A stretch of 57,636 bases of DNA from a virus. The position numbers and the translations under genes were made by a program. The notes under the pieces were generated by a model. That model was not told where the DNA came from. It did not search any database and saw only the letters and a program-made list of their open reading frames with translations. Within the stretch, counting starts at the first letter, position 1; each line of letters opens with the position of its first letter. Location of the stretch: positions 1 to 57,636 of IMG/VR virus record IMGVR_UViG_3300030104_002283. One strand, 5' to 3'. Below, one piece after another: positions 1 to 57,636 of this stretch.

Positions 1-28
1 CACAGGGGGTTGTGATTGATTGATGCCC
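1..28. repeat. Terminal repeat, left copy
   Basis: The first 28 bases recur as the last 28 bases of the window with one difference, A versus T at position 15. Both copies encode the same stretch of one reading frame (GINQSQPPV here, GINQTQPPV at the right end). This is the pattern expected of a circular or circularly permuted genome whose assembled ends overlap. Confidence 0.9.
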
Positions 29-237
29 ATTAACATTTGTTCACGCATTGATGGAAGTGGTGGTGTTTTTTCATTAGATGCTACACGACCTTCATAGTCT
101 TTACGCATATCTTCTCTTCGTTGTATTTCAGACATAACTAAATACTGCGGAAACATACCAGTAGGATTAGTCATTTCATTTTGTAAATTACTATCTGGTA
201 AGCTTTTTAAATTATCTTCTAGTTGTATTATATTCAT
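1..237 (-). CDS. N-terminal part of a virion-type protein that continues across the genome junction
   Basis: The frame opens at ATG 235-237 and is still open at base 1. If the ends are joined through the terminal repeat it continues in phase into the frame ending at 56718, giving about 375 residues. This part is hydrophilic and methionine-rich and contains the junction segment GINQSQPPV. Function is not recognised. Its position, directly upstream of the giant polyvalent protein in the late operon, suggests an internal virion or ejection protein. The start lies two bases from a TATTAA-N4-TTAATA dyad whose AAAGGG centre may act as ribosome binding site. Confidence 0.75.
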   Translation of the reverse strand, partial: MNIIQLEDNLKSLPDSNLQNEMTNPTGMFPQYLVMSEIQRREDMRKDYEGRVASNEKTPPLPSMREQMLMGINQSQPPV

Positions 238-238
238 G

Positions 239-257
239 TATTAACCCTTTAATATTT
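239..257. repeat. TATTAA-N4-TTAATA dyad, site 1
   Basis: TATTAA-CCCT-TTAATATTT lies immediately upstream of the gene starting at 237. Read on the minus strand it is AAATATTAAAGGGTTAATA followed by CATG. It is one of eleven copies in the genome. The loop bases AAAGGG could double as a ribosome binding site. Confidence 0.7.
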
Positions 258-258
258 G

Positions 259-1167
259 TTATCCCATTCCGCCTTGTAAAGCTTTGTATAAACCTAACCC
301 ACCTAAACCAAGACCTAACAACTGTTGTGTACCTGATGGACTAGGTGTGTATTGTGAAATTTGTGTTCCCGGTGTTACAGGTAAGCCTTGTAGTATTTGT
401 CCATAGAATCCTAGTTGTTGTCTTGGATAAGCTATTTGGTTTAAGAAATCTTTATAACCCATATCTAATCCAGCTTGTCTAAAGTTTCTTCCTACTTCTT
501 GTGCTTGTTGTGCTTGTGATAATCTATCAAAAGCTAATTTCTGTTGCATTGGAGCTTGTCTTCCTAAAAATTCTGCAGATGCTAATTGTTGTCTTGCAGC
601 ATTTAATTGATTAGCTCTATCTCTTTCAAACTGTTGTTGTGCTTGTGAAAAAGCATCTCTTTGTCCTCTAGCTTCTATATCGCCTAATTGTTGTCCTAAG
701 TTTCTTTCTCGTTCTGCTTGTAGTATAGCTTCACGATAACCACCTAAACCACCTGATTGTGCTGCTCTTGATTCTATTTGTTCTCCTGATATGTCAGATG
801 CTCTTTGTGCTTCTCGCTTTTCTATATCAGTTACTAGATTTTGAAATGGATTCATATACATACTAGCTATTCCACTATCAAATCTTTGTGGATTTACTAC
901 ACTTGTTCTAGCTAACTCTGATGCTTCTCCCATTTCTCTAGGTGCACCAGCTAATCCTAAGGCTGTTTGTCTAGCTGCTACTTGTTGTGCTTGTGGACTT
1001 TGTTCAGCTAATCTCTGACCTGTATAAGTTCTATAAGGATTTAAAGACTCATATTCAGTTCTACCTAATAACCTAGTAAAATATGGTGCAGCATATTCTG
1101 GTAAGTTAGTAGTTGTTTGTGTTACTTCTGTTTGTTGCGGTGCACTGCTGCTTTTTCCTTTACCCAT
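259..1167 (-). CDS. Putative internal virion protein, Gln/Ala-rich
   Basis: A 302-residue frame. The ATG at 1167 was chosen over an upstream TTG because AGAGG lies at suitable spacing before it; it overlaps the previous gene by 8 bp. The N-terminus has a GKGKSSS-type start, the middle (about residues 100-230) is a long Gln/Arg/Glu/Ala-rich helical stretch, and the C-terminus is Gly/Leu-rich (GLGLGGLGLYKAL), possibly membrane-interacting. The composition resembles podophage ejection or internal core proteins. No specific family is recognised. It lies between other late virion genes in a continuous operon. Confidence 0.65.
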   Translation of the reverse strand: MGKGKSSSAPQQTEVTQTTTNLPEYAAPYFTRLLGRTEYESLNPYRTYTGQRLAEQSPQAQQVAARQTALGLAGAPREMGEASELARTSVVNPQRFDSGIASMYMNPFQNLVTDIEKREAQRASDISGEQIESRAAQSGGLGGYREAILQAERERNLGQQLGDIEARGQRDAFSQAQQQFERDRANQLNAARQQLASAEFLGRQAPMQQKLAFDRLSQAQQAQEVGRNFRQAGLDMGYKDFLNQIAYPRQQLGFYGQILQGLPVTPGTQISQYTPSPSGTQQLLGLGLGGLGLYKALQGGMG

Positions 1168-1639
1168 TATTAAACCTCTTTTCAAAAATTGTATAAGACT
1201 TTTCCCAATTAGATTTGCCTAGCCATTTCCACATACCATATCTAGCTGTGCACTCTATACCATCACACTTATTATCTTTAGCCCAAGCTTCTATTGTTTT
1301 TAAATAATTCCATGCCCAATCAGGTAAGTCTTCTCCACCTAAATATTGAACTGCAACTTTTTTACTATTAGGATAATAAACAAATTCAGTAGTAGCTGCA
1401 CCTACTATATCGTTATCTTCTTCTGTAAAAACTACCCAGAGTTGTTGCTCTGCTTGTTTAATAGAATTTTTTAAATAGTCTATAGTCCATCTTCCTTTAG
1501 ACCTTTTAACTGCTTTTTGTAAATATTTTTCTACATCATTCCAAATAGTTTCCATATAGTGATGAGGAACTAATGTAACAATATAATTATTATTTACTTT
1601 ATAATTATTATTTTCTTTTATCTGAGCTACATTATTCAT
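1160..1639 (-). CDS. GNAT-like acetyltransferase-fold protein of marine phages
   Basis: 159 residues. The central part (WVVFTEEDNDIVGAATTEF, then a beta strand with AVQYLGG) resembles the central strands and loop of GNAT N-acetyltransferases, and similar small proteins occur among structural genes of marine podophages. The acetyl-CoA loop is degenerate, so activity is uncertain. The start overlaps the previous stop by 4 bp (ATGA), implying translational coupling. The assignment rests on remembered family similarity and is moderate. Confidence 0.5.
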   Translation of the reverse strand: MNNVAQIKENNNYKVNNNYIVTLVPHHYMETIWNDVEKYLQKAVKRSKGRWTIDYLKNSIKQAEQQLWVVFTEEDNDIVGAATTEFVYYPNSKKVAVQYLGGEDLPDWAWNYLKTIEAWAKDNKCDGIECTARYGMWKWLGKSNWEKSYTIFEKRFNNG

Positions 1640-4470
1640 TTAGGTAACACCTTTCCTTTATTTAATTCTTTTGGTTGTTTAGTAGTGTTAGTTCTTTCTT
1701 GTCTAACTCTATTTAATAATTCATCAAGTTCTTTTGCACCTGCATCAGAAGAGCCATCTCCTAATCCTGATACAACATCAGCTGGAACTATGTATTCACC
1801 GGGAGATACAGCTACACGCTGTTGACTTCCAATCATACCTAAAACTAAATCGTCCATACCTCCGCCCATGCCTTCTACTATACCTTGTGTTTGTGCAGTT
1901 CCATCAGAATTTAAAACTTGTTGTCTTATCATCATAAACATTTCATTACCATATTTTTCTATAAACATATCAATAACTTGTGTATTATTTGGAACTTCTC
2001 CTAATATAGCCATTTGCACTTCTCTTATTTCATCTGGGCTAGGTGTTAAACCTCCTGCTTGTAATTCAAATCCCATTTGTCTCACAGCATCTTTACCTTT
2101 TTCTGTTTTAGCTAAAGCTTGTAATCCTTTTGCATCATCAGGTATTTGTTTACCTTCTTCCATCGTAAATGGTAAATTGTTTCCTATAGGCAATCTTTCT
2201 ATAGACATAAAATCATCACGCATTGGTGGTGTTGGTAATTGTATAAAAGGATTTTCTATTACATTTACTGGCGGCGTTGGTGGTGGTGGAACTGGCGGTG
2301 GAACTACTGGTGGCACTACTAGCGGTGAAACTATTTGTGGTGCTACTGGTGGTGGTGTAAATGGTACAGATAATTCATTTGGCATTGGGGGAACTATTGT
2401 ATCCATTACCGGTGGTAGTGTTGATGGTAGTGTTGGTGGTACCATTAAACTTTCTGGTTCAAAAAAATCTTCTGAACGCCTAATACCCGGACCAAAACCT
2501 CTATCTTCTAATGGTATTCTTGGCATAGGCTCTGGCATAGGCATAGGCTCTGGCATTGGGGGAACTATTGTATCCATTACCGGTGGTAGTGCTGGTGGTA
2601 TAAATGGTACATCTTCTCCTAAAGGTTTAGGTGGTGCCATAGGTGGGGCTATAACTGCAGCTCTTAAACTTGGGTTGGGTTCTACCATAGACATAGGCAT
2701 ACCAATATCTCTCATATCATTACCCATTCTATCTATAGACATAAAATCATCACGCATTGGTGGCATAGGGTCTGTCATAGGTGTAATGTTTGGAGTGTAA
2801 GGTTGTGAATATAAATTACTCATATCTATATTTACAGGGTCAAACATAGGACCAAAGTCTCTTCTTTGTTCATTAAATCTATTATTAGGTTCCATCATGT
2901 CTATAAGACTTTGTTCTATTCTAGGATTACTTAACATATTAGCTGCTATATAAGGATTTATTCCACCTAAATCAAATCCTGTTTGTCCAAGAAAATTACC
3001 TAAACCTGTTAAAGATGAAGCACTTCTATTACCACCGGGTAAGTAATTAAACTCTGGGTCAATACCGGGTCTGTAATTAGCAGATGGTTTAAATTGCCCT
3101 GATGCTATAGGATTTCCTTCTGCATCTAACATAGCTGTGCCTGTCATTGGGTCTATTACAGGTACAGACTCTGCTGTTACTGGACCACTAAGTTGTTTAG
3201 GTGGTGTGTAATAAGCATCAAGACCACCAGACATAGCAGCTTCAAAACTACCTGTAGGTGGTGGTGGTGGCGGTTGTAATCTATCTATAGGTGGCGGTGG
3301 AAATCTAAGTTCATCTCTATCTTCTCTTGGTGGTCTTATTCTTGCTTTTCCGGGTAAAGAACTTACAGAAGTTAATGGTTCTTTATTTTGTGTTTCTCTT
3401 ATTTTATTAATATTTTCTAATTGTTGTTCTGGTGTATTTGCAACTCTTTTACCAAAAAAGTATTGAGGTATTTCTCCACCTTCTTTACCATAATAATAAG
3501 GACTACTCATTGGTATTTGTTCTGGATACATAGCCATTAATTCTTCTTGTTCTCTTATTTTTCCAAGCTCATAATCTTTCATAGCTTGTTCAAAATCTTC
3601 TTGTGCTTGTATAGTACCTCTAGTACCTTCACCTAAAGCTATTGGTAAAAATGAACTAGGTTTAGATAAACTTGATGCTAAATTACCTGCACCTGTTCCT
3701 AAACTAAATCCTTGTGAACCTTCTATTATAGCTCCTGTAGTTGGGTCTATAGTTCCCGGACTTTGAAATGCTTGTTTTAAATTTTGAAATAAAGTTGGGT
3801 TTTTTGCTGCTTCTCCTGCTACATTACTAGCAATAGGTGCAACATCATATGGTATATTTGCTACAGTTTTTGATACTGGGTCAACAAATGTTTGAGCTGC
3901 AGCTTGTTTAGCAGCACTTTCTTGAAGACTTTGAGCAACAATATTTTGTGCTTGTGTGTCTGAAAGCACATCAGTTATAGCAGCACCTGTATTTGTAATT
4001 GGTCCTGTTACTGCTCCTACACCACCTGTTGCTCCCGGAAGTCCTACTATATCATCTGCAGCAGATTGTAAGGCTTGTTGTGCTGCACCACTAGCTGCTT
4101 CTGTTCCTGCTTGAAGTCCTTGTGCTGCTGTTCCTGCACTTTGTAATGCACTACCCAAACCAAAACCTGTTATACCTGCTAATATTCCTTGTTTTAAATC
4201 TCCTGTTTGAACAGCAGTTGCTAAACCAGAACCTAATGCTCCTGCTGCTAAATTACCCATAGTTCCGCCAAGTAAAGCACTACCACCTAAAGAACCTAAT
4301 AGCGGTGCTAAAAAAGGTAAGAAAGCTTCAGGCTGTCCTGTTTGTGGATTTCTTGTTAATGGCATTACAGATGCTAACCCTTGCATTTCTACAGGATTAA
4401 CATGAAGTAACATATTATCGCCATAACGACCTTGTGCTGCTACATTTTGGGTTTGTTGTCTTATATCCAT
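1636..4470 (-). CDS. Large virion protein with proline-rich repeats
   Basis: 944 residues. The N-terminal 150 residues contain Gly/Ala/Leu-rich hydrophobic stretches (such as GSLGGSALLGGTMGNLAAGA) that could insert in a membrane. Residues about 380-780 are Pro/Met-rich with internal duplications: PPVMDTIVPPMP occurs twice and PPMRDDFMSI occurs twice. The C-terminus has a GEYIVPADVVSGLG segment that I associate with large marine phage virion proteins. Its place in the late operon and size suggest an internal or ejected virion protein. The proline-rich region could be a spacer. No enzymatic domain was seen. Confidence 0.6.
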   Translation of the reverse strand: MDIRQQTQNVAAQGRYGDNMLLHVNPVEMQGLASVMPLTRNPQTGQPEAFLPFLAPLLGSLGGSALLGGTMGNLAAGALGSGLATAVQTGDLKQGILAGITGFGLGSALQSAGTAAQGLQAGTEAASGAAQQALQSAADDIVGLPGATGGVGAVTGPITNTGAAITDVLSDTQAQNIVAQSLQESAAKQAAAQTFVDPVSKTVANIPYDVAPIASNVAGEAAKNPTLFQNLKQAFQSPGTIDPTTGAIIEGSQGFSLGTGAGNLASSLSKPSSFLPIALGEGTRGTIQAQEDFEQAMKDYELGKIREQEELMAMYPEQIPMSSPYYYGKEGGEIPQYFFGKRVANTPEQQLENINKIRETQNKEPLTSVSSLPGKARIRPPREDRDELRFPPPPIDRLQPPPPPPTGSFEAAMSGGLDAYYTPPKQLSGPVTAESVPVIDPMTGTAMLDAEGNPIASGQFKPSANYRPGIDPEFNYLPGGNRSASSLTGLGNFLGQTGFDLGGINPYIAANMLSNPRIEQSLIDMMEPNNRFNEQRRDFGPMFDPVNIDMSNLYSQPYTPNITPMTDPMPPMRDDFMSIDRMGNDMRDIGMPMSMVEPNPSLRAAVIAPPMAPPKPLGEDVPFIPPALPPVMDTIVPPMPEPMPMPEPMPRIPLEDRGFGPGIRRSEDFFEPESLMVPPTLPSTLPPVMDTIVPPMPNELSVPFTPPPVAPQIVSPLVVPPVVPPPVPPPPTPPVNVIENPFIQLPTPPMRDDFMSIERLPIGNNLPFTMEEGKQIPDDAKGLQALAKTEKGKDAVRQMGFELQAGGLTPSPDEIREVQMAILGEVPNNTQVIDMFIEKYGNEMFMMIRQQVLNSDGTAQTQGIVEGMGGGMDDLVLGMIGSQQRVAVSPGEYIVPADVVSGLGDGSSDAGAKELDELLNRVRQERTNTTKQPKELNKGKVLPK

Positions 4471-4809
4471 TTATCTTTCCTCGGTTGTTTCACAACCAAA
4501 TATATTAAAACTCATATCTACTGCACTGGTATAAACTTTTATTACATCAGTTTGGTCAAGTGTTATACCTATTACAATACTTAATGAATCATTTGCTGCT
4601 ACAGATTTATCATAAAATAAAAATTGTTTATCATCTGCACCTGCCCCGCCAACATGAACACTTAATCTAAATGTTATTGCAGAGCCTGTTCTATTTGCAG
4701 CAACTATAGAACTTACTGTTGTTTGGGTTTTATCTGGTACAGTATAAAGCACTGTAGTAGTTGTAGCTGCTGGGTCAACTTGTCCTAATACTTTTAAACT
4801 ATCAGCCAC
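4471..4809 (-). CDS. Small beta-rich virion protein
   Basis: 112 residues with a strand-rich pattern (TTTVLYTVPDKTQTTVSSIVAAN, read as separate strands, then FRLSVHVGGAG) resembling small phage decoration or tail-associated beta-sandwich proteins. It overlaps the upstream gene by 8 bp and abuts the 944-residue protein. The function is unknown; its position argues for a structural role. Confidence 0.55.
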   Translation of the reverse strand: MADSLKVLGQVDPAATTTTVLYTVPDKTQTTVSSIVAANRTGSAITFRLSVHVGGAGADDKQFLFYDKSVAANDSLSIVIGITLDQTDVIKVYTSAVDMSFNIFGCETTEER

Positions 4810-5005
4810 CTGTAACTCCCATTAATAAAAATTGATGTCTTCGCATAGCTTTACTGCTTACGCTATCTTGTTTTCTTTTAGCGTTACCTATATCTGAATT
4901 TATATCTTGAAAAGTTTGTTCTATTGTTCTTCTAGTAATAGATTCATTTAACTCTTCATATTCAGGAGTTGTTATAGGTAAAGGCACTGTACTTTTATCT
5001 GCCAT
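4802..5005 (-). CDS. Small phage protein of unknown function
   Basis: 67 residues, highly charged and mostly helical, with a C-terminal RRHQFLLMGVTGG tail. It is coupled at both ends to neighbouring structural genes (1-bp overlap with the gp10-like gene upstream, 8-bp overlap downstream). No family is recognised. Confidence 0.55.
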   Translation of the reverse strand: MADKSTVPLPITTPEYEELNESITRRTIEQTFQDINSDIGNAKRKQDSVSSKAMRRHQFLLMGVTGG

Positions 5006-6873
5006 TATCTTTTACCATCTTGTCTTAATTCTAATCTTATATCACCTAATCGCCAACCAAAATTGCCAGTAGAGTTACTTACTCTTATTGCACTTTGTCT
5101 GCTTCTACCTCTAATATTTGCAAATGTAGAACTAGGTGTAACAGATGTTGTAGATAATGTAGATAAATCTTGTAAAGGATAATCTCTTCCTTTAATTATA
5201 AAATCAACTGTATTACCTGTATCAGATGATTTTCTAAATTCTAAATCTGGTATTAGTTTAGACATAAACATAAACTTTTCTCCTGCTGGGTCTAAATCAA
5301 AATCAGATGACTCTATAAAAGCAGTAAATCCATTACCATCTGCTAAACAACCAAACTCTTGATTATATAAATGATTTAATCCAGAATCATCATTTTTACT
5401 AGCAGCTATAGGATAGTCTAAACTATAAGCTGGGTTCCAAGCTGTTCTAACAAAACCATCGCTTGTTGTTCCTATACTCCAACTATTTTCTAAATAATTA
5501 TAAGTTACATATCTATCTATTTCTGTTGAACTAGCACTAGGATAAAACCAAATAATTTCATTATACTTAGGATTAGGTGCTGCAAAAACTTTATAAGCTT
5601 GTCCTTTATTAAAATCACTAAATATATAATCTAATACTGTACATGGTAATTTTTGTACTGAACCTGCATATTGATAAAAAGCTCCATCGTCCATAAAGTA
5701 AACTACTCCACCTGCAGTAGCTGCACCATTTGGAGATATTAAAGACATACCTGTTGCTATTTCATTAAAACTAAATATAAAAGGTTGCCCAACAAAACGC
5801 ATTGAAACTACACCTACATCTGTCCATATAAGTATTTCTTGTCTTGTTTGTAAACCACCTACTATTAAACTTCCTGTAGATAACCTTACACCACCAGCAG
5901 AATTTGTTGCTGTTGGTGTCCAATCTACTGCATTTTCTGCATCTGAAAATCTAACTAATAAAGGGTCAATGGTAGATGAGCCTATTGGATTACAACCTAA
6001 AGCTATAACATGGCGGTCAACATCTGACATTAATAATTGAGATACTGCTACTGGTGTATTACTTGCACCACTTCTGCTACTAGCTAATACTGCTCTTGTT
6101 TCTAAACCACTAGACTCGTCCCAGTAATATATAGGTCCACCTCTAGGTGCTGCTATTACATCATCTCCAAAATTATCTATTGTCCATAATCTTAATTGAT
6201 TATTTAAAGATACAGCTGTTGCAGAACCAAATGTTCCTGCACCCCATGTATCTACACCCCAACCAGTTGATGATACATATACATCTAATCCTACATTAAT
6301 TTGATAAGTGCCTACTGTAGAACTACCACCATTACCAGTATCACTACTGTTTGCAGTTACTTCAGTTCCGCTTGTATTTTTAGCTACAAATGTAAATGTA
6401 TTAGAAGTAGGTATAGAAACTATTTCATATTCTTGATTTAAAACTGCTGCTGTAATATTTCCACCTAAACTAGCAGCATCACTAAATGTAACAAAATCTC
6501 CTGCTACTGCACCATGAGAAGTATCAGTTGCTGTAATTGTTGAGCTACCATTAGTTGCTGCAAAAGTTACATCTCCTGCAGATGTTGTGCTTCTAATAGG
6601 AGTTATGTCGTTATAAGCATTTCCTTCTAACGCATAAAGTTTTTTATGTGTACCTAATATTTTATATTGACTTTGCTCTATATCTTTATATACATGAATT
6701 TTTCTGCAAGTTCCTATAAAAGTATTAGAAGAATATTTTTCCCAACCACCTATTTTTTCTGGTCTGCCTTTTCTAAATCTAATTTTATCAGCATCAAACC
6801 AACCATTTTCATTAGAATAATTAGTTCCTTCTTTATTTATTCCGGGTTTAAATTTAAACTTTGCAAACGGCAT
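5005..6873 (-). CDS. gp10-like tail/packaged-DNA stabilisation protein
   Basis: 622 residues. The N-terminus (KFKPGINKEGTNYSNENGW, then DADKIRFRKGRPEKIGGW) is a hallmark I recognise from the tail hub proteins of marine podophages, functionally like P22 gp10. The rest is repetitive beta structure with many Ser/Thr/Gly turns, consistent with a beta-propeller-like tail component. It lies directly downstream of the endolysin. The homology is from memory of the family and the exact tail position is inferred. Confidence 0.65.
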   Translation of the reverse strand: MPFAKFKFKPGINKEGTNYSNENGWFDADKIRFRKGRPEKIGGWEKYSSNTFIGTCRKIHVYKDIEQSQYKILGTHKKLYALEGNAYNDITPIRSTTSAGDVTFAATNGSSTITATDTSHGAVAGDFVTFSDAASLGGNITAAVLNQEYEIVSIPTSNTFTFVAKNTSGTEVTANSSDTGNGGSSTVGTYQINVGLDVYVSSTGWGVDTWGAGTFGSATAVSLNNQLRLWTIDNFGDDVIAAPRGGPIYYWDESSGLETRAVLASSRSGASNTPVAVSQLLMSDVDRHVIALGCNPIGSSTIDPLLVRFSDAENAVDWTPTATNSAGGVRLSTGSLIVGGLQTRQEILIWTDVGVVSMRFVGQPFIFSFNEIATGMSLISPNGAATAGGVVYFMDDGAFYQYAGSVQKLPCTVLDYIFSDFNKGQAYKVFAAPNPKYNEIIWFYPSASSTEIDRYVTYNYLENSWSIGTTSDGFVRTAWNPAYSLDYPIAASKNDDSGLNHLYNQEFGCLADGNGFTAFIESSDFDLDPAGEKFMFMSKLIPDLEFRKSSDTGNTVDFIIKGRDYPLQDLSTLSTTSVTPSSTFANIRGRSRQSAIRVSNSTGNFGWRLGDIRLELRQDGKR

Positions 6874-6875
6874 AG

Positions 6876-7319
6876 TTATACCTCATGCCATTCTTTGCCT
6901 TCAAACAATAAGGCTTCTGCTTCTCTTCTTCTTATCAAACCTTGTAATACTTTACCACCTGCTTTATTCCATCTTTTTATTTGTGCAGGTACTCCATTAT
7001 AATCTTTATTATTTAATACTTTTAACAAAGTAGAGTTTTTTAAATTAGTTGGTCCAAGATTAAATGTCCATGATATAAGAGCATCAAATTGATTTTGTTC
7101 TAAATCTACTTCTACTAAATTATTTACAGCTTCTTCAAATACTTCTACATCTTCAAGTAATAACATATCTGCTCTTTCTTGTGATATTTCCATATCCATA
7201 GTTACACCATGAGTTGAGCCATATCCGATTGTAGGCACTCCTGCAGCACAGTGATACGCTTTAAGCTCACAACCCTCAAACTTTTTAATTAAAGACAAAC
7301 CCTCTTGTGATATTTTCAT
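6876..7319 (-). CDS. Endolysin, GH24-type lysozyme (muramidase)
   Basis: 147 residues, cytosolic muramidase that hydrolyses peptidoglycan at lysis. The triad spacing of phage lysozymes is visible: Glu15 (KKFEG), Cys24 at the Asp/Cys position, and Thr30 (GVPTIGYG). The C-terminal half has the conserved FDALISWTFNLG and RRREAEALLF segments. No signal peptide is present, so it depends on a holin. ATG 7319 was chosen because GGAG lies just before it; longer upstream starts lack one. The preceding holin gene stops one base upstream. Confidence 0.93.
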   Translation of the reverse strand: MKISQEGLSLIKKFEGCELKAYHCAAGVPTIGYGSTHGVTMDMEISQERADMLLLEDVEVFEEAVNNLVEVDLEQNQFDALISWTFNLGPTNLKNSTLLKVLNNKDYNGVPAQIKRWNKAGGKVLQGLIRRREAEALLFEGKEWHEV

Positions 7320-7320
7320 A

Positions 7321-7800
7321 CTATTCTCCTTTGTCGTTGGTGTGAGATGCTCCAAAATAGAACGAAATAATTGCACTTGCGAGTCCTCCTAAATAACCTA
7401 ACACTAAATTAATTAGTGCTTCTGAATTTTGTTCTGGTGGCTGTAGTGTTACTAAAAATATATAACCAAGAAATCCACCTATAGTAAATAAACCTATAAT
7501 TCTAGCTGTCCAATCTTTGCTAAACATACCTCTAGCATTTTGTTTATCAGCTACTTCTAACTTAAATACATCGACATCAAGTTCTTTCATCTGTACTTCA
7601 AACTCTTGTTCAGCTTTTTTAAGTTCTAACATTTGTTCTGGTGTAGCATTTTGAATCGCTTGTTGTATAGATTTTTGGTCATTAGATACACCTAATACTT
7701 CTGCTATTTTACCCATAGCCATTCCACCTAAAGGACCACTAATTGCTGTGCCTAATGTTGGTGCAACTGCACCTACTATATTTTTTAATAAACCTTTCAT
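7321..7800 (-). CDS. Holin-like membrane protein
   Basis: 159 residues. An N-terminal Gly/Ala-rich hydrophobic region (about 8-36) is followed by a charged helix (55-100) and two transmembrane segments (about 108-125 and 135-152) with GLFTIGGFLGYIFLV and YLGGLASAIISFYFG. This layout resembles the three-helix holins found beside phage and gene-transfer-agent endolysins. Immediate linkage to the endolysin supports a role in permeabilising the inner membrane. Confidence 0.75.
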   Translation of the reverse strand: MKGLLKNIVGAVAPTLGTAISGPLGGMAMGKIAEVLGVSNDQKSIQQAIQNATPEQMLELKKAEQEFEVQMKELDVDVFKLEVADKQNARGMFSKDWTARIIGLFTIGGFLGYIFLVTLQPPEQNSEALINLVLGYLGGLASAIISFYFGASHTNDKGE

Positions 7801-7807
7801 AAAACTC

Positions 7808-9562
7808 CTAATATACTGTATATATGTTAATTGGTTTTTCTTTACCTTTTACATAAATACTTTTTAATTCTTTTAATGTTATTGTATCAATAAAGTTTTT
7901 AACATTAATAGTGTTGTATCCTATAACAATATCTTCTCCAACTTCTTTGGTAGAACTTTCTAGCCTAGCAGCAAGGTTGACTGCATCTCCTATAGCTGAA
8001 TAATCAAACCTTGTATTACTACCCATATTTCCTATTACAGCTTCACCAGTATTAATTCCTATTCCTATATCAATACCTAAATTTGCTTTTTGCATTTCTT
8101 CTTTTATTTCTATAGCACATAACACAGCAGATGTTTCGTGATTTGGTAAATCTATTGGTGCATTAAATATTGCCATCATGGCATCTCCAATGTATTTATC
8201 TACCATACCGCCATACTTTTTAACTGCATCAGCTTGTATAGTTAAAGCTTTATTCATAATTTGTGTAACTTTTTCTGGCTCTAACTTTTCTGATAAACTT
8301 GTAAAACCTCTTACATCTGTAAAAAGAAAAGTACAATACTTTCTTTCTCCACCTAGTTTTAATAATTCTGGATTATCTTGTAATTGCTTTACTTGTCTTG
8401 GGTCTAAATAATGTTCAAATTGTTTTTTAATTTGTTGTCTTAATTTATATTGTTCTCTAAATCTTAAATAAAAAGCTATGCTACCTGTTATAAATTGAGA
8501 TATTAAACTCCAAGTAACATCTATTAATAAACCTTTTTGTATAAAGTAATATCCAATACTACCTGTAATAAACATAGATAATAAACTTAATACTATTCCC
8601 CATGTTATTCCAAAATAAAAAAGCACAAACCAAACAATAAGAACGCTTATTATAAATATTAACAAGTTAATACTTATTGCCCAGTCAGGTATATAAGGAC
8701 TATTTTCTATTAATATACTTTCTGCTAAAGCTGTTTGTATTTTATGTGGTTCTAACAATCCAACTGGAGTAGCAATTTGTGGCATTACACCATTAGCAGT
8801 AACACCTATAAAAACAAACTTACCATTTACATTCATTTCTTGTAAATCTGTTTGTGGTGTATCAACCCAACTAATCCACTTGCGACCAAGACTATCTGTT
8901 TTAACTGGTGGTATTCCTCTTATTGATATTTCTGATATACCATTATCATTAGTTTTTATAATATAAGTTTTAACACCAAATAAAGCTTTGTATATTTGTG
9001 TACCAAAACTAGGTATCCATTCGTCATTAGGTGTTTTAACTAATAAAGGTATTCTTCTTACTAATTGGTCAATATCAACGGGAGCAACGGCTAAACCTTC
9101 TAGTGAATTGGAGGATAGTAACGGCAGGTTTTCCTTTACTCCCGAAGAAATTATACCACCATTATTTTTTCCAAGTATAACTGTTCCAGTTGGTTTAGGA
9201 TAATTACCTTTACCATCTTCAAACATAGCTATAACAGATGGTGCATAACCTAAAGACCTTGCAAAACTTTCATCACCACCCATTCTATCTGGTTGTGGAA
9301 AAGATATAACCCAACCTACACCTAAAGCACCTTTACCTATAATATCTAATTGTATTTCTGCTAATCTTTGTCTAGGTAATGGATAACCACCTTCTCGTTC
9401 TACATCTTCTTCTGTAATATTAAGTATTACAAAATTACCTGATGGCTCTGGAGTTTTTATTAAACTATCAAATGTTTTTAATTTAATTATCTCAGTAGGT
9501 GTGCTTTGAAATAATAAAGGTAAACTAAGTAATATAAGTATAGGTAATATTAGTTTCTTCAT
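7808..9562 (-). CDS. CHASE2-type sensor class III adenylate cyclase
   Basis: 584 residues. An N-terminal membrane anchor is followed by a periplasmic CHASE2-like domain (about 25-285), three transmembrane helices (about 290-370) and a C-terminal cyclase domain (about 400-584). The first metal-binding Asp is in FTDVRGFTS (near 415). VDKYIGDAMMAIF carries the adenine-specifying Lys and second metal Asp. DYSAIGDAVNLAARLE provides the adenine-contacting Asp and the transition-state Asn and Arg. All catalytic positions appear intact, so it should make a cyclic nucleotide, probably cAMP. It starts one base after the FecR-like gene and precedes the holin. In bacteria CHASE2 cyclases often pair with FecR-domain proteins. 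Such a gene is very unusual in a phage. Confidence 0.92.
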   Translation of the reverse strand: MKKLILPILILLSLPLLFQSTPTEIIKLKTFDSLIKTPEPSGNFVILNITEEDVEREGGYPLPRQRLAEIQLDIIGKGALGVGWVISFPQPDRMGGDESFARSLGYAPSVIAMFEDGKGNYPKPTGTVILGKNNGGIISSGVKENLPLLSSNSLEGLAVAPVDIDQLVRRIPLLVKTPNDEWIPSFGTQIYKALFGVKTYIIKTNDNGISEISIRGIPPVKTDSLGRKWISWVDTPQTDLQEMNVNGKFVFIGVTANGVMPQIATPVGLLEPHKIQTALAESILIENSPYIPDWAISINLLIFIISVLIVWFVLFYFGITWGIVLSLLSMFITGSIGYYFIQKGLLIDVTWSLISQFITGSIAFYLRFREQYKLRQQIKKQFEHYLDPRQVKQLQDNPELLKLGGERKYCTFLFTDVRGFTSLSEKLEPEKVTQIMNKALTIQADAVKKYGGMVDKYIGDAMMAIFNAPIDLPNHETSAVLCAIEIKEEMQKANLGIDIGIGINTGEAVIGNMGSNTRFDYSAIGDAVNLAARLESSTKEVGEDIVIGYNTINVKNFIDTITLKELKSIYVKGKEKPINIYTVY

Positions 9563-10753
9563 TTAATCACTTTGTCTTATAGTTATTACAGAATCTCCAC
9601 CACCATTGATTTTTACGATATTAGATATGCCATCTTGTATAAAAATAACTGTATATGAACCATTTGTATTAATATCTAATTTTACACTTTCACTTACACT
9701 TCTTTGTAATGTAATTATATCGCCTTGTATCAAAGTTGTAATTTGAGTATCAGGGTCTTTACCTAATAAAGTTCCAACAATTTGTGTTGATGTTGCTTCG
9801 GCTAACTGGTCTTCTTCTTCTTGTATATCTAATTCATCAAGAACATTTAATAAATCTTCTAAAAAATTTACATCTAAATAATTAATATCTAATTCTGTAA
9901 ACTCTAAACTATCTTCTTTAAGATAATCTTCTGCAAGATAATCTATATCTAAATCATTAAAATCTAATACACTATCTGTTTGTGAAGTTGTACTTTCTTC
10001 TTCTATTACATTTTCTTCTTTAGGTGGTGTAACAATTAACATATTGTCAATAATGTCTAAAGATAAATCTAATATAACAGGTTTAGTTGGAGCAGATTCA
10101 AATACACTAACTGTAGTTGCTTCATAGGGTTTGTTTAATATTACTGTTCCCATAGCTGTAACTACTTCTATTTCTCCACTAGAAAGTCCTAAAGCATCAG
10201 GTAATAAAATTATAAGGCTACGCCCTAGTTCATCAACTGTAGCCGTAAAATCAGTTCCTCGTATAGCTATATTTGCAGTTGGTGTTTTTAATTCTATGTT
10301 TTGTTTATCTATACGATTAAGATTACCCGTAATAAATCTAGCTGTACCAAGCCCAAAAGTAAGAGCCATTTTTGCTTTGCTTGGGTCTGGGTCATATATA
10401 TATTCGTCAATAAGTAATTGACTATGCTCTGTAAGTTTTACAGTAGAATCATCAAGAAATGTTATTGCCATTCTGCCATTAGTAGTAATAGCTTCGTCAT
10501 TACTTTGTATAGCAAATTTTAAATCTGCTTCATAAGATTTATCTCTTACTATTTGGGCATTACCATTTAGTTCAGATATATCTCCAATATCAACAGCTTG
10601 TGCTTGTACCTTGGTCGTTTTGAACAACGCACACAGTACCACTATTGCCAACAGATGTAATTTTAAGCCAATCTGAAACCAATGTTGAACTTTGTGTAAC
10701 ATTAAATGTTCTGCTGTTTCCTGTTTGGTCAAGATAGAAATATCCACCTGCAT
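9563..10753 (-). CDS. FecR-domain periplasmic protein
   Basis: 396 residues from ATG 10753; a start at ATG 10702 would put a signal peptide (KLHLLAIVVLCALF, ending near VQAQA) directly at the N-terminus and may be the true one. The FecR signature TPTANIAIRGTDF lies near residue 160, after strands typical of FecR. Residues about 255-315 are very acidic and Leu/Asp-rich. The C-terminal 60 residues form a beta region. The 5' end lies inside the curlin-like gene (112-164 bp overlap depending on start). The pairing with a CHASE2 cyclase suggests a periplasmic sensory or scaffold role. Confidence 0.85.
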   Translation of the reverse strand: MQVDISILTKQETAEHLMLHKVQHWFQIGLKLHLLAIVVLCALFKTTKVQAQAVDIGDISELNGNAQIVRDKSYEADLKFAIQSNDEAITTNGRMAITFLDDSTVKLTEHSQLLIDEYIYDPDPSKAKMALTFGLGTARFITGNLNRIDKQNIELKTPTANIAIRGTDFTATVDELGRSLIILLPDALGLSSGEIEVVTAMGTVILNKPYEATTVSVFESAPTKPVILDLSLDIIDNMLIVTPPKEENVIEEESTTSQTDSVLDFNDLDIDYLAEDYLKEDSLEFTELDINYLDVNFLEDLLNVLDELDIQEEEDQLAEATSTQIVGTLLGKDPDTQITTLIQGDIITLQRSVSESVKLDINTNGSYTVIFIQDGISNIVKINGGGDSVITIRQSD

Positions 10754-11306
10754 ATCCGCTTCCTGTAAAGTTTACTGTGTTGCTATCTCCATCTACATCT
10801 ACATAGTTGGTTGCACCATCATAATTAATATCAAAATCAAATGTATTGCTATCGCCTTGTATAATCCAATCTAAATCTAATGTAGCTGCCAATGCAGATG
10901 TACCTGTATCTAAAGTAAAAGTATTAGAATTACCTGTTGTATCTACATTGTAATTAGAACTATCAATACCATAAGTATCTGTTGGGTCGCCTTGAATTGT
11001 AAATGTATTACTATCTCCATCAAATTCAAAAAATCCTGTAATACTATCTCCAAGAATATCTCCTAAAAATTTATTACTATTACCTATTTGATTAATGTCT
11101 AAAGTAAGATTTAAACCATCTAGGTCTAATGCTGTTAATGTTCCAGCTACAGAATTTAATCCGCCTATAATATTAGAATTACCTAATTGTTCTAAATCTA
11201 TATTTGCTGTTGCACCAGATTGGTCAACATATATTTCATTATCAGCCCCGTATATTGTCAATGCACTCAGCATCACAATCAGGCTCATTAATTTTAATTT
11301 CATCAT
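10590..11306 (-). CDS. Curlin-repeat secreted amyloid-like protein
   Basis: 238 residues. A signal peptide (MMKLKLMSLIVMLSALTIYG, then ADNE) is followed by about eight imperfect repeats around the core G(N/D)SN: LEQLGNSN, INQIGNSN, FDGDSNTF, TTGNSNTF, IQGDSNTF, VDGDSNTV, DQTGNSRTF and VGNSGTV. This matches the Gln-x-Gly-x-x-Asn pattern of curlin CsgA/CsgB strands, although several repeats carry Asp where curlins have Asn. Two Cys lie near the C-terminus. ATG 11306 was chosen because the longer frame begins with TTG. It lies just downstream of CsgG, its likely exporter, overlapping it by 65 bp. Confidence 0.85.
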   Translation of the reverse strand: MMKLKLMSLIVMLSALTIYGADNEIYVDQSGATANIDLEQLGNSNIIGGLNSVAGTLTALDLDGLNLTLDINQIGNSNKFLGDILGDSITGFFEFDGDSNTFTIQGDPTDTYGIDSSNYNVDTTGNSNTFTLDTGTSALAATLDLDWIIQGDSNTFDFDINYDGATNYVDVDGDSNTVNFTGSGYAGGYFYLDQTGNSRTFNVTQSSTLVSDWLKITSVGNSGTVCVVQNDQGTSTSC

Positions 11307-12096
11307 ATTCCCAGTAACCTCTTTCAATTCCTGTATAAATTATATTTAAAATACCTTTTTCTACTGCTTTTTGCAAAGCTATAGAAACACTTTCATTTTT
11401 TGCAATACCACCTTCCACTTCTACTAACTCTGTTCCAGTTTCAATAAAGCGAAAAATGTCTTGTGAAACATTTGTAGAGATAATACTTTTAGATACTAAA
11501 GTTTCTATTAATACTTCTCCAGTAGATACCGAAACTAATCTTAATGATATAGTAACTGAATCTTCTCTGTATTGTTTGCTAGTACCTATTCCTAAATATC
11601 TAGCACCTAATCCTCCAGATTTATTATTAGCTTCATAACTAATAACTCCACCTTCTATGATTAGTCCAGCAAATAATAAGGGTTTCATCTTATTATCTTC
11701 TTTAAATTCTTGTCTTGTGCTTCTTATTAACTGTCTTTCTTTAGTTAAGTTATCTAACCCAACTCTTTCTACTACTGTAAAAAAATTTCCATTTGATGCG
11801 TGTTTTAATGCTCTAATTAAAAAAGCTTCTGGAGCTTGTGTTATAGCTGTACTAAATAAAGCAAAAGAACTATTACTTTTTCTTTGTCCTGTTAAATCTC
11901 TAAAACTATTAGGATATATAGCTACTGAAGGTTTAATTTTTGCAGCAGGTAAATTTTTAAGTTCTTCAGATTGTAAATCTAATATTGCACTAGGTTCGAT
12001 ATTTTTTGTTAATGATAAATCTTTATTTTCATTTAATACAGCACAGCTAGAAAGTAAAATTACCGACAGGCAAAGAAATCGTTGTAATATTTCCAT
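11242..12096 (-). CDS. csgG: CsgG-like outer-membrane curli secretion pore lipoprotein
   Basis: 284 residues. The signal peptide ends in a lipobox (LLSSC, Cys18). Strong family segments follow: FRDLTGQRK, FSTAITQ, ERVGLDNL, GGVISYEANN, SGGLGARYLGIG, LRLVSVSTGEV, FRFIETG and GIERGYWE near the C-terminus. E. coli CsgG forms a nine-subunit outer-membrane channel. Its eyelet Phe56 is matched by Phe81 here, while the Tyr51 and Asn55 positions differ, so the constriction chemistry may be altered. It overlaps csgF by 50 bp and the curlin-like gene by 65 bp. A CsgG homologue is certain from sequence; function inside a phage infection is not. Confidence 0.96.
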   Translation of the reverse strand: MEILQRFLCLSVILLSSCAVLNENKDLSLTKNIEPSAILDLQSEELKNLPAAKIKPSVAIYPNSFRDLTGQRKSNSSFALFSTAITQAPEAFLIRALKHASNGNFFTVVERVGLDNLTKERQLIRSTRQEFKEDNKMKPLLFAGLIIEGGVISYEANNKSGGLGARYLGIGTSKQYREDSVTISLRLVSVSTGEVLIETLVSKSIISTNVSQDIFRFIETGTELVEVEGGIAKNESVSIALQKAVEKGILNIIYTGIERGYWEYDEIKINEPDCDAECIDNIRG

Positions 12097-12532
12097 CTTG
12101 GTCCCGTATAGTTAATGTTATTATTCCATCAACAACTTTGTATGTAATTGTATTTCCCTCTAGTGTTAGAGTTCCTTCTGTGCTTGGTGTTTCACCAAAT
12201 AAATTTTCTACAAGTTGTCTTGATAGTTGTGCGTAAATTCTTGATTCTAAATTTCTTATAAACCTAGCTAGTGTTGTATTTTCTTTATCTCTTTCTATTT
12301 GTTCTTGTAAAGCTTTTATTTCAGCTTTAAGTGCTTCTTTACGATTAAACTCTTGATTTTCAATAGTTAAATAATGTGCTGATGTACCTATTCCACTAAA
12401 GCTAGGATTTTTAAATTTAAAAACTATTTCATCTGCCCACAAAGGATTTGTTAAAATAACAAGAAAAAAGAAAATACTAAGCAATCCTGCTATTCTATAA
12501 ATCCAAATATTGTCAGTCTTTTCTCTGGTCAT
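12047..12532 (-). CDS. csgF: CsgF-like curli assembly factor
   Basis: 161 residues. A signal peptide (hydrophobic 13-29, cleavage likely after LWA at 33) is followed at once by VFKFKNPSF, the CsgF N-terminal motif that plugs into the CsgG channel in E. coli. A coiled middle region (65-110) and a C-terminal beta region (SLPVGNF) follow, as in CsgF. The first residues lie within the 3' end of the preceding membrane protein (20-bp overlap). It precedes csgG directly, as expected for an accessory subunit of that pore. Confidence 0.93.
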   Translation of the reverse strand: MTREKTDNIWIYRIAGLLSIFFFLVILTNPLWADEIVFKFKNPSFSGIGTSAHYLTIENQEFNRKEALKAEIKALQEQIERDKENTTLARFIRNLESRIYAQLSRQLVENLFGETPSTEGTLTLEGNTITYKVVDGIITLTIRDQDGNITTISLPVGNFTF

Positions 12533-12863
12533 CTCTATTCGCTTTTGCTATTTTATTGCTATCTATAAGTTGTGGTATTCCTAAAATAGTTTTAATTAAA
12601 GTGTCTTGTCTTATAATTTCATTATCAAGACTTCTTATTCTATCTATTAATGCTACCAAAATACCATGTTGAGAATCAAGTTTTGTTCCGAGTCTTTCTT
12701 CTAATGCTGCTATCTGTCCTTCTACTTTTTCATCAACAGTATCTAATTTAGTTTCCATGCCATCAACAATACGCATAATTAGTTTATAAATAAACCAACC
12801 AAGACCTAATGCAGCAGCAATAGGAAAACCAACTTCTTGAATTAAAGTAACAGCCGATTCCAT
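12513..12863 (-). CDS. Membrane-anchored coiled-coil protein, possible holin
   Basis: 116 residues with one N-terminal transmembrane helix (about 8-30, GFPIAAALGLGWFIYKLIM), then a long amphipathic coiled coil (35-90) and a charged tail. The arrangement resembles small single-span phage holins or BhlA-type proteins. It overlaps the SNase stop by 1 bp and csgF by 20 bp. It could belong either to lysis or to the curli-like cassette. Confidence 0.55.
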   Translation of the reverse strand: MESAVTLIQEVGFPIAAALGLGWFIYKLIMRIVDGMETKLDTVDEKVEGQIAALEERLGTKLDSQHGILVALIDRIRSLDNEIIRQDTLIKTILGIPQLIDSNKIAKANRDDQRKD

Positions 12864-13243
12864 TAGTAATCACCCCAAACTTTTACTTTTTTTCCTCCAT
12901 AATATTCAACAGCATGACCTTCTTTAATTAATACTTGGCATATATCTCTGCCATCTTGTGTATAAGGTATGCCTAATATACGACCATATTTGCCTTTACC
13001 TAAAGATTTAATTTTAATATCTCCAATACAAAGTTCTTTTAATCTTTCTTTAGCAGCAAGACCTAATTTTTTTTCTGCTAAATCTCTAGTTCTACTTTCA
13101 GGTGTATCAATACCTGCAAGTCTGACACGCTGTTTATGAAGCTTTACATCAAAACCTAAATCAAGACAACAATCAAATGTGTCTCCATCTACTATTCTTT
13201 CTAGCGTAGCATTATAAACAAACGCATCAGGTGATTTAGCCAT
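12863..13243 (-). CDS. Staphylococcal-nuclease-like (SNase) protein
   Basis: 126 residues forming a single SNase OB-fold domain. Catalytic residues are visible: Asp19 and Asp21 in VDGDTF, Arg41 with Asp46, Thr47 and Glu49 in RLAGIDTPES, and Arg88 in YGRILG. It should hydrolyse DNA or RNA with calcium. No signal peptide is evident, so it probably acts in the cytoplasm, perhaps in host nucleic-acid degradation. Start ATG overlaps the previous stop as TAATG. Confidence 0.9.
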   Translation of the reverse strand: MAKSPDAFVYNATLERIVDGDTFDCCLDLGFDVKLHKQRVRLAGIDTPESRTRDLAEKKLGLAAKERLKELCIGDIKIKSLGKGKYGRILGIPYTQDGRDICQVLIKEGHAVEYYGGKKVKVWGDY

Positions 13244-13404
13244 TATTTTCTACTAGAACTTTTAACTCTTTTAGTAGTCCAGGCTTCATTTACATCTGGT
13301 GTAGATTTATCGTCAGCCACATAATGTCCTTTTTTGTTTCTAGTTCTTACTTTTACTTTTTCAGTACCAGTAACTTTGCTCCACATTTTTTCTAGCCAAC
13401 TCAT
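13243..13404 (-). CDS. Small basic protein of unknown function
   Basis: 53 residues starting MSWLEKMWSKVTG, Lys/Arg-rich with a KVKVRTRNKKGHYVADD stretch. Both ends form TAATG junctions with its neighbours, which supports it as a real, translationally coupled gene. No family recognised. Confidence 0.7.
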   Translation of the reverse strand: MSWLEKMWSKVTGTEKVKVRTRNKKGHYVADDKSTPDVNEAWTTKRVKSSSRK

Positions 13405-13697
13405 TATTTACTTTCCTCTTCATCAGAATCTTGAATAGCGTCTGTTTGTTCATCTACGTTTTCTACAACTGTTTCTACTACATTAGATACTGAATCGCCA
13501 ACTGTATTTACAACAGCCCCAGCGTCATCAATTACAGCAGTTGTTATATTACCTGCTGTAGTAACTGTTGAATCTATCACGCTAGTAGTTAAATCTTTAC
13601 CGCCTTCTATAACTGCCCCTATACTTGCACATGAAGCTATAGAAACACCTAAGACTATAATTATTAAATGATGTTTAATTATTCTTGATATTTTCAT
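13404..13697 (-). CDS. Small lipoprotein
   Basis: 97 residues. A signal peptide with hydrophobic HHLIIIVLGVSIASC ends in lipobox IASC (Cys23). The mature part has alternating Val/Thr/Asp repeats (TTAVIDDAGAVVNTVGDSV) and an acidic end. Lipid attachment to the inner or outer membrane is expected. It lies upstream of the lysis and curli-like genes; a spanin-like outer-membrane role is conceivable but it lacks a recognisable partner. Confidence 0.7.
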   Translation of the reverse strand: MKISRIIKHHLIIIVLGVSIASCASIGAVIEGGKDLTTSVIDSTVTTAGNITTAVIDDAGAVVNTVGDSVSNVVETVVENVDEQTDAIQDSDEEESK

Positions 13698-13698
13698 A

Positions 13699-13860
13699 TT
13701 ACTTGTCCTTTGCCTTTAGCACGTTTAATGCACACCAATCTATTACTTTGTATAAGTAACTAAACCAATGGTCATCTTTTGGAGTAGGTGTTATTGCTGC
13801 TATAACTGAAGCTATAGATATAATTGCAGTTACCCACATTAATATATTAAGTATCGTCAT
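13699..13860 (-). CDS. Small single-span membrane protein
   Basis: 53 residues starting MTILNILMWV. Residues 2-24 form a transmembrane helix, followed by a short Pro/Asp turn and an amphipathic C-terminus (HWFSYLYKVIDWCALNVL). It overlaps the preceding gene by 14 bp. Together with the lipoprotein immediately downstream it could be a lysis accessory; this is inference from size and place. Confidence 0.6.
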   Translation of the reverse strand: MTILNILMWVTAIISIASVIAAITPTPKDDHWFSYLYKVIDWCALNVLKAKDK

Positions 13861-14095
13861 TTTTATCCTCCTCTGGATTATTTAAGACTTCATCTGCTTT
13901 TTGTTTAGCAGACTCTATAAATGCGTTTTGAAACACACTTAAACTGGCATTAACTTGGTCAAGTTCAAACTGTATGCGTTTTTGTTTATTTGTTAAATCT
14001 AGTATTTGACTATGAAAATATTGTTGTTCGCTTGTAAGCTCACTTACTTTAACTTCTTTATCATCAATCATTACCACTGGTTCTTGCGTAGTCAT
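13847..14095 (-). CDS. Coiled-coil phage protein
   Basis: 82 residues. Residues 18-60 form a predicted coiled coil (heptads around LTSEQQYFHSQILDLTNKQ), with an acidic C-terminus. It lies between fibre-associated genes and the lysis region. Function unknown. Confidence 0.6.
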   Translation of the reverse strand: MTTQEPVVMIDDKEVKVSELTSEQQYFHSQILDLTNKQKRIQFELDQVNASLSVFQNAFIESAKQKADEVLNNPEEDKNDDT

Positions 14096-14096
14096 A

Positions 14097-14444
14097 TTAA
14101 GAACTTAATTTTTTAATTACAGATGTTGGTGTAATTTGTTGAGATATATTTGAATCTAATGATGCTTTCATAGCTTTAACTGTATCAGCAGTCAATGCAG
14201 TTTCTACCCAGCCTTGCACATCACTATTAGTAAGACTTGACCAATTTTTAAAACTAGATAAATCATCTGTGTTTAGATTTTGTGTGCCGTATGAACTAGC
14301 TGTTAAATTATTGCCATCACTATCTTTATTAGTGTTATCTGTAGCAGTTAATCTCCAATGCACGTTCCAAACTACATTTGATTTACCACTTTTTGTAGGG
14401 TATGTATCACAAGTTGTACAATCCCATGCGTAAGATATTGCCAT
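14097..14444 (-). CDS. Fibre-adjacent phage protein of unknown function
   Basis: 115 residues with N-terminal AWDCTTCDTYPTKSG, then beta strands (VVWNVHWRLTATD) and a helical C-terminus. Similar proteins follow fibre genes in marine phages. It directly follows the S74 fibre gene, so a tail-fibre or baseplate accessory role is likely. No catalytic motif seen. Confidence 0.6.
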   Translation of the reverse strand: MAISYAWDCTTCDTYPTKSGKSNVVWNVHWRLTATDNTNKDSDGNNLTASSYGTQNLNTDDLSSFKNWSSLTNSDVQGWVETALTADTVKAMKASLDSNISQQITPTSVIKKLSS

Positions 14445-14445
14445 A

Positions 14446-16617
14446 TTATTCTCCTTTTAAAATGTTTATCTCAGATTGTAAGGCATCAATCTGTTCTTGT
14501 TGTTCTTGTATAGCTTTTATGAGTGGTGTTACTACTTTACTGTAATCCATTGAATAATAACCTTCTTCATTAACAACTACTGCATGTGGTATTAGTTTTT
14601 CAACTTCTTGTGCTATTAATCCATCTTGTATTTCACCACCATCTTTCCATTCAAAGTTTACTGGATTTAATTTATTAACAATTTCTAAACCTTTTGCTTC
14701 CCCTAAAATATTTTTATATCTTGCATCTGAACCTGTACCATAAGTTACTGTAGTATTGTTATAAGATACTTGGCTAACAGTTGAGCCACCATTTTCAAAT
14801 CTCAGTACATCCGAAGTAGCTGTTGTAGATGCTCTGTCAAAAAATACGGAACAAGCACCATCATCGTGATTTGGACTTATACTTAAAGAACCATCTGCTG
14901 CTAGAGTTGTTCCTCCAATAATTACATCTCCGTCATTACGGATTCTCATAGCTTCGCTTAAAGAATTATTATTACAAACTTCAAATACTAAAGCACTTTC
15001 TGTTGATGAGTCAGAGTTCCAACTACTAGCACCTTCACTCCTTATTCTAGCTGCATCTACTAAAGCGTTATTATCTGACCTTTCAGATATAAAAGTTATT
15101 GCAGAACCAAAACCACCAGCTTGTGAGTTTATTGCATCAAAACCTTGAGTATGGTTTGAAGCAACATGCGTATGACTTAATTCATCACCATTAATTTTAG
15201 CTATTTCATTAGTACCACTATTTCTAAATACAAAAAAGTTTGCTCTTAAATCAGCAGTTTCAAACGCACCAAATCCTGTTGTTATAAATTCCATTATAAC
15301 TTCACTTGTATTAGCTTTTATTTGAAATCCACCATTAGCACCATCATCCATAAACAAATAACCACCACTATTAGAGGTTGCTACATGGATTGGTTGGCTA
15401 GGACTGTTTGTACCAATCCCTATTCTTCCAGAATCAGTAATACGCATTCTTTCTGTACCAGCAGTTTTAAAAGCGTGATAAGGAGCTGCACCACTTTCTG
15501 TATCTTGTGCATCAAATACTACACCAGCATCTTGTTGACCACCACTAGCAGCAGTTTGTATTGATAAACCTCTGTTTGCATTAGCGTTACCAGTTATAAT
15601 TACTTGTTCTGAATTTACCGAGCCATTTATATGTAGTGGTGCATCAGGACTAGTCGTACCAATTCCAACATTAGCTGATGGACTTAAAATCAAATCTCCA
15701 TCACTTACAGTTATTACACCATTAGCTGCTCCTCCTGTACCTGTGTCAACGACTTGTAGTTTAAGTGAATCACCAGAAGCGGTATTTATGTTTACACCAA
15801 AGTCGCCACCTGTTGAAGATTTACAAACTATACCTTCGTTAAATGTGGCTCTACCTGCTTGAGACATATCAAGAGTAAGAGCAGTAACATCTGAGCCACC
15901 ATCATTACCTATAAATAATAAGTCTGCATCAGATGTAGAAGCAGTTATACTCGCATTACCACCTGCTAAAACTAAATCGGGAGTTGAATCTAAATTAAAT
16001 GTAATTCTATTTGTGCCACCATCTTTCATGCTTATTGTTGAGCCATCAGCATCAAAAATTATGTCTCCACCAACATCTAGTGTTAAATCGCCACTATCAG
16101 AAATAGTAGAGCCATCAATAGTTATATCATCAACTGTAAGTGTTGTAAGAGTTCCAAGACTTGTAATATTAGTTTGTGCTGCATCTGATACTTTTAAATT
16201 AGCAAAAGCATCTACCATAGCTGCACCAGAACCAGCTCCATCAGAATAAATAGCTTTCACTTCTCCTGCTGGTACAGTTACATTAGCACCACTACCTTGA
16301 GAAATAATTATGTTTTGTGAGCCTGATGTTCCGTTTTCTATAAACCAAAGCTTTGATACTGTATTAGGTCCTATAGTAATTGTACAAGCTGAATCTAAAG
16401 TACCTGTATATTTTAAATAAATACTTCTGCCGGGGTCTGTTGAACCATCAGCTATTGTAGTTGTATGTGTGTCTGCATTTGTAGTAATAGCTTCAGTGCC
16501 AAAGCTAAATGCTTCAGCTATTAATTCTAAATTAGTATTAGTACTTGTTCCCCAAGTTCCTGATTCATCACCAGTTGCTATTTCTTTTAGTCTTAAATCA
16601 TTTACATATGTTGCCAT
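14446..16617 (-). CDS. Tail fibre with C-terminal S74 intramolecular chaperone
   Basis: 723 residues. The N-terminal part (ATYVNDLRLKEIATGDESGT) is typical of marine phage fibres, the middle has repeats such as SGRIGIGTNSPS and NVGIGTTSP, and the last 100 residues form a peptidase S74 chaperone domain starting GSDARYKN, with GLIAQEVEKLIPHAV and a terminal coiled coil. The chaperone trimerises the fibre and cleaves itself off. Host-recognition role is inferred. A fragment of a related fibre gene persists at 47484-47537. Confidence 0.9.
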   Translation of the reverse strand: MATYVNDLRLKEIATGDESGTWGTSTNTNLELIAEAFSFGTEAITTNADTHTTTIADGSTDPGRSIYLKYTGTLDSACTITIGPNTVSKLWFIENGTSGSQNIIISQGSGANVTVPAGEVKAIYSDGAGSGAAMVDAFANLKVSDAAQTNITSLGTLTTLTVDDITIDGSTISDSGDLTLDVGGDIIFDADGSTISMKDGGTNRITFNLDSTPDLVLAGGNASITASTSDADLLFIGNDGGSDVTALTLDMSQAGRATFNEGIVCKSSTGGDFGVNINTASGDSLKLQVVDTGTGGAANGVITVSDGDLILSPSANVGIGTTSPDAPLHINGSVNSEQVIITGNANANRGLSIQTAASGGQQDAGVVFDAQDTESGAAPYHAFKTAGTERMRITDSGRIGIGTNSPSQPIHVATSNSGGYLFMDDGANGGFQIKANTSEVIMEFITTGFGAFETADLRANFFVFRNSGTNEIAKINGDELSHTHVASNHTQGFDAINSQAGGFGSAITFISERSDNNALVDAARIRSEGASSWNSDSSTESALVFEVCNNNSLSEAMRIRNDGDVIIGGTTLAADGSLSISPNHDDGACSVFFDRASTTATSDVLRFENGGSTVSQVSYNNTTVTYGTGSDARYKNILGEAKGLEIVNKLNPVNFEWKDGGEIQDGLIAQEVEKLIPHAVVVNEEGYYSMDYSKVVTPLIKAIQEQQEQIDALQSEINILKGE

Positions 16618-16631
16618 ATTTTATTCCTATA

Positions 16632-17390
16632 TTAAGCTACCTCTTCCCATTCTGGGTCTTGGGTAGTATTTATATTACTATAATTTGGTGTTTGTGTTGT
16701 AGATATACTACTGTAATTTGGAGTTTGACTATCATCTATTAAACCCCAAACATTTACTGTTTGTGTTTCTCCTGTAGCACTTACACCTGTTGGTAATGCA
16801 ATAGCTTTTGCTATTGTAGTTACCGAACCTAAACTTGTTGTTCCTGATAATCCAGTAACTGATATTATGTTTACACCTATGGTAGTTACTGTTCCTAATC
16901 CACTAGTTGCAGATAAACCTGTTGGAAATACTGTAGCTCCTGCAGAAACTGATTCATCACCAAGAGTTCCTACTGAAGCAGAACCAGATACACCTGTTAC
17001 TGCAGCACCTGCTGTTATAGCATTACCTAGTGCTGATGTACCTGCTAATCCAGTTACGGAAACATTTGCACTTGCTACAACTGTTTCATTTCCTAAAGCT
17101 GATGTACCTGAATTACCTGTAGCAGATATATTAGCTTTACCAATAACAGTTTCACTTCCAAGTGCTGATGTAGCACTAACTCCAGTTATACTAACTACAG
17201 CCTTTGCTACTACTGTTTCACTGCCAAGAGCAGTAGTTCCTGCAACTCCTGTAACAGATACTAAAGCTTTAGCTACTACACTTTCATCACCAAGAGCAGA
17301 TGTTGCACTAAGTCCTGTTACTGATACGGATACAGAGATTCCTCCCCATACATCAGAGCCCCATGTACCACGCCCCCAACCTACGGACAT
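16632..17390 (-). CDS. Repeat-containing tail or fibre protein
   Basis: 252 residues. After MSVGWGRGTWGSDVWGG come about eight or nine imperfect repeats of about 22 residues, pattern V(S/T)xTGxxxTxALGxExVxAKA. The C-terminus has short NYSxIxTTQ repeats. Regular beta-rich repeats next to the fibre gene suggest a fibre, decoration or adhesin-like tail protein. Confidence 0.65.
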   Translation of the reverse strand: MSVGWGRGTWGSDVWGGISVSVSVTGLSATSALGDESVVAKALVSVTGVAGTTALGSETVVAKAVVSITGVSATSALGSETVIGKANISATGNSGTSALGNETVVASANVSVTGLAGTSALGNAITAGAAVTGVSGSASVGTLGDESVSAGATVFPTGLSATSGLGTVTTIGVNIISVTGLSGTTSLGSVTTIAKAIALPTGVSATGETQTVNVWGLIDDSQTPNYSSISTTQTPNYSNINTTQDPEWEEVA

Positions 17391-17394
17391 TTAT

Positions 17395-17826
17395 TTAAGC
17401 TATTCTTATAATAGCGTTTGATGCATCTGCTGTTGGAAATTGAATTGTAAAATCACCTGCTGTTGAGGTTTTATCTCCACCAAAAGCTAAAACAGCAACT
17501 GCTGGGTCTCCTGAAGCACTATCATTAAATATTAAAGCTCCATTAGCAGTTATGGTTGCAGTACTAAATGTTAAATCTGCAAAGTCAGTTAATGCAGTAG
17601 TACCTGAAGTTGATGGGTCAACTCTAGTTAGTTCGCCACCTTTAGCTGTATAACCTGTTCCGCTAACTTCATTAGAAGTTGTATATGCAGTTGTACTTGC
17701 ACCTAAAGATGCAGAGCTTGTGTATAGTGCTAGTTGAAAAGTACTACCACCACTATTTTTAAAATTGTGTACACCCTCTAATAATTCTTTTTTAAATGAG
17801 GTACACATAGCTTGTGAAATTGCCAT
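17395..17826 (-). CDS. Minor structural protein
   Basis: 143 residues, beta-rich and Ser/Thr/Gly-rich, with N-terminal SQAMCTSFKKELLEGVHNF and STFQLALYTSSASLG. I recognise this as a family found with marine phage fibre genes. It lies four bases from the repeat protein gene and overlaps the previous gene by 1 bp. Precise role unknown. Confidence 0.6.
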   Translation of the reverse strand: MAISQAMCTSFKKELLEGVHNFKNSGGSTFQLALYTSSASLGASTTAYTTSNEVSGTGYTAKGGELTRVDPSTSGTTALTDFADLTFSTATITANGALIFNDSASGDPAVAVLAFGGDKTSTAGDFTIQFPTADASNAIIRIA

Positions 17827-18116
17827 TAAAGTCTCCTTATAATATCAGCCATATCTTTATGACCTTGTTTTTGTAATAACCCTGCTACAGTAGCTCTATC
17901 ACTAGCTATAGCTTGTTTCATATATAATAAAACAACTTGTGTCATATTATCTTTAAATGCTTCTGCCTGTGCTTTAACCATAGGGTCTGCATTATCACTA
18001 ATACTAATAAGTCTATCTATTATTCTTTCAGTCCAATATTCAGGACTTAAACCTTTATTGTTAGTAGTTTTAACTGCTATATCGCCTATAGTTGTTTTTA
18101 CATCTACACTAAACAT
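17826..18116 (-). CDS. Small helical phage protein
   Basis: 96 residues, alpha-helical with DPMVKAQAEAFKDNMTQVV in the middle. It is coupled by 1-bp overlaps on both sides within the neck/tail block. Function unknown. Confidence 0.55.
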   Translation of the reverse strand: MFSVDVKTTIGDIAVKTTNNKGLSPEYWTERIIDRLISISDNADPMVKAQAEAFKDNMTQVVLLYMKQAIASDRATVAGLLQKQGHKDMADIIRRL

Positions 18117-18757
18117 TATGTTCTTTGTACCCTTACAACATCATCTCTATAAGTATCTACAGTATTATCTCCTTCACCTAAAGTTTTTAATCTGGATATA
18201 GATTCCATGTATCTTTTTTCATATTGATTCATTAAATCCATATCTCCTTTCATATACATATATCCCTCTATTAAACAAGCATATAGCAAAGCATTTCTAG
18301 CATTTGTAGATAACCATGTTGTACCGCTATCTGCACCTGCTGTTATAGATGCTGGTCTATAAAAGTAATGTAACTCTACTGTAAAAGCTGCGTTAGGTGT
18401 TGGTCCTACTATAAAAGTTGTATCATCAAACAAAGCATAATGTTTTGGAATACCTGTTGTTGAAGCATTTGGATAAGCTTCTCTAATAAAGTTTACATCT
18501 TTAAATAATAAAAAAGATTGTTCACTAGAGTTTGTAATAGATAAAGAAAAATTATCTAAAAAATCTGTAGGAGTAGCTAAGTATTCACTACCAGAACTTA
18601 AATTACCAGAAACATTTTTTCTAAAATTAGGTAATCTTACTGTTTTTAATATTCTTTCTTCTGCTTGTTTAATTACATTATTTATATTAGAAACAAAACT
18701 TGTTTCTGTATTTTGTAAATAATCTTGTATTAAACTTTTTAACTCTGAAAATGTCAT
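18116..18757 (-). CDS. Neck/tail adaptor-like protein
   Basis: 213 residues. The N-terminal helices (TFSELKSLIQDYLQNTETSF, with VIKQAEERILKTVRLPNFR) followed by strands and a C-terminal helical NARNALLYACLIEGYMYMKG resemble tail tubular or adaptor proteins of podophages. It lies near the gp4-like gene, consistent with a neck or tail-tube role. Confidence 0.6.
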   Translation of the reverse strand: MTFSELKSLIQDYLQNTETSFVSNINNVIKQAEERILKTVRLPNFRKNVSGNLSSGSEYLATPTDFLDNFSLSITNSSEQSFLLFKDVNFIREAYPNASTTGIPKHYALFDDTTFIVGPTPNAAFTVELHYFYRPASITAGADSGTTWLSTNARNALLYACLIEGYMYMKGDMDLMNQYEKRYMESISRLKTLGEGDNTVDTYRDDVVRVQRT

Positions 18758-18759
18758 TA

Positions 18760-18936
18760 TTATTTTCTCTTAGTATTTCTTTTAATAGTTTTTTTTCTTT
18801 TAGGTGCTTTTACTATACTTAATCTTTTTTGGTCTTTATTAATTTTTTCAAGTTTTTTAGCTTGTGCAGCATGTAATTTACTAGCTTTTTTTAAACCTTT
18901 AATTATTTCATTTAAGTCTTTTGTATAGTGAGCCAT
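18760..18936 (-). CDS. Small Lys-rich protein
   Basis: 58 residues. The segment IIKGLKKASKLHAAQAKKLE closely matches the N-terminal part of the 98-residue protein at 20861-21157 (VIKGLKKASKTHAGQAKTLE), so the two are paralogues. The C-terminus is a run of Lys/Arg. The start is ATG 18936, four bases after the upstream stop. Probably a nucleic-acid-binding virion component. Confidence 0.65.
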   Translation of the reverse strand: MAHYTKDLNEIIKGLKKASKLHAAQAKKLEKINKDQKRLSIVKAPKRKKTIKRNTKRK

Positions 18937-18940
18937 ATTA

Positions 18941-19255
18941 TTATCCTATTGTTATTGTTACTTTACCTATTGCACCACGCATTATTAATCCAGTTCCAGT
19001 TACAGGGTTAAAACCAAATAACTCTCTTGAATCTGCTTCACCAGTATCAACTCTTGCATCATATAAAGTTTGCGGGTCTATAGTTGATATAAGGTTTACA
19101 TCTAGTTGTGGTTGGTCTGGGTCATAACAAGTATGACAAACTCTTAAACCATTTCTTACTTTGTTTTCTGTTTCATATCTAAGTTCATTTAACTTATAAG
19201 TAAATCCACACCTATCACAAATACCTAAAGCTTTTTTTCCTGCTGCATATGCCAT
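18941..19255 (-). CDS. Zinc-ribbon-type virion protein
   Basis: 104 residues. Two Cys pairs, CDRCG (near residue 13) and CHTC (near 40), should bind zinc. A C-terminal GLIMRGAIGKVTITIG strand follows. Similar proteins sit between neck genes of marine podophages. Function unknown. Confidence 0.6.
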   Translation of the reverse strand: MAYAAGKKALGICDRCGFTYKLNELRYETENKVRNGLRVCHTCYDPDQPQLDVNLISTIDPQTLYDARVDTGEADSRELFGFNPVTGTGLIMRGAIGKVTITIG

Positions 19256-19257
19256 AA

Positions 19258-19950
19258 CTAAATGTGATTGTTAAAAGGAACAAATCTTACTGATGCTCTT
19301 TCTCTATCTGCATCACTAACATCATTCCATAATTCTTCATACTTTTGTTTTATTATAGGTAGTTTTTGTAAAGCATCATTGTTTTTACAAGCAATATTAT
19401 ATGCTAAACCATAAGTCATACATGGTAAATATCTTGTAGGTACAGCAGTATTGTTAGTTGCAACATTACCTGTATCTTCTATTTTTTTTACATAAAAATA
19501 TACTAATGTATATGTTTCATTACCATCTGGAGATGACCATAGTTTAATTGTTGGTGTGCTTATATTTCTATCAAAATAAAATAAACTTGGTTTACCTTTG
19601 TTTAGCTTATTAGATATGTGTGCATATTCACTTACAGATATTCTTCTAAGTGTTTGGTCAACTTGTTTATTTACATCACTAGCATCTGTTCTTATAAAAG
19701 CTTCTATTATATCTAACACATTACTATCTAATGTATAGTCTGATGTGCCTTCTGTTAATGTTTGTGTAGCTTCCTCTACACTAAAAAGATTTAAACCTCT
19801 GTTTTGCCATTCAAGAAATAATAAATCTAAAGCTCTTCTAGCTGTTTTATACTCATAGCCTGAACGCAATTCAAGTCCACATAACTCATATGCTTCCTCA
19901 ATAATATCACTTAAATCTAAGTTAAATGTAGTTGTTCCGCTTGTTGCCAT
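19258..19950 (-). CDS. P22 gp4-like tail accessory/neck protein
   Basis: 230 residues. DIIEEAYELCGLELRSGYE followed by ARRALDLLFLEWQNRGLNLF is the typical start of gp4-like head-closure proteins. The C-terminal helices (YLPCMTYGLAYNIACKN and IKQKYEELWND) also match. It should sit below the portal and close the head. Supports a podovirus with P22-type neck. Confidence 0.72.
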   Translation of the reverse strand: MATSGTTTFNLDLSDIIEEAYELCGLELRSGYEYKTARRALDLLFLEWQNRGLNLFSVEEATQTLTEGTSDYTLDSNVLDIIEAFIRTDASDVNKQVDQTLRRISVSEYAHISNKLNKGKPSLFYFDRNISTPTIKLWSSPDGNETYTLVYFYVKKIEDTGNVATNNTAVPTRYLPCMTYGLAYNIACKNNDALQKLPIIKQKYEELWNDVSDADRERASVRFVPFNNHI

Positions 19951-20186
19951 TATCTATACCTTGCTGTTTTCTTTGCTATCTTTTTAGGTTGTTTTACAAA
20001 CTGTTTACCTTTTCTATTTCCTTTTGCTTTAGCTCTATTAGTAGCTGCTTTTTCAGATTTACTTAAAGCTTTCCATGCTTTGTCAGGTAAGTATCTTTTT
20101 TTTCCTTTACTCGGTTTTCCATCAGAAGTACGCCATTTTTGTTTACCCCAATCTTTTAAAGACCTTTGTGATTTTTTCAATGGCAT
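19950..20186 (-). CDS. Small Lys/Arg-rich virion-region protein
   Basis: 78 residues, about one third Lys or Arg, with SLKDWGKQKWRTSDGKPSKG and ATNRAKAKGNRKGK. First of a group of basic proteins in the structural block. It may be packaged with DNA, but no experimental family is recognised. Confidence 0.6.
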   Translation of the reverse strand: MPLKKSQRSLKDWGKQKWRTSDGKPSKGKKRYLPDKAWKALSKSEKAATNRAKAKGNRKGKQFVKQPKKIAKKTARYR

Positions 20187-20860
20187 TAGTCTTCCTCTTC
20201 AAAACCTTCACTATATAAATTATTAAATGTTATTTCAGGACTTAAATAACTTTCATGTGCTTCTGCTGAATGTAAATATTGTGATGGTGCAAAATCTGGT
20301 GGTCCTTCTCCCGTTATCCATAATGCAGGACTAGTAGCTCTTACTCTATTATTAGGTAGTGCTACAAAATTACCTTTCCATTTACAATCTTCAGTTATAT
20401 ATAACACATGACTTTGTTTATGTTGTGCAGGACAATCTGCTATAGAGTTACCTGTGTAATCTACAGTAAACATATATTTAGCACGATAAAAACCATTATC
20501 AATTTTTGCTATCCAAGGACTAGAGCTTACCCTGTCAATTACTACAACAGAATGATTTCTTGCTTCACAATCCCAAGGTTGTGCTAAATGGTCTTCCATT
20601 GGTTCTCCCCATTCTTCAGAAGGTATATCTGCTACTAAAGCTTGTATTGGCATACGAGCCCACATAGCTCCACCATGTACATCTTCATCATCATCACAAC
20701 CCGTAAAAACAACTTGAAATGATAATGACCTATCAGGTATTGTATTTACTGCCATAGCTATAGCATGTAAATATTCTCCATGATATTTTTCGTGATTTGC
20801 TGTAAATTCTTTTCTTACCCAGCATTTAAAGTAAGGTATATTACTAATTAAATAAGGCAT
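20186..20860 (-). CDS. Virion-associated protein of unknown function
   Basis: 224 residues, acidic and beta-rich, with FQVVFTGCDDDEDVHGGAMW, WDCEARNHSVVVIDR and a C-terminal EEED. It resembles a family present among structural genes of marine phages. It is coupled to flanking basic-protein genes by 0-1 bp spacing. No catalytic motif identified. Confidence 0.55.
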   Translation of the reverse strand: MPYLISNIPYFKCWVRKEFTANHEKYHGEYLHAIAMAVNTIPDRSLSFQVVFTGCDDDEDVHGGAMWARMPIQALVADIPSEEWGEPMEDHLAQPWDCEARNHSVVVIDRVSSSPWIAKIDNGFYRAKYMFTVDYTGNSIADCPAQHKQSHVLYITEDCKWKGNFVALPNNRVRATSPALWITGEGPPDFAPSQYLHSAEAHESYLSPEITFNNLYSEGFEEED

Positions 20861-21157
20861 TTATTTATATCCTCCACCAGCTTTTTTATAAGCTTTAGCC
20901 ATCATTTGTGCTTTACGAGCAGACCATTGACCAGCTTTACCACCTTTAGTTCCAGCTTTTATTCTGTTAAATATTCTTTTACGCAATCCGGGTTTAGTAT
21001 AATTACCAGCTTCATTAACTCTACTTTTACTTTTTTTTCTAGTTTTACCACCTTTTTTAAATTCTATAGATTCTAAAGTTTTAGCTTGACCTGCATGTGT
21101 TTTACTAGCTTTTTTTAAACCTTTAATTACTTTGTTAATTTTTTGTGCTCTACTCAT
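20861..21157 (-). CDS. Basic protein, paralogue of the 58-residue protein
   Basis: 98 residues. The N-terminus (KVIKGLKKASKTHAGQAK) is shared with the protein at 18760-18936. The remainder is Lys/Arg/Gly-rich (GGKTRKKSKSRVNEAGNYTK), ending WSARKAQMMAKAYKKAGGGY. Probably DNA binding. Confidence 0.6.
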   Translation of the reverse strand: MSRAQKINKVIKGLKKASKTHAGQAKTLESIEFKKGGKTRKKSKSRVNEAGNYTKPGLRKRIFNRIKAGTKGGKAGQWSARKAQMMAKAYKKAGGGYK

Positions 21158-21447
21158 TATTTTTTACCATGTAATTTTCTTATAGCTTCTTTACCTTTTT
21201 TAAATATATTTGCTACTTGTTTTTTACCCATAACCTTTGACCTTTGTTCTCCTACTGTAAGTATTTGAATTTTACGAGCAAATGGTTTTTTAATTTTTTT
21301 AACTTTAGCTACAGTTGCTCTAGCATCTGCAGGTGTAGCAAACTTAATACTAACTGTATCTTTAGGATTTTCGTCAGTATATAACCTACGACTAGAGCCT
21401 TTAGGTTTTTTTCCTGTTCCTACTTTTGGGTCTTTTTTGCTTCGCAT
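21157..21447 (-). CDS. Basic phage protein of unknown function
   Basis: 96 residues. KPKGSSRRLYTDENPKDTVS and ATPADARATVAKVKKIKKPF suggest a small alpha/beta domain with basic flanks. No clear Shine-Dalgarno precedes ATG 21447, so expression may rely on the overlapping 38-residue frame upstream. Confidence 0.55.
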   Translation of the reverse strand: MRSKKDPKVGTGKKPKGSSRRLYTDENPKDTVSIKFATPADARATVAKVKKIKKPFARKIQILTVGEQRSKVMGKKQVANIFKKGKEAIRKLHGKK

Positions 21448-21517
21448 TATTAATAATTTTATTTTTTTTTGATGCTGGTGCTTTTAAAGTACTTTGTCTA
21501 AACGCAGTTCTGGACAT
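21401..21517 (-). CDS. Possible 38-residue basic protein
   Basis: ATG 21517 overlaps the previous stop as TAATG, the coupling pattern used widely in this phage. The peptide begins MSRTAFRQSTLKAPASKK and then runs across a nine-A homopolymer to a stop inside the next gene. A one-base error in the homopolymer would change its length. Low confidence. Confidence 0.35.
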   Translation of the reverse strand: MSRTAFRQSTLKAPASKKNKIINNAKQKRPKSRNRKKT

Positions 21518-21810
21518 TACCATTTTACTTTATCTGCCCAGTATGCAGCTGACATTTTACCTTTTCTAATATTTTTTCTATGTCTAGCTTTAAAAGACTT
21601 TCTTTTCATTTTCATTCTACGAGACTCACCCTTTTTAGGTTTACCTGCAGTCTTAGCACCTTTCTCGCCAAATCTAATAGTTTTTATTTTGTTGCCTTCT
21701 TTTGCAACAACTATATGAGATTTTTTAGGGTGGTTAGGGGTACGTTTTGGTTTGTTGTACCCACTAACACCTGCTCTCTTTAAACGAGAATCTTTGGTAG
21801 AACGGCTCAT
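21517..21810 (-). CDS. Basic phage protein of unknown function
   Basis: 97 residues, about 40 percent Lys/Arg in the second half (SRRMKMKRKSFKARHRKNIR). The middle has a short strand-rich section (HIVVAKEGNKIKTIRFG). Another member of the basic-protein group. Confidence 0.6.
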   Translation of the reverse strand: MSRSTKDSRLKRAGVSGYNKPKRTPNHPKKSHIVVAKEGNKIKTIRFGEKGAKTAGKPKKGESRRMKMKRKSFKARHRKNIRKGKMSAAYWADKVKW

Positions 21811-21819
21811 AGTTTATTA

Positions 21820-22029
21820 CTAAACTCTACCACCTATTTTCTTTTTAAGTATTTCATTAAAAGTTTTTGGCATAGCTCTAGTTTTAGCAGTTTTTCCACC
21901 TCGCATAGCTCTAGTTTTAGCAGTTTTTCCACCTCGCATAGTTCTAGTCTTGGCAGTCTTACCACCTCGCATAGTTTTAGTTTTGGTGTTTTTACCACCT
22001 TTCATAGTTTTAGTTTTTGATGTTTTCAT
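21820..22029 (-). CDS. Tandem-repeat basic protein
   Basis: 69 residues containing four tandem 11-residue repeats of the form M(K/R)GGK(N/T)xKT(K/R)(T/A), encoded by 33-bp DNA repeats. The C-terminus is PKTFNEILKKKIGGRV. The repeat array is basic and probably binds nucleic acid. Repeat number is likely to vary among relatives. The start overlaps the upstream stop by 4 bp. Confidence 0.65.
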   Translation of the reverse strand: MKTSKTKTMKGGKNTKTKTMRGGKTAKTRTMRGGKTAKTRAMRGGKTAKTRAMPKTFNEILKKKIGGRV

Positions 22030-22214
22030 TTTTTCACCTTTGGTTTTTTAGCTGGTTTTTTTGCAGCTGGTTTCTTTTTTGGTTTGAGTTCTTTAAGCAT
22101 AGCGTCAGCTTCTTTTGCTCTTAATGGTCCTGCTACTAATTCTTCGCCATTCCATATAACATAAGCTGGGTCGCCATTTTCAAAGTGCCCGTTTTCTTCT
22201 TTTTTAATTGTCAT
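22026..22214 (-). CDS. Small protein with Lys/Pro/Ala tail
   Basis: 62 residues: a small folded N-terminal part (NGDPAYVIWNGEELVAGPLR) and a histone-H1-like tail of KKPAAKKPAKKPK. The tail suggests DNA binding. Confidence 0.6.
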   Translation of the reverse strand: MTIKKEENGHFENGDPAYVIWNGEELVAGPLRAKEADAMLKELKPKKKPAAKKPAKKPKVKK

Positions 22215-22222
22215 AGTTTCAC

Positions 22223-22627
22223 CTATTCGTAAATTTTAGTTAATACTAATATTATAGAGTATGCATCTCCGCTAGAATGACCAACAGTTGTAAAGTCAAT
22301 ATCTCCAGTTTTACCTGAACCTGCATTGTTAGGAATACCAGTAAATAAATCGTAATACTCATCACCTGTGCTATCTGCTGGTAATGGCATAGCTAATACA
22401 TTTGTACTAGCATCAAATTCAATATTTACTCTCATTCCTACACAAGCCCAATATATTCTTGATATTGTTACTGAAGTGCATGACTGCCCTAAACTATTAG
22501 CTTTTAGAGCAGACACATCAACTTTTTTTACTGCTGATTCACCAGTGCCATCACTAGCATTAGTAAACTTCATAATAGCAATTTTATCGCCATCTTGAAT
22601 AGTTTGTGAAGTTACTGTATCAGCCAT
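22223..22627 (-). CDS. Probable virion protein
   Basis: 134 residues, beta-rich, with DGDKIAIMKFTNASDGTGES and a terminal SIILVLTKIYE strand. It lies between capsid-associated genes; role unknown. Confidence 0.5.
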   Translation of the reverse strand: MADTVTSQTIQDGDKIAIMKFTNASDGTGESAVKKVDVSALKANSLGQSCTSVTISRIYWACVGMRVNIEFDASTNVLAMPLPADSTGDEYYDLFTGIPNNAGSGKTGDIDFTTVGHSSGDAYSIILVLTKIYE

Positions 22628-22636
22628 AATCTACTC

Positions 22637-23161
22637 CTATGCGTCAGAAAATGCTGGAACATCTGCACCTTCTTGATTACCCCAGATATACCAATTAGTA
22701 CTATCTTTAGCTAATATATTAATTTCAAACAAACCAAAGTCTGTAAGCGTTAATATAGAGTTAGAGTTACCATCTGAATATACAGAAACATTATCTGCAT
22801 TAGAATCTAAATGTACTATACCGCCTATATAGAAGTTAGTATTAGAACCAGTGCTAATAATTAAGTTTTCTGTTTCTTCTGCAGCACCACCATAAATTAA
22901 TTTAAAGTGAACACCTGCTGATGGGGAAGGTAATGTTAATGTACAGTTCGCTGATAAAGCAGGAACAACAGAAACTCTACCACCATGAGTAGTTGCTGTT
23001 AAAGAAATAGCTGTAGTGTCAGCTAAAGCTACAGGAGTAACTTGCATACCATCACCATTTAAAGTGAACTCTGTAGTTACAGCACCTGTAGTTGAATTTT
23101 TAGATACGACTTGGAAGCCGTTCTCGGACCTGACTGGTCCATTAAAGGTTGAATTAGCCAT
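22637..23161 (-). CDS. Capsid-associated or decoration-type protein
   Basis: 174 residues. FNGPVRSENGFQVVSKN, HGGRVSVVPALSANCTLTLP and WYIWGNQEGADVPAF are features of a beta-sandwich family common downstream of marine phage capsid genes. First gene after the capsid terminator, so it may have its own promoter. Confidence 0.6.
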   Translation of the reverse strand: MANSTFNGPVRSENGFQVVSKNSTTGAVTTEFTLNGDGMQVTPVALADTTAISLTATTHGGRVSVVPALSANCTLTLPSPSAGVHFKLIYGGAAEETENLIISTGSNTNFYIGGIVHLDSNADNVSVYSDGNSNSILTLTDFGLFEINILAKDSTNWYIWGNQEGADVPAFSDA

Positions 23162-23205
23162 GTCTTTCTCCTAAAAGAAAATATCTATCATCTTGGCAAA
23201 GTCTG

Positions 23206-23240
23206 CTAGGGCAGTTGATAGACAATTAATAAATCCCTAG
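23206..23240. repeat. CTAGGG inverted repeat
   Basis: CTAGGG at 23206-23211 and CCCTAG at 23235-23240 are perfect inverted repeats 23 bases apart, between the capsid terminator and the next gene. They could form a second hairpin or an operator. Confidence 0.4.
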
Positions 23241-23245
23241 TTACG

Positions 23246-23270
23246 AAAAAAGGGGAGCACAAGGCTCCCC
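23246..23270 (-). terminator. Rho-independent terminator after the capsid gene
   Basis: On the minus strand GGGGAGC-CTTGT-GCTCCCC forms a perfect 7-bp GC-rich stem followed directly by TTTTTT. It begins 8 bases after the capsid stop, so it should end or reduce transcription of the packaging/capsid genes. Confidence 0.92.
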
Positions 23271-23277
23271 ATCAAAT

Positions 23278-24216
23278 TTAGCTTGAACCCGGTGAGCCAT
23301 AAATACCAAGCGGGTCTGATACTCCAAATGAGTATCTTTCTCTAGCTTTGTATCTGACATTTCCGGTGTCAAAATCTCCGTCCATAGATGTTTCCATTCC
23401 GGTTCTGTTGAAATGTTTCATGCCGTTTGGAACATCAGTGATAATGAAGAAAGCATTAGTATCAGTAAGATAATGATTAATCATATATCCTTCTGGGAAA
23501 GACCCATTATTAGATATAGCATTAATATCATTATCAGATGTACCAACTCTAAATTGAGATTCTAAAAGTCTAGTTGCTGTAAACTGCAAAGCAGATGGAA
23601 CAATTAATCTTTTAGGTCTAGCTGCTATCTTCAAACCTCTTTGGTCTACGAAGTTACTGATATTAATAACAGCATCTTCTAAAGATGTTTCATTAAGGTC
23701 TGCAGCAGTAGCAGGTCTATTAGAGTTTTTACCTCCATTTACTAATGGGTGTCCGTCCCCACCAGTAACACCATCTCCATCTGCAGTAAATAAGTTTACT
23801 CCGTCTCCTGATTGGAAAGAATTTGTAAACCCATTATTGAGTGGAAAAGCAGCTTTAACTTGCTTAGTGTAAGCCATAGCTCTTGCTAATGCTTTAGTAT
23901 ATCGAGCAGAAAGTGAATCATAAAGGTTATCCTCTATTGCTTCCTCTGTAATCGCAAAACCTAAAGCGATGGTTTCATGGTTGTATCTAGCTGTAAAGCT
24001 TTCTTGTGCTGAATCATAAGTGATTGCTGCACCTTCATCTTTTACAACTGCTTGATTAAATCCACTTAACTGAACTTCTTCTTCAAAACTTCTATCAGAA
24101 TTTTCAGTTTCGTAAATCATAGTATGCTCATCTTCGTACTTTTCGTACTCCAATCCAAACAATGCGTTTAGTCCGGGTAGGAGTTCTTTTAACATTTGTG
24201 CTCTTGAAATAGCCAT
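23278..24216 (-). CDS. Major capsid protein
   Basis: 312 residues, no signal. AISRAQMLKELLPGLNALFG at the start, FEEEVQLSGFNQAVVKDEGA, and ALGFAITEEAIEDNLYDSL are typical of HK97-fold capsid proteins of marine podophages. It lies after scaffold and decoration-type genes and is closed by a strong terminator, as expected for a highly expressed capsid gene. Confidence 0.85.
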   Translation of the reverse strand: MAISRAQMLKELLPGLNALFGLEYEKYEDEHTMIYETENSDRSFEEEVQLSGFNQAVVKDEGAAITYDSAQESFTARYNHETIALGFAITEEAIEDNLYDSLSARYTKALARAMAYTKQVKAAFPLNNGFTNSFQSGDGVNLFTADGDGVTGGDGHPLVNGGKNSNRPATAADLNETSLEDAVINISNFVDQRGLKIAARPKRLIVPSALQFTATRLLESQFRVGTSDNDINAISNNGSFPEGYMINHYLTDTNAFFIITDVPNGMKHFNRTGMETSMDGDFDTGNVRYKARERYSFGVSDPLGIYGSPGSS

Positions 24217-24232
24217 AATTTATTCTCCTATA

Positions 24233-24811
24233 TTAAACGCCTGTTGTATTGGTTAATTGATGTCCTGCGTTAAAGACAACAATAACATCTGTAAATGAGT
24301 CGCCAACTGCACTATCAGGTCCGTTTACGAACTCAATAATTTTAACTGGCAAAGTATTGGTTGTTGCAATCGTACTGCTATCAACAGCATTTTTGCTTCG
24401 ACCTATACTTGTACTACCTGCTGTTTGAACAACAGCAGCATTGTTTCCTAATGCTGTTTGTGCTAATGAAGCATCACCTTGCATTTGCATTTCAACAAAA
24501 GGGTCATCAACAACATACGCACTAATATCACTTGCACTTGTAGATGCTGGATATGTTTGTGAGAATGTTAATTGGTTTGTATTTGGGTCAGTGTATGACA
24601 CACCTACAAATACTCCTACTGGAGTACAAGCTGTAGTTCCTGTGTCTTTTTCGACAGTACCAGAACTGACAAGCTTTACAAAATCTCCGTAGAATATAGC
24701 AGTGCCGTAACCGGAAGCTATCTTGTAATGTCTAACTTTTCCTGTAAAAGAGCCATTAGAACTAAGACAACCTACTGGTTCTGCACCCATTGGGGTAGCT
24801 GAAGCAGCCAT
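24233..24811 (-). CDS. Head decoration-type protein
   Basis: 192 residues. GSFTGKVRHYKIASGYGTAI, GVFVGVSYTDPNTNQLTF and SAYVVDDPFVEMQMQGDAS resemble a family located just upstream of capsid genes in marine podophages, with a decoration-protein-like beta fold. RBS AGGAG precedes its ATG. Confidence 0.6.
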   Translation of the reverse strand: MAASATPMGAEPVGCLSSNGSFTGKVRHYKIASGYGTAIFYGDFVKLVSSGTVEKDTGTTACTPVGVFVGVSYTDPNTNQLTFSQTYPASTSASDISAYVVDDPFVEMQMQGDASLAQTALGNNAAVVQTAGSTSIGRSKNAVDSSTIATTNTLPVKIIEFVNGPDSAVGDSFTDVIVVFNAGHQLTNTTGV

Positions 24812-24863
24812 ATAATTCTCCTAAAATTTTTAAAAGAGGGCTTCTAGCTAAATTATTATTTAG

Positions 24864-25343
24864 TTATTTGCCACCAAATGAGGTTCTCGTTTTGCGGTCT
24901 GGTTTTAACATAGGCATACGAGGGTCATTTTCTTTTAAATAGTTATTATCAACGGCTTCCATTTGTTCTCTTGCAACTTTTCTGTAGTATTCATCTCTTT
25001 GTTCCATTAACTCTCTAGGAGCTTTACAAAGTAATAAACCGCCTACTTCCATGTTGCCTTTCTCAGCCCATTCAGAATCCACATCACAAACTAAATGTAA
25101 TTCAGGGTGGTCCTCTGCTCTAACAGGTTCCCAACCTTCTCTAAATTTAGAACTAACATTTACATTATTAGGTTTTCCTAATATTGATGTAGCTATCCAC
25201 CTAAATACCCAGCCATCTTGCGGTGTTGGATTAGGTAGTTTTGATTGTGGCTCCCAAGGTTGAGTTCTTTTTTCAGACTCTCTGGATTCCGATTCTCTTG
25301 CAGCTCTTGTAACTTCTTCAGTTACATTTTCATTATCAGCCAT
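24864..25343 (-). CDS. Head-region phage protein
   Basis: 159 residues. ATG 25343 was chosen because AGGAGGTG lies seven to eight bases upstream inside the end of the scaffold gene; the longer frame lacks this. The protein has QDGWVFRWIATSILGKPNNV and WEPVRAEDHPELHL, and a helical C-terminus. This family accompanies marine podophage capsid genes; role unknown. Confidence 0.65.
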   Translation of the reverse strand: MADNENVTEEVTRAARESESRESEKRTQPWEPQSKLPNPTPQDGWVFRWIATSILGKPNNVNVSSKFREGWEPVRAEDHPELHLVCDVDSEWAEKGNMEVGGLLLCKAPRELMEQRDEYYRKVAREQMEAVDNNYLKENDPRMPMLKPDRKTRTSFGGK

Positions 25344-26391
25344 TCTGCACCTCCTTGGCGAGTTGTTTGGCATATTGTTCTGGTGTTAAACCCAAACGCC
25401 TTGCGAGAGCAACTTGGGTTCCTGTCAACTGTACTTTGCGTGGCATAGCACCATTGTTTCTTGTCGCTGGTGCTACAACATTCGATGGTTTTTTGGAAAT
25501 CACAGTTTCAACAACTTCTTCGTTGCCGACAGATATTTCTTCTTCTCCAAAAAATTCAGGAAATTTTCCACGCATACGCTTGTCAACTTCCTGATAATAC
25601 TGGTCGCTAGTAGGATATATGCCCTCATCTTGTATTAGAGTTTCATGTAGCCCATAAGCATAACCAGTCATGTCTTTATGTTCTTTATTTCCAAACCAAG
25701 TATTTTTTTGCAACCACTCTACTGCCTTTGGGTCAGGTGGAGTGTGTTGTTGTACTGGTTGTGGTTGTTGTGCAACATTTTGTTGTTGCATTTGTTGCAT
25801 TTGCTGTTGTCTAGCTTCTGTTTGCTGTTGATAGTAGTTTAATTTTTCGTTAGCACTTTTTGCATCTACTTGTGCAGATAAAATCTTTTCATTAGCAGCT
25901 AACATTTTATCTGTATCACCAGCTTCATAAGCTTCTTTAAATTCAGCTTTACCCTGCTCTAATTCTGCAGTAGCTTTAGCTGATATTTGTCCAAGTAAAG
26001 CTTCTTCTCCTTTGTTAATTAAAGCAGATAATCTTTTATTTTCATCTTGGATTTTTTGAGCATAACCAACGGCTTCATCTCTTAATTTTTCTGAAGCTTC
26101 TTTAGCTCGTCTTTCTTCGTGATAGTCGTATTTAATTTTATCAATTCTTTTTTGGACTTTTTCACTAATACCATCTATTTCTTCTTCAACTCCATCAGTT
26201 GTAGTTTTTACTTTAGGTGGTCTTCTATCCTCTGCAGGTCTATCATCTATAACTTCTACTTGAAGTTCATCTGTAGATTCTACTTTGGGTTCTTTTTCAA
26301 AGGTGGTTTTAACACCAAAGAACTTTTCTTCTTTAGAAGATTGCGGTGCTTGTTCCGTAACTTCTTGATTTGCTGTAGTATTTTCACTCAT
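25336..26391 (-). CDS. Scaffold-like protein
   Basis: 351 residues, very charged, with an acidic N-terminus, a central coiled coil (about 75-190), a Gln-rich segment (195-220) and a C-terminal helix-turn-helix-like LARRLGLTPEQYAKQLAKE. Composition and position between the GroES-like and capsid genes fit a head scaffolding protein. Confidence 0.7.
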   Translation of the reverse strand: MSENTTANQEVTEQAPQSSKEEKFFGVKTTFEKEPKVESTDELQVEVIDDRPAEDRRPPKVKTTTDGVEEEIDGISEKVQKRIDKIKYDYHEERRAKEASEKLRDEAVGYAQKIQDENKRLSALINKGEEALLGQISAKATAELEQGKAEFKEAYEAGDTDKMLAANEKILSAQVDAKSANEKLNYYQQQTEARQQQMQQMQQQNVAQQPQPVQQHTPPDPKAVEWLQKNTWFGNKEHKDMTGYAYGLHETLIQDEGIYPTSDQYYQEVDKRMRGKFPEFFGEEEISVGNEEVVETVISKKPSNVVAPATRNNGAMPRKVQLTGTQVALARRLGLTPEQYAKQLAKEVQNG

Positions 26392-26392
26392 A

Positions 26393-26794
26393 TTAAATTA
26401 CCTTTACAATACCTCTAGGGTCTTCGACAACAGCTTCTACACTGTCATCATTAATTAAACGAAATTCTTTTCCATGTACTTTAAATCTAGTACCTGAATA
26501 AGAACGCATAATAATCCAATCGCCCTTTTCACAATAAGGACCATTTGGAAATCTTTTTTTATCTTGATAACAGTCATCTCCCATATCCAGAATAAAACCA
26601 CAAATAGAACCAACTTCTTCAACTTGTAATGTTTGTGAAGCTTTGATAATTCCACCTTTTGTTTGTTCTTCTGGCTCTGGTAGAGCTATTAAGATTTTGT
26701 AACCTTTTGGTATTGGTAATTGTTTTGCTGTTCTTTCTTCAACTTGTTTAGTTTTTTGTTGACGATTTGTAACAACTTTTGCAGGTTTAGTCAT
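26393..26794 (-). CDS. GroES-like co-chaperonin
   Basis: 133 residues. IPKGYKILIALPEPEEQTKG with CEKGDWIIMRSYSGTRFKV and FRLINDDSVEAVVEDPRGI match phage GroES-like proteins, including the mobile-loop region (EEQTKGGIIK). Probably directs host GroEL to fold the capsid protein, consistent with its place beside scaffold and capsid genes. Confidence 0.75.
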   Translation of the reverse strand: MTKPAKVVTNRQQKTKQVEERTAKQLPIPKGYKILIALPEPEEQTKGGIIKASQTLQVEEVGSICGFILDMGDDCYQDKKRFPNGPYCEKGDWIIMRSYSGTRFKVHGKEFRLINDDSVEAVVEDPRGIVKVI

Positions 26795-26834
26795 ATTTTT
26801 CTCCTTGCACTAGATTAAGGTCTAGGTCCTTGCG

Positions 26835-27035
26835 TCATTGTTGACGATTTGCTATTTCCTGTAGGTCGAGTATATCTCTTTCTACTATAGCGAGTCCAGC
26901 AATTACACCTGTTAAATGTCTGTACTCTTCAAAATTTTTGCACCCACCACCTGATAGATGGTCAGCGTGTTCGTTCATATGTTCTCTAATTTTTTTTCTT
27001 AGAGCATCTATAAAATTTGTATCTGATGCAGCCAT
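26835..27035 (-). CDS. Small phage protein of unknown function
   Basis: 66 residues, helical, with EHADHLSGGGCKNFEEYRHL and ERDILDLQEIANRQQ. A small family seen next to portal genes. Its start overlaps the portal stop by 1 bp. Confidence 0.55.
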   Translation of the reverse strand: MAASDTNFIDALRKKIREHMNEHADHLSGGGCKNFEEYRHLTGVIAGLAIVERDILDLQEIANRQQ

Positions 27036-29473
27036 TAATCTTCTTTATCTAATAAAGTCTCCGCTATATCTTTGCCTATCTTAGCACCTTCTATGCGTTC
27101 TTTACTAGATATTTTTGCATTATCTGACGCAGCATCATAACCAATCTTAGCACCAGCTATTCGTTCTTGTGATGCTATTCTTTCTTTTTCTATCTCTTCG
27201 TTGGCTTTTGCTTTTTGTAAATCAAGTGCTATTCGTTCTGCATCTGCTTTCATTTTTCTTTGTACTTCAGCTTCTCTAATAGCTAGTTCTTTTTCTCTTT
27301 GTTGTATTACAGGGTCTTCTAGTTTTTCGTTTATTTCTTCTGCTCTTTCTTCTGCTTTACTTCCAGCTAATACTCTTTCTGCAGCTTCAGATACCAGTTC
27401 TGATAAACGCAATTCAATATCTTCTGGTAGCGGTTCATCAGGTGGTGGTAATGGAGCACCAAGTTGTTTTTCAATTTCTTTACGATATTGAAAGGCAATA
27501 TGCTCTGTTACATGGTCTGTAAATGCAGCTAAAATTCTGGAAGCATTTGGACTTTGCCCAATCATTTCTCGCATTTTTGGGTCTTCCATAGCAGACATAT
27601 GAACTTTAATATGTGCTTCATGGTCTTGATAAATAAATGCTTTAACAGGTTTACCATTAAGTAGATTCATATTTTCTGATACAGGGTCTGTTGGTGCTAT
27701 TTCAGTTTCAAGCGGTACAATCTTATCTGCATCTTGAATACCTAGTACATCTAACATTTGTCTGTGTAACTCTTGCATATTATACAGTTCAGGAGCTTGT
27801 GTAGATAACTGTAAAGCTGCTTGATACTGCATAATTTTTTGTGCCTTAGTAGAAGCGTTAGGGTCTGATACAGGTACTACATCTACTCTGCCATCAAAAT
27901 CTTCTTTTAAAAGTTCTTTACCTTTTATTTGATAAGGATATTCTGTTGGACCAAAATCAAATATTATTCTTGATAGTATTCTTAACTCATGCTTCATAGA
28001 ATTGTGTATTCTTGATTGCACTGCACCTATAACTTTTAAAGACCTTTCTAATAAAGCAAGTGTTGTACCTACAGGAGCTTGGCTACTCATGTCAGATACT
28101 TTTAAATCAGCTAGTGAAGCAAATCTTCTACCTTCTTCTACTAAGTTTTGTAACAAAGTATATAAAGTTCCTGATGGTTCTTTGTAAGGTAAGAATGTAA
28201 TATTGTCTTTAATTGCACCACCGGGTACATCAACATCTCTAAACTCACCCGGCATAATAGGAGTATCATCTCCTTTAATTCTTAGTCCTCTGGATTTTAA
28301 ACCGCCCGGTAAATTAGATAATGTACCAGCATCTACTAGCTGTCTTAATAAACTTGTAGCAGATTTAGATATACCGCCTATCAAATGTATTAGTCCAAAT
28401 CCATAAAATCCTAAACCCGGTAAATATTGATAGTGAACATAATGTTCTCTTTTCTTTTTCATAGGGTCATCTTCTAAATAATTCCTACGAATAGCTAAGA
28501 TAACTCCAGATTGTAAATCTAAAGTTACTACATAAGGCAAGGCTATGCCTGTTATTTTACCATCTTTTCTATCTTCAAAACCTTTAATATCAAGCTCTAC
28601 TTGCATTTCAAGTATGGTATGTCTTTGGTCATTTTCGTAACTTTGACTAGAACCTGTAAGTTCGTTGTATTTAGATTGTATATTGTTTAGTTCATCACTA
28701 GGAGCTTGTAGCTCAACATCTCTATAAAATCCTATAACTTGTAGCTTTCTAACATCATTAGTTGCTTTTTTCATTACATGAGTTGCTCTTTCACAAGTGC
28801 TTAAATCAGATGCACCATAGCTAACTACAAAATCTTCAGCAGGAACAAACATACTTGCAGGTCTGCCTAAACTTGGGTCGTAATATATTTTTCTAAATGC
28901 AGAACCAGCTAGTGGTAAATTAAATAATAACTTTTCTGTTTCTGTTCTGTACTCACTCATTTTTTCTGTGAGTAAATAGTTTAGATAATCTTTAACTCTT
29001 TCAGACTGTTGTTGTTTTTCTGCATCTATTTCGCCAACAATCTTTGTATCTACAGGACCTTTAGCTGGAAATATTTCACTTACACATTCAGCTTGAAAAC
29101 GCACTACAGATTCTGTTAATAAAGGGTGAAACACACCACAAGCACCCTGCCAAGGCAGAGTTCTTTCTTCAATTTTTAAACCTAGTTGGTCTAATCCTTT
29201 AGTATATGTATCTTCCCAGTCTTTTCTTGATTCTTTGTCTGCATTGAAATAACTTACAAGTTCACTAGATAGTAGCTGTAGTTCAGCTTCTTCCATAAAC
29301 TCCGCAATATTATCATCAAAGTTTGGTGTGCCTAATTCAGCACCATCATCAAAATCTATAATTAAACCACCATCTTCTGTTGCTATTGCAACTTCATCAG
29401 GGTTAGTTACTAAAACTTCAACAGGAGAATCTTTGTATTTTTTTTCTGGGGTTTGTAATGGTTTTTCTGCCAT
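27035..29473 (-). CDS. Portal protein
   Basis: 812 residues, close to large P22-type portals. ESRKDWEDTYTKGLDQLGLK, ERTLPWQGACGVFHPLLTES and FNLPLAGSAFRKIYYDPSLG are diagnostic of the marine podophage portal family. The C-terminal third is a long helical Glu/Lys/Ala barrel (ERIAGAKIGYDAASDNAKIS). Forms the dodecameric DNA channel at the capsid vertex. Confidence 0.85.
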   Translation of the reverse strand: MAEKPLQTPEKKYKDSPVEVLVTNPDEVAIATEDGGLIIDFDDGAELGTPNFDDNIAEFMEEAELQLLSSELVSYFNADKESRKDWEDTYTKGLDQLGLKIEERTLPWQGACGVFHPLLTESVVRFQAECVSEIFPAKGPVDTKIVGEIDAEKQQQSERVKDYLNYLLTEKMSEYRTETEKLLFNLPLAGSAFRKIYYDPSLGRPASMFVPAEDFVVSYGASDLSTCERATHVMKKATNDVRKLQVIGFYRDVELQAPSDELNNIQSKYNELTGSSQSYENDQRHTILEMQVELDIKGFEDRKDGKITGIALPYVVTLDLQSGVILAIRRNYLEDDPMKKKREHYVHYQYLPGLGFYGFGLIHLIGGISKSATSLLRQLVDAGTLSNLPGGLKSRGLRIKGDDTPIMPGEFRDVDVPGGAIKDNITFLPYKEPSGTLYTLLQNLVEEGRRFASLADLKVSDMSSQAPVGTTLALLERSLKVIGAVQSRIHNSMKHELRILSRIIFDFGPTEYPYQIKGKELLKEDFDGRVDVVPVSDPNASTKAQKIMQYQAALQLSTQAPELYNMQELHRQMLDVLGIQDADKIVPLETEIAPTDPVSENMNLLNGKPVKAFIYQDHEAHIKVHMSAMEDPKMREMIGQSPNASRILAAFTDHVTEHIAFQYRKEIEKQLGAPLPPPDEPLPEDIELRLSELVSEAAERVLAGSKAEERAEEINEKLEDPVIQQREKELAIREAEVQRKMKADAERIALDLQKAKANEEIEKERIASQERIAGAKIGYDAASDNAKISSKERIEGAKIGKDIAETLLDKED

Positions 29474-29481
29474 CTAATCTC

Positions 29482-30969
29482 CTAATAATAATTGGCTTCT
29501 CTAGGCGGTAAATCTTCTTCATCTTCGTCAGAGTGTAGAGGAATAAAACCACCTTGTCTAAATCTTATTAATGCTTGGGTTGATGAGTCAACTAAATCGT
29601 CATGGTCTCCAGACGGAAAAGAAGCAAACTCTTCTATAACTTCTTCTGCAAACTTTCTATCAGGTGCCCAAACAATACCAGATGCAAACAAATCAGCAAC
29701 AGCATTAACCCTTGCTATTTTGTCATTACCACGACTAGGCGTATATTCTGATACGGGTATTCCCATTTGCCTAAGTTCAAAGATTAAAGGCATACCTGCA
29801 GCTTTAGCTTCTACAATAAAAGCTTCTGGTTGCCAACTTTGATACATTTCAAAAGCTTTCTTTTTTAATTCTGGAAACTCTAGTCGTTCTTTATACGCAT
29901 CTAACAAAATTAAATTGGGTTGTGTTACACCTGTATCATCAGGTTGGTAAAACACACCCCATGTTGTACACGCAGAGTAGTCAGAACGCTGTGTCTTTAA
30001 AAAAGCTGTATCCCATGACTGAATAATAAAGTCGCATTGTGGGGGATTATCGTACTCCCACTCACGCCACCATTCTCGTTTTATAATTGCAGACTCTTCT
30101 GCAGTAGGATTTTGTTGGTATTGTGCAGACCACTTAGATAAAGGTAGTTCTGCTCGTAGCTTTTCTAGTTCTTTTATATCCCAAAACTCTTGCCACAAGC
30201 TTTTACCTGATGGCAATATTGCAGGAAACTCTATAACTTTCCAATCATCAACACCTTCTCGTTGTGCTGAAGACTTTAGTATTTGCCCAGTCAGGTCCCG
30301 TTTGTGCCATCTTGTCATAACAATAATAATCGCACCACCGGGCTGCAGACGCTGACGGGGACCAGATGTATAGTATTCATACACCTTGTCAAACACAGAG
30401 GGGTCATTACTTTGTCCCTCTTGTTCTGAATGTGGGTCATCTATGATAAGCAAGTCTGCACCTTTACCGGTTACAGCACCGCCTACACCAATCGCAAAGT
30501 ACTCTCCGCCTTTGTTTGTATTCCAACGACCAGCAGCTTTACTGTCAGCTTGTAAACCCACACCATCAAAAACTTTTTTAAAATCTGCAGAACCAACAAG
30601 GTTTCTAACCTTACGACCAAAACCCACAGCAAGTTCTGCAGTGTGAGCCACTTGGATTATCTTCTTTTCTGGAAAGCAGCCTAAAAACCAAGCGGGTAAT
30701 AGATAAGAAGCAAACTCTGATTTAGTATGTCTAGGGGGCATATTTATAATCAATCGTTTTAACTTGCCATTTTTAACATCATTGAAAGCATCAGACATAA
30801 TCTTATGATGATAACCCTCAATAAAGGCAGCCCACATTTCTTTAACAAAAGAAAGAAAGTTATCAGAACAATCCTCTCTGCGTTTAGCAGATTCATATTG
30901 GGACAAAAGTTCTAATAGGTCTTTCTGTTGTTCGGGGGGAAGTTTGTTTATCTTATCAATATCAAACAT
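29482..30969 (-). CDS. terL: Terminase large subunit
   Basis: 495 residues. ATPase motifs: MPPRHTKSE (77-85, Walker A-like) and LLIIDDPHSEQE (near 172, Walker B). Nuclease motifs: SWDTAF (near 320) and a C-terminal DDLVDSS. Packages DNA through the portal. Directly upstream is an array of CTAGT-N5-ACTAG operators, suggesting control by a phage repressor. Confidence 0.94.
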   Translation of the reverse strand: MFDIDKINKLPPEQQKDLLELLSQYESAKRREDCSDNFLSFVKEMWAAFIEGYHHKIMSDAFNDVKNGKLKRLIINMPPRHTKSEFASYLLPAWFLGCFPEKKIIQVAHTAELAVGFGRKVRNLVGSADFKKVFDGVGLQADSKAAGRWNTNKGGEYFAIGVGGAVTGKGADLLIIDDPHSEQEGQSNDPSVFDKVYEYYTSGPRQRLQPGGAIIIVMTRWHKRDLTGQILKSSAQREGVDDWKVIEFPAILPSGKSLWQEFWDIKELEKLRAELPLSKWSAQYQQNPTAEESAIIKREWWREWEYDNPPQCDFIIQSWDTAFLKTQRSDYSACTTWGVFYQPDDTGVTQPNLILLDAYKERLEFPELKKKAFEMYQSWQPEAFIVEAKAAGMPLIFELRQMGIPVSEYTPSRGNDKIARVNAVADLFASGIVWAPDRKFAEEVIEEFASFPSGDHDDLVDSSTQALIRFRQGGFIPLHSDEDEEDLPPREANYY

Positions 30970-31059
30970 AGTTTGCGGTACCTTTAAGTTCTACTGGAGT
31001 AAGTAAATAGTAGAGGAGTAAATTATGAATAACTAAGTATAAAGATACCGCAAAACTTT

Positions 31060-31134
31060 CTAGTATATTACTAGTTCTAGTAATAATACTATATAAACTA
31101 AAATCTAGTGTATTACTCTCTAGTAAATCACTAG
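31060..31134. promoter_or_regulatory. Array of four CTAGT-N5-ACTAG operator-like repeats upstream of terL
   Basis: Copies at 31060-31074 (perfect inverted repeat), 31077-31091, 31105-31119 and 31120-31134 (perfect). The last two are directly adjacent. The same element recurs three times before the primase-helicase. The array lies between a LexA-type DNA-binding protein gene and terL. Confidence 0.7.
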
Positions 31135-31163
31135 GGGCAATATACCCTATTATGAACATGGTT

Positions 31164-31418
31164 TCATATCTTCACAGATTCGTCAATAGTTTTTTCAACT
31201 TTTTTAAAAGGACTGTTTCTAGTGCTCATCACTGTACGCCATCTATTAGGTTGCATAGTAACCCAACCACCATCTTTAAGTCTATGTATCATAGCGTGTA
31301 TAGTGCTCTTAGAAGATAAACCTAATGCGTCAGCTAAAGCATCAAGACTAGGACCGCAGCCAAACTCTTCCCAGTATTCTTCTATGGTTTCTAAAAGTTT
31401 TAATTGTTTACTTGTCAT
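31164..31418 (-). CDS. LexA-type winged-helix DNA-binding protein lacking the peptidase domain
   Basis: 84 residues. TSKQLKLLETIEEYWEEFGC, SLDALADALGLSSKSTIHAM and MIHRLKDGGWVTMQPNRWR match the LexA N-terminal DNA-binding domain across its length. The Ser/Lys self-cleavage domain is absent, so it cannot be inactivated by RecA in the usual way. ATG 31418 is preceded by an eight-G run. The operator array just downstream is its best candidate target. Confidence 0.82.
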   Translation of the reverse strand: MTSKQLKLLETIEEYWEEFGCGPSLDALADALGLSSKSTIHAMIHRLKDGGWVTMQPNRWRTVMSTRNSPFKKVEKTIDESVKI

Positions 31419-31587
31419 AATATATATCCCCCCCCTGTATGGGACCCTAGAACATTATACGAACATTCCTATAAAAACGCAATATGTAAGTTAGTCAGAA
31501 ATAAAAAAGGGGTACCCCCCTATGAAAATTATGAAATTATATGTACAAAATAGTATGTACCCTAGACACACAAAAATTTTTATATGC

Positions 31588-31608
31588 GGGGGGTGGGGAG
31601 GGGTGGGG
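31588..31608 (+). other. G-quadruplex-capable tract
   Basis: Four G runs of 6, 4, 4 and 4 separated by single T, A and T bases on the plus strand, in an otherwise AT-rich intergenic region just downstream of terS. Short loops favour a stable quadruplex. Could be part of the packaging site or a replication or transcription block. Confidence 0.7.
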
Positions 31609-31635
31609 TTAATCCATATGGAAAAAGGGTTTTGC

Positions 31636-31655
31636 TGATAGTGAGTACTTACTTG
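31636..31655. repeat. TGATAGT(R)AGTACTTACTT palindrome, copy 1
   Basis: TGATAGTGAGTACTTACTTG overlaps the terS stop codon. It matches the site at 34370 except at one position and contains a near-perfect dyad. It is a possible operator, perhaps for the Arc-like protein. Confidence 0.5.
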
Positions 31656-32119
31656 TTAAACATTGATTGTATCTTCTGTTCTAACTCTAACCTTATCTCA
31701 TCTGATGATTTATTGCTTGTGGTTGTTTCTAGTCTTTCAGTGAACAGTGCCACCTCTGACACTTTGCCTAGCAGTTCCAATGCCCTTATCCTAGATGCTT
31801 CGTTGTTCTCTGTATTCAATGCTTCTTTCTGTAGCTGTTCCAACACCATCTGTCTAAGAGATAGCCCTGTAGTGGAAGCATACTCACTCTTACGCCTTAA
31901 TCCTTGCTTTACCCTTTGGGATACCTTGGGGCTACTCATAAGCTTAGATGCTTCTGTCCATATGCTACTATCTTTCATATTCTCTGTGCTGTATGCGTTG
32001 CGATAACTCTCACTTGCTGTCATACCTGATAAGACCCCTTGAACAAATTTTTCTTGCTTGGGAGTAAGCCCTGATATGTTAGTTATATTATCCTTGTTAT
32101 TCTTGTCTTTATTGCTCAT
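31649..32119 (-). CDS. terS: Terminase small subunit
   Basis: 156 residues. ISGLTPKQEKFVQGVLSGMT plus ASESYRNAYSTENM is the helix-turn-helix start of Terminase_2-type small subunits, followed by a long oligomerisation helix. Adjacent terL supports the call. It should recognise the packaging site, which may be in the adjoining intergenic region. Confidence 0.88.
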   Translation of the reverse strand: MSNKDKNNKDNITNISGLTPKQEKFVQGVLSGMTASESYRNAYSTENMKDSSIWTEASKLMSSPKVSQRVKQGLRRKSEYASTTGLSLRQMVLEQLQKEALNTENNEASRIRALELLGKVSEVALFTERLETTTSNKSSDEIRLELEQKIQSMFNK

Positions 32120-32126
32120 ATCTATG

Positions 32127-32145
32127 TATTAATCTATTAATATTT
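32127..32145. repeat. TATTAA-N4-TTAATA dyad, site 2
   Basis: TATTAA-TCTA-TTAATATTT lies eight bases upstream of the terS start, preceded by ATG as at sites 1 and 3 (ATGTATTAA). Confidence 0.7.
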
Positions 32146-32155
32146 AAAATTATTT

Positions 32156-32173
32156 TGATAGTGCTTACTATCA
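32156..32173. promoter_or_regulatory. Perfect palindrome resembling an Arc operator
   Basis: TGATAGTGCTTACTATCA is a perfect dyad between terS and the early promoter. It resembles the TGATAG...CTATC outline of the P22 Arc operator, and the phage encodes an Arc-like ribbon-helix-helix protein at 40344. Confidence 0.55.
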
Positions 32174-32255
32174 CTGCAGTCCTATTATACGCTTACTTCG
32201 TAAGCAACAACAACTATGTTAACGAACATTTGTAGTAAATAATTACACTTTTTTA

Positions 32256-32284
32256 TTGACACGATACCCCACATAAACTAACAT
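32256..32284 (+). promoter_or_regulatory. sigma70-like early promoter
   Basis: A perfect -35 TTGACA (32256-32261), 17-base spacer and -10-like TAACAT (32279-32284, four of six consensus positions). Transcription would start near 32291 and enter the non-coding leader and early block. This is the best match in the divergent region between the late and early blocks. Confidence 0.75.
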
Positions 32285-32289
32285 ACGCA

Positions 32290-32740
32290 GTGTTGAGGGA
32301 TTGATGAGACCCAAAAAAGCGAAGAAAAAGTAGCTAACTCCCCTTTCCAAGACACCCATAACGAGACATCTAGTTCTCCTTGAAGTTGGGCTTCGCAACG
32401 AAGCAAAACGATTTGGGTTGCCTAGAGCAACACAAGGTATCGGGGAGACAAACAGAACGGGCTAAACTGGAAATGCCTATCGTGAAAAATCCGAGCATCA
32501 AGCTTTTGTGCGTTTATCCAGTATCCCGACAGTGTTGCCTTTGATGGTTCAATACCGATTTTGCGGAGAATGTAGCGGTTCTACCCTTGATTGAGTTTTT
32601 AAAACTGGCTTAGTGTCCTACTGAACATGGAACGGGGTGTAGCAGTAAAAGTGCTAATTCTGATGGTGTAGCAAAGTCTTTCTCTAGGGGCTAAAAGGTG
32701 TTGTGTGTAGTCAGAAAATCCCATGCTGTTGTGAGTTTTT
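32290..32740 (+). ncRNA. Structured non-coding early leader RNA of unknown class
   Basis: About 450 bases with no substantial reading frame, visibly richer in G+C than the flanks and full of local hairpins: GCTTCG-CAA-CGAAGC (32390-32404), GTTGC-CTAGA-GCAAC (32417-32431), GTAG-CGGTT-CTAC (32572-32584) and TAGCA-GTAAAAG-TGCTA (32640-32656). A longer-range CCCAAA/TTTGGG pairing is possible. It starts just after the early promoter and ends near a T run (32733). Downstream a hammerhead-like fold could free it by cleavage near 32776. I cannot match it to a known large phage RNA. Confidence 0.6.
32304..32333 (+). CDS. Possible nine-residue basic leader peptide
   Basis: ATG 32304 has GAGGG four bases upstream and encodes MRPKKAKKK then TAG, beginning about 13 bases after the predicted transcription start. 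It could be a leader peptide coupling translation to the fold of the following RNA. It could equally be chance. Confidence 0.3.
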   Translation: MRPKKAKKK

Positions 32741-32748
32741 TGCTTATG

Positions 32749-32767
32749 TATTAACGATTTAATATTT
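32749..32767. repeat. TATTAA-N4-TTAATA dyad, site 3
   Basis: TATTAA-CGAT-TTAATATTT between the structured leader and the first hammerhead-like fold. Confidence 0.7.
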
Positions 32768-32769
32768 GA

Positions 32770-32825
32770 TTATGTCCTTGAATTAACAAGCTGAACGAGT
32801 ATCCGCAAGGGTACAAGAAACATAA
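32770..32825 (+). ncRNA. Hammerhead-like ribozyme 1 (type III topology)
   Basis: Stem III pairs TTATGT (32770-32775) with ACATAA (32820-32825). The cleavage triplet GUC ends at C32776. Stem I is CTTG/CAAG (32777-32780 with 32787-32790). The core CUGA-AC-GA follows at 32791. Stem II is GTATCC/GGGTAC capped by GCAA (32799-32814, one G-U pair). AA then GAAA (32817-32820) precedes stem III. Departures from consensus are one extra base at N7 and two extra A before GAAA. The RBS of the next gene follows immediately. Confidence 0.6.
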
Positions 32826-32835
32826 CGGAGAAAAT

Positions 32836-33234
32836 ATGAGTTTTAATACAGCATACATAACAACATCAAGACATGGTACAAAAGATTATACGAATGGGCT
32901 TGATGAGATAGTAATTTCAAAAGAGATAGATTGGAACGATGACAATAGAAAAGATGAATTGGTATTTGGGAAATACTATGCTACTAAAGAAGAAGATAAG
33001 AATAATAAAAATCTTTATAAATTAGAGTATAGAAGTCAATTTGGCTTTGTTTTAAAGCCATATAACGAACATAGACCAAATTTAATTGGGGCTATGAATA
33101 ATGGAGTAATTGCTGAAGTACCATTTGATATTTGTAAACAATTAAAAGCATTTGTTGGTTATCCAATATCTAAATATATGCCTGTTCACGATAGATATGA
33201 AACGCAAAAACAGTACGATATGAATTTCAGATAA
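32836..33234 (+). CDS. Early phage protein of unknown function
   Basis: 132 residues, first protein gene of substance in the early block. It begins SFNTAYITTSRHGTKDYTNG, is polar throughout and has no signal peptide or membrane segment. RBS ACGGAG directly follows ribozyme 1, and its stop codon is followed at once by ribozyme 2, so the gene would lie on a ribozyme-bounded RNA. Possibly a host-takeover protein by position only. Confidence 0.6.
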   Translation: MSFNTAYITTSRHGTKDYTNGLDEIVISKEIDWNDDNRKDELVFGKYYATKEEDKNNKNLYKLEYRSQFGFVLKPYNEHRPNLIGAMNNGVIAEVPFDICKQLKAFVGYPISKYMPVHDRYETQKQYDMNFR

Positions 33235-33296
33235 ACCTATTGATAAGCAACACAGAAAGGTGGCGAAAACAAGGGCTGTATGTCCTTGTTCTAGGT
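33235..33296 (+). ncRNA. Hammerhead-like ribozyme 2 (type I topology)
   Basis: Stem I ACCTA/TAGGT (33235-33239 with 33292-33296). Core UUGAUAA (33240-33246), where C3 and G8 are replaced by U3 and A8, which can still pair. Stem II GC(AA)CAC-loop-GTGGC (33247-33264). GAAA 33265-33268. Stem III AACAAGG/CCTTGTT with loop 33275-33283, closed by the A15.1-U16.1 pair. Cleavage triplet UUC, cut expected after C33291. Begins immediately after the stop of the preceding gene. Confidence 0.75.
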
Positions 33297-33324
33297 AATT
33301 ATATTAATTTTTATAGGAGTAAAT

Positions 33325-33513
33325 ATGAGTGAATTTAATCAAGTAAAATACTTAAAGAAATGTTTGAAAGAAGCAAGAGGAAAATTAGCATATGCAGTTA
33401 TGGAAGATATGTCTGATTTTATAATCAAAAGCTGTGAAGATTCTTGTAAAGCAATTGCTGAAGCATTAGAAGATGCTAAATTTTTAGAAAGTAGAAAAGC
33501 GGATTTTGAATAA
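33325..33513 (+). CDS. Small early protein of unknown function
   Basis: 62 residues, helical and charged, with FNQVKYLKKCLKEARGKL and SCEDSCKAIAEALEDAKFLE. RBS GGAG is at good spacing. It is the only gene between ribozymes 2 and 3, so ribozyme cleavage would make it monocistronic. Confidence 0.6.
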   Translation: MSEFNQVKYLKKCLKEARGKLAYAVMEDMSDFIIKSCEDSCKAIAEALEDAKFLESRKADFE

Positions 33514-33526
33514 TATCAAGATTTAA

Positions 33527-33587
33527 ACCTATTGATAAGCAACACAGAAAGGTGGCGAAAAAGCGGACACTTGTTCGCTTTCTAGGT
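33527..33587 (+). ncRNA. Hammerhead-like ribozyme 3 (type I topology)
   Basis: Matches ribozyme 2 exactly through stem I 5' strand, core, stem II and GAAA (33527-33560). Stem III differs in sequence but pairs: AAAGCG (33560-33565) with CGCTTT (33576-33581), loop 33566-33575. Three stem III pairs covary relative to copy 2. Stem I 3' strand TAGGT at 33583-33587. Triplet UUC, cut expected after C33582. Twenty bases separate its end from the next start codon. Confidence 0.78.
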
Positions 33588-33607
33588 AAATTTTTAAAGG
33601 AGTAAAA

Positions 33608-33790
33608 ATGAAAGCAAATATTTATAAAATTAAATCAAAACAATTTAAGGTTTTTAATGGTATGACCATCAAGGCTTTAAATCCAGCAGAAGCGAAACAA
33701 GAGTTTAAAAATCTTGTTCAGCTTGAAACTAACGAGGTTGTGAAAAGCAATCAATTTAAAATTACGCTGAAATATGCGGGGGTAAATTAA
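33608..33790 (+). CDS. Small early protein of unknown function
   Basis: 60 residues, basic, starting MKANIYKIKSKQFKVFNG, with AKQEFKNLVQLETNEVV. Strands then helix. Preceded by AAAGGAG and ribozyme 3. No family recognised. Confidence 0.58.
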   Translation: MKANIYKIKSKQFKVFNGMTIKALNPAEAKQEFKNLVQLETNEVVKSNQFKITLKYAGVN

Positions 33791-33792
33791 AT

Positions 33793-34095
33793 ATGAAACA
33801 AAGTATAAATGAATATCAATTTAGAGATGCCTTTCATAAGATGGGTAGAGGAGAACAATTTTCATATGATGGGCTTAAAGCTTTATATGATTATTTAGAA
33901 CAGCTAGGAGATAACACGGGCGAAGAAATAGAACTAGATGTTATCGCCTTATGTTGTGAGTATGCCGAATATCAATGTCTTGAGGACTTTCAAAAAGATT
34001 ATGGGAAACGACATTACAAATCTATTGAAGATATAGAAGAACGAACAACAGTTATACAATGTGGTTTGGTCGGATTTATCATTCAACAATTTTAA
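33793..34095 (+). CDS. Early protein of unknown function
   Basis: 100 residues, acidic, with FSYDGLKALYDYLEQLGD and LDVIALCCEYAEYQCLEDF, predicted mainly helical. Similar small acidic proteins occur in marine phages. Two bases follow the previous stop. Confidence 0.6.
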   Translation: MKQSINEYQFRDAFHKMGRGEQFSYDGLKALYDYLEQLGDNTGEEIELDVIALCCEYAEYQCLEDFQKDYGKRHYKSIEDIEERTTVIQCGLVGFIIQQF

Positions 34096-34112
34096 TTAAA
34101 TAAGGAGTAAGT

Positions 34113-34307
34113 ATGGAAAAGAGAATAATTGTAAGACCTGAAAATGTATATGGAAGAACTTTGTATTATCCAGTTTGTGATATTTCAAAAATGTTCTTGA
34201 AGATACAAGGCGGTAAGACATTATCATTCGATACTATCAGCGTTTTAGCAGATGCTGATTTTAATATCGAAGTGGAAGCGATAATGCCAAAACTTCATAA
34301 TAATTAA
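34113..34307 (+). CDS. Small phage protein of unknown function
   Basis: 64 residues: RIIVRPENVYGRTLYYPVCD and KIQGGKTLSFDTISVLADAD. This compact family is common among phage early genes. RBS AAGGAG. A strong hairpin follows its stop codon. Confidence 0.6.
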   Translation: MEKRIIVRPENVYGRTLYYPVCDISKMFLKIQGGKTLSFDTISVLADADFNIEVEAIMPKLHNN

Positions 34308-34308
34308 T

Positions 34309-34367
34309 AAAGCGGGGGGCTATGGTTTATCCGTAAGCTTTCATATTGGCTGTAGCCCCTTTGCTTT
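34309..34367 (+). terminator. Hairpin, possible terminator or attenuator
   Basis: AAAGC (34309-34313) pairs with GCTTT (34363-34367), and GGGGCTA (34316-34322) with TAGCCCC (34353-34359). The inner loop is 30 bases. The 3' arm is U-rich (TTTGCTTTCC), so it may terminate partially or mark a processing point just before ribozyme 4. Confidence 0.5.
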
Positions 34368-34369
34368 CC

Positions 34370-34388
34370 TGATAGTAAGTACTTACTT
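34370..34388. repeat. TGATAGT(R)AGTACTTACTT palindrome, copy 2
   Basis: TGATAGTAAGTACTTACTT contains the perfect 14-bp dyad AGTAAGTACTTACT. Nearly identical to the site at 31636. Possible operator inside the early block. Confidence 0.5.
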
Positions 34389-34391
34389 TTA

Positions 34392-34446
34392 ATACTGTCC
34401 TACAATATTGGTAATTGTAGCTGAATGAGATACCACGAAACAGTAT
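34392..34446 (+). ncRNA. Hammerhead-like ribozyme 4 (type III topology, pseudoknotted, reduced stem II)
   Basis: Stem III ATACTGT/ACAGTAT (34392-34398 with 34440-34446), seven pairs. Triplet GUC, cut expected after C34399. Stem I CTACAAT/ATTGTAG (34400-34406 with 34414-34420), seven pairs. Core CUGA-AU-GA (34421-34428). Stem II is reduced to G34429-C34436, but its loop bases UACCA (34431-34435) are exactly complementary to UGGUA in loop I (34409-34413). GAAA at 34437-34440. The extra base at N7 is shared with ribozyme 1. Confidence 0.68.
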
Positions 34447-34485
34447 ATTGTTTAGAAATATTAATTTGTTTCTATTGGAGTAATT

Positions 34486-34608
34486 ATGAAATTATTTAAT
34501 GATTTCAAAAAATTTCTTTCTGACATGAGAGGGTTAGAAAGATTTAACTGGTATGTATTGAAGCCTTTGGCTTTAATATTTGTATTAATAGCTTTTAGCA
34601 TTTTTTAG
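34486..34608 (+). CDS. Small membrane protein
   Basis: 40 residues, starting MKLFNDFKKFLSDMRG, with a C-terminal transmembrane helix (NWYVLKPLALIFVLIAFSIF). RBS TTGGAG. It follows ribozyme 4 and precedes the MoxR gene. A short membrane toxin-like or host-modifying role is possible but unproven. Confidence 0.6.
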   Translation: MKLFNDFKKFLSDMRGLERFNWYVLKPLALIFVLIAFSIF

Positions 34609-34622
34609 GAGTAAGTAAAAAT

Positions 34623-35624
34623 ATGAAAGCAAAACAATTAGAAAAAAGCTTAGAGAAGTTAATCTCTATTAAACAGCCCTGTTTCATATGGGGCGGTGTT
34701 GGTGTGGGTAAATCAGAGATTGTCCACAAAGTAGCTAAAGATATGGGCTATAGGATTGAAGATGTAAGAGTTGCATTGTTAGACCCTGTAGACCTTAGAG
34801 GTGTGCCTAGTGTTGAAGATGGAAGAACTGTTTTTAATCCGCCTGTATTTTTACCTACTGATGAACAGCCTAAAACATTGTTGTTTCTTGATGAACTTCC
34901 GCAAGGCAGTCCATCTGTACAGAACGCATTGTTTCAGCTAATCAAGGATAGAAAACTTGGCGAGTACACATTACCTAAAGATACTGTAATAGTTAGTGCG
35001 GGTAATAGAGTACAAGACAAGGCGGGGGCTAACAGAGTTAATACCGCTTTGGGAGATAGGTTTGTTCACTTGAACTTAGATGTATGCCATCAAGAATGGA
35101 TTGACTGGGGCATTAAAACTAAGAAGATAAAACAAGAAGTATTATCCTTTATCTCTTGGCAAGGCGAAGATTATTTATATCACTTTGATAAAAATGCTTC
35201 AGTCAATGCAACGCCTAGAGCATGGGAATATACAAGTAATGTATTGGCTACTGACCCTGATAAAGACATAGAGCAAGAACTTTATGCGGGTATTATTGGC
35301 GAGGGTATAGCCCCTGAATTTATAGCATTTGTTAGAAGATTTAGGAACTTACCTAGTGTTGATGTTCTGTTAAAAAATCCTGAAGATATTTTACAAGACT
35401 TAGAACTTAAATCAGACATGATTTATATGATTGTTGGTGTTCTAGCAAAAAATATGAATAAGGATAATATCCAAAAGTACTATGAATTTCTAAGAGATAC
35501 GCAAGATATTCAAGATGAGTTTTTAGTTATGGCTATGACTATGGCTACAGCTAGAGATGAAAGCTTGAAGAAAACAAAAACATATATTGATTATGAAATT
35601 GATTATCAAGATATTGGGGCTTAA
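34623..35624 (+). CDS. MoxR-type AAA+ ATPase
   Basis: 333 residues. Walker A GGVGVGKS (24-31), Walker B LLFLDE (86-91), sensor-like TVIVSAGNR (near 122-130). ATP-driven chaperone that usually works with a VWA-domain partner, encoded two genes downstream. Its substrate in the infected cell is unknown. Confidence 0.85.
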   Translation: MKAKQLEKSLEKLISIKQPCFIWGGVGVGKSEIVHKVAKDMGYRIEDVRVALLDPVDLRGVPSVEDGRTVFNPPVFLPTDEQPKTLLFLDELPQGSPSVQNALFQLIKDRKLGEYTLPKDTVIVSAGNRVQDKAGANRVNTALGDRFVHLNLDVCHQEWIDWGIKTKKIKQEVLSFISWQGEDYLYHFDKNASVNATPRAWEYTSNVLATDPDKDIEQELYAGIIGEGIAPEFIAFVRRFRNLPSVDVLLKNPEDILQDLELKSDMIYMIVGVLAKNMNKDNIQKYYEFLRDTQDIQDEFLVMAMTMATARDESLKKTKTYIDYEIDYQDIGA

Positions 35625-35636
35625 CAGCCCCTTGTC

Positions 35637-35655
35637 TATTAACCCATTAATATTT
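35637..35655. repeat. TATTAA-N4-TTAATA dyad, site 4
   Basis: TATTAA-CCCA-TTAATATTT, directly before the RBS AAGGAG of the next gene. Confidence 0.7.
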
Positions 35656-35666
35656 AAGGAGAAACT

Positions 35667-36548
35667 ATGGCTCAATTAAGAGACAAAGCATTATTGATTG
35701 AACTTCATTTGAAGAAATGGAGTGGAGTAAAAACTGATAAATCATTAAGAGATGAATTAGCTAATAATCATTCTATTGATGAGACTAGAATTTCAGTCAA
35801 CAAAAAACTAACTAACAGCCCTATCTTGAAAAAAATCAAAAAGATTGATGGCAAGATAAGAACTGAATGTATCTATAGCGGGGCGGGTTATAGCGGTTAT
35901 TGTTTGGCTTGGGATAATCAAGGTACTTATCTATTACCCATTGAATTAAAAGATAAGTTTGAAAGAGACTTCGTTGGTTGGCAGAACGAAAGAGAAAAAT
36001 TAGTAAAAGATTTTGTTAAACAATATGACAATATTATTGCAGAAGCTAAGACTGATTTAGGAACTACTTTTAATATTGATGATTTTCCTAGTAGAGATGA
36101 GATAGAAGATTTATTTGAGTGTAGCATCTTAAAGAAACCTATCCCATCAAGTAATGATATTAGAGTTAATCTTCCCGCCAGTGAGATAGCAGAGTTAAAA
36201 GCAAATGCTAAAGCTGAAGAAGATGCGAAGATGCAAAAGATAACTGGGGCAGTTGTTGATAAGGTTCAAGGTGTATGTAAACACTTTGCAGATAAGATTG
36301 ATAGCGGAGAAACATTTAGAGATAAAACTGTTGATAAGCTTATTGAACTTTGCGAAGTGCTACCCGCATTGAATATAAATGGAGATGCAAATATTCAGTC
36401 AGCACATCAAAAAGCTATGGATACTTTTCATGGTAAAGATATAACAGCAGATAAAGTTAGAAATGATAAAGAGTTAGCTAAAGAATTATCTAATACAGCT
36501 AAAGATATTGTTTCTGATTTAGATACTAAAGGGGGTTATTTTGACTAA
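35667..36548 (+). CDS. Unknown protein between MoxR and VWA genes
   Basis: 293 residues, helical and charged, with WSGVKTDKSLRDELANNHSI and a long coiled region (KLVKDFVKQYDNIIAEAKTD). It may be a DUF3150-type phage protein, but I am not certain. Its place in the MoxR-VWA operon suggests a linked role. Overlaps the next gene by 8 bp. Confidence 0.6.
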   Translation: MAQLRDKALLIELHLKKWSGVKTDKSLRDELANNHSIDETRISVNKKLTNSPILKKIKKIDGKIRTECIYSGAGYSGYCLAWDNQGTYLLPIELKDKFERDFVGWQNEREKLVKDFVKQYDNIIAEAKTDLGTTFNIDDFPSRDEIEDLFECSILKKPIPSSNDIRVNLPASEIAELKANAKAEEDAKMQKITGAVVDKVQGVCKHFADKIDSGETFRDKTVDKLIELCEVLPALNINGDANIQSAHQKAMDTFHGKDITADKVRNDKELAKELSNTAKDIVSDLDTKGGYFD

Positions 36549-37743
36549 CGATATTGATAAAAAAGCAAAAAACATAATGACTAAAGCTAGGGTTCATTTG
36601 TTAAAAAATAATCCTTTTTATGGAAAACTTGCTATGGATTTAGATTTTGTTGAAAGCAAAAAGTTTGACACTATGGCGGTTGATGGACAGAGAATATTCT
36701 ATAACCCTGACTTTGTGCATAAGATTACTTTTCTTGAAACAGTTGGAGTGATAGCCCATGAGGTACTTCATGTTGTCTTTAAACATCATTTGCGTAGGAA
36801 CGACAGAGACCCTTTCTATTGGAATGTTGCGGGAGACTATATCATCAATTACATTTTAAATGATGAGGGCTTTATGCTTCCTGAGGGTGGCTTACTTGAC
36901 TATTCTTACAAGGGTTCTACTACCGAGAAAGTATATGAAGATGTCTATAAAGAAAGCGATAAGCAAGATGCTAATACTGATGGCGGAGACAATACATCTG
37001 ATAGTGAAGATGATGAAAGAAAATCTTTATCTAAAAGAATGTGGGGCGAAGTCATAGATGCAGTCATTGAAGAAGTTGAGGGTGTATCTAACGAAGAACA
37101 AATAGAAAAGTTAGAACAAGAAATAAACGCTAAAGTCATTGATGCAACGCAAGTATCTAAGACTATGGGTAAAGGTGGAGATGCTTTTAAATCTATTATG
37201 GATATGGTTAGAACGCAGTCTGTATCTTGGGAAGAAGTGTTAGGTAATTTAATATTAGATAAGACTACTTCTAACGATTATAACTTTAATACACCTAACA
37301 GAAGATATGTATATCAAGATATGTACTTACCATCTGTTGAGAAAAAGCCTAACCCTAAAGGTGTGATTGCTCTTGATATTAGCGGGAGTGTAGATAAAGA
37401 AACTATGGCTATGATGCAAGATGCAGTGAATAACATTGTTCCTGTTGCTAACTTTGAAGAACTAACAATTCTTTATTGTGATGATTGCATAAGGCAAGTT
37501 GATACATTTCATGGTGGAGAAGAAGTTGAGTTGGATTATATTCGTGGTGGCGGAACAGACTTTGAGCCTGTATTCAAATATATAGATAAGGAACTTGATA
37601 ACGAGGTTGCTTTTCTTGTTTACCTAACTGATGGGTGGTGTTGGGATATACCTAGTGAGCCTGAATATCCTGTGATATGGGCGACAACGGACACTGACCA
37701 TTACTTTAAGGATAAATTTGGAGAGGTTGTTTATGTTGAATAA
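36541..37743 (+). CDS. VWA-like protein with N-terminal zinc-peptidase-like domain (DUF2201 type)
   Basis: 400 residues. TTG start chosen since GGGGG lies five bases upstream; an internal ATG at 36577 is the alternative. HEVLH (73-77) resembles a zincin motif. A charged acidic linker follows (about 140-160). The MIDAS motif DISGS (279-283) and later YLTDGW mark a VWA fold. The partner of the MoxR ATPase, likely forming a metal-dependent protein-remodelling complex. Confidence 0.82.
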   Translation: MTNDIDKKAKNIMTKARVHLLKNNPFYGKLAMDLDFVESKKFDTMAVDGQRIFYNPDFVHKITFLETVGVIAHEVLHVVFKHHLRRNDRDPFYWNVAGDYIINYILNDEGFMLPEGGLLDYSYKGSTTEKVYEDVYKESDKQDANTDGGDNTSDSEDDERKSLSKRMWGEVIDAVIEEVEGVSNEEQIEKLEQEINAKVIDATQVSKTMGKGGDAFKSIMDMVRTQSVSWEEVLGNLILDKTTSNDYNFNTPNRRYVYQDMYLPSVEKKPNPKGVIALDISGSVDKETMAMMQDAVNNIVPVANFEELTILYCDDCIRQVDTFHGGEEVELDYIRGGGTDFEPVFKYIDKELDNEVAFLVYLTDGWCWDIPSEPEYPVIWATTDTDHYFKDKFGEVVYVE

Positions 37744-37749
37744 CCTATT

Positions 37750-37768
37750 TATTAACACATTAATATTT
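37750..37768. repeat. TATTAA-N4-TTAATA dyad, site 5
   Basis: TATTAA-CACA-TTAATATTT, between the VWA gene and the next RBS. Confidence 0.7.
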
Positions 37769-37785
37769 ATAAATAAGGAGTGAGT

Positions 37786-38046
37786 ATGAAAAATAAGTAT
37801 TTAATAATTAGCAAAAGAAATGGAGACTTAGGTATTAACAAAGATGGATTTGTTCAATATCGTAATTTTTCTGATGAGCCATTAGTGATGGTGGTTGAAG
37901 AAGAAACTCCATTCACAAAACAAGATGCATTTAATGAGTTTGCATCTATGGTAGAAACTACAGAAGAAAGAAAATTAAATATTAACCATTTTAATATTTT
38001 CAGTGGGGCTGACATTGATGATATTAAATATTACTGGGGGGCTTAG
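37786..38046 (+). CDS. Small phage protein of unknown function
   Basis: 86 residues. ATG 37786 preferred over an upstream GTG because AAGGAG is five bases from it. KYLIISKRNGDLGINKDGFV and MVVEEETPFTKQDAFNEFA. No family recognised. Confidence 0.6.
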   Translation: MKNKYLIISKRNGDLGINKDGFVQYRNFSDEPLVMVVEEETPFTKQDAFNEFASMVETTEERKLNINHFNIFSGADIDDIKYYWGA

Positions 38047-38047
38047 A

Positions 38048-38743
38048 ATGAATAAAGAAAAACTAAAAAAGATAGCAGACAAGTTTGTTATGGAAAGAGA
38101 ACAAGAGCAGTTGGAATATCCTGTTGAGGATTATTCCGCAGACAAAGTTATTCTTTATCACGGAACTAATACAGATAACCTTGATAAGATACTTGAAGAT
38201 GGGCTGTATCCTAGAGGAAACAACGAGGGTAATTGGGAACATACCATACGCAGTAGAAATGATATGGTATATCTAACGAACTCTTACGCAGTTTACTTTG
38301 CTATGTGTTCAATACCTAAAGATAGCAAGGCAAGTCCTGTAGTCCTAGAAGTAGAGGTTGATACAAAAAGTCTTTACCCTGATGAAGATTTTATGGAACA
38401 AGCCACAAGAAATAATGCTATGTGGCAAGATTATTTTATGTCTATTGGACATGAAGATATGACAGCTAGAACCGAATACTTTAGAGATAACATATCTGAA
38501 TTTCAAGATGATTATACTAACAGTTTAAAGCATCTAGGTAATGCCTGTTATTTTGGGGAGATTAAACCTGAAAGCATCAAAAGATATTCTGTCTTAGATG
38601 TTGGTAAAGTTTGGGAACATTCTGACCCGACAATAACTTTAATGAATTATAAAATTTTAGGTAGCAAATATAGAAAGCTATCCAAAAAATTAATGTGGGA
38701 AGAACCCCTATCTATTAACCAAGTAATATTTAATAAGGAGTAA
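38048..38743 (+). CDS. ADP-ribosyltransferase-like protein
   Basis: 231 residues from ATG 38048. The segment LYHGTNTDNLDKILEDGLYP (36-55) matches the start of H-Y-E-type ADP-ribosyltransferase folds (His38), followed by VYLTNS (74-79) as the second motif. The third catalytic Glu cannot be placed with confidence. It may modify host proteins early in infection. The frame overlapping upstream of this ATG is not needed. Confidence 0.65.
   Translation: MNKEKLKKIADKFVMEREQEQLEYPVEDYSADKVILYHGTNTDNLDKILEDGLYPRGNNEGNWEHTIRSRNDMVYLTNSYAVYFAMCSIPKDSKASPVVLEVEVDTKSLYPDEDFMEQATRNNAMWQDYFMSIGHEDMTARTEYFRDNISEFQDDYTNSLKHLGNACYFGEIKPESIKRYSVLDVGKVWEHSDPTITLMNYKILGSKYRKLSKKLMWEEPLSINQVIFNKE
38713..38731. 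repeat. TATTAA-N4-(T/G)TAATA dyad, site 6
   Basis: TATTAA-CCAA-GTAATATTT, one mismatch in the second arm, within the end of the ART-like gene and just before the next RBS. Confidence 0.55.
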
Positions 38744-38745
38744 TT

Positions 38746-39072
38746 ATGTATTTAGTAAATAATAACAACGAACTTTTGCAAGAGATGATTGAATCTAATA
38801 TGCAGACTTGTAATCAAATCTATACGCAAATAGATAGAACGCCTAAGAAAAAAAGTGATGCTGACTTTATGTTAGTTAAATCATTTAATACTTTGGTTGA
38901 ACTAAATCAAATGGCTTTAGATATTCTATATCCTGAACGACATAATAGCGGAGACATACCTAAACCTAAACACTTGGTATTCAAGCAGACACATACTGAT
39001 AACGAAGATGTAGTTGAGATAGTAGAAGTAGAAGCTGAAACTTTAAAACAAGAATTTAACTGGGAGAAGTAA
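38746..39072 (+). CDS. Small acidic phage protein
   Basis: 108 residues with ELLQEMIESNMQTCNQIYTQ and a C-terminal acidic DNEDVVEIVEVEAETL. Predicted helical. Unknown function. It has RBS AAGGAG. Confidence 0.6.
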   Translation: MYLVNNNNELLQEMIESNMQTCNQIYTQIDRTPKKKSDADFMLVKSFNTLVELNQMALDILYPERHNSGDIPKPKHLVFKQTHTDNEDVVEIVEVEAETLKQEFNWEK

Positions 39073-39233
39073 TGAGTAGATTATTAACAGATATTAAACA
39101 CTGTGAAGATTGCGGGTGTAAAACAAATGAATTATATCTTACACCTGATGGAGAAATACTATGTGCTGACTGTGAAGCAGACTACAACGAAGAAGTAATA
39201 AAAAAAATAAATGGACATAATGGAGAAGAATGA
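39072..39233 (+). CDS. Small zinc-ribbon protein
   Basis: 53 residues starting MSRLLTDIKHCEDCGCKT. Cys pairs in CEDC and CADC make a four-Cys zinc site. Coupled to the preceding stop. Confidence 0.65.
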   Translation: MSRLLTDIKHCEDCGCKTNELYLTPDGEILCADCEADYNEEVIKKINGHNGEE

Positions 39234-39258
39234 TGGAAAAATGGAGTGAAAAATAAAC

Positions 39259-39978
39259 ATGGAATATAAATACCCTATTGAAACTCATAACAGCGTGGGA
39301 TTTAAAAATACATCTGACTTTAATAACGAAGCTTTTAATGATTATCTACATCAAGATAGACAAAATAATAGAAGTGGATATTTAACTTGCAGTTATGATG
39401 AGTTGAAAAACCTTTTAGGTAATCCAATAAAACTATCAGCTAATTTTATGTATCCTGAAACAGTTAAAAAAATGCAAGAATTATTTTGGAAAGATACTAA
39501 TTACTTTCACTATCAATCGAGAGGTAAAGATTATTTTTTATCTGATGTGATTTGGTTTGTTAATCTTACTGACTATAAATATAAAGGCAGAAAAAATGCT
39601 GACTGGTTTACTATAAGAAACTTTGGTAATGGTATGAACATGGAAAGATTTTTAAAGAAAAACCATGCAAGATATTCTCATATTCATAGAAAAATGACTG
39701 ATGCTTTTGAAGATAAAGTAGCGTATCTAAAAGATTATTATTCTAGGTACGCATCTGACAGCAAAACTTATGACAATGGATTTAATTCAGCTTCCATATG
39801 GTTAGACAAAATTATAAAAGACTTAGACAACGGGATACCTAACTATAATCCTGTTAAAACTAAAGACAATATTAACTGGTTAATATCTAAGTATGTATAT
39901 CATGGAGACCAAACTTATAGAGAGATGAGTGATACACAACAGATATTAAATTATTACTTAGAGGAGAATAGAACATGA
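39259..39978 (+). CDS. Early phage protein of unknown function
   Basis: 239 residues, hydrophilic, rich in Tyr/Asn/Lys. RQNNRSGYLTCSYDELKNLL and KNADWFTIRNFGNGMNMERF. No recognisable motif. It contains an in-frame copy of the TATTAA-N4-TTAATA dyad at 39870. Confidence 0.55.
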   Translation: MEYKYPIETHNSVGFKNTSDFNNEAFNDYLHQDRQNNRSGYLTCSYDELKNLLGNPIKLSANFMYPETVKKMQELFWKDTNYFHYQSRGKDYFLSDVIWFVNLTDYKYKGRKNADWFTIRNFGNGMNMERFLKKNHARYSHIHRKMTDAFEDKVAYLKDYYSRYASDSKTYDNGFNSASIWLDKIIKDLDNGIPNYNPVKTKDNINWLISKYVYHGDQTYREMSDTQQILNYYLEENRT

Positions 39979-40163
39979 GTAATCAACATAACGAACAAGC
40001 TTTTGAAAAAGTAATGCAACAAGTAGAGCAAGATGATTCAAAAGGTTTGCTAGAAGAAGAAGTGCAATATGTTTCTAGTAGATATGGATTGCACGAAGAT
40101 GATGATAGAGATGAAATATTATTTCATATCGCAGAATCATTATATGAAAACCATTATATATAA
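39975..40163 (+). CDS. Small acidic protein
   Basis: 62 residues, with KVMQQVEQDDSKGLLEEEVQ and DDDRDEILFHIAESLYEN. Overlaps the previous stop by 4 bp. Unknown function. Confidence 0.55.
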   Translation: MSNQHNEQAFEKVMQQVEQDDSKGLLEEEVQYVSSRYGLHEDDDRDEILFHIAESLYENHYI

Positions 40164-40174
40164 GGAGTAAAAAA

Positions 40175-40357
40175 ATGGATAAAGAAAATTTAATTATAAA
40201 AATACAAAAGGATATAGTGGAAGCTGAAGCTATGTTAAAAGAAGCTAAAGATGAACTACAAAAACAACAAGACACATTGTTTTGTTTGAGAGTAGAAGCT
40301 AATACTCTTATTGAGGAAGCTAATAGCCTACCTAACGGAGTGAATGATGCAAACTAA
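40175..40357 (+). CDS. Small coiled-coil protein
   Basis: 60 residues, nearly all coiled coil (LIIKIQKDIVEAEAMLKEAK, KDELQKQQDTLFCL). RBS AAGGAG. Unknown function; sits ahead of the Arc-like regulator. Confidence 0.55.
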   Translation: MDKENLIIKIQKDIVEAEAMLKEAKDELQKQQDTLFCLRVEANTLIEEANSLPNGVNDAN

Positions 40358-40523
40358 AACAGCTTTTAAAAAACCAATAGTAAGTAAGAACTACTTTACA
40401 ATTCGTATGCCTGATGATTTGCGTAAGCAAATACAAACTGAAGCTGATAAGAATTATAGAAGTTTATCTTCGCAAATAATCTTTATGCTTCAACGACAGA
40501 TTGAACAGCATAATGACAAGTAG
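40344..40523 (+). CDS. Arc-like ribbon-helix-helix DNA-binding protein
   Basis: 59 residues. The strand and two helices YFTIRMPDDLRKQI and NYRSLSSQIIFMLQRQI match Arc-family repressors. Dimers would bind operator palindromes such as TGATAGTGCTTACTATCA at 32156. It overlaps the previous gene by 14 bp, and its 3' end overlaps a convergent minus-strand gene by 41 bp. Confidence 0.85.
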   Translation: MMQTKTAFKKPIVSKNYFTIRMPDDLRKQIQTEADKNYRSLSSQIIFMLQRQIEQHNDK

Positions 40524-41007
40524 TTTTTGTGTTATCTAAATTAGAATGATACAAGCGATTTGATATTTGGTGTAGCCCCCTTTTCAAGAGAGCCATATCA
40601 GATTGCTTGTTGATTTCTTTATTATCACTAATCACTTTAATAACAAAATGACCGATATGTTTTTTATCTTTTCTAAACATATTGGTTATTTGTTTTAATC
40701 TCATTGACTTTAGTAATCTGTAAGATGATTGCTTTTCATCACTAGACCTACCCGCAAGAGACAAATTAATCCCACCCTGTCCTAATATCCCTGACTTAAA
40801 ACATACATACAAAACAAACTGACCCGCATTATATTCTTTATCATCTATTAACGAGTTAATATATAACTTATCTATGATATTTTCTGTGGTGTTTCTACAT
40901 CTAAGATACTTTGTACCTAAATCTTCTATCACAAAAGTTCCATGTTGATGCAGAAACTTAGTGCCTAAGTCAGTCGATTTAAAAGTCAAAGTCGTACCTT
41001 TCATCAA
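40483..41007 (-). CDS. Phage protein of unknown function downstream of primase-helicase
   Basis: 174 residues, with FVIEDLGTKYLRCRNTTENI, FVLYVCFKSGILGQGGINLS and a C-terminal CHYAVQSVVEA. Overlaps the primase-helicase by 29 bp, so it is likely translated with it. Not recognised. Confidence 0.5.
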   Translation of the reverse strand: MMKGTTLTFKSTDLGTKFLHQHGTFVIEDLGTKYLRCRNTTENIIDKLYINSLIDDKEYNAGQFVLYVCFKSGILGQGGINLSLAGRSSDEKQSSYRLLKSMRLKQITNMFRKDKKHIGHFVIKVISDNKEINKQSDMALLKRGLHQISNRLYHSNLDNTKTTCHYAVQSVVEA

Positions 41008-42733
41008 AGTTAATCTGTGTCATATCAGAATATACCCCCGTTGGTACATCATAGTCTAACATGGTTTGCCCCTGTTTACCTATCCATTTAAACCTACACT
41101 TCCAACAGTTTACAGATACCATATTATTTTCTTCTCTGTGTACTGTGATACCCACATCAGCTTTAGAAAACCACGAAGCAGAACCGCTAATATTATATCC
41201 AGTTGGTACTGGTATATTGCCTTTGCTATCGGGGTAAAGTTTCATTGGGTGTGCTACAAAAAATACATGGACATCATGTGCTTTCGCATACTGGGAAACT
41301 TTAGTAAGCATACGAGATATGCTATCAGTTTCGCTAAAACTTCTATCCATATCAATATAGTTGTACGGGTCTATTACAATACCTCTACAGCCCATCTGTC
41401 TTACAGCCCCTATACCTTTCTCTATGATACTATCTATCGTAGGATTTTCCCCGCCTGTAAAATCAATAAACAAAAAATGTTCTTCAACAAATCTAAGTGC
41501 GTTGTCTCTTTCATCTTCTGTCATGCGTTGAGTTGAACCACTAAAGAAAGATTTACCCACATACTTTTCTACAAGCTTTGCAATATGCAAGTCGGGTGGA
41601 TTTTCAAAACTACAGATAGCAAACTTCCAATCTTCATTTCTTGCTAAGTTAATCATAAGTTGGTCTATGAACTCTGACTTACCCGAACTGGGGATACCTG
41701 TGATGATACTCAGTTGTCCACCTGCAATTCTAAATAACTCATCTACATTATTAAAACCTGTGGATATGCCTGTCATAAAACCCTTATCGTACAATTCAAC
41801 AACACTGTTCTCGTAATGACTACTCTTATACAGAGAAGATAGAGGATATGGCTTGGCATTGTTTACAGCTTTTTGCAGTTTCTCTTTCCCCCCTTTTAAC
41901 AAACATTCATTTGCATCTTTGTATTCATGGGGTATTTCAGCTAGGAACACTTTATTTTTTCCAATTCGTCTAGCTAATTCTTCTGTTAAAGCTTTCCCGC
42001 TTTCATCATTATCACAACATAAAACAATTTTTTTAATAGCGTCTAACTTTTCTGCTACTTCCCACACATAACTAAACTTCTTATCTTCCTCTGGAGATAT
42101 TTTATTATTAGATACTTTCATTACAGCCCCATTGGGTACTGATACAGCACAATCTATACCCGCTTCATACAGTGCAAGTGCATCTAACTCTCCCTCACAA
42201 ATAACTATTAAGTCGTTAATATTTAATTTATCAAATCCAAATAAACTTCTTGAAGCCCCATCTTGGGTAAAACTTTTTCCATCTATGCTACGCCATTTAA
42301 CGGCTTGTAGTTTGCCGTTCACATGATAGGGAAAGCCTATCGCTTCCTTAGTGCCTACCCCATTAAACCCTCTTTCTTCCCATAAAATCCCATATTTTTT
42401 TGCAGTATCCTCTGAAATGCCCCTAGATTTAAGGAATTGTTTTTGTGTTTGTTTTATAGTACCTCCGGCTGTGTTTTTTACTTCGGGTTCTTTCAACACA
42501 GCTATAGGTTTTGTTTTTTTTGATGTGAAGTTAGTTGGTTGTTTGTTCATGTTTACTGCCCCTTGTAGTTGGCAGTGCCAACAATGATATAAAATTTTAT
42601 CCCCATCTCTTGTAAGAGAGAGGGTCTTTTCGTGTTTCTTTTTTCGCATATGACTACAAGATGGACAGACTAACCTTTTGTTTTGTCCATCATCTAAGTA
42701 TTCATCATTGATAATGTGTTCTTGGATTTGCAT
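40979..42733 (-). CDS. Primase-helicase (T7 gp4-like)
   Basis: 584 residues. N-terminal zinc site from Cys23, Cys26, Cys51 and Cys54, Toprim catalytic Glu180 in VICEGE and Asp241/Asp243 in CCDNDESG, then a RecA-type helicase core with Walker A GIPSSGKS (346-353) and Walker B RGIVIDPYNYID. It is close in length to T7 gp4. It would prime and unwind at the fork, apparently with the host DNA polymerase. Upstream are three CTAGT-type operators. Confidence 0.93.
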   Translation of the reverse strand: MQIQEHIINDEYLDDGQNKRLVCPSCSHMRKKKHEKTLSLTRDGDKILYHCWHCQLQGAVNMNKQPTNFTSKKTKPIAVLKEPEVKNTAGGTIKQTQKQFLKSRGISEDTAKKYGILWEERGFNGVGTKEAIGFPYHVNGKLQAVKWRSIDGKSFTQDGASRSLFGFDKLNINDLIVICEGELDALALYEAGIDCAVSVPNGAVMKVSNNKISPEEDKKFSYVWEVAEKLDAIKKIVLCCDNDESGKALTEELARRIGKNKVFLAEIPHEYKDANECLLKGGKEKLQKAVNNAKPYPLSSLYKSSHYENSVVELYDKGFMTGISTGFNNVDELFRIAGGQLSIITGIPSSGKSEFIDQLMINLARNEDWKFAICSFENPPDLHIAKLVEKYVGKSFFSGSTQRMTEDERDNALRFVEEHFLFIDFTGGENPTIDSIIEKGIGAVRQMGCRGIVIDPYNYIDMDRSFSETDSISRMLTKVSQYAKAHDVHVFFVAHPMKLYPDSKGNIPVPTGYNISGSASWFSKADVGITVHREENNMVSVNCWKCRFKWIGKQGQTMLDYDVPTGVYSDMTQINFDERYDFDF

Positions 42734-42764
42734 ACTTACTCCTTTTAGGTTTATACTATTTATT

Positions 42765-42820
42765 CTAGTGAATAACTAATATTAAATATATAGTGTATTA
42801 CTAATCTAGTAATATACTAA
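42765..42820. promoter_or_regulatory. Array of three CTAGT-N5-ACTAA operator-like repeats upstream of primase-helicase
   Basis: Copies at 42765-42779, 42790-42804 (first base A instead of C) and 42806-42820. They match the terL array and lie between a small putative DNA-binding gene and the primase-helicase, suggesting a shared regulator for both genes. Confidence 0.7.
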
Positions 42821-43086
42821 TCATTCAAATTTTCTCTTTGCCAAACAGTAGCTGATATAGAGGAAATAATATCTTCAGATAATTTCTTTTTGTTTTTGGC
42901 ATTTAATAAGCCTAATAAAGATTGTCTTATTGTATGAGGTTGAATACCAACAATACTGCAAACTTCAATAAATTCTTTTGATGTAATCCAATCAACAGCA
43001 TCTTCGTATTTCCTTTTATTATTACTGGCAATATCTCTGATGGCTTGGATAATCACTGATAGATAAATTTCTTTTAGTTTATTCAT
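42817..43086 (-). CDS. Small putative regulatory protein
   Basis: 89 residues, helical. KRKYEDAVDWITSKEFIEVC followed by IVGIQPHTIRQSLLGLLNAK resembles small helix-turn-helix proteins of phages. Its stop codon lies inside the operator array, mirroring the regulator/array/gene order before terL. Confidence 0.6.
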   Translation of the reverse strand: MNKLKEIYLSVIIQAIRDIASNNKRKYEDAVDWITSKEFIEVCSIVGIQPHTIRQSLLGLLNAKNKKKLSEDIISSISATVWQRENLND

Positions 43087-43174
43087 AAAAAAATAATTTT
43101 AAATTCATATTGTATTTAATAATAAAATTCATATAATAACAAGTAGTAAGTAAATAAATTGAGGACTTAATTTT

Positions 43175-43426
43175 ATGCAATATAAAATCGAAGATAACAT
43201 TCCCATACCATCTATAACTAGAAAGCCTAGAGACAACGCATTGTTAAACGCATTATCTAGCCTAGAAGTTGGACAGTCTTTTGTTATACCTATACCTAAA
43301 GATGGAACTACTGAAGTTCATAAGGTTAGAAACAAATTAAACTATACAAGACTAAAGCTTCCAAAAGATTTTGAATTTACTACAAGAGAAATAGGTTTAG
43401 GTATTAGGGTATGGCGAACACAATAA
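43175..43426 (+). CDS. Small conserved-type phage protein
   Basis: 83 residues: NIPIPSITRKPRDNALLNAL and EVGQSFVIPIP. This compact family is common in tailed phages near replication or recombination genes. RBS GAGGA. Overlaps the nuclease gene by 16 bp. Confidence 0.65.
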   Translation: MQYKIEDNIPIPSITRKPRDNALLNALSSLEVGQSFVIPIPKDGTTEVHKVRNKLNYTRLKLPKDFEFTTREIGLGIRVWRTQ

Positions 43427-44292
43427 CCAACAAATATAATTTACCACAGACTTTAGTAAACCTTGCTGAAAGCAGAGATTATTCTAGGGGTAATTCACAT
43501 AGAAGTATTACTCAATTAATTGATGCCCCGCAAATATCAGTACTAAGAATGATTAACGAGAACAGAATTACTGAAGATGTGGTTGATACTTTTTGGGCTA
43601 ATCTTGGTTCGGCATTACATCACATTACAGAGAAAGGGGCAGATGATAAACACTTAGTTGAAGAAAGGTTGTTTGTAGATGTAGAGGACTGGATTATATC
43701 AGGGGCTATAGATGTACAGAGACTAGAAGATGATAACTCTATTACGATTATGGATTATAAGTTTACGAGTGTTTGGGCTGTAAGAAATCCTAAATTGGAC
43801 TGGGAACGACAATTAAATTGCTATGCTTATTTAGTAGAAGCAAATAAAAAAGTAAAGATTAAAGAATTACAAATCATTTGTTTCTTACGAGACTGGAATA
43901 GAAACAACGCTAAAAGAGATATGAATTACCCACAACAGCAGATAGTAGTTGTGCCTATAAAACTATGGGATTTTGAAGAACGAAGTAAGTATGTAGCTGA
44001 TAGGGTTAGAACGCATCAAGAAGCCCTACAAGACTACATGAATGGAAAAGACATGGCAGAGTGTACCTTTGAGGAAATGTGGAAAAGAGAGGACACATAC
44101 GCAGTTAAGAAAAAGAAAAACAAAAGGGCATTAAAAGTGTTTGAAATTGAAACAGATGCGAAAGAGTTTGCAAAAGAAAAGGGAGAGGAGTACGAAGTAG
44201 AATATAGAGAGGGAGTTGCTGTTAGATGTGAGGATAACTACTGCAAAGTTAATCAATGGTGTCCTCAATATCAACAAGTATTAAAGGGTTAA
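43411..44292 (+). CDS. RecB/Cas4-like PD-(D/E)XK exonuclease
   Basis: 293 residues. Motifs: LGSALHHI (His), ISGAIDVQ with a catalytic Asp, IMDYKF as the Asp-x-Lys site, and QLNCYAYLV as the QhxxY motif. Near the C-terminus Cys residues in CEDNYCKVNQWC could bind an iron-sulphur cluster or zinc. Next to a DUF1071-type annealing protein it probably makes single strands for recombination. Confidence 0.85.
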   Translation: MANTITNKYNLPQTLVNLAESRDYSRGNSHRSITQLIDAPQISVLRMINENRITEDVVDTFWANLGSALHHITEKGADDKHLVEERLFVDVEDWIISGAIDVQRLEDDNSITIMDYKFTSVWAVRNPKLDWERQLNCYAYLVEANKKVKIKELQIICFLRDWNRNNAKRDMNYPQQQIVVVPIKLWDFEERSKYVADRVRTHQEALQDYMNGKDMAECTFEEMWKREDTYAVKKKKNKRALKVFEIETDAKEFAKEKGEEYEVEYREGVAVRCEDNYCKVNQWCPQYQQVLKG

Positions 44293-44297
44293 TATTT
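44279..44297. repeat. TATTAA-N4-TTAATA dyad, site 10
   Basis: TATTAA-AGGG-TTAATATTT directly precedes ATG 44298. Its AAAGGG centre is a candidate RBS, exactly as at site 1, in the opposite strand orientation. Confidence 0.7.
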
Positions 44298-44525
44298 ATG
44301 GTAAATGAAATAGAGAGAAAGATTTTAGGTTTTATGCAGTTGTTATCAAAAGAAAACTTACCGCACATAAAAGTTGTGATGGAAGATGATAGGACTGTAT
44401 CAATACAAGATTATTCAAATGTGATTGTGAGAACAACACAGATGAGTTTTGACCAGTTTGTATCTACTGATACGAAACTTTTAATTCAAATAGCGAGGAG
44501 TATGCAAAATGAAAAAAGAAGTTGA
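44298..44525 (+). CDS. Small recombination-operon protein
   Basis: 75 residues from ATG 44298, which directly follows dyad site 10; an upstream in-frame ATG at 44256 would lie inside the nuclease gene. NEIERKILGFMQLLSKENLP. Overlaps the annealing protein gene by 17 bp. Function unknown. Confidence 0.55.
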   Translation: MVNEIERKILGFMQLLSKENLPHIKVVMEDDRTVSIQDYSNVIVRTTQMSFDQFVSTDTKLLIQIARSMQNEKRS

Positions 44526-45183
44526 ACAAGTTGTTAAGTCTGAAAACGATTTAACTTTTAAAGAAATATGGGATAAATTGAGTGCGATTGATGTATCTGA
44601 ATATACAGAGCAAAAGATGAACTTAACTTATTTATCTTGGGCTAGAGCAGTAATGCTTGTGTCTAATGTTTATGAGATGAAGTACAAGTTTTGTGATATT
44701 AACGGACTACCTTATAGGTTGTTGCCTGATGGTAGTGCAGAAGTTATTACAGAAATAACTATAGGCAAACACAAAAGACAGATGGCTTTACCCATCATGG
44801 ATTACAAAAACAATCCTGTTAAAGATATAGATGCAAGACAGTTGAATGACAATCGCATGAGATGTCTTGTTAAAAACTTAGCCATGTTTGGTTTAGGCAT
44901 GAGTGTATTTGCACAATGGGATAATCATTTACCATCTGAAGAAAAAGATAAAAAGCCTGATGTTAAAGACAAACATGATGAAGCTTGGGCTAAGTTGTTT
45001 GCTGAAAGCATGGAACTATTAATCAAGAAATCTAAAACAGTTAGTGATTTAACAAGTCTATATACTAACGATACCAACAAACCGCAGTTTAATATTTTAA
45101 AAGAAAGATATGCAGATATATCTGATGAGATATTAAATAAATTTAAACTAAAGAAAACAGAACTAGAAAATAAGGAGAACTAA
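44509..45183 (+). CDS. DUF1071-type single-strand annealing protein
   Basis: 224 residues. LTYLSWARAVMLVSNVYE and DARQLNDNRMRCLVKNLAMF, then GLGMSVFAQWD, match the DUF1071 annealing-protein family (related to the RecT/Erf group). It anneals complementary single strands in phage recombination. RBS GAGGAG. With the exonuclease and SSB-like gene it forms a recombination module. Confidence 0.85.
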   Translation: MKKEVEQVVKSENDLTFKEIWDKLSAIDVSEYTEQKMNLTYLSWARAVMLVSNVYEMKYKFCDINGLPYRLLPDGSAEVITEITIGKHKRQMALPIMDYKNNPVKDIDARQLNDNRMRCLVKNLAMFGLGMSVFAQWDNHLPSEEKDKKPDVKDKHDEAWAKLFAESMELLIKKSKTVSDLTSLYTNDTNKPQFNILKERYADISDEILNKFKLKKTELENKEN

Positions 45184-45184
45184 T

Positions 45185-45538
45185 ATGTCTGATTTTAGAA
45201 ATGAAAAACCAAAACAAGTTTGCTACATCTACAAGAATGGATTTAAGAGCAACGACAAACAGCCTGACTTTAAATCAACAATAAAGATTACACCTGACTT
45301 CTTACAGCAGATGGTAAATTTTATTAAGAATGATGGTAGGGTTGAAAAGGGAGTTGATATTTCAGTTGCCATGTGGAACAGAATATCGAACAACGAAAAG
45401 AAAACTGAATACTATTACACTGTTCTTGAAATAGATGATTACCAATTAAAAAAAGAAATGGCATCTCAACAAGCAATAGATAGTGTTAATGCAGAAAGCA
45501 GTGATAAGTTTGAAGATGATGAACAAATCCCGTTCTAG
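45185..45538 (+). CDS. SSB-like single-stranded-DNA-binding protein
   Basis: 117 residues: a strand-rich domain (KQVCYIYKNGFKSND, VAMWNRISNNEKKTEYYYTV) and an acidic tail ending DDEQIPF, very similar to the bacterial SSB C-terminal DDDIPF that recruits partner proteins. It follows the annealing protein directly. The OB fold is inferred. Confidence 0.72.
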   Translation: MSDFRNEKPKQVCYIYKNGFKSNDKQPDFKSTIKITPDFLQQMVNFIKNDGRVEKGVDISVAMWNRISNNEKKTEYYYTVLEIDDYQLKKEMASQQAIDSVNAESSDKFEDDEQIPF

Positions 45539-45629
45539 CATAGAAAGAAGAAGAATACCTAAACACCTTAGACATTTATCCGATAAGGTATTAAAAGCAT
45601 TGTTCTATTTATTTAGAGATAAGTTTTAA
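45516..45629 (+). CDS. Tiny basic protein
   Basis: 37 residues starting MMNKSRSSIERRRIPKHLRH, very basic. The ATG pair lies within the end of the SSB-like gene, and its TAA overlaps the next ATG as TAATG, supporting a coupled gene. Confidence 0.5.
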   Translation: MMNKSRSSIERRRIPKHLRHLSDKVLKALFYLFRDKF

Positions 45630-45865
45630 TGTCTAAGGGTAGTAGAGATAGAACTAAAAACAGAGATAAGTTTAAAGAAAACTTTGATAAGATTTTTAGT
45701 AGAAAAAAAACAGACATAACTAAACTAAAAAATGTATGGGAAGAAACATCTTCTAAAAAATGTGTTAGTTGTGATAAGAAATATCCTAGTGATTACTTTC
45801 CAACAAAACAAAAAGCATACAAAGTTTTTAGATTAGATATTTGTAAGGAATGTTATAAAAAATAA
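45629..45865 (+). CDS. Zinc-finger protein
   Basis: 78 residues. Basic N-terminus (SRDRTKNRDKFKENFDK) and four-Cys site in CVSCDKK and CKECYKK. It stops as the next gene begins. May cooperate with the HNH protein that follows. Confidence 0.62.
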   Translation: MSKGSRDRTKNRDKFKENFDKIFSRKKTDITKLKNVWEETSSKKCVSCDKKYPSDYFPTKQKAYKVFRLDICKECYKK

Positions 45866-46170
45866 TGACAGAAAGAACAAGAGATAAAAGATATTTAGCT
45901 TATGTCAGAAGAAGCGGTTGTTTAGTCTGTGGCAAAAAAGAAGTTGATGCACACCACCTAAGACATTCACAGCCTAGAGGTTGGGGATTAAAGAGTGGCG
46001 ACCAGTGGGCAGTGCCTTTGTGCAGAGAACATCACATGGATTGTCATAGAACTGGTAAAGAAGCTAGATGGTGGGCTATGCATGGTATAGATGCTATCGC
46101 ATGGGCTGAAATGAATTACATGGTATATGGAGAATACACAAGTCAAGAGGAGAATGAAGAAGATGAGTAA
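45865..46170 (+). CDS. HNH-type nuclease, Ref/DUF968-like
   Basis: 101 residues. CLVCGKKEVDAHHLRHSQPR and WAVPLCREHHMDCHR supply a zinc-stabilised HNH fold with catalytic His in the first block, resembling P1 Ref and phage DUF968 proteins. In the recombination region it could nick or process DNA intermediates. Confidence 0.78.
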   Translation: MTERTRDKRYLAYVRRSGCLVCGKKEVDAHHLRHSQPRGWGLKSGDQWAVPLCREHHMDCHRTGKEARWWAMHGIDAIAWAEMNYMVYGEYTSQEENEEDE

Positions 46171-46366
46171 AACTTATAGAGTATATACAAAGTGGGTTGG
46201 TTATTCTGAAATAGAAGTTGAAGCCAAGTCTAAAGAAGAAGCTGGGGAAAAAGTATTAGATGGAGATTACTCTATGTTTAGGGAAGCTTCTACAGGTGGC
46301 GACCTTGATTATGGATTTGATAATGAAGAAATTACAGACATAGAAGTAATAAAAGATGATAGCTGA
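46163..46366 (+). CDS. Small phage protein of unknown function
   Basis: 67 residues starting MSKTYRVYTKWVGYSEIEVE, a strand-rich fold seen in many phages. ATG 46163 overlaps the previous stop; a longer frame from 46127 is less likely, as GAGGAG lies before 46163. Confidence 0.6.
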   Translation: MSKTYRVYTKWVGYSEIEVEAKSKEEAGEKVLDGDYSMFREASTGGDLDYGFDNEEITDIEVIKDDS

Positions 46367-46457
46367 TATTCTAACAGTGTTAATGTATTTAGGTGGTATA
46401 TATATTGTGGCAACAATGATGTACTTAATTATTAAAGATGAAATAGATAAGAGGTAA
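46356..46457 (+). CDS. Tiny single-span membrane protein
   Basis: 33 residues, with transmembrane LTVLMYLGGIYIVATMMYLI. Overlaps the previous gene and ends one base before the next ATG. Possible host-membrane effector. Confidence 0.5.
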   Translation: MIADILTVLMYLGGIYIVATMMYLIIKDEIDKR

Positions 46458-46458
46458 T

Positions 46459-46644
46459 ATGACAATTAAAGTAAAAGAAACTTGGACTGAAATAGTAGAA
46501 CGAGAAAATATTATTGAAGTAGATAGTATGGAAGAAGCTTGGAACAAAGAAATTAATTTAGGAGAGGGAGAGTTAGTTTCAATAGAACTTGATACTAATT
46601 CTATTGGATATGAAATAATAGAGGAGATAGATAATGGATTATGA
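46459..46644 (+). CDS. Small acidic protein
   Basis: 61 residues: KVKETWTEIVERENIIEVDS and NSIGYEIIEEIDN. Related in style to the protein at 46163. Unknown role. Confidence 0.55.
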   Translation: MTIKVKETWTEIVERENIIEVDSMEEAWNKEINLGEGELVSIELDTNSIGYEIIEEIDNGL

Positions 46645-47089
46645 AAACCAAATTAAGAAAGCAACAATTAACTTTGAAGCTGTCAAACTTACCATGCGAC
46701 AAGACAAGCACGGATTTATATTAACGCTATCAGTACACCCTGATGATGTTCCTGAAAGTTTATTTAGGGATTGGGTTGGCTCTAGGTATCAAGTTGCTAT
46801 GGTTCAATTAGATGATAATGAAGAACCTATAGTGCCAAAAGAAAAGACAGAGGGCGAAAGAGCAGTAGCGAGGGCGGGTTTAATGTGTAAAGATACTGAC
46901 TTTCAGGATTTTGTTGCACAGAAATGCGGATTTCAGCAAGGAGTTTCTACTGAATTTGGCGAAAAAGAAACATCTGTATATGTAAGAGACTTCATTGGAG
47001 TTGAAAGTAGAAAAGAATTAATGGACAACAAGGAAGCTAGAGAGAAGCTTCGTGAACTTATAGACCAATTCAGCGAAGAATGGTTGTAG
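46634..47089 (+). CDS. Phage protein next to HNH region
   Basis: 151 residues. INFEAVKLTMRQDKHGFILT, then SVHPDDVPESLFRDWVGSRY and SRKELMDNKEAREKLRELI, a family I associate with replication/recombination blocks of marine and other phages. Function unknown. Overlaps the next gene by 10 bp. Confidence 0.65.
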   Translation: MDYENQIKKATINFEAVKLTMRQDKHGFILTLSVHPDDVPESLFRDWVGSRYQVAMVQLDDNEEPIVPKEKTEGERAVARAGLMCKDTDFQDFVAQKCGFQQGVSTEFGEKETSVYVRDFIGVESRKELMDNKEAREKLRELIDQFSEEWL

Positions 47090-47376
47090 AGGAGAAGCCT
47101 ACTAATAAAGAAAGATGGTGGGCTTGGCATAAGAAAAATCCTAAAGTGTGGGTATTGTTTCAGAAGTTTACCTTTGAAGCTATCCGTTCAGGTAGGAAAC
47201 ATTACTCTCACTGGGCTGTAATGCAACGCATTAGATGGGAAACAGATGTCAACACTAAGGGCGATTGCTTCAAAATATCCAACGACTTTATCTGCTACTA
47301 TGCAAGATACTTTATTCACACCTATCCACAACACGGAGACTTCTTTAGAATTAGACCTTTAAAAGAAGAAAAATAA
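47080..47376 (+). CDS. Aromatic-rich conserved-type phage protein
   Basis: 98 residues. NKERWWAWHKKNPKVWVLFQ, GRKHYSHWAVMQRIRWETD and DFICYYARYFIHTYPQHGDF are hallmarks of a small family widespread in phages, usually at the end of replication/recombination operons. Role unknown. Last gene of the early block. Confidence 0.72.
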   Translation: MVVEEKPTNKERWWAWHKKNPKVWVLFQKFTFEAIRSGRKHYSHWAVMQRIRWETDVNTKGDCFKISNDFICYYARYFIHTYPQHGDFFRIRPLKEEK

Positions 47377-47428
47377 ACCAGCAAAATTTCGCAGCGTCCA
47401 CCCCAGAAATAAAAACAAAAAAACAAAA

Positions 47429-47444
47429 CCCCGTAAATACGGGG
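47429..47444 (-). terminator. Terminator of the late operon
   Basis: CCCCGTA and TACGGGG form a perfect stem. On the minus strand it is followed by a T-rich tract (TTTTGTTTTTTTG), fitting termination after the giant gene. The absence of a T run on the plus side argues against equal bidirectional function. Confidence 0.75.
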
Positions 47445-47483
47445 CTGTAAGCTATGCGATAAAAAAAATTCTTAATCCTTCGA

Positions 47484-47537
47484 TTACTTTGTTCCTATTC
47501 CAACATTACCTGAACTATCAATACGCATTCTTGTAGC
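47484..47537 (-). pseudogene. Tail-fibre gene remnant
   Basis: Minus-strand translation reads ATRMRIDSSGNVGIGTK then stop, closely resembling the ERMRITDSGRIGIGT repeat of the S74 fibre. It is too short to be a gene. It points to a fibre cassette lost or left over at the 3' end of the late operon. Confidence 0.6.
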
Positions 47538-47546
47538 TCAAACAAA

Positions 47547-47565
47547 TATTAACGCTTTAATATTT
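47547..47565. repeat. TATTAA-N4-TTAATA dyad, site 11
   Basis: TATTAA-CGCT-TTAATATTT immediately after, and touching, the stop codon of the giant polyvalent gene. With site 1 it flanks the two-gene right-hand part of the late operon. Confidence 0.7.
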
Positions 47566-50500
47566 ATCTTACTACAGCTTTGTCTCCCAAGCCTTGTAAA
47601 TATTCTTTTCTTCTTCTCATTATTTGTTCTGCTCTTAAATAATCATTTTTTTGTTCTGCTATGCTATCTAATCTAATTCTTTTTTCTTCTGAAGAAAGAG
47701 TTGAACTATTTATTATTGATGCTTCTGCGGTTCTAAATTCTTTTAATTCATCAGCGACTTTTTGTAATTCTTTTTGCAATCTTTTTAAATCTCTCATGTA
47801 TTCTATTTTGTATTCATCTGTTAAACCTTTTGCAAACTTGTCTCTTTTTTCTATGTTATCTTCTATTACTCTAAATGTATTTATTGTGTCATCTACATCT
47901 TTCTTTAGATTATAAAATTGGTTTTCATAATTACTTCCCTCTTTTGGTAAAAGAAATCTACCTATTACTGGAAGTTGGTCAACGCCAAATTTTACTCTTT
48001 CCGCATCTGTTAAACCCTCTCTTAAAACACTATCTGTTGCTATCATTAAATAACTTCCTAATGTTCCTGTATAACCTCTAACAAGATTTTCTACATACAA
48101 AGGGCTAATGTTTAACTCATCTCCTATTACTTTAGAAAGAGTATCTGTTTGTGGTCTATAACCCGCATCATCAGTTCCTTTTAAATAGTCAGGCACTATT
48201 TGTCTGCCTGTAAACAAATCATAGTTAGCAAAGTTTTCTACAAGAGGGTCAACAGCCGTTGGTAATGTTAAAGAGAAAGTATGTCTTGTCATTTTTTTAA
48301 TTCTTTTAGCAACATCTTCTCCTGCTACATCATCTGCAAAATAAGATGTAAGCCGTTCGGGAACAGTCATACTAATTAGTCCGACTTCAAAAGGTTTAGG
48401 TATTACTAATGGAAAACCGCCTGTTATTTTTTTGCTTCCGGGTATAATTAAATAGTTATCTTTTATTTCATCAGGTGCTTCTTCATATTCTTCTGAATCT
48501 CTAACTAAAAAATAATATCCGGGCATCATAGCCATTATTGTTGCTAGTCTTAACCACACACTTTTTGTTCTTTTTGATGGACTTAAACCTCTACCTATTC
48601 CATATCTTCCTGTTAAACCTCTATAAAAAACATCTAGTCCTTGTAGCCTAGGATTTAAAAACATTGTCATTTGTTGATATGTTTGAAAAGCTTTATTGTT
48701 ACCACGCCTTGTAAAGTTTAAAACTTCTAATGCTTGATAAATTGCTTCAGCTTCGTTGCCTGTTCTTTTTAATGTATCTTTATATACAGCAACTCTAGTA
48801 GCAGCATCTGTTATAGCTGTACCTTGTCCTAGTATATCCCATAAACCAGTTACTAAATCTATAGGAAACATATAAATTTTTTCTGCTGTTGGTCTTTCAC
48901 TTTTAAAAGCATTTTTATAGTAACCATCAATAAGACTTTGTGTGCTATCTATTTCTCTTATACCTTTGTCATAGCCTGTTATTATTCCTGCATTTTTTAA
49001 TTTAACAAACTCTTCTGGAAGTCTGCCGGTAATCATTCCTTTAGCTATCCTAAAAGTTTCTGCTACTGAAGAAATCACTGGTATATAATTAGCACCACTT
49101 AAAGTATAAGCAGATAATGAATCTCTTAATATTTGTGCAATCCAAAAAGCAGGAGCTCTTGTTATTAAATCACTAACAAATCTTTTAGTTCCTCTTGCTA
49201 TATTCATAAGAAGATTCATAGGTGCATAATCAGCTTCTGACATTACATTCATTGAATAATATAACATTGGGTCATCTATTTTAAAGTTTGTATTTTTTCC
49301 TTTAACTCTTATAGTAATTACATCTGGTCCTTTAACATTACCTTTAACTTGTTTAGCTACTTCTAAATCTATAAGATTACGCATTACTCTATTAGCTGCT
49401 ACATTTTTCATACCTAAATTTATAGCTGCTCTTAAATTGTTTGTAATGCCAGTAATAGGGTCAACAATATCTTTTGTTTCACTACCTTTAGCTTTTTGAA
49501 ATGGAGTTATAGATAAACCTTGAAATATTTTTGGTCCTTTAAATCCTTCCATTCCTTCTAGCGGTCTATAAAAAGGAATGTAATCTGAATTTGCTAACCA
49601 TGTTTCTGCTGTCTTTGCATCTAATACACCAGTATCAACTAAAAATTGAACTGTATGTTCATTAGTTCTATTGTACTCATCAATCATAGTTTGTACTTCA
49701 GGATAATCTTGTAATACTTGTTTAGCTTTTTTTCTATCGGCTGCTGTTACTTTTACTTTCCTACCTTCTTTATTAAATCTTGTTTCTCTTTTAACTCTTT
49801 GTACTGCTTGGAAAGCCCAAAGTAAATTAGGATTTTTATAAGCTGGTGCAAATATATCAGCAAAAGGTAAAACAGGTTTACCATCTATTTGTGATATATC
49901 AGTTACATAAGTGTATCCTTTATCTTTATCATAACGAGGAAAACCTCTTATGAAAGATTGCATAAATATATCTCCTGACCTATCAGAAAAATATAAAGCT
50001 GCACCTGCTGACATACTAGCAAGTAACATTTGGTCTCCGTATTTATTTTTTTTACCTGCTTTAACATCTGTTAATGCTAATCTTCCATACCTATCTGCTA
50101 TTTGTTCTCTAACTTTCATACCAAATTCTTTGGTAGCATCAATAGGTTTAAAGCCTTCTAATACAAGTTGACCAATAGTTTTACTTTCAATAGTGTCATC
50201 TCTTACTGTTAAATTTTCTATTAACTCTTCAGCATTTTGATTTAAAGGATTTTTATTTTTATTAAATGAATACTTTAATTTAATATCATTTGGTATGTCA
50301 TTAATAATAGAATCTACATCTGCATTAGTTTCAGATGTACTATTTTTAATTTCTTTTTGTGCTTCTATTGCTGCGGATACAGCACTAGGCGATGCATTAG
50401 TATTTATTACAGGAATTAAACCTGCTGCTATAGAGTTTTGTTCTTGTTCTTTTGCAGTTTGGATATTTTCTTTATCTTGTTCACTAAGTTCCGGTTGTTC

Positions 50501-53500
50501 TTCCGAGCTTCCTCTTCTGCTTCTGCTTCTATTTCTATCAACGATTCTATCGTCCTGAAATAATTGGGCGGTATCTTCTTCGACAATTTCTTCTCCTAAT
50601 TTTTTAGTGTTATTAATATAAGTAAAACCAACATTAGGTGTTGCTGTTCTTTTTACATAATCTTTTAATGCATTGTAACTATCTTTTACTTTATTATCTA
50701 TTGATACTAAATAATCAACAGATACAAACCTTCCTGTTTCACCAAATCTAGTAATAGCTCTTACTATAGCTTGATTTATATTAGCATCTGGATAAACAAT
50801 ATCTACTTTATATCCTCTGCTTTGCAAATCTTGCATTATATATTTAATTTTACTTATATCTGGTTGCCTACGATTATTAGTTTTACCTGCAACTTTAGGT
50901 ATTATTATATTTGCACCTTCTTCTATAAATTGTTTTTGAATTTCAGCAGCAATATATTTTGAAAATTTATGTGTAGCATTAGCTCCTATACCATTTTTAT
51001 ATTCAGGCATTTGTTTTTTAGCATCATCAGCATCAACTATTGCATAACCTTTTCTTGCAGCTATATTTTCAGCAAATGTTGACTTACCTGTAGCTGGTGG
51101 TCCAATTATTATGACTGCTTTTTTATCGTATTTTAAATTACCTTTTGCATATTCTGTGGCTATGTCTGTTAACTCAGGAATCATTTCATTCATTCTTTTG
51201 TTTCTTTGAGCTTCAGTTAAATTATCATAAACATCAGGTATAGCTAATGCTTCATTTTGCATAGCTAACATAGCTGGGTGATTTACTAAAGCATACATAT
51301 CATCTGCATTTATATTATCATTTTGATATTGCGGTTCGTTTGCTAACAAAATTAAATCTGCTTTTGCATCTAACAACTCTTGTCTAGTTAAAGTTTTTAT
51401 TTGCTCTTGTGGAACATTAAAATTTCCAGATGTTATAGTTTGAGTATCACCTTGTATTATTATTCTATCTCTTTGAATTTTATTTACATCTTGTAAGTGT
51501 GTAGTTAAAACTTGTTTACCTGTAGTATCTCCATAATCATCTATTAAAAAGTTTGTTGGTATTAAAAGTTCTTGTTCTCTTATATAGTTATATCTATCGG
51601 CATATAAATTATTTGCATCACCAAGCATAGACTCACCCCTATATAAAGCGTTCATATTTACTGCTATAGCTTCTTTAGGTAAAAGATATTTTTTAACATT
51701 GTAGCCATACTTAGCTATATCTTCTGGTCTGCCTTCTGCTCTAAGTAATTGTCTTCCAAATTCTTCTAATGTTACATTTGGTTCTATTGTTCCATCTTGT
51801 TTTCTTTTGTAATAAAGTTCCTCTATTCTTTCATTTCTTCTTAGTAAATTTTGTCCAAAAGATTCTGCTATAAATTTATTAGTTGTTGTAGGTATTAATT
51901 GATAACTGTCATCTATACGACTTCCTCTGTACACAACTATTTCTTCAGGAAATAATTTTATAGATTCTTGTGTAACAAAATCTATACCATCAGAAATTTC
52001 TTGTGCTTGTACTACAGATAAATTTGGAAATCCAAAACCATAATGAAACAATCCTTGATTTTTTCTATTGCCTGTTAATTGTTTCACAAAAGCTTTAGCT
52101 CCTAAAGTCATTAATGGTGCTATATATTCTGAACCTTCTCCTCTTCCATCTTTTAAAAATTCTTTTATAGGCGGTGGTATTGATGCAACAGTTCCATATA
52201 AGTTTCTAAAGTATCCTTCTAATGTAGGTGCACCTGATTGTTCTTCTAGTGTTGCTTTTACATCATCAATTAATCTACCATTTGTTTCTCTTAAAGAGTA
52301 TTTTAAATTACCCAATTCAGGCGGGTCTTCTACAAAAGATGTTGAGACTGTTTTTTTATTATCATTTGATTTTACTAACAGATTTGGATTATTAGTATTT
52401 TCTAAAACTAAAGTTTTATGTCTTTCAGATAATTCGTTATCACCAAATATATTATTTAATTTTTGTGTAATGCTTGAACCATCTCCAGTAATATATTCAG
52501 GTTTTTGACTAAATATAAAATTAGAACCTAGTAATAATGGATTTAATAATATAGCTTGTGGTTTAAATAAAACAGGAGTTATGTATTGGTCGTATTCATT
52601 TTGTTTATTTGGTCCTACATTATTGCCTATATATTTTTGGTATTTTTGTTGAGTTATAAATGGGCTTTCTATTCTTTTACTTGCATCATTTATATTATTA
52701 TATACAGTTAAAGTATCCATACCTTTAGCTACATCTGTTTCTCCTATTGCAAAACCGACATAATAATCACTATCTGAAAGTTTTCTAAATTTATATTCTG
52801 CAAATGTAGCTTTACTATTTGGTGTTATGTTATTTGCTTGTAAATATTCTTGTGTTGTTGCAAATAAAAGTTGACTACTTTTTGCAATTTTAAAATCAAG
52901 GTTATTATAATTTATATCATTAAAATTACTTGTTTCTCTTAGTTTATTATTTTTATCTTTAATTATATTTGTTAAAGTTTTTTGAAAACCATCTAACTTT
53001 ATTAAAGGATTTGTAGCATTATTAACTTGTCTTTTATAAACATCTAATACTATATTTTGAATATTTGTATCTATTACAGGACTCCATTCTCTAAATTTTC
53101 TATCGGTTTCAAATGGTCTTGTATTACCTATTTGTTCTTCTAGTTTATTTTCAATTTGTTGTTCAGTTAAACTAAATGCAAGACTTGGCTCATCAGATAC
53201 TGGCGGTTTAGGTTTAATATTAAGAGGTGTTGATTGTTGTAACTGTTGTAATTCTTGTGTAGTTCTTATTGTTCCTCTTGGTCTAGCTGCTATTTCTCCT
53301 GTTACAGCAGCTTCTAAAATATCTCCAGCTGATTTATATTTAGTTTTAAATACAGCGTTTGCTAATCCTTTAAAAAAATTAGATGTTTTTTGTAATGCGT
53401 TTCTAGGTCTGCCAGTTATTTTTTTTGGATTATTAATATAATCTTCAAACATAAAAGCTATTGCTTCATCTACAAAATCAAATTCACTGGTATATCCCGG

Positions 53501-56500
53501 TTTACCTTCATACCTGTCTAAAGCTTCTTCGTAATAAGTTTTACCATCTTTTCTTATTTTAGTTTTAGCAAAATTTTCTAAAGCATTTATTTCTTGTGCC
53601 GTAAATAAATCAGCTTGTCTTAAAGCGTGCCAACTTTCATGTCCTAAAGTTTGAGATATATTTTGTAAAAACTTTTTAGCTCCATTTTTTTCAGATAAAA
53701 CATTTAAGTCTGCTTTATCTAAAGATAAAAGTATTTCATTTGCTGCTCTATCAAATACACCATCAGCTTGACTAAAATTTATATTATCTCTATTTTTTAC
53801 TCTATCTAAAAAAGTAGTAAATTTTAATTTAGTTTCCGGTAAATTAAGTTTATCTGATAACTTTATAATTTCTTGTTGTACTGTTTCTATTGCTTCATTT
53901 AAACTTGTTTCTACTAGCGGTCTTAAACTTCCATCAAAATTATATTTTCTATTAGAAGTACCTGTAAATTTAAAATCGTTATCTAAATAACCAGCAGTTA
54001 CAAATGTTTGTCTTAAATTTTCTGCAGCTTTTTTATTTAAACCTGTTGAGTCTTGTATGTTTTTTATAGAAACTTTTTTGCCCACATCTATTTTTTCTAA
54101 GCCTTCTAAAGCTATTGAATAATCATTTATGTTGTAAGCTGTAGCACTTAAATCTAATAATTTTGTTTCTGTATTTGCTTTGGGTAGTCTATTAAAAAAA
54201 GAATATAATAATCTTTTTTGAGGTAGCCCCATTTTATTTATATCTGTTTCAGCTACTAATCTATTTGCTACATATTTAAAAGCATTTGAATCTACAGTAT
54301 CAATTATGTTTAAGTCTTTTAATAAACTGTTAAATGTTTTTTTAGAAAAAGACTTTTGTTTAACTTCGCTAAAATTATTTTGTTCGGTTTGATATTTTAA
54401 AACTTTATTAAATTCTGTTGGAGTTAAAAATTCTTTTAATGTATTTGCATTTACTAATGGATTAAATTTTTGAATCTCTTTTATTTCTGTTAAAGTTTCT
54501 TCTGATATATTTAAAGTTTTTAAATCGTCAATATGTATATCTAATAAATAAGAATTATTTATGTTATCTACAAAATCTAATATTAAATTATTATCTGCAT
54601 CTACATTTTGTTCTATAGCTTTTTCTTGCGACCATTGAATTTCTGCTATCATATTAGAACGCTTTTGCAATTCTGTTAAAACATCTACAGCATATTGTTG
54701 GTCTTTATATCTAGCAACTTCATTTTCATTTAAGTCTGTTATAACAAAATCACCATTTTCATCTGGTAAAATATTTCCTTGTTTATCAAAACGACTTTTA
54801 AAATAATTATTACTTTCTACACCAGAATTTTTTTCTATAATTCTTACAATATTAAAATTATTATCTTGTAATATTTGGTCAGCTTCTAATACTGCAGGAG
54901 TAAAACCTGTATAATTTTTAAAATTTTCTTCTTGTTCAAAAACTAATCTTTGTGCTTCAATAGAAATTTGTGCTGGGTTTGCATCAGGATTTAATTGTTG
55001 TATTCTTTGAAACTCTTTTTTTATTTTAGCTTCTATCTCTTTTCTATATGGGTCCTCTACTGGTAAACCATTTAATTTATCTCTATAATCTTTAACTGCC
55101 CTAATTCTATCTTCATATAATTCTTTTTGTCTTTTTGATTTATTAGTTGTATAAGCAGAAGTAAGTTGTGCTACAGGCACTTCAACAACTGAAAATCCAA
55201 ACTCTCCAACAACTTCTAAAGCAACATCTCCTATTCTTATTTGCTCTCCTTCTTCTAAAGTAGAAAGTTGTGCAAAGTATTCTCCTGCTCCACCTAATGT
55301 TCCTTGTAATGGAGCTTGAACTAAACTATTAATTAAATGTCTTGATGCATTATCTTTTATTGTATCTTTTGCAAATATAGTTCCTCTTGATGGAGCTATA
55401 ACTTTAGGAGCTAATTTAAAAGCTGCAGCATCAAACGCACCAATAAAGACTCCTCTTTTTATTACATATTGTCTAAGTCTTTTTCTGTTATCGTCTTCAT
55501 TTAAAAAAGCTACAACAGCTTTTTCATCATTTATATCTACACCATTTTTTCTTAAAAACTCTGTAGCTGAATATACAGTATCTACTGAACCAGAAGCTAT
55601 ACCTGTAGCTATAGAACCAGCTGTATAACTTCTTGTTAACATACTTGTGCCAACACCTGCAGATAAAGAAATACCCATTGGTACCAAACTAGAAGCTACA
55701 GTTTGTTTCACGATGCCAGTAAAATCAGATAACAATATATCTACTGCTTCTTCTGTGCTTTCAGCTTCTGCAAATGCTTTAAATGTTTCAGAAGTTTTTA
55801 CATTTTGTTGTTTACTTATTGCACTAGCTATTTCTTCATTAGCTATTTCTTGCGACCTTAATAATCCAAAAGGGGGTATTCTTTTACCATCATATATAAA
55901 ATCCATTGGGTAAGTTCCATACAAACCACCATCAGTAATACCACCATATTCTCTGTTTCTATATTCTTCTTCTCCTATTTTGCTAATTCTTTCTAAATCT
56001 ATTTTTGTATCTTTGTCTGTTTTATTACCTAGTGTATAAGGAGTTATTGTGCTTATATCAACACCATCGTATTTTCTTCCGTAAATTATTTGTTGTAAAT
56101 AATCTATTCGTTCTCTGTCTTCTTTAGTTTTATTTACTTTATTATTTATTTCTTGTAGTTCTTTTTTTATTTTTACTATAAGTTCTTCATTTCTAATTTT
56201 TTCTTTTTGAAAAGCTATTTCACCAAAAAATTTTTGTGCACCTGATTCAGTTATAGTATCAGTTACTCCTGTTTCTTCTCCAAAAAAAGATGGACTTGCT
56301 TCTTTTTCTTCTTCAGTAAATTTTCTTTGTGGACCTTGTGTAGCTCTTTTATATATGGAAGGTATTAAATCTGTTGCTACATATTTAATATTTTCTAAAC
56401 CTTGTGTTATTGCAGATGTATTTAGACCGGGCATAGGAGAAAAATCTCCAACTCCTAATGCAGAAAGTGCAGCTAATTTATCTCCTGCAGAAACATCATC

Positions 56501-56725
56501 TGATTCGAGTAAATCAGTAATGCCAAATTGGGTTTGAGGTTCGATTTGGGGTTGGGTTTGGGGTTGGGTTTGGGATTGAGATTGGGGTAATGTAATGGAA
56601 TCTTTAGAAAATTTTATAGGTTCAACATTATTATAATATTGTTCCCATTTTTTAATATCTTCATCTGTTGCATTATCAGGCAACTCATGGGTAATATTAT
56701 CATTTGTTGTAATATATTTAGGCAT
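47564..56725 (-). CDS. Giant polyvalent virion protein (metallopeptidase-like, ART-like, zeta-toxin-like and LPD38 domains)
   Basis: 3,053 residues. Order: N-terminal region with hydrophobic stretches (about 330-540); HESWH zincin-like motif (about 1029-1033) with a downstream EAIAFMFEDY; an ART-type module with VYRGS (near 1594), PTTTNKF and EQELLIP (near 1718); a zeta-toxin-like P-loop GPPATGKST (near 1875) followed by IVDADDAKK; then an LPD38-like polyvalent region (about 2150-2900) with FADIFAPAYKNPNLL and a hydrophobic stretch near 2728. Such proteins are thought to be ejected into the host with the DNA and carry several effectors. The exact domain edges are estimates. No cysteine-rich or repeat region was noted. 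Confidence 0.82.
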   Translation of the reverse strand: MPKYITTNDNITHELPDNATDEDIKKWEQYYNNVEPIKFSKDSITLPQSQSQTQPQTQPQIEPQTQFGITDLLESDDVSAGDKLAALSALGVGDFSPMPGLNTSAITQGLENIKYVATDLIPSIYKRATQGPQRKFTEEEKEASPSFFGEETGVTDTITESGAQKFFGEIAFQKEKIRNEELIVKIKKELQEINNKVNKTKEDRERIDYLQQIIYGRKYDGVDISTITPYTLGNKTDKDTKIDLERISKIGEEEYRNREYGGITDGGLYGTYPMDFIYDGKRIPPFGLLRSQEIANEEIASAISKQQNVKTSETFKAFAEAESTEEAVDILLSDFTGIVKQTVASSLVPMGISLSAGVGTSMLTRSYTAGSIATGIASGSVDTVYSATEFLRKNGVDINDEKAVVAFLNEDDNRKRLRQYVIKRGVFIGAFDAAAFKLAPKVIAPSRGTIFAKDTIKDNASRHLINSLVQAPLQGTLGGAGEYFAQLSTLEEGEQIRIGDVALEVVGEFGFSVVEVPVAQLTSAYTTNKSKRQKELYEDRIRAVKDYRDKLNGLPVEDPYRKEIEAKIKKEFQRIQQLNPDANPAQISIEAQRLVFEQEENFKNYTGFTPAVLEADQILQDNNFNIVRIIEKNSGVESNNYFKSRFDKQGNILPDENGDFVITDLNENEVARYKDQQYAVDVLTELQKRSNMIAEIQWSQEKAIEQNVDADNNLILDFVDNINNSYLLDIHIDDLKTLNISEETLTEIKEIQKFNPLVNANTLKEFLTPTEFNKVLKYQTEQNNFSEVKQKSFSKKTFNSLLKDLNIIDTVDSNAFKYVANRLVAETDINKMGLPQKRLLYSFFNRLPKANTETKLLDLSATAYNINDYSIALEGLEKIDVGKKVSIKNIQDSTGLNKKAAENLRQTFVTAGYLDNDFKFTGTSNRKYNFDGSLRPLVETSLNEAIETVQQEIIKLSDKLNLPETKLKFTTFLDRVKNRDNINFSQADGVFDRAANEILLSLDKADLNVLSEKNGAKKFLQNISQTLGHESWHALRQADLFTAQEINALENFAKTKIRKDGKTYYEEALDRYEGKPGYTSEFDFVDEAIAFMFEDYINNPKKITGRPRNALQKTSNFFKGLANAVFKTKYKSAGDILEAAVTGEIAARPRGTIRTTQELQQLQQSTPLNIKPKPPVSDEPSLAFSLTEQQIENKLEEQIGNTRPFETDRKFREWSPVIDTNIQNIVLDVYKRQVNNATNPLIKLDGFQKTLTNIIKDKNNKLRETSNFNDINYNNLDFKIAKSSQLLFATTQEYLQANNITPNSKATFAEYKFRKLSDSDYYVGFAIGETDVAKGMDTLTVYNNINDASKRIESPFITQQKYQKYIGNNVGPNKQNEYDQYITPVLFKPQAILLNPLLLGSNFIFSQKPEYITGDGSSITQKLNNIFGDNELSERHKTLVLENTNNPNLLVKSNDNKKTVSTSFVEDPPELGNLKYSLRETNGRLIDDVKATLEEQSGAPTLEGYFRNLYGTVASIPPPIKEFLKDGRGEGSEYIAPLMTLGAKAFVKQLTGNRKNQGLFHYGFGFPNLSVVQAQEISDGIDFVTQESIKLFPEEIVVYRGSRIDDSYQLIPTTTNKFIAESFGQNLLRRNERIEELYYKRKQDGTIEPNVTLEEFGRQLLRAEGRPEDIAKYGYNVKKYLLPKEAIAVNMNALYRGESMLGDANNLYADRYNYIREQELLIPTNFLIDDYGDTTGKQVLTTHLQDVNKIQRDRIIIQGDTQTITSGNFNVPQEQIKTLTRQELLDAKADLILLANEPQYQNDNINADDMYALVNHPAMLAMQNEALAIPDVYDNLTEAQRNKRMNEMIPELTDIATEYAKGNLKYDKKAVIIIGPPATGKSTFAENIAARKGYAIVDADDAKKQMPEYKNGIGANATHKFSKYIAAEIQKQFIEEGANIIIPKVAGKTNNRRQPDISKIKYIMQDLQSRGYKVDIVYPDANINQAIVRAITRFGETGRFVSVDYLVSIDNKVKDSYNALKDYVKRTATPNVGFTYINNTKKLGEEIVEEDTAQLFQDDRIVDRNRSRSRRGSSEEQPELSEQDKENIQTAKEQEQNSIAAGLIPVINTNASPSAVSAAIEAQKEIKNSTSETNADVDSIINDIPNDIKLKYSFNKNKNPLNQNAEELIENLTVRDDTIESKTIGQLVLEGFKPIDATKEFGMKVREQIADRYGRLALTDVKAGKKNKYGDQMLLASMSAGAALYFSDRSGDIFMQSFIRGFPRYDKDKGYTYVTDISQIDGKPVLPFADIFAPAYKNPNLLWAFQAVQRVKRETRFNKEGRKVKVTAADRKKAKQVLQDYPEVQTMIDEYNRTNEHTVQFLVDTGVLDAKTAETWLANSDYIPFYRPLEGMEGFKGPKIFQGLSITPFQKAKGSETKDIVDPITGITNNLRAAINLGMKNVAANRVMRNLIDLEVAKQVKGNVKGPDVITIRVKGKNTNFKIDDPMLYYSMNVMSEADYAPMNLLMNIARGTKRFVSDLITRAPAFWIAQILRDSLSAYTLSGANYIPVISSVAETFRIAKGMITGRLPEEFVKLKNAGIITGYDKGIREIDSTQSLIDGYYKNAFKSERPTAEKIYMFPIDLVTGLWDILGQGTAITDAATRVAVYKDTLKRTGNEAEAIYQALEVLNFTRRGNNKAFQTYQQMTMFLNPRLQGLDVFYRGLTGRYGIGRGLSPSKRTKSVWLRLATIMAMMPGYYFLVRDSEEYEEAPDEIKDNYLIIPGSKKITGGFPLVIPKPFEVGLISMTVPERLTSYFADDVAGEDVAKRIKKMTRHTFSLTLPTAVDPLVENFANYDLFTGRQIVPDYLKGTDDAGYRPQTDTLSKVIGDELNISPLYVENLVRGYTGTLGSYLMIATDSVLREGLTDAERVKFGVDQLPVIGRFLLPKEGSNYENQFYNLKKDVDDTINTFRVIEDNIEKRDKFAKGLTDEYKIEYMRDLKRLQKELQKVADELKEFRTAEASIINSSTLSSEEKRIRLDSIAEQKNDYLRAEQIMRRRKEYLQGLGDKAVVR

Positions 56726-57636
56726 TTAAAAGTTTAATTGTGTCATTAAAATTTTGAACTGATTGACCAACTACTCCACCGGAATAATAACCTTGTTCAA
56801 AACCTAAATAACCTTGGTATAACTCATCAGTCTTTGCTTGTATTGCTTGTATTTTATATTTTTTTCTATTTTCGTCAGTATCTTCTAAATTATTATCTAT
56901 TAAATAATTAGTTAAATCTGAAAAACTAAAATCTTTTGCAGCAAGATTATATAATGATTTTCTAAAAGCTGATTCTGTATCTTTTGGAGAAGCTTTTGTT
57001 ATACTATTTCTTAATAAAACTTTATCTTCATCAGATAAGTCTGGATTTTTTTCTATATATTCTAATATTTTTATTTGTGAAGGTTTATTTACTCCTTTCA
57101 TATAGTCTGCACTATCTTTTTTACTTAATATATTTGTTCGTTTTTCTAATGTGTCTCCTAATCGTTTAACATCAAGAGAAGATTTTTTAAGTTCTAGTTC
57201 TGTTAATTTATCTTTTTTTGCAGATATAGATTTATTAGTTGCATCTAAGCTACTTATAGTTTTTTCTAAACTTTCTCCTAATTCTTTTGGTGTAGCTGAT
57301 GTAGCTACTCCAATACCTGCTCTTAAAAGAGCCATACCTTGTCCAAACTCTCTTTCCTCTCTTATTCTTTCAGGTTGTTCTGCCATTAATTGTTCATAAA
57401 GAGATTGTTCTTTTTCTTCTAATGATGCTAGTTTTTTTAAATAATCTTCATATTCTTTATCGTACTGATTGGGTACTCCCATTCCAACATTCATACCTAC
57501 AACTCCGCCACCATACATAGGCATAACATCAGGACCAGCAGACATAGCCGGTGGTATTGGTGCTCCTTGTGGTTGAGCTGGTAGTAATCCTGCTATGCCG
57601 CTGTCCTGCACAGGGGGTTGTGTTTGATTGATGCCC
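56718..57636 (-). CDS. C-terminal part of the junction-spanning virion-type protein
   Basis: The frame is open at the right end and ends at 56718, overlapping the giant gene by 8 bp. Joined to bases 1-237 it is about 375 residues. This part starts with Pro/Gly-rich segments (GLLPAQPQGAPIPPAMSAGP), followed by a long coiled coil (about residues 45-160 of this piece; YEDYLKKLASLEEKEQSLYE) and a helical C-terminus. GTG 57609-57611 could be an alternative start but the continuous frame is more likely. Confidence 0.75.
   Translation of the reverse strand, partial: GINQTQPPVQDSGIAGLLPAQPQGAPIPPAMSAGPDVMPMYGGGVVGMNVGMGVPNQYDKEYEDYLKKLASLEEKEQSLYEQLMAEQPERIREEREFGQGMALLRAGIGVATSATPKELGESLEKTISSLDATNKSISAKKDKLTELELKKSSLDVKRLGDTLEKRTNILSKKDSADYMKGVNKPSQIKILEYIEKNPDLSDEDKVLLRNSITKASPKDTESAFRKSLYNLAAKDFSFSDLTNYLIDNNLEDTDENRKKYKIQAIQAKTDELYQGYLGFEQGYYSGGVVGQSVQNFNDTIKLLNA
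57609..57636. repeat. Terminal repeat, right copy
   Basis: Matches bases 1-28 with one mismatch (T here, A in the left copy), changing Ser to Thr in the encoded frame. Indicates assembly overlap of a circular map, with real sequence variation or an error at one base. Confidence 0.9.

Follow-up and report, generated by a model that had tools for sequence, protein, structure and literature searches.

What does a phage gain by carrying the secretion pore of a bacterial amyloid system together with an envelope sensor and a nucleotide cyclase? The question is posed by a 57,636-base virus record, analyzed here over its whole length (the window), in which the minus strand at 7808–12532 carries five genes in a row: csgF, csgG, and those for a curlin-like protein, a FecR-domain protein and a CHASE2/class III cyclase. 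The likely hosts, SAR11, rank among the ocean's most numerous cells, and the module is widespread in their phages. Sequence and structure matches bear out the preliminary description of five consecutive genes with an intact CHASE2-type cyclase, and show its reading of a curli-like secretion, amyloid and cyclase cassette to be sound as anatomy (Table 1). Genes overlap at the cassette junctions by up to ~110 bases, the FecR gene reaching into the curlin gene at its 3' end, while the FecR and cyclase genes abut without overlap. Judged by its anatomy, the cassette appears to be a curli-type (type VIII) secretion module carried by the phage, and its position suggests that these are late genes. Promoter-like sites in the region fall below the shuffled count, and terminator-like sites are in excess (eight, versus 2.4 in shuffles). 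Rfam finds no RNA family in the window, which thus lacks the glutamine riboswitch reported for Methylophilales phage Melnitz.

Table 1. Genes of the cassette and its flanks in the window
Feature	Position	Strand	Evidence or remark
SNase-domain nuclease, flanking gene	12863..13243	-	PF00565 E 8e-14
116-aa protein, N-terminal TM helix + coiled coil	12513..12863	-	phrog_18771; first cassette gene
CsgF-like, curli pore cap/chaperone	12047..12532	-	PF10614 E 6e-19
CsgG-like outer-membrane lipoprotein pore	11242..12096	-	PF03783 E 3e-49
Curlin-like secreted repeat protein	10590..11303	-	motifs, phage-curlin alignment, predicted fold
Secreted FecR-domain protein	9563..~10702, exact start uncertain	-	PF04773 E 1.4e-9
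CHASE2 periplasmic sensor + TM helices + class III adenylate cyclase	7808..9562	-	PF05226 E 8e-24; PF00211 E 5.5e-20
Holin-like membrane protein, 159 aa; flank, outside cassette	7321..7800	-	phrog_1544, no assigned function
Endolysin (phage lysozyme), flanking gene	6876..7376	-	PF00959 E 1e-48

Two hallmarks of curli or type VIII secretion, homologues of the CsgG pore and of CsgF, are present in the window. The CsgF-like protein retains FKFKNPSFSG near its N-terminus. The CsgG-like protein has the lipobox LSSC and is 40%–46% identical to the CsgG proteins of Pelagibacter phage HTVC008M and Melnitz; a profile of the three phage proteins matches the E. coli CsgG structure with an E-value of 8e-62. 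The curlin is the weakest of the five gene assignments. Its match to the Pfam Curlin_rpt model is below the cut-off (E 0.004), and two of 27 relatives match at all. The protein has a signal peptide, six GNSN/GDSN motifs and a C-terminal Cys pair; the expected number of G[ND]SN motifs in shuffled sequence is 0.05, and none of 5,000 shuffles reaches six. It shares ~30% alignment identity with HTVC008M and Melnitz proteins annotated as curlin, and its AlphaFold2 model is all-beta (pLDDT 77), with "Curlin associated" phage proteins as the best viral matches (TM 0.7). A Foldseek search of the model against the PDB gave nothing at E <0.001. For the same model VIA-align listed folds of the beta-helix and SufB/D-like kinds (top Z 17.1, rmsd 3.6, 199 aligned), which we read as a generic beta-solenoid; no curli structure was among the matches listed. 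An E. coli-type N22 secretion signal was not seen by eye in the window curlin. HTVC008M encodes a second curlin-repeat protein, gp018 (locus L002:10638-11963), in which a PA14 domain is fused to curlin repeats. This fusion suggests that pelagimyophages have a curli subunit of adhesin-like character; the window cassette showed nothing equivalent.

Partial forms of the operon had been reported by Zaragoza-Solas 2020 (PMC7029224) and Buchholz 2022 (PMC9004378). Wittmers et al. 2022 (PMC9599517) describe CsgF, CsgG and CsgA/B in HTVC023P-type podophages, with one or two "histidine kinase" genes always preceding csgF and with FecR after CsgA/B; behind FecR there is often another curlin gene plus an adenylate cyclase. 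The same arrangement is given for pelagimyophages. The preliminary description had taken the linkage to a FecR/CHASE2 cyclase to be unknown. It was in fact published in 2022 for the same phage group, and the genomes of HTVC008M and Melnitz show it too. The module is therefore real, conserved and already published, and the window is one more example of it. Set against the Wittmers module, the window shares the phage group and the order HK–csgF–csgG–csgA/B–FecR–(csgA/B)–AC; it differs in having a single curlin gene, in showing no kinase where the "HK" is placed and in a FecR that lacks the anti-sigma part. HTVC008M and Melnitz have the same gene order as the window at roughly 30%–46% protein identity; their cassettes differ from that of the window in a second curlin-repeat gene, which lies between FecR and the cyclase, in carrying the TM gene twice and in genome position. 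Melnitz has been described as without csgA and csgB (PMC9004378). Contrary to that description, it has two annotated curlin-repeat genes.

The "HK" position deserves particular attention. A TM/coiled-coil gene lies directly upstream of csgF in 74 of 74 testable viral loci, in one copy or sometimes two, and within our phage collection it is found in HTVC008M and Melnitz only, both carriers of csgG. Its place and its copy number make it very probably the "histidine kinase" of PMC9599517. A kinase assignment finds no support: family members have one TM helix and a coiled coil, and no HisKA or HATPase_c domain was found in 23 of them (85–116 aa) at E-values up to 0.1. The mismatch points to the published annotation and not to a different module. 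The FecR protein also differs from what its name might imply. Its predicted fold matches FecR/PupR-type signaling domains (E 3e-5), and the protein consists of a signal peptide, the FecR domain and a low-confidence C-terminal region, in which the idea of curlin-like repeats was dropped when profile comparison gave no support. By inspection and Pfam, an N-terminal anti-sigma domain is absent, because the protein starts with a short stretch and a signal-peptide-like segment before the FecR domain; a role as anti-sigma regulator is rejected by this architecture. Users of the published model should note these corrections: nothing found here marks the "HK" as a kinase, FecR by its architecture is not an anti-sigma regulator, and Melnitz has annotated curlin-repeat genes.

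Conservation was assessed in 80 viral loci (the best CsgG matches, and so biased to close relatives), to which we added reference phages and a small number of phage-like contigs from genome bins. By the preliminary description, scattered remnants alone in relatives would have refuted the idea; what we find is a highly conserved gene order. CsgF is kept in 74 of 74 testable viral loci, and curlin and FecR in 59 of 59 each. An intact cyclase on the same strand is present in 40 of 45. Of the other five loci, L084 has no cyclase, while the gene is split in L088, in fragments in L055, shortened in L025 and inverted in L071; the cyclase is the most dispensable part of the cassette. For the six genes, pairwise omega against those close relatives whose orthologues could be aligned is mostly 0.04–0.4, values to be read with the caveats that gene overlaps depress dS and that the figures for divergent TM-gene copies in L009 and L011 are unreliable. 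All six cassette genes are under purifying selection. That the cassette is decayed cargo without present function is very hard to credit: the five loci with a broken, truncated, inverted or missing cyclase would fit such decay, but the other five genes are never missing where testable, and omega is well below one. Between the window and locus L005, synonymous divergence is 0.06–0.17 for csgF, csgG and curlin (10590–12532) and 0.56–0.61 for the TM gene, the cyclase and the holin-like gene; the low values may reflect either recent exchange of this core or constraint from overlapping genes. Cassettes also occur on contigs in Maricaulis- and Pelagibacter-named bins (L084, L086, L208 and L209), some with phage lysis genes; these probably come from phages and ended up in the bins along with their hosts or by accident.

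SAR11 is the likely host of the window phage, because its terminase and portal are closest to those of HTVC023P-type pelagiphages (54%–57% identity for the large terminase; 41%–42% for the portal, against HTVC023P/027P/023Pt). Phage DSL-LC04, whose listed host is gammaproteobacterial, is about as close to the window as the HTVC023P-type phages. For host functions we used 147 genomes from the order of a Pelagibacter bin (Pelagibacterales).

The phage cyclase keeps its catalytic residues. Those in the window are D416, K456, D460, S522, N529 and R533; both metal aspartates (D416 and D460), K456 and R533 are kept in 49 of 49 viral relatives and N529 in 47, the usual Asn being replaced by Ser in Melnitz and L092. 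Class IIIb cyclases have Ser or Thr at the second specificity position, and here the 49 relatives have Ser (33), Thr (14) or Asp (2). The window pattern is that of a class IIIb-type adenylate cyclase, from which activity is predicted, and the nearest solved chains include CyaB and other adenylate cyclases. Another explanation is that the enzyme rewires the host late in infection via cAMP and CRP. The preliminary description raised altered host cAMP physiology as one possibility, a similar proposal, by analogy with E. coli CsgD, stands in PMC9599517, and the conserved catalytic residues and their resemblance to known adenylate cyclases agree with it. Against it, none of the 147 Pelagibacterales genomes has a class III cyclase, ten have a cNMP-binding domain, all weak (one that was read is an acyltransferase/GDSL protein and not CRP), and the window phage has none. 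The idea is weakened, since neither the sampled Pelagibacterales nor the phage has a recognised cAMP reader; the usual cAMP–CRP route in the inferred host is not supported. We regard this explanation as improbable, with the proviso that the host is itself inferred and another could have a receiver. CHASE2 proteins do occur in 27 of the 147 genomes (about a fifth), but we rejected them as host equivalents of the phage cyclase: the two that were read (L211 and L213) are CHASE2-SpoIIE phosphatases. A single genome among the 147 has CsgF, and the 3-kb contig that carries it resembles a phage fragment. A cyclase in a host group without a recognised cAMP reader turns its role into a sharp question.

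Bacterial genomes offer a partial view of where the module came from. The csg operons of E. coli and Pseudoalteromonas have CsgF, CsgG and curlin repeats in common with the window. No FecR or class III cyclase was detected within ~10 kb at ~80 bacterial curli loci, a limited sampling of ~75 CsgG genome loci (mostly Gammaproteobacteria and Bacteroidota) and five alphaproteobacterial ones, searched with viral-built models that could miss distant relatives; a bacterial ancestor with all five genes was thus not found among them. Alphaproteobacterial CHASE2 plus class III cyclases have a FecR neighbor, as in the window, in four of 30 sampled loci, which unlike the window were not seen linked to curli genes. 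Because the bacterial curli loci have no FecR or cyclase while FecR adjoins CHASE2 cyclases in these four, the data suggest a fusion of two bacterial modules, either within the phage lineage or in some donor that was not sampled.

What, then, might the assembled cassette do? Our main reading, to which we give a probability of about one half, is that a curli-type pore puts the curlin-like protein on the infected cell while FecR and CHASE2 monitor the process. CsgG and CsgF would form an outer-membrane channel during infection, and the channel would export the curlin-like protein onto the cell surface, where it could alter stickiness or block other phages; a surface amyloid or a role in superinfection is a reasonable expectation. 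FecR and CHASE2, on the periplasmic side, may act as a pair that reports the state of the envelope or of secretion to the cyclase, a pairing supported by the four alphaproteobacterial loci. The cyclase product would act on a not-yet-recognised receiver, which is proposed because no CRP-type receptor is recognised in the probable host. That curlin is present wherever testable implies that a substrate accompanies the pore. If curlin is displayed, solitary SAR11 cells would gain a new surface during infection. Several points count against this reading: the subthreshold Pfam score and missing N22 signal of the curlin, the absence of CsgE given in the literature, the failure to find a cAMP receiver in host group or phage, the poorly modeled FecR C-terminus, and the observation of Buchholz et al. 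that Melnitz-infected cells showed no clumping (PMC9004378).

The flanking genes invite a different explanation, in which CsgG and CsgF are a gated pore for lysis or membrane depolarization that times the release of progeny, leaving the other genes as passengers or regulators. Such a pore was proposed for Melnitz (PMC9004378). The cassette lies beside holin-like and lysozyme genes in 16 of 29 fully testable loci, and in 23 of 33 when those with the upstream side only are considered; some relatives of the 159-aa gene are annotated as holin or adjoin an endolysin, and the family of the invariant TM gene (phrog_18771) has weak holin-like matches. With the models used here, however, the HTVC008M and Melnitz cassettes are not beside recognised lysis genes, the curlin conserved in 59 of 59 loci is unexpected for a pore alone, and the annotated curlin-repeat genes of Melnitz run against the premise of the proposal. 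We consider a lysis pore unlikely.

CsgE, the gate, is absent from the phage module according to the literature, and an open CsgG channel might instead let larger molecules through to the infected cell's periplasm, a nutrient-uptake idea raised in PMC7029224 and PMC9599517. Uptake has no need for CsgF, curlin, FecR or cyclase, yet all are conserved, and it seems distinctly improbable. A bolder version of events is that the virus imports an entire envelope-sensing second-messenger circuit (FecR, CHASE2 cyclase and receiver) and couples it to an amyloid pore, in a host without class III cyclases or CRP. This version is quite unlikely on present evidence; if true, the circuit might sense pore assembly or attack by a competing phage and adjust the infection.

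Three other regions of the window merit mention. A PARP catalytic-domain match at 38003–38743 is weak and below cut-off. At 34623–37743, a MoxR-like AAA ATPase, a DUF3150-like gene (below cut-off) and a DUF2201 metallopeptidase/VWA gene adjoin one another. A 3,053-aa protein encoded at 47564–56725 combines LPD38 with a zeta-toxin-like P-loop domain and is probably a polyvalent virion protein.

Follow-up and report, generated by a model that had tools for sequence, protein, structure and literature searches.

A candidate new family of large structured noncoding RNAs at the head of a phage early operon

What is the role of the noncoding interval that separates terS from a divergent, + strand early operon in a marine-type phage? 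The question is raised by IMG/VR virus record IMGVR_UViG_3300030104_002283, which was analysed over its whole length of 57,636 bases (hereafter the window). A preliminary description had read this interval as a possible structured noncoding RNA (ncRNA) that heads the early operon and is released from the message by a hammerhead ribozyme. No phage record matched the window by DNA similarity, and the closest named phages, as judged by the large terminase, include 023Pt_psg01 and HTVC027P (pelagiphage), at ~55-57% identity.

Relatives were gathered by searching IMG/VR with terS. After the removal of duplicates, 21 distinct homologues of the ncRNA were obtained, 19 of them full length, in four phage clades: A (L002-L006, L016), B (L007-L014), C (L067-L072, L130) and D (L060-L065). 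The DNA upstream of terS shows 86-93% identity in clade A and ~70% in clade B, and clades C and D were aligned by profile. The ncRNA is single-copy, and in every homologue it is flanked by terS on one side and by the divergent early operon on the other. The same contigs, L130 and a few chance matches emerged from two motif scans run independently of terS; the matches in L126, L127 and L132 lie inside unrelated sequence and were rejected as homologues. A covariance model assigned 157 bits to the held-out sequence L070 and 135 bits to L072, and its matches are confined to the clade of the four groups. No homologue was detected with this model in distant terS phages or in the isolates HTVC027P, HTVC023P, 023Pt_psg01, DSL-LC04 and MinM2, and a scan of genome contigs with terS returned one weak relative (L139) and no ncRNA homologue. 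The features of the locus are collected in Table 1; conservation ends near the last position given there for the ncRNA, and the stretch from there to 32776 is assigned on the basis of the ribozyme.

Table 1. Features of the ncRNA locus, with positions numbered along the window
Feature	Positions	Strand	Remarks
terS	31649-32119	-	PF03592 match
Sigma70-type promoter, TTGACA-17-TAACAT	32256-32284	+	-35/-10 pair recurs in most homologues
Operator-like 9-mer TACCCCACA	32265-32273		In promoter spacer
Conserved structured ncRNA, ~455 nt	32291-32745	+	21 distinct homologues, covariation, no Rfam family
5' domain: P1 core pairs (32297-32300/32345-32348), P1b (32306-32308/32338-32340)	32293-32352	+	
Invariant CCCCU	32340-32344	+	Complementary to invariant AGGGG (32686-32690); without covariation support
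P2 (32377-32383/32440-32446), enclosing P3 and P4	32377-32446	+	Per-helix covariation counts
Hairpin P3	32386-32409	+	Inside P2
Hairpin P4, loop CUAGA	32412-32436	+	Inside P2
Pseudoknot, P5 (32459-32462/32475-32478) by P6 (32466-32471/32517-32522)	32459-32522	+	
Hairpins P7b and P7	32481-32510	+	In long loop of pseudoknot
3' arm: P8 (32658-32663/32711-32716), P9 (32671-32674/32701-32704)	32658-32716	+	
Palindromic element TATTAACGATTTAATAT	32749-32765	.	Between ncRNA and hammerhead; second copy at 32127
Type III hammerhead variant, predicted cut after C32776	32770-32825	+	Descriptor scan
Type I hammerhead, U3-A8 core TTGATAA	33235-33296	+	After first early gene
Type I hammerhead, U3-A8 core	33527-33587	+	After second early gene

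A coding function for the region was ruled out, given that no reading frame is kept open across the homologues and that the insertions and deletions between them are non-triplet. Its GC content is 0.44, compared with 0.32 for the early genes. The folding energy of the single sequence is no better than that of shuffled versions (z +1.28), and therefore the case for structure rests on comparison among 17-19 full-length sequences from the four clades. In the core alignment, which holds 17 sequences and a 42-pair structure, standard pairs occupy 91.9% of the pair cells, versus 74.6±1.0% in shuffles, and this proportion falls to 39-48% when the partners are slid as a control. Changes on both sides occur at 26 of the 42 pairs, with 121 double-change cells against 40.4±4.9 in shuffles. 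When the null was simulated along the tree, ten of 59 pairs, distributed over five helices (P1, P1b, P3, P6 and P7), reached E<0.05, versus 0-2 in slid sets; these include three pairs each from P6 and P7, as well as alignment columns 22-54, 23-53 and 15-60 in the P1/P1b domain. In an all-against-all covariation test, P7 ranks first and three stacked P6 pairs are placed within the top eleven of ~96,600. Part of the structure was derived from the very alignment on which it was then tested, and prediction from clade A alone guards against this circularity: helices so obtained are 71% paired in the other clades, compared with 38-48% when shifted.

Several elements of the model merit individual description. 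Standard pairs, in GC, AU, UA, CG and GU forms, fill all four positions of the P1 core and all three of P1b in every one of the 17 sequences. P5 (GGGC/GCCU) and P6 (ACUGGA/UCCAGU) are likewise 100% paired in 17 of 17, with double-sided changes at three of the four P5 pairs and five of the six P6 pairs. Given that these two helices cross and are both paired throughout, they form an H-type pseudoknot that carries P7 in its long loop. The 3' arm bears a near-invariant loop, UCUCUAGGGGCUAA, and its P8 helix is paired in 14 of the 17 sequences, being kept in clades A-C and different in clade D. A long-range contact between the CCCCU and AGGGG segments, which would join the ends of the ncRNA, is possible, and the invariance of these segments is not counted as evidence for it. 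Finally, G.U pairs outnumber A.C mismatches in the helices by 163 to 20, which indicates that the folding molecule is + strand RNA.

On this comparative evidence, the interval specifies a conserved, structured, non-coding + strand RNA, and its place beside the early promoter is conserved as well. Covariation, conservation and strand asymmetry thus lend strong support to the structured RNA proposed in the preliminary description, which had looked to covariation among homologous regions for confirmation. The same description was right that the region lacks coding potential and is richer in GC than its neighbours, and among the four or more hairpins it had noticed, P1b, P3, P4 and P7 proved to be real and to covary.

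Comparison with known families points to an RNA of a different kind. A cmscan search of Rfam 15 at the gathering score gave no match for the window or for representatives of clades B, C and D, and relaxed E-values gave none for the window region or for four clade representatives. GOLLD, ROOL, OLE and group I introns were rejected as identities because their Rfam covariance models produced no match, in keeping with the earlier failure to assign the RNA to GOLLD or ROOL. A limited selection of open-access literature on phage hammerheads, GOLLD/ROOL and pelagiphage RNA likewise contained no description of it. We judge that the ncRNA probably represents a hitherto uncatalogued family of large structured RNAs in phages. 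GOLLD and ROOL are similar in being large structured phage ncRNAs with pseudoknots, conserved loops and no known function, and assembly into a homo-oligomeric cage is a trait of both. However, their sizes are ~660 and >800 nt, versus 430-460 nt for the present family, and they are commonly, if not strictly, found near tRNA arrays (PMC12286853), whereas this ncRNA lies beside terS in a window where ARAGORN finds no tRNA genes.

The sigma70-type promoter named in the preliminary description is no better than chance in the window sequence alone (2.1 expected in shuffles), but its -35/-10 pair stands at an equal distance from the ncRNA in most homologues, which upholds the assignment; transcription is predicted to begin near 32291. 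At the 3' U-run, no intrinsic terminator was found. Within the promoter spacer, TACCCCACA or a near form of it is found in most of clade A, and it occurs only once in the window. In the other clades, most members have its reverse complement, TGTGGGGTA, in this spacer, and the 9-mer is likely an operator. As a separate matter, a dispersed palindrome, TATTAACnnnTTAATATTT, is present in about 11 copies in the window (at 239, 32127, 32749, 35637, 37750, 38713, 39870, 40846, 42206, 44279 and 47547), many of them immediately upstream of genes, and is preserved ahead of terS in relatives. It is likely an operator or promoter element.

The hammerhead that the preliminary description had placed at the junction between the ncRNA and the first gene is present in the sequence, in the form of a non-canonical variant. 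Stems I, II and III comprise 4, 6 and 6 bp, the cut site is GUC, GAAA is in place, and the core CUGAACGA corresponds to CUGA-A-CGA (an A6a insertion) with two extra A residues ahead of GAAA. This motif had no Rfam match in the window region at E<=5, and the descriptor scan gave 2 hits in 1.54 Mb of simulated control sequence. Every clade A member whose contig extends that far carries the variant, and in L002 its stem II is rebuilt by compensating changes. Perreault et al. (2011; PMC3088659) described core variants of the U3-A8 and A6a types and report low activity (slow cleavage) with a single A6a insertion; the window variant bears two extra bases beyond it. The type I, II and III hammerheads of that study occur among early genes, as they do here. 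In contrast with them, the window example stands between mRNA and a long structured RNA, and several phages of the group share the A6a form.

Between the ncRNA and the first gene, no hammerhead is present in clade D or in most clade B members, and in these two clades the ncRNA extends to within 13-27 nt of a start codon that has a ribosome-binding site. Ribozyme release, if it occurs, is therefore specific to certain lineages: the earlier proposal is plausible where this phage and clade A are concerned and does not hold for the family in general. By eye, clade C shows a hammerhead-like motif with an imperfect stem II at this junction, and L066 shows a degenerate one.

With these observations in hand, we propose the following course of events. 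The host sigma70-type RNA polymerase would initiate early transcription at about 32291, and the first ~455 nt would fold into the P1/P1b domain, the P2-P4 branch, the P5/P6/P7 pseudoknot and the P8/P9 arm, with the near-invariant loop displayed by the last of these. In this phage and in clade A, the variant hammerhead would then cut after 32776 to yield an RNA of ~485 nt whose 3' end is defined; the mRNA of the exchangeable small early genes would run on and be cut again by the type I hammerheads. For the ncRNA, the most likely mode of action would be in trans, through a host or phage partner that it binds at an early stage of infection. We infer the start site, the cleavage, the discrete RNA and the trans action from sequence, and we consider the proposal as a whole, from new RNA family and early start through fold, clade A release and trans action, to be reasonably probable. 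As to mode of action, we lean slightly toward a trans-acting early RNA because of the size, the complexity and the recurring ribozyme junction.

A position at the head of an operon would equally suit a cis-acting element. The main rival to trans action is thus operon-wide antitermination, wherein the nascent RNA would bind the elongating RNA polymerase and suppress pausing or termination in the manner of the HK022 put RNA, which is likewise structured and opens an early phage transcript. The ncRNA stands directly behind the early promoter in every homologue, and exchangeable downstream genes would fit an operon-wide role. Moreover, put acts without being tethered through the transcript (PMC9378689), so that ribozyme cleavage would not disturb such an element and is by itself no proof of action in trans. 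However, put measures only ~70 nt and consists of two stem-loops, whereas the ncRNA is six times that size and differs in architecture. In addition, terminator-like sites in the early region are no more frequent than chance predicts (6 found against 6.1 expected). We regard this explanation as unlikely while ranking it first among the alternatives.

Control of the adjacent gene by a 5' leader, whether riboswitch-like or translational, would suit the short distance to the start codon in clades B and D. We judge it quite improbable, given that BLAST places the first genes behind 16 homologues in many unrelated families that differ even within clade A, and exchange between such close relatives speaks against gene-specific cis control; the clade A hammerhead would also sever the RNA from its gene. 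The 132-aa first early gene of the window itself has no relatives that we could find in IMG/VR.

The phi29 packaging RNA is a phage-encoded structured RNA of 174 nt, and by analogy the ncRNA might serve as a partner of the neighbouring terminase, since it adjoins terS in all contigs found, including those from RNA-motif searches. This reading is similarly improbable: synteny within a small clade would lead one to expect adjacency to terS, the ncRNA is part of the early transcript whereas terS is on the opposite strand, and distant terS relatives lack it. The ncRNA is larger than the phi29 RNA and has no Rfam match. A DNA element with incidental hairpins (a pac site, origin or operator cluster) would account for the location beside terS, a common setting for pac sites, and for the flanking palindromes, but it is very improbable because compensatory pairing across the pseudoknot and the G.U asymmetry are explained only by + strand RNA.

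Few large structured RNAs are known from phages, and none of them has a known job. The present ncRNA has a pseudoknot fold supported by covariation, a defined place beside the early promoter and a likely ribozyme-made 3' end, which opens it to direct synthesis and testing. Phage hammerheads would gain a candidate role in dividing functional RNA from early mRNA.

Other hammerheads are found in these phages. The two type I examples were identified by descriptor (core UUGAUAA, with compensating U3-A8) and have no Rfam match. In L005 and L006 the corresponding repeats carry the canonical CTGATGA (CUGAUGA) core with C3-G8, and a natural exchange of C3-G8 for U3-A8 has been described (PMC3088659). 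Hammerheads with the A6a form (CUGAAUGA) recur across clades, in the window (34390-34494), L011 (3604-3657), L060 (252-306), L061 (689-743) and L067 (1304-1365). Given this recurrence, mostly with long stems I and III, A6a may be a standing variant rather than a product of decay.

In the more distant phages L026-L028, canonical type III hammerheads occupy the junction with the first gene on the early strand, 3' of an unrelated non-coding region, and L029 and L089 also appear by eye to have hammerheads there. That second conserved region, upstream of terS in L020-L029 and L089, is unrelated to the window ncRNA and contains a hairpin around UCUACCC/GGGAUUC, with a compensating stem (GGUGC/GCACC, GGAGC/GCUCC); hammerheads come after it in several members. 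Type II hammerheads are repeated among the early genes of L026, L027 and L028, and two of those in L028 are confirmed by Rfam. It is conceivable, and we suggest it only tentatively, that at least two unrelated RNAs (the window family and that of L020-L029/L089) fill the same slot in the early transcript, and that ribozyme-released early RNA is a general strategy of host takeover.

Among the early genes of the window, 34623-37743 covers an AAA/MoxR-like ATPase (domain match) and, after it, a third early gene, the product of which was judged by eye to be VWA/metallopeptidase-like. The early protein encoded at 38003-38743 has a weak match to the PARP catalytic domain, under the curated cut-off, and is possibly an ADP-ribosyltransferase with a host target.

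Follow-up and report, generated by a model that had tools for sequence, protein, structure and literature searches.

Hammerhead ribozymes arranged in series have been described in prophages, where clustered elements flank single genes and processing into single-gene mRNAs has been suggested (Perreault et al., 2011, PMC3088659). Cleavage in vitro was shown for tandem prophage arrays, and in E. coli for one of them, and in the haloviruses HF1 and HF2 the 5′ end of an early transcript lies within 3 nt of the hammerhead site (Perreault et al., 2011, PMC3088659). Bacterial hammerheads are also cited as being enriched close to one another and close to genes of Mu-like phages (PMC10085705). Departures from the consensus are also on record: the U3-A8 core pair is a natural variant already proven active, stem II may have one or two pairs, and the A6a insertion, another natural variant, was reported to reduce activity in one natural RNA that was assayed (Perreault et al., 2011, PMC3088659). 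In rodent Clec2 mRNAs, a discontinuous type III hammerhead encloses 150–1500 nt within helix I (PMC6155905).

Here we analyze a 57.6-kb virus record (IMG/VR IMGVR_UViG_3300030104_002283; the whole stretch is called the window below) whose early region contains four hammerhead-like elements, E1 to E4. An initial annotation of these elements stated that a serial set used like this was not known in phages, a claim of novelty that fails because Perreault et al. (2011, PMC3088659) described such series in prophages. Like the arrays of Clostridium scindens and Azorhizobium and the Agrobacterium ardA array, the window carries hammerheads of mixed type in series between phage genes, and for those arrays, too, a long transcript was proposed to be cleaved into pieces holding one gene or an operon (PMC3088659). 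The differences are that the present series lies in the neighbourhood of the marine Pelagibacter phages HTVC027P and HTVC023P and that its first element follows a structured leader RNA. The hammerhead of HF1 and HF2 (HHphage) resembles the present set in having a core insertion and a place just before an early replication gene, with an RNA 5′ end mapped near the cut (PMC3088659); it differs in being a single element, in an archaeal host, with the insertion near C3 rather than after A6. Compared with the open-access papers in PubMed Central, what appears to be new is a conserved subclass of A6a hammerheads represented by E4, with an eight-base core and kissing loops, a covarying leader of ~430 nt before a predicted cut site, and a possible long-range site in relatives.

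RESULTS

Layout of the early region

The large terminase of the window shares 54–57% identity with its counterparts in Pelagibacter phages HTVC027P and HTVC023P, phage 023Pt_psg01 and phage DSL-LC04, and by this comparison the window is a marine phage from the neighbourhood of the first two. BLAST found no DNA-level match to the early region in deposited phages. The region lies on the + strand, divergent from the gene for the terminase small subunit (terS) on the − strand, and runs from a sigma70-like promoter through a noncoding stretch and a set of small genes to genes for a MoxR-like ATPase, a DUF3150-like protein and a VWA/metallopeptidase-like protein (Table 1). The noncoding stretch is richer in GC than the genes after it (44% versus 30%). 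The putative promoter is the top promoter-like match of the region, although such matches are not enriched relative to shuffles; in relatives, the equivalent position reads TTGACA followed by TATAGT or TAATAT. The 132-aa protein has no Pfam or PHROG match, and the 100-aa protein matches PHROG 9974, a family of unknown function. The hairpin next to E4, which has counterparts of other sequence at the equivalent place in L022, L032 and L036 (related contigs are designated by L numbers throughout), is likely the 3′ end structure of the RNA piece upstream of E4.

Table 1. Features of the early region of the window, with predicted cut positions
Feature	Position	Strand	Basis
Sigma70-like early promoter (putative), TTGACA-17-TAACAT, ahead of leader RNA	32256..32284	+	promoter-like match 10/12
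Leader RNA, structured core of ~430 nt closed by GGGAUU/AAUCCC, between terS and first early gene	32297..32722	+	
E1, type III hammerhead-like; predicted cut after 32776; core CUGAACGA at 32791-32798; GAAA at 32817-32820	32770..32825	+	
Gene for 132-aa protein, function unknown; first piece after E1	32836..33234	+	
E2, type I hammerhead; core UUGAUAA, GAAA; predicted cut after 33291 (UUC)	33235..33296	+	
Gene for 62-aa protein; single-gene piece between E2 and E3	33325..33513	+	
E3, type I hammerhead; core UUGAUAA; predicted cut after 33582 (UUC)	33527..33587	+	
Three small genes (60, 100 and 64 aa); third piece	33608..34307	+	
Hairpin GGGGCUA...UAGCCCC, immediately 5′ of E4	34316..34359	+	sequence
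E4, type III; 8-base core CUGAAUGA; 1-bp stem II; predicted cut after 34399 (GUC)	34392..34446	+	
E4 kissing loops	34409-34413 x 34431-34435	+	
Downstream early genes: 40-aa ORF, MoxR-like AAA ATPase (34623-35624), DUF3150-like, VWA/metallopeptidase-like	34486..37743	+	

Four elements with hammerhead architecture

The initial annotation had placed four sites with the hammerhead order of helices in this region, and all four were recovered at the coordinates that it gave, with GAAA and an NUH triplet correctly positioned. Its division into two type III elements with GUC triplets (E1 and E4, cuts after 32776 and 34399) and two type I elements with UUC triplets (E2 and E3, cuts after 33291 and 33582) was confirmed. 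Each site was said to lie 10–40 bases before a gene; the distances to the next ATGs (32836, 33325, 33608 and 34486) are about 10, 29, 21 and 40 bases for E1 to E4. The description of the cores as CUGANGA-like holds in the sense of variants, but literal CUGANGA is found in none of the four. E2 and E3 have UUGAUAA, with a U3-A8 pair, and a base is inserted in the cores of both E1 (CUGAACGA) and E4 (CUGAAUGA); in E1, two extra bases also separate GAAA from stem II.

A relaxed descriptor of type I and type III hammerheads (cores CUGANGA, UUGANAA and CUGANNGA; NUH; GAAA; stems) matched all four elements on the + strand, compared with a mean of 0.067 matches per shuffled window over both strands (60 dinucleotide shuffles of the window). 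We attribute a fifth match, on the minus strand at ~42802-42878, to chance, as it is largely coding and its helix III is lost in a relative. When the isolated sequences were folded by unconstrained minimum free energy (MFE), E1, E2 and E3 formed the three-way junction and E4 formed helices I and III. Their MFE z-scores, −1.1 to −2.0, are modest.

Standard models do not recognize these elements. Covariance models for the hammerhead classes (Rfam 15), the check proposed with the initial annotation, gave no hammerhead match in the window, whichever threshold was used, and none of the four elements reached the curated gathering score of Hammerhead_3 (RF00008) or Hammerhead_1 (RF00163), families with which they have helix order, GAAA and NUH in common. 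Some relatives of E2 and E3 gave sub-threshold matches to RF00008, the best of these for an E2/E3-type relative with an E value of 0.09.

Type I elements E2 and E3

E2 and E3 have the type I order, with three helices around the core. Their stem I strands are identical and their cores the same, and their third helices (ACAAGG/CCUUGU in E2, AAGCG/CGCUU in E3) differ by compensatory changes. With a pattern based on stem II, 33 distinct type I elements were retrieved from IMG/VR, including a degenerate one (L054). In 31 distinct trimmed copies, 98.3% of pair cells are paired (helix I, 99.4%; helix III, 96.2%), compared with 28–50% in slid alignments, and 11 of 15 pairs have changes on both sides. 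The covariation score is 0.718, against 0.143 in shuffles, and was reached by none of 500 shuffles. Except in L069, which was registered by hand, the cut in these copies was placed from helix I alone, and the helix III result is therefore independent of the fit.

The core of the type I elements varies little. GAAA is invariant and 15.1-16.1 is an A-U pair in 31 of 31 copies; U16.1 is kept and H17 is C, A or U, never G, in the 33 intact elements among 34 (L069 re-registered by hand), the sole exception being the degenerate-looking L054. N7 may be any of the four bases, and the triplets found are GUC, UUC, AUA, GUA, UUA, GUU and AUC. Most relatives have an exact CUGANGA core (CUGAUGA in L021, L022 and others), and the core pair C3-G8 is swapped for U3-A8 in the window; on this comparison, the UUGAUAA core is a compensated change.

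Most type I copies start ~5 nt downstream of a stop codon, and in the majority an RBS and ATG come next. How many there are and where they lie varies among relatives, with a single element in L001 and L022 but two in the window and in L040, so no one cut would be essential. The identity of stem I strands within a genome also recurs, in the two elements of L040 and in the two of L045. A model of the type I elements (R1) gave E2, a member of its training set, 40.2 bits (E value 4e-9). A 5′ UTR module, UAGGUAA...GGAG, occurs with these elements and also without a ribozyme. A type I blastn match in two phage records of a Vibrio collection (host given as Shewanella) lies inside terL and was set aside as chance.

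Type III element E4

E4 has the type III helix order, GAAA and NUH, with a stem II of one or two pairs. All 13 relatives found by similarity of the ATPase, with protein identities as low as 58%, have an element of this type upstream of the ATPase gene. In the window, a 40-aa ORF intervenes between E4 and the ATPase gene, and in less related contigs the same architecture stands before other genes. In 20 distinct copies, 94% of pair cells are paired and 14 of 21 pairs have changes on both sides, a result matched by 0 of 500 shuffles. Helix I is 100% paired, with changes on both sides at each of its seven pairs. The tertiary contact between loops I and II is paired in 85% of cells, and in one clade UGGUA x UACCA has become UAGUA x UACUG, a G-C to A-U replacement.

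The strict seven-base core CUGANGA is absent from E4: all 20 copies have CUGAAUGA, in a set that was retrieved either with this core in the pattern or by ATPase similarity. One copy with the E4 architecture has an ordinary CUGAUGAG core (L092 3014-3073), which supports an insertion near A6/N7 as the origin of the extra base. We have filed E4 as a hammerhead-like variant rather than as a member of the consensus. Both departures seen in the window, the U3-A8 core and the A6a insertion, were already recorded as natural variants (Perreault et al., 2011, PMC3088659); whereas A6a was an isolated oddity there, here it marks a conserved subclass with a stem II of one to two pairs and kissing loops.

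A second model (R2) gave E4, which is in its training set, 75.9 bits (E value 5e-19), and both R1 and R2 recover further copies outside their own training sets. The E4 covariance model matches the cultured Vibrio natriegens phage Phriendly, also outside the training set, at positions 1492-1554 of its record, with an E value of about 1e-15, and R2 finds five hammerheads in series between the genes of contig L075. Array elements of L075 and L102 match Hammerhead_3 of Rfam below its cut-off (E value about 1e-4). Patterns for E4 and for the type I elements found nothing in GTDB genome contigs, and a plasmid search returned nothing relevant. Phage PaP3, considered as a source of the A6a variant, yielded an unrelated type I candidate only.

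The initial annotation had named the loss of the triplet, GAAA or core pairing in relatives as an observation that would count against it; we looked for such loss and did not see it for E2/E3 or E4. We consider it very strongly supported by these alignments that E2/E3 and E4 are hammerhead-type elements. The same assignment is supported for all four, with E1 less certain than the other three.

Element E1 and the leader RNA

The five copies of E1 (window, L001, L021, L022 and L031) are nearly identical. Inside the element, the only variable positions are N7 and one stem II wobble (G-U/A-U), with no compensatory change. The E4 model ranks E1 best of its surroundings (14 bits, E value 0.001 over 401 bases) and gives the L031 copy 24 bits (E value 7e-4). 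The core CUGAACGA recurs in an otherwise regular hammerhead of another phage (L075 5606-5667). E1 is probably active as a ribozyme.

The leader can be aligned over ~430 nt in eight relatives, and on this alignment RNAalifold predicted 83 pairs, of which 37 have changes on both sides. In a separate count, 94.7% of cells are paired, compared with 33–46% when the alignment is slid, and none of 500 shuffles reached the score; as the structure was predicted on the scored alignment, it is favoured over the slid versions, and the shuffles and both-side changes are the stronger evidence. No Rfam family was found for the leader of the window or for that of L040. What the initial annotation had called a free leader RNA is therefore a covarying structured RNA in eight relatives, and on these alignments we take the leader to be a real structured RNA that E1 would free. 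The ornate phage-associated RNAs GOLLD and ROOL are likewise large, structured and noncoding (PMC12286853); the leader of the window differs in being ~430 nt long, in lying at the start of the early operon and in having no Rfam sequence match.

Substrate strands at leader junctions of relatives

In L032/L034/L039, L036 and L040, the junction between leader and first gene has no ribozyme but carries what would be the downstream half of one, a triplet followed by a stem I strand; the cuts predicted there fall after L040:1863 and L036:4763. In each genome, the junction strand is complementary to the two arms of the type I core block, giving a full stem I plus stem III. The stem III runs comprise 5, 4 and 5 pairs in L032, L036 and L040, compared with 5, 2 and 2 or 1 for the ribozymes’ own downstream strands, and the junction strand is the better partner in two of the three clades (L036 and L040). 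The longest stem III run is always with the matched genome, with one tie that uses wobble pairs. Perfect 10/10 substrate matches are expected by chance at 0–0.1 per contig. Three extra matches (L045, L060 and L065) lie inside coding sequence and may be due to chance.

Recombination that copied the strand accounts for the shared stem I and could account for L032, but it is a poorer explanation of the better fit of the distant site in L036 and L040. The bare strand suggests that these relatives, unlike the window, may have a discontinuous, gene-spanning type III hammerhead. Such an arrangement would resemble that of Clec2 mRNAs (PMC6155905), with the substrate of L032, L036 and L040 lying 320–360 nt upstream of the nearest core. 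It would differ in its setting, a phage early transcript instead of a mammalian 3′ UTR.

DISCUSSION

Comparison of sequences provides the structures and the conservation of E2, E3, E4 and the leader, and from these we infer catalysis. We think it quite likely that the early transcript is cut by hammerheads at the junctions between leader and gene and between genes, freeing the leader and pieces carrying the small genes. Transcription would begin at the sigma70-type promoter and produce a leader of ~480 nt, with its 5′ end near 32291, containing the structured RNA, followed by the early genes, and the hammerheads would cut this RNA during its synthesis. The predicted products are the leader, ending at 32776, two one-gene pieces (32777-33291 and 33292-33582), a three-gene piece (33583-34399) and a replication/ATPase message from 34400; pieces that the initial annotation had predicted agree with the ORFs.

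Hammerhead chemistry leaves 5′-hydroxyl and 2′,3′-cyclic phosphate ends. Each downstream piece would therefore begin with a 5′-hydroxyl, at a short UTR (type I) or a 5′-terminal hairpin (type III), and each upstream piece would end in 2′,3′-cyclic phosphate, with the ribozyme fold (type I) or the hairpin (E4) as its cap. Although structure patterns alone do not reveal the purpose of cleavage, likely purposes are release of the leader and separate stability and dosage for each small gene.

How do other explanations compare? That these are chance folds of AT-rich intergenic DNA is exceedingly improbable. Hammerheads are simple and arise by chance in large databases, and the z-scores of the four elements (−1.1 to −2.0) are in keeping with such an origin; however, four were found where 0.07 were expected, and compensatory changes run through dozens of relatives, which rules out chance folding for E2–E4 (31 type I copies and 20 E4 copies). 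It is also very unlikely that the elements are inactive, inherited modules whose main role is to mark recombination points for swaps of small genes. Gene content between the elements does vary among relatives, and the UAGGUAA...GGAG module without a ribozyme would fit such swaps, but compensatory changes in the helices, a near-invariant core, and variation at N7 and H17 that stays within the limits of working hammerheads are not expected of dead modules. Somewhat less improbable, though still doubtful, is that the elements are cut-and-join modules and that RNA 33292-33582 closes on itself and is ligated into a small circular mRNA. UAGGU lies at the 5′ end of this RNA and the complementary ACCUA, together with a ribozyme, at its 3′ end; stem I strands are identical between E2 and E3 and within L040 and L045; and type I hammerheads make circular RNAs in retrozymes (PMC4918200, PMC7229834). 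Simple duplication of an element would also give a shared stem I, and circular or spliced products of tandem bacterial arrays were looked for and none were found (Perreault et al., 2011, PMC3088659).

Two further readings concern the leader. One is that only E2, E3 and E4 are ribozymes, with E1 either an inactive mimic or part of the structure of the leader, and that the leader would then not be released here. The eight-base core of E1, its two extra bases before GAAA, a model score of just 14 bits and five copies too alike for covariation to be judged all speak for this reading, yet we regard it as unlikely: the same core occurs in the otherwise regular hammerhead of L075, the variation of E1 is confined to N7 and one stem II wobble, and a hammerhead substrate strand occupies the leader/first-gene junction in three other clades. 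The other, which we offer tentatively as a real if less probable possibility than processing along the whole transcript, is that hammerheads here serve mainly to free the new large structured leader. In one clade the local E1 would do so; in L032/L034/L039, L036 and L040, the bare junction strand would be cut by a type I core 320–740 nt downstream, with a whole gene enclosed in helix I, as a discontinuous dual-site hammerhead.

If early transcripts are processed in series as we propose, such processing recurs in marine phages and is not a prophage curiosity, and it involves forms that standard RNA models miss. The A6a core, so far a rare and weak oddity, would then define a conserved subclass whose kissing loop covaries and which is present also in the cultured phage Phriendly. 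Finally, the locus offers a candidate answer to the question of what phage hammerheads do: they may release a conserved structured leader and produce single-gene early messages.

Results

The early operon of the window starts with a large structured noncoding RNA, the leader RNA, which shows strong covariation and matches no Rfam family. Counterparts are present in related contigs L001, L021, L022, L031, L032, L034, L036, L039 and L040. In some of these relatives, a bare hammerhead substrate strand (triplet and stem I strand without a local ribozyme) lies 3′ of the leader RNA, and its sequence can pair with a type I ribozyme core block 320–740 nt downstream. The 5′ UTR module (UAGGUAA or UUGAUAAAC ... 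GGAG) also occurs without an upstream ribozyme (L001 3342, L032 4929), which suggests module swapping.

Five type III hammerheads, with a mixture of ordinary and inserted cores, lie serially in intergenic regions of one phage contig (L075, IMGVR_UViG_3300025282_000108). In the window, a weak type I hammerhead-like match on the minus strand (42802-42878), upstream of the primase/helicase gene, was judged to be chance; it lies mostly within coding sequence, and its helix III is not preserved in a relative.

Features of the window and related sequences
Feature	Sequence	Position	Strand
Leader RNA	window	32297-32722	
Single ORF, 3053 aa	window	47564-56725	minus
Bare substrate strand	L032	4190-4200	
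Bare substrate strand	L034	4514-4524	
Bare substrate strand	L039	4663-4673	
Bare substrate strand	L036	4758-4768	
Bare substrate strand	L040	1858-1868	
Type III hammerhead	L075	7-69	minus
Type III hammerhead	L075	3459-3519	minus
Type III hammerhead	L075	4733-4792	minus
Type III hammerhead	L075	5070-5137	minus
Type III hammerhead	L075	5606-5667	minus
E4-type hammerhead, intact	MN062185.1 (L103/L108)	1492-1554	

The window protein at 36541-37743 is labeled HNH endonuclease by PHROG 1314, a label that looks wrong; its very strong Pfam match is DUF2201 (metallopeptidase and VWA-like domains). The 3053-aa ORF probably encodes an internal virion protein.

Discussion

Vibrio phage Phriendly carries an E4-type hammerhead (type III, with an inserted-base core and kissing loops) near its genome start, preceded by 1.4 kb without annotated genes. 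As a cultured phage, Phriendly provides an experimental system for this ribozyme type.
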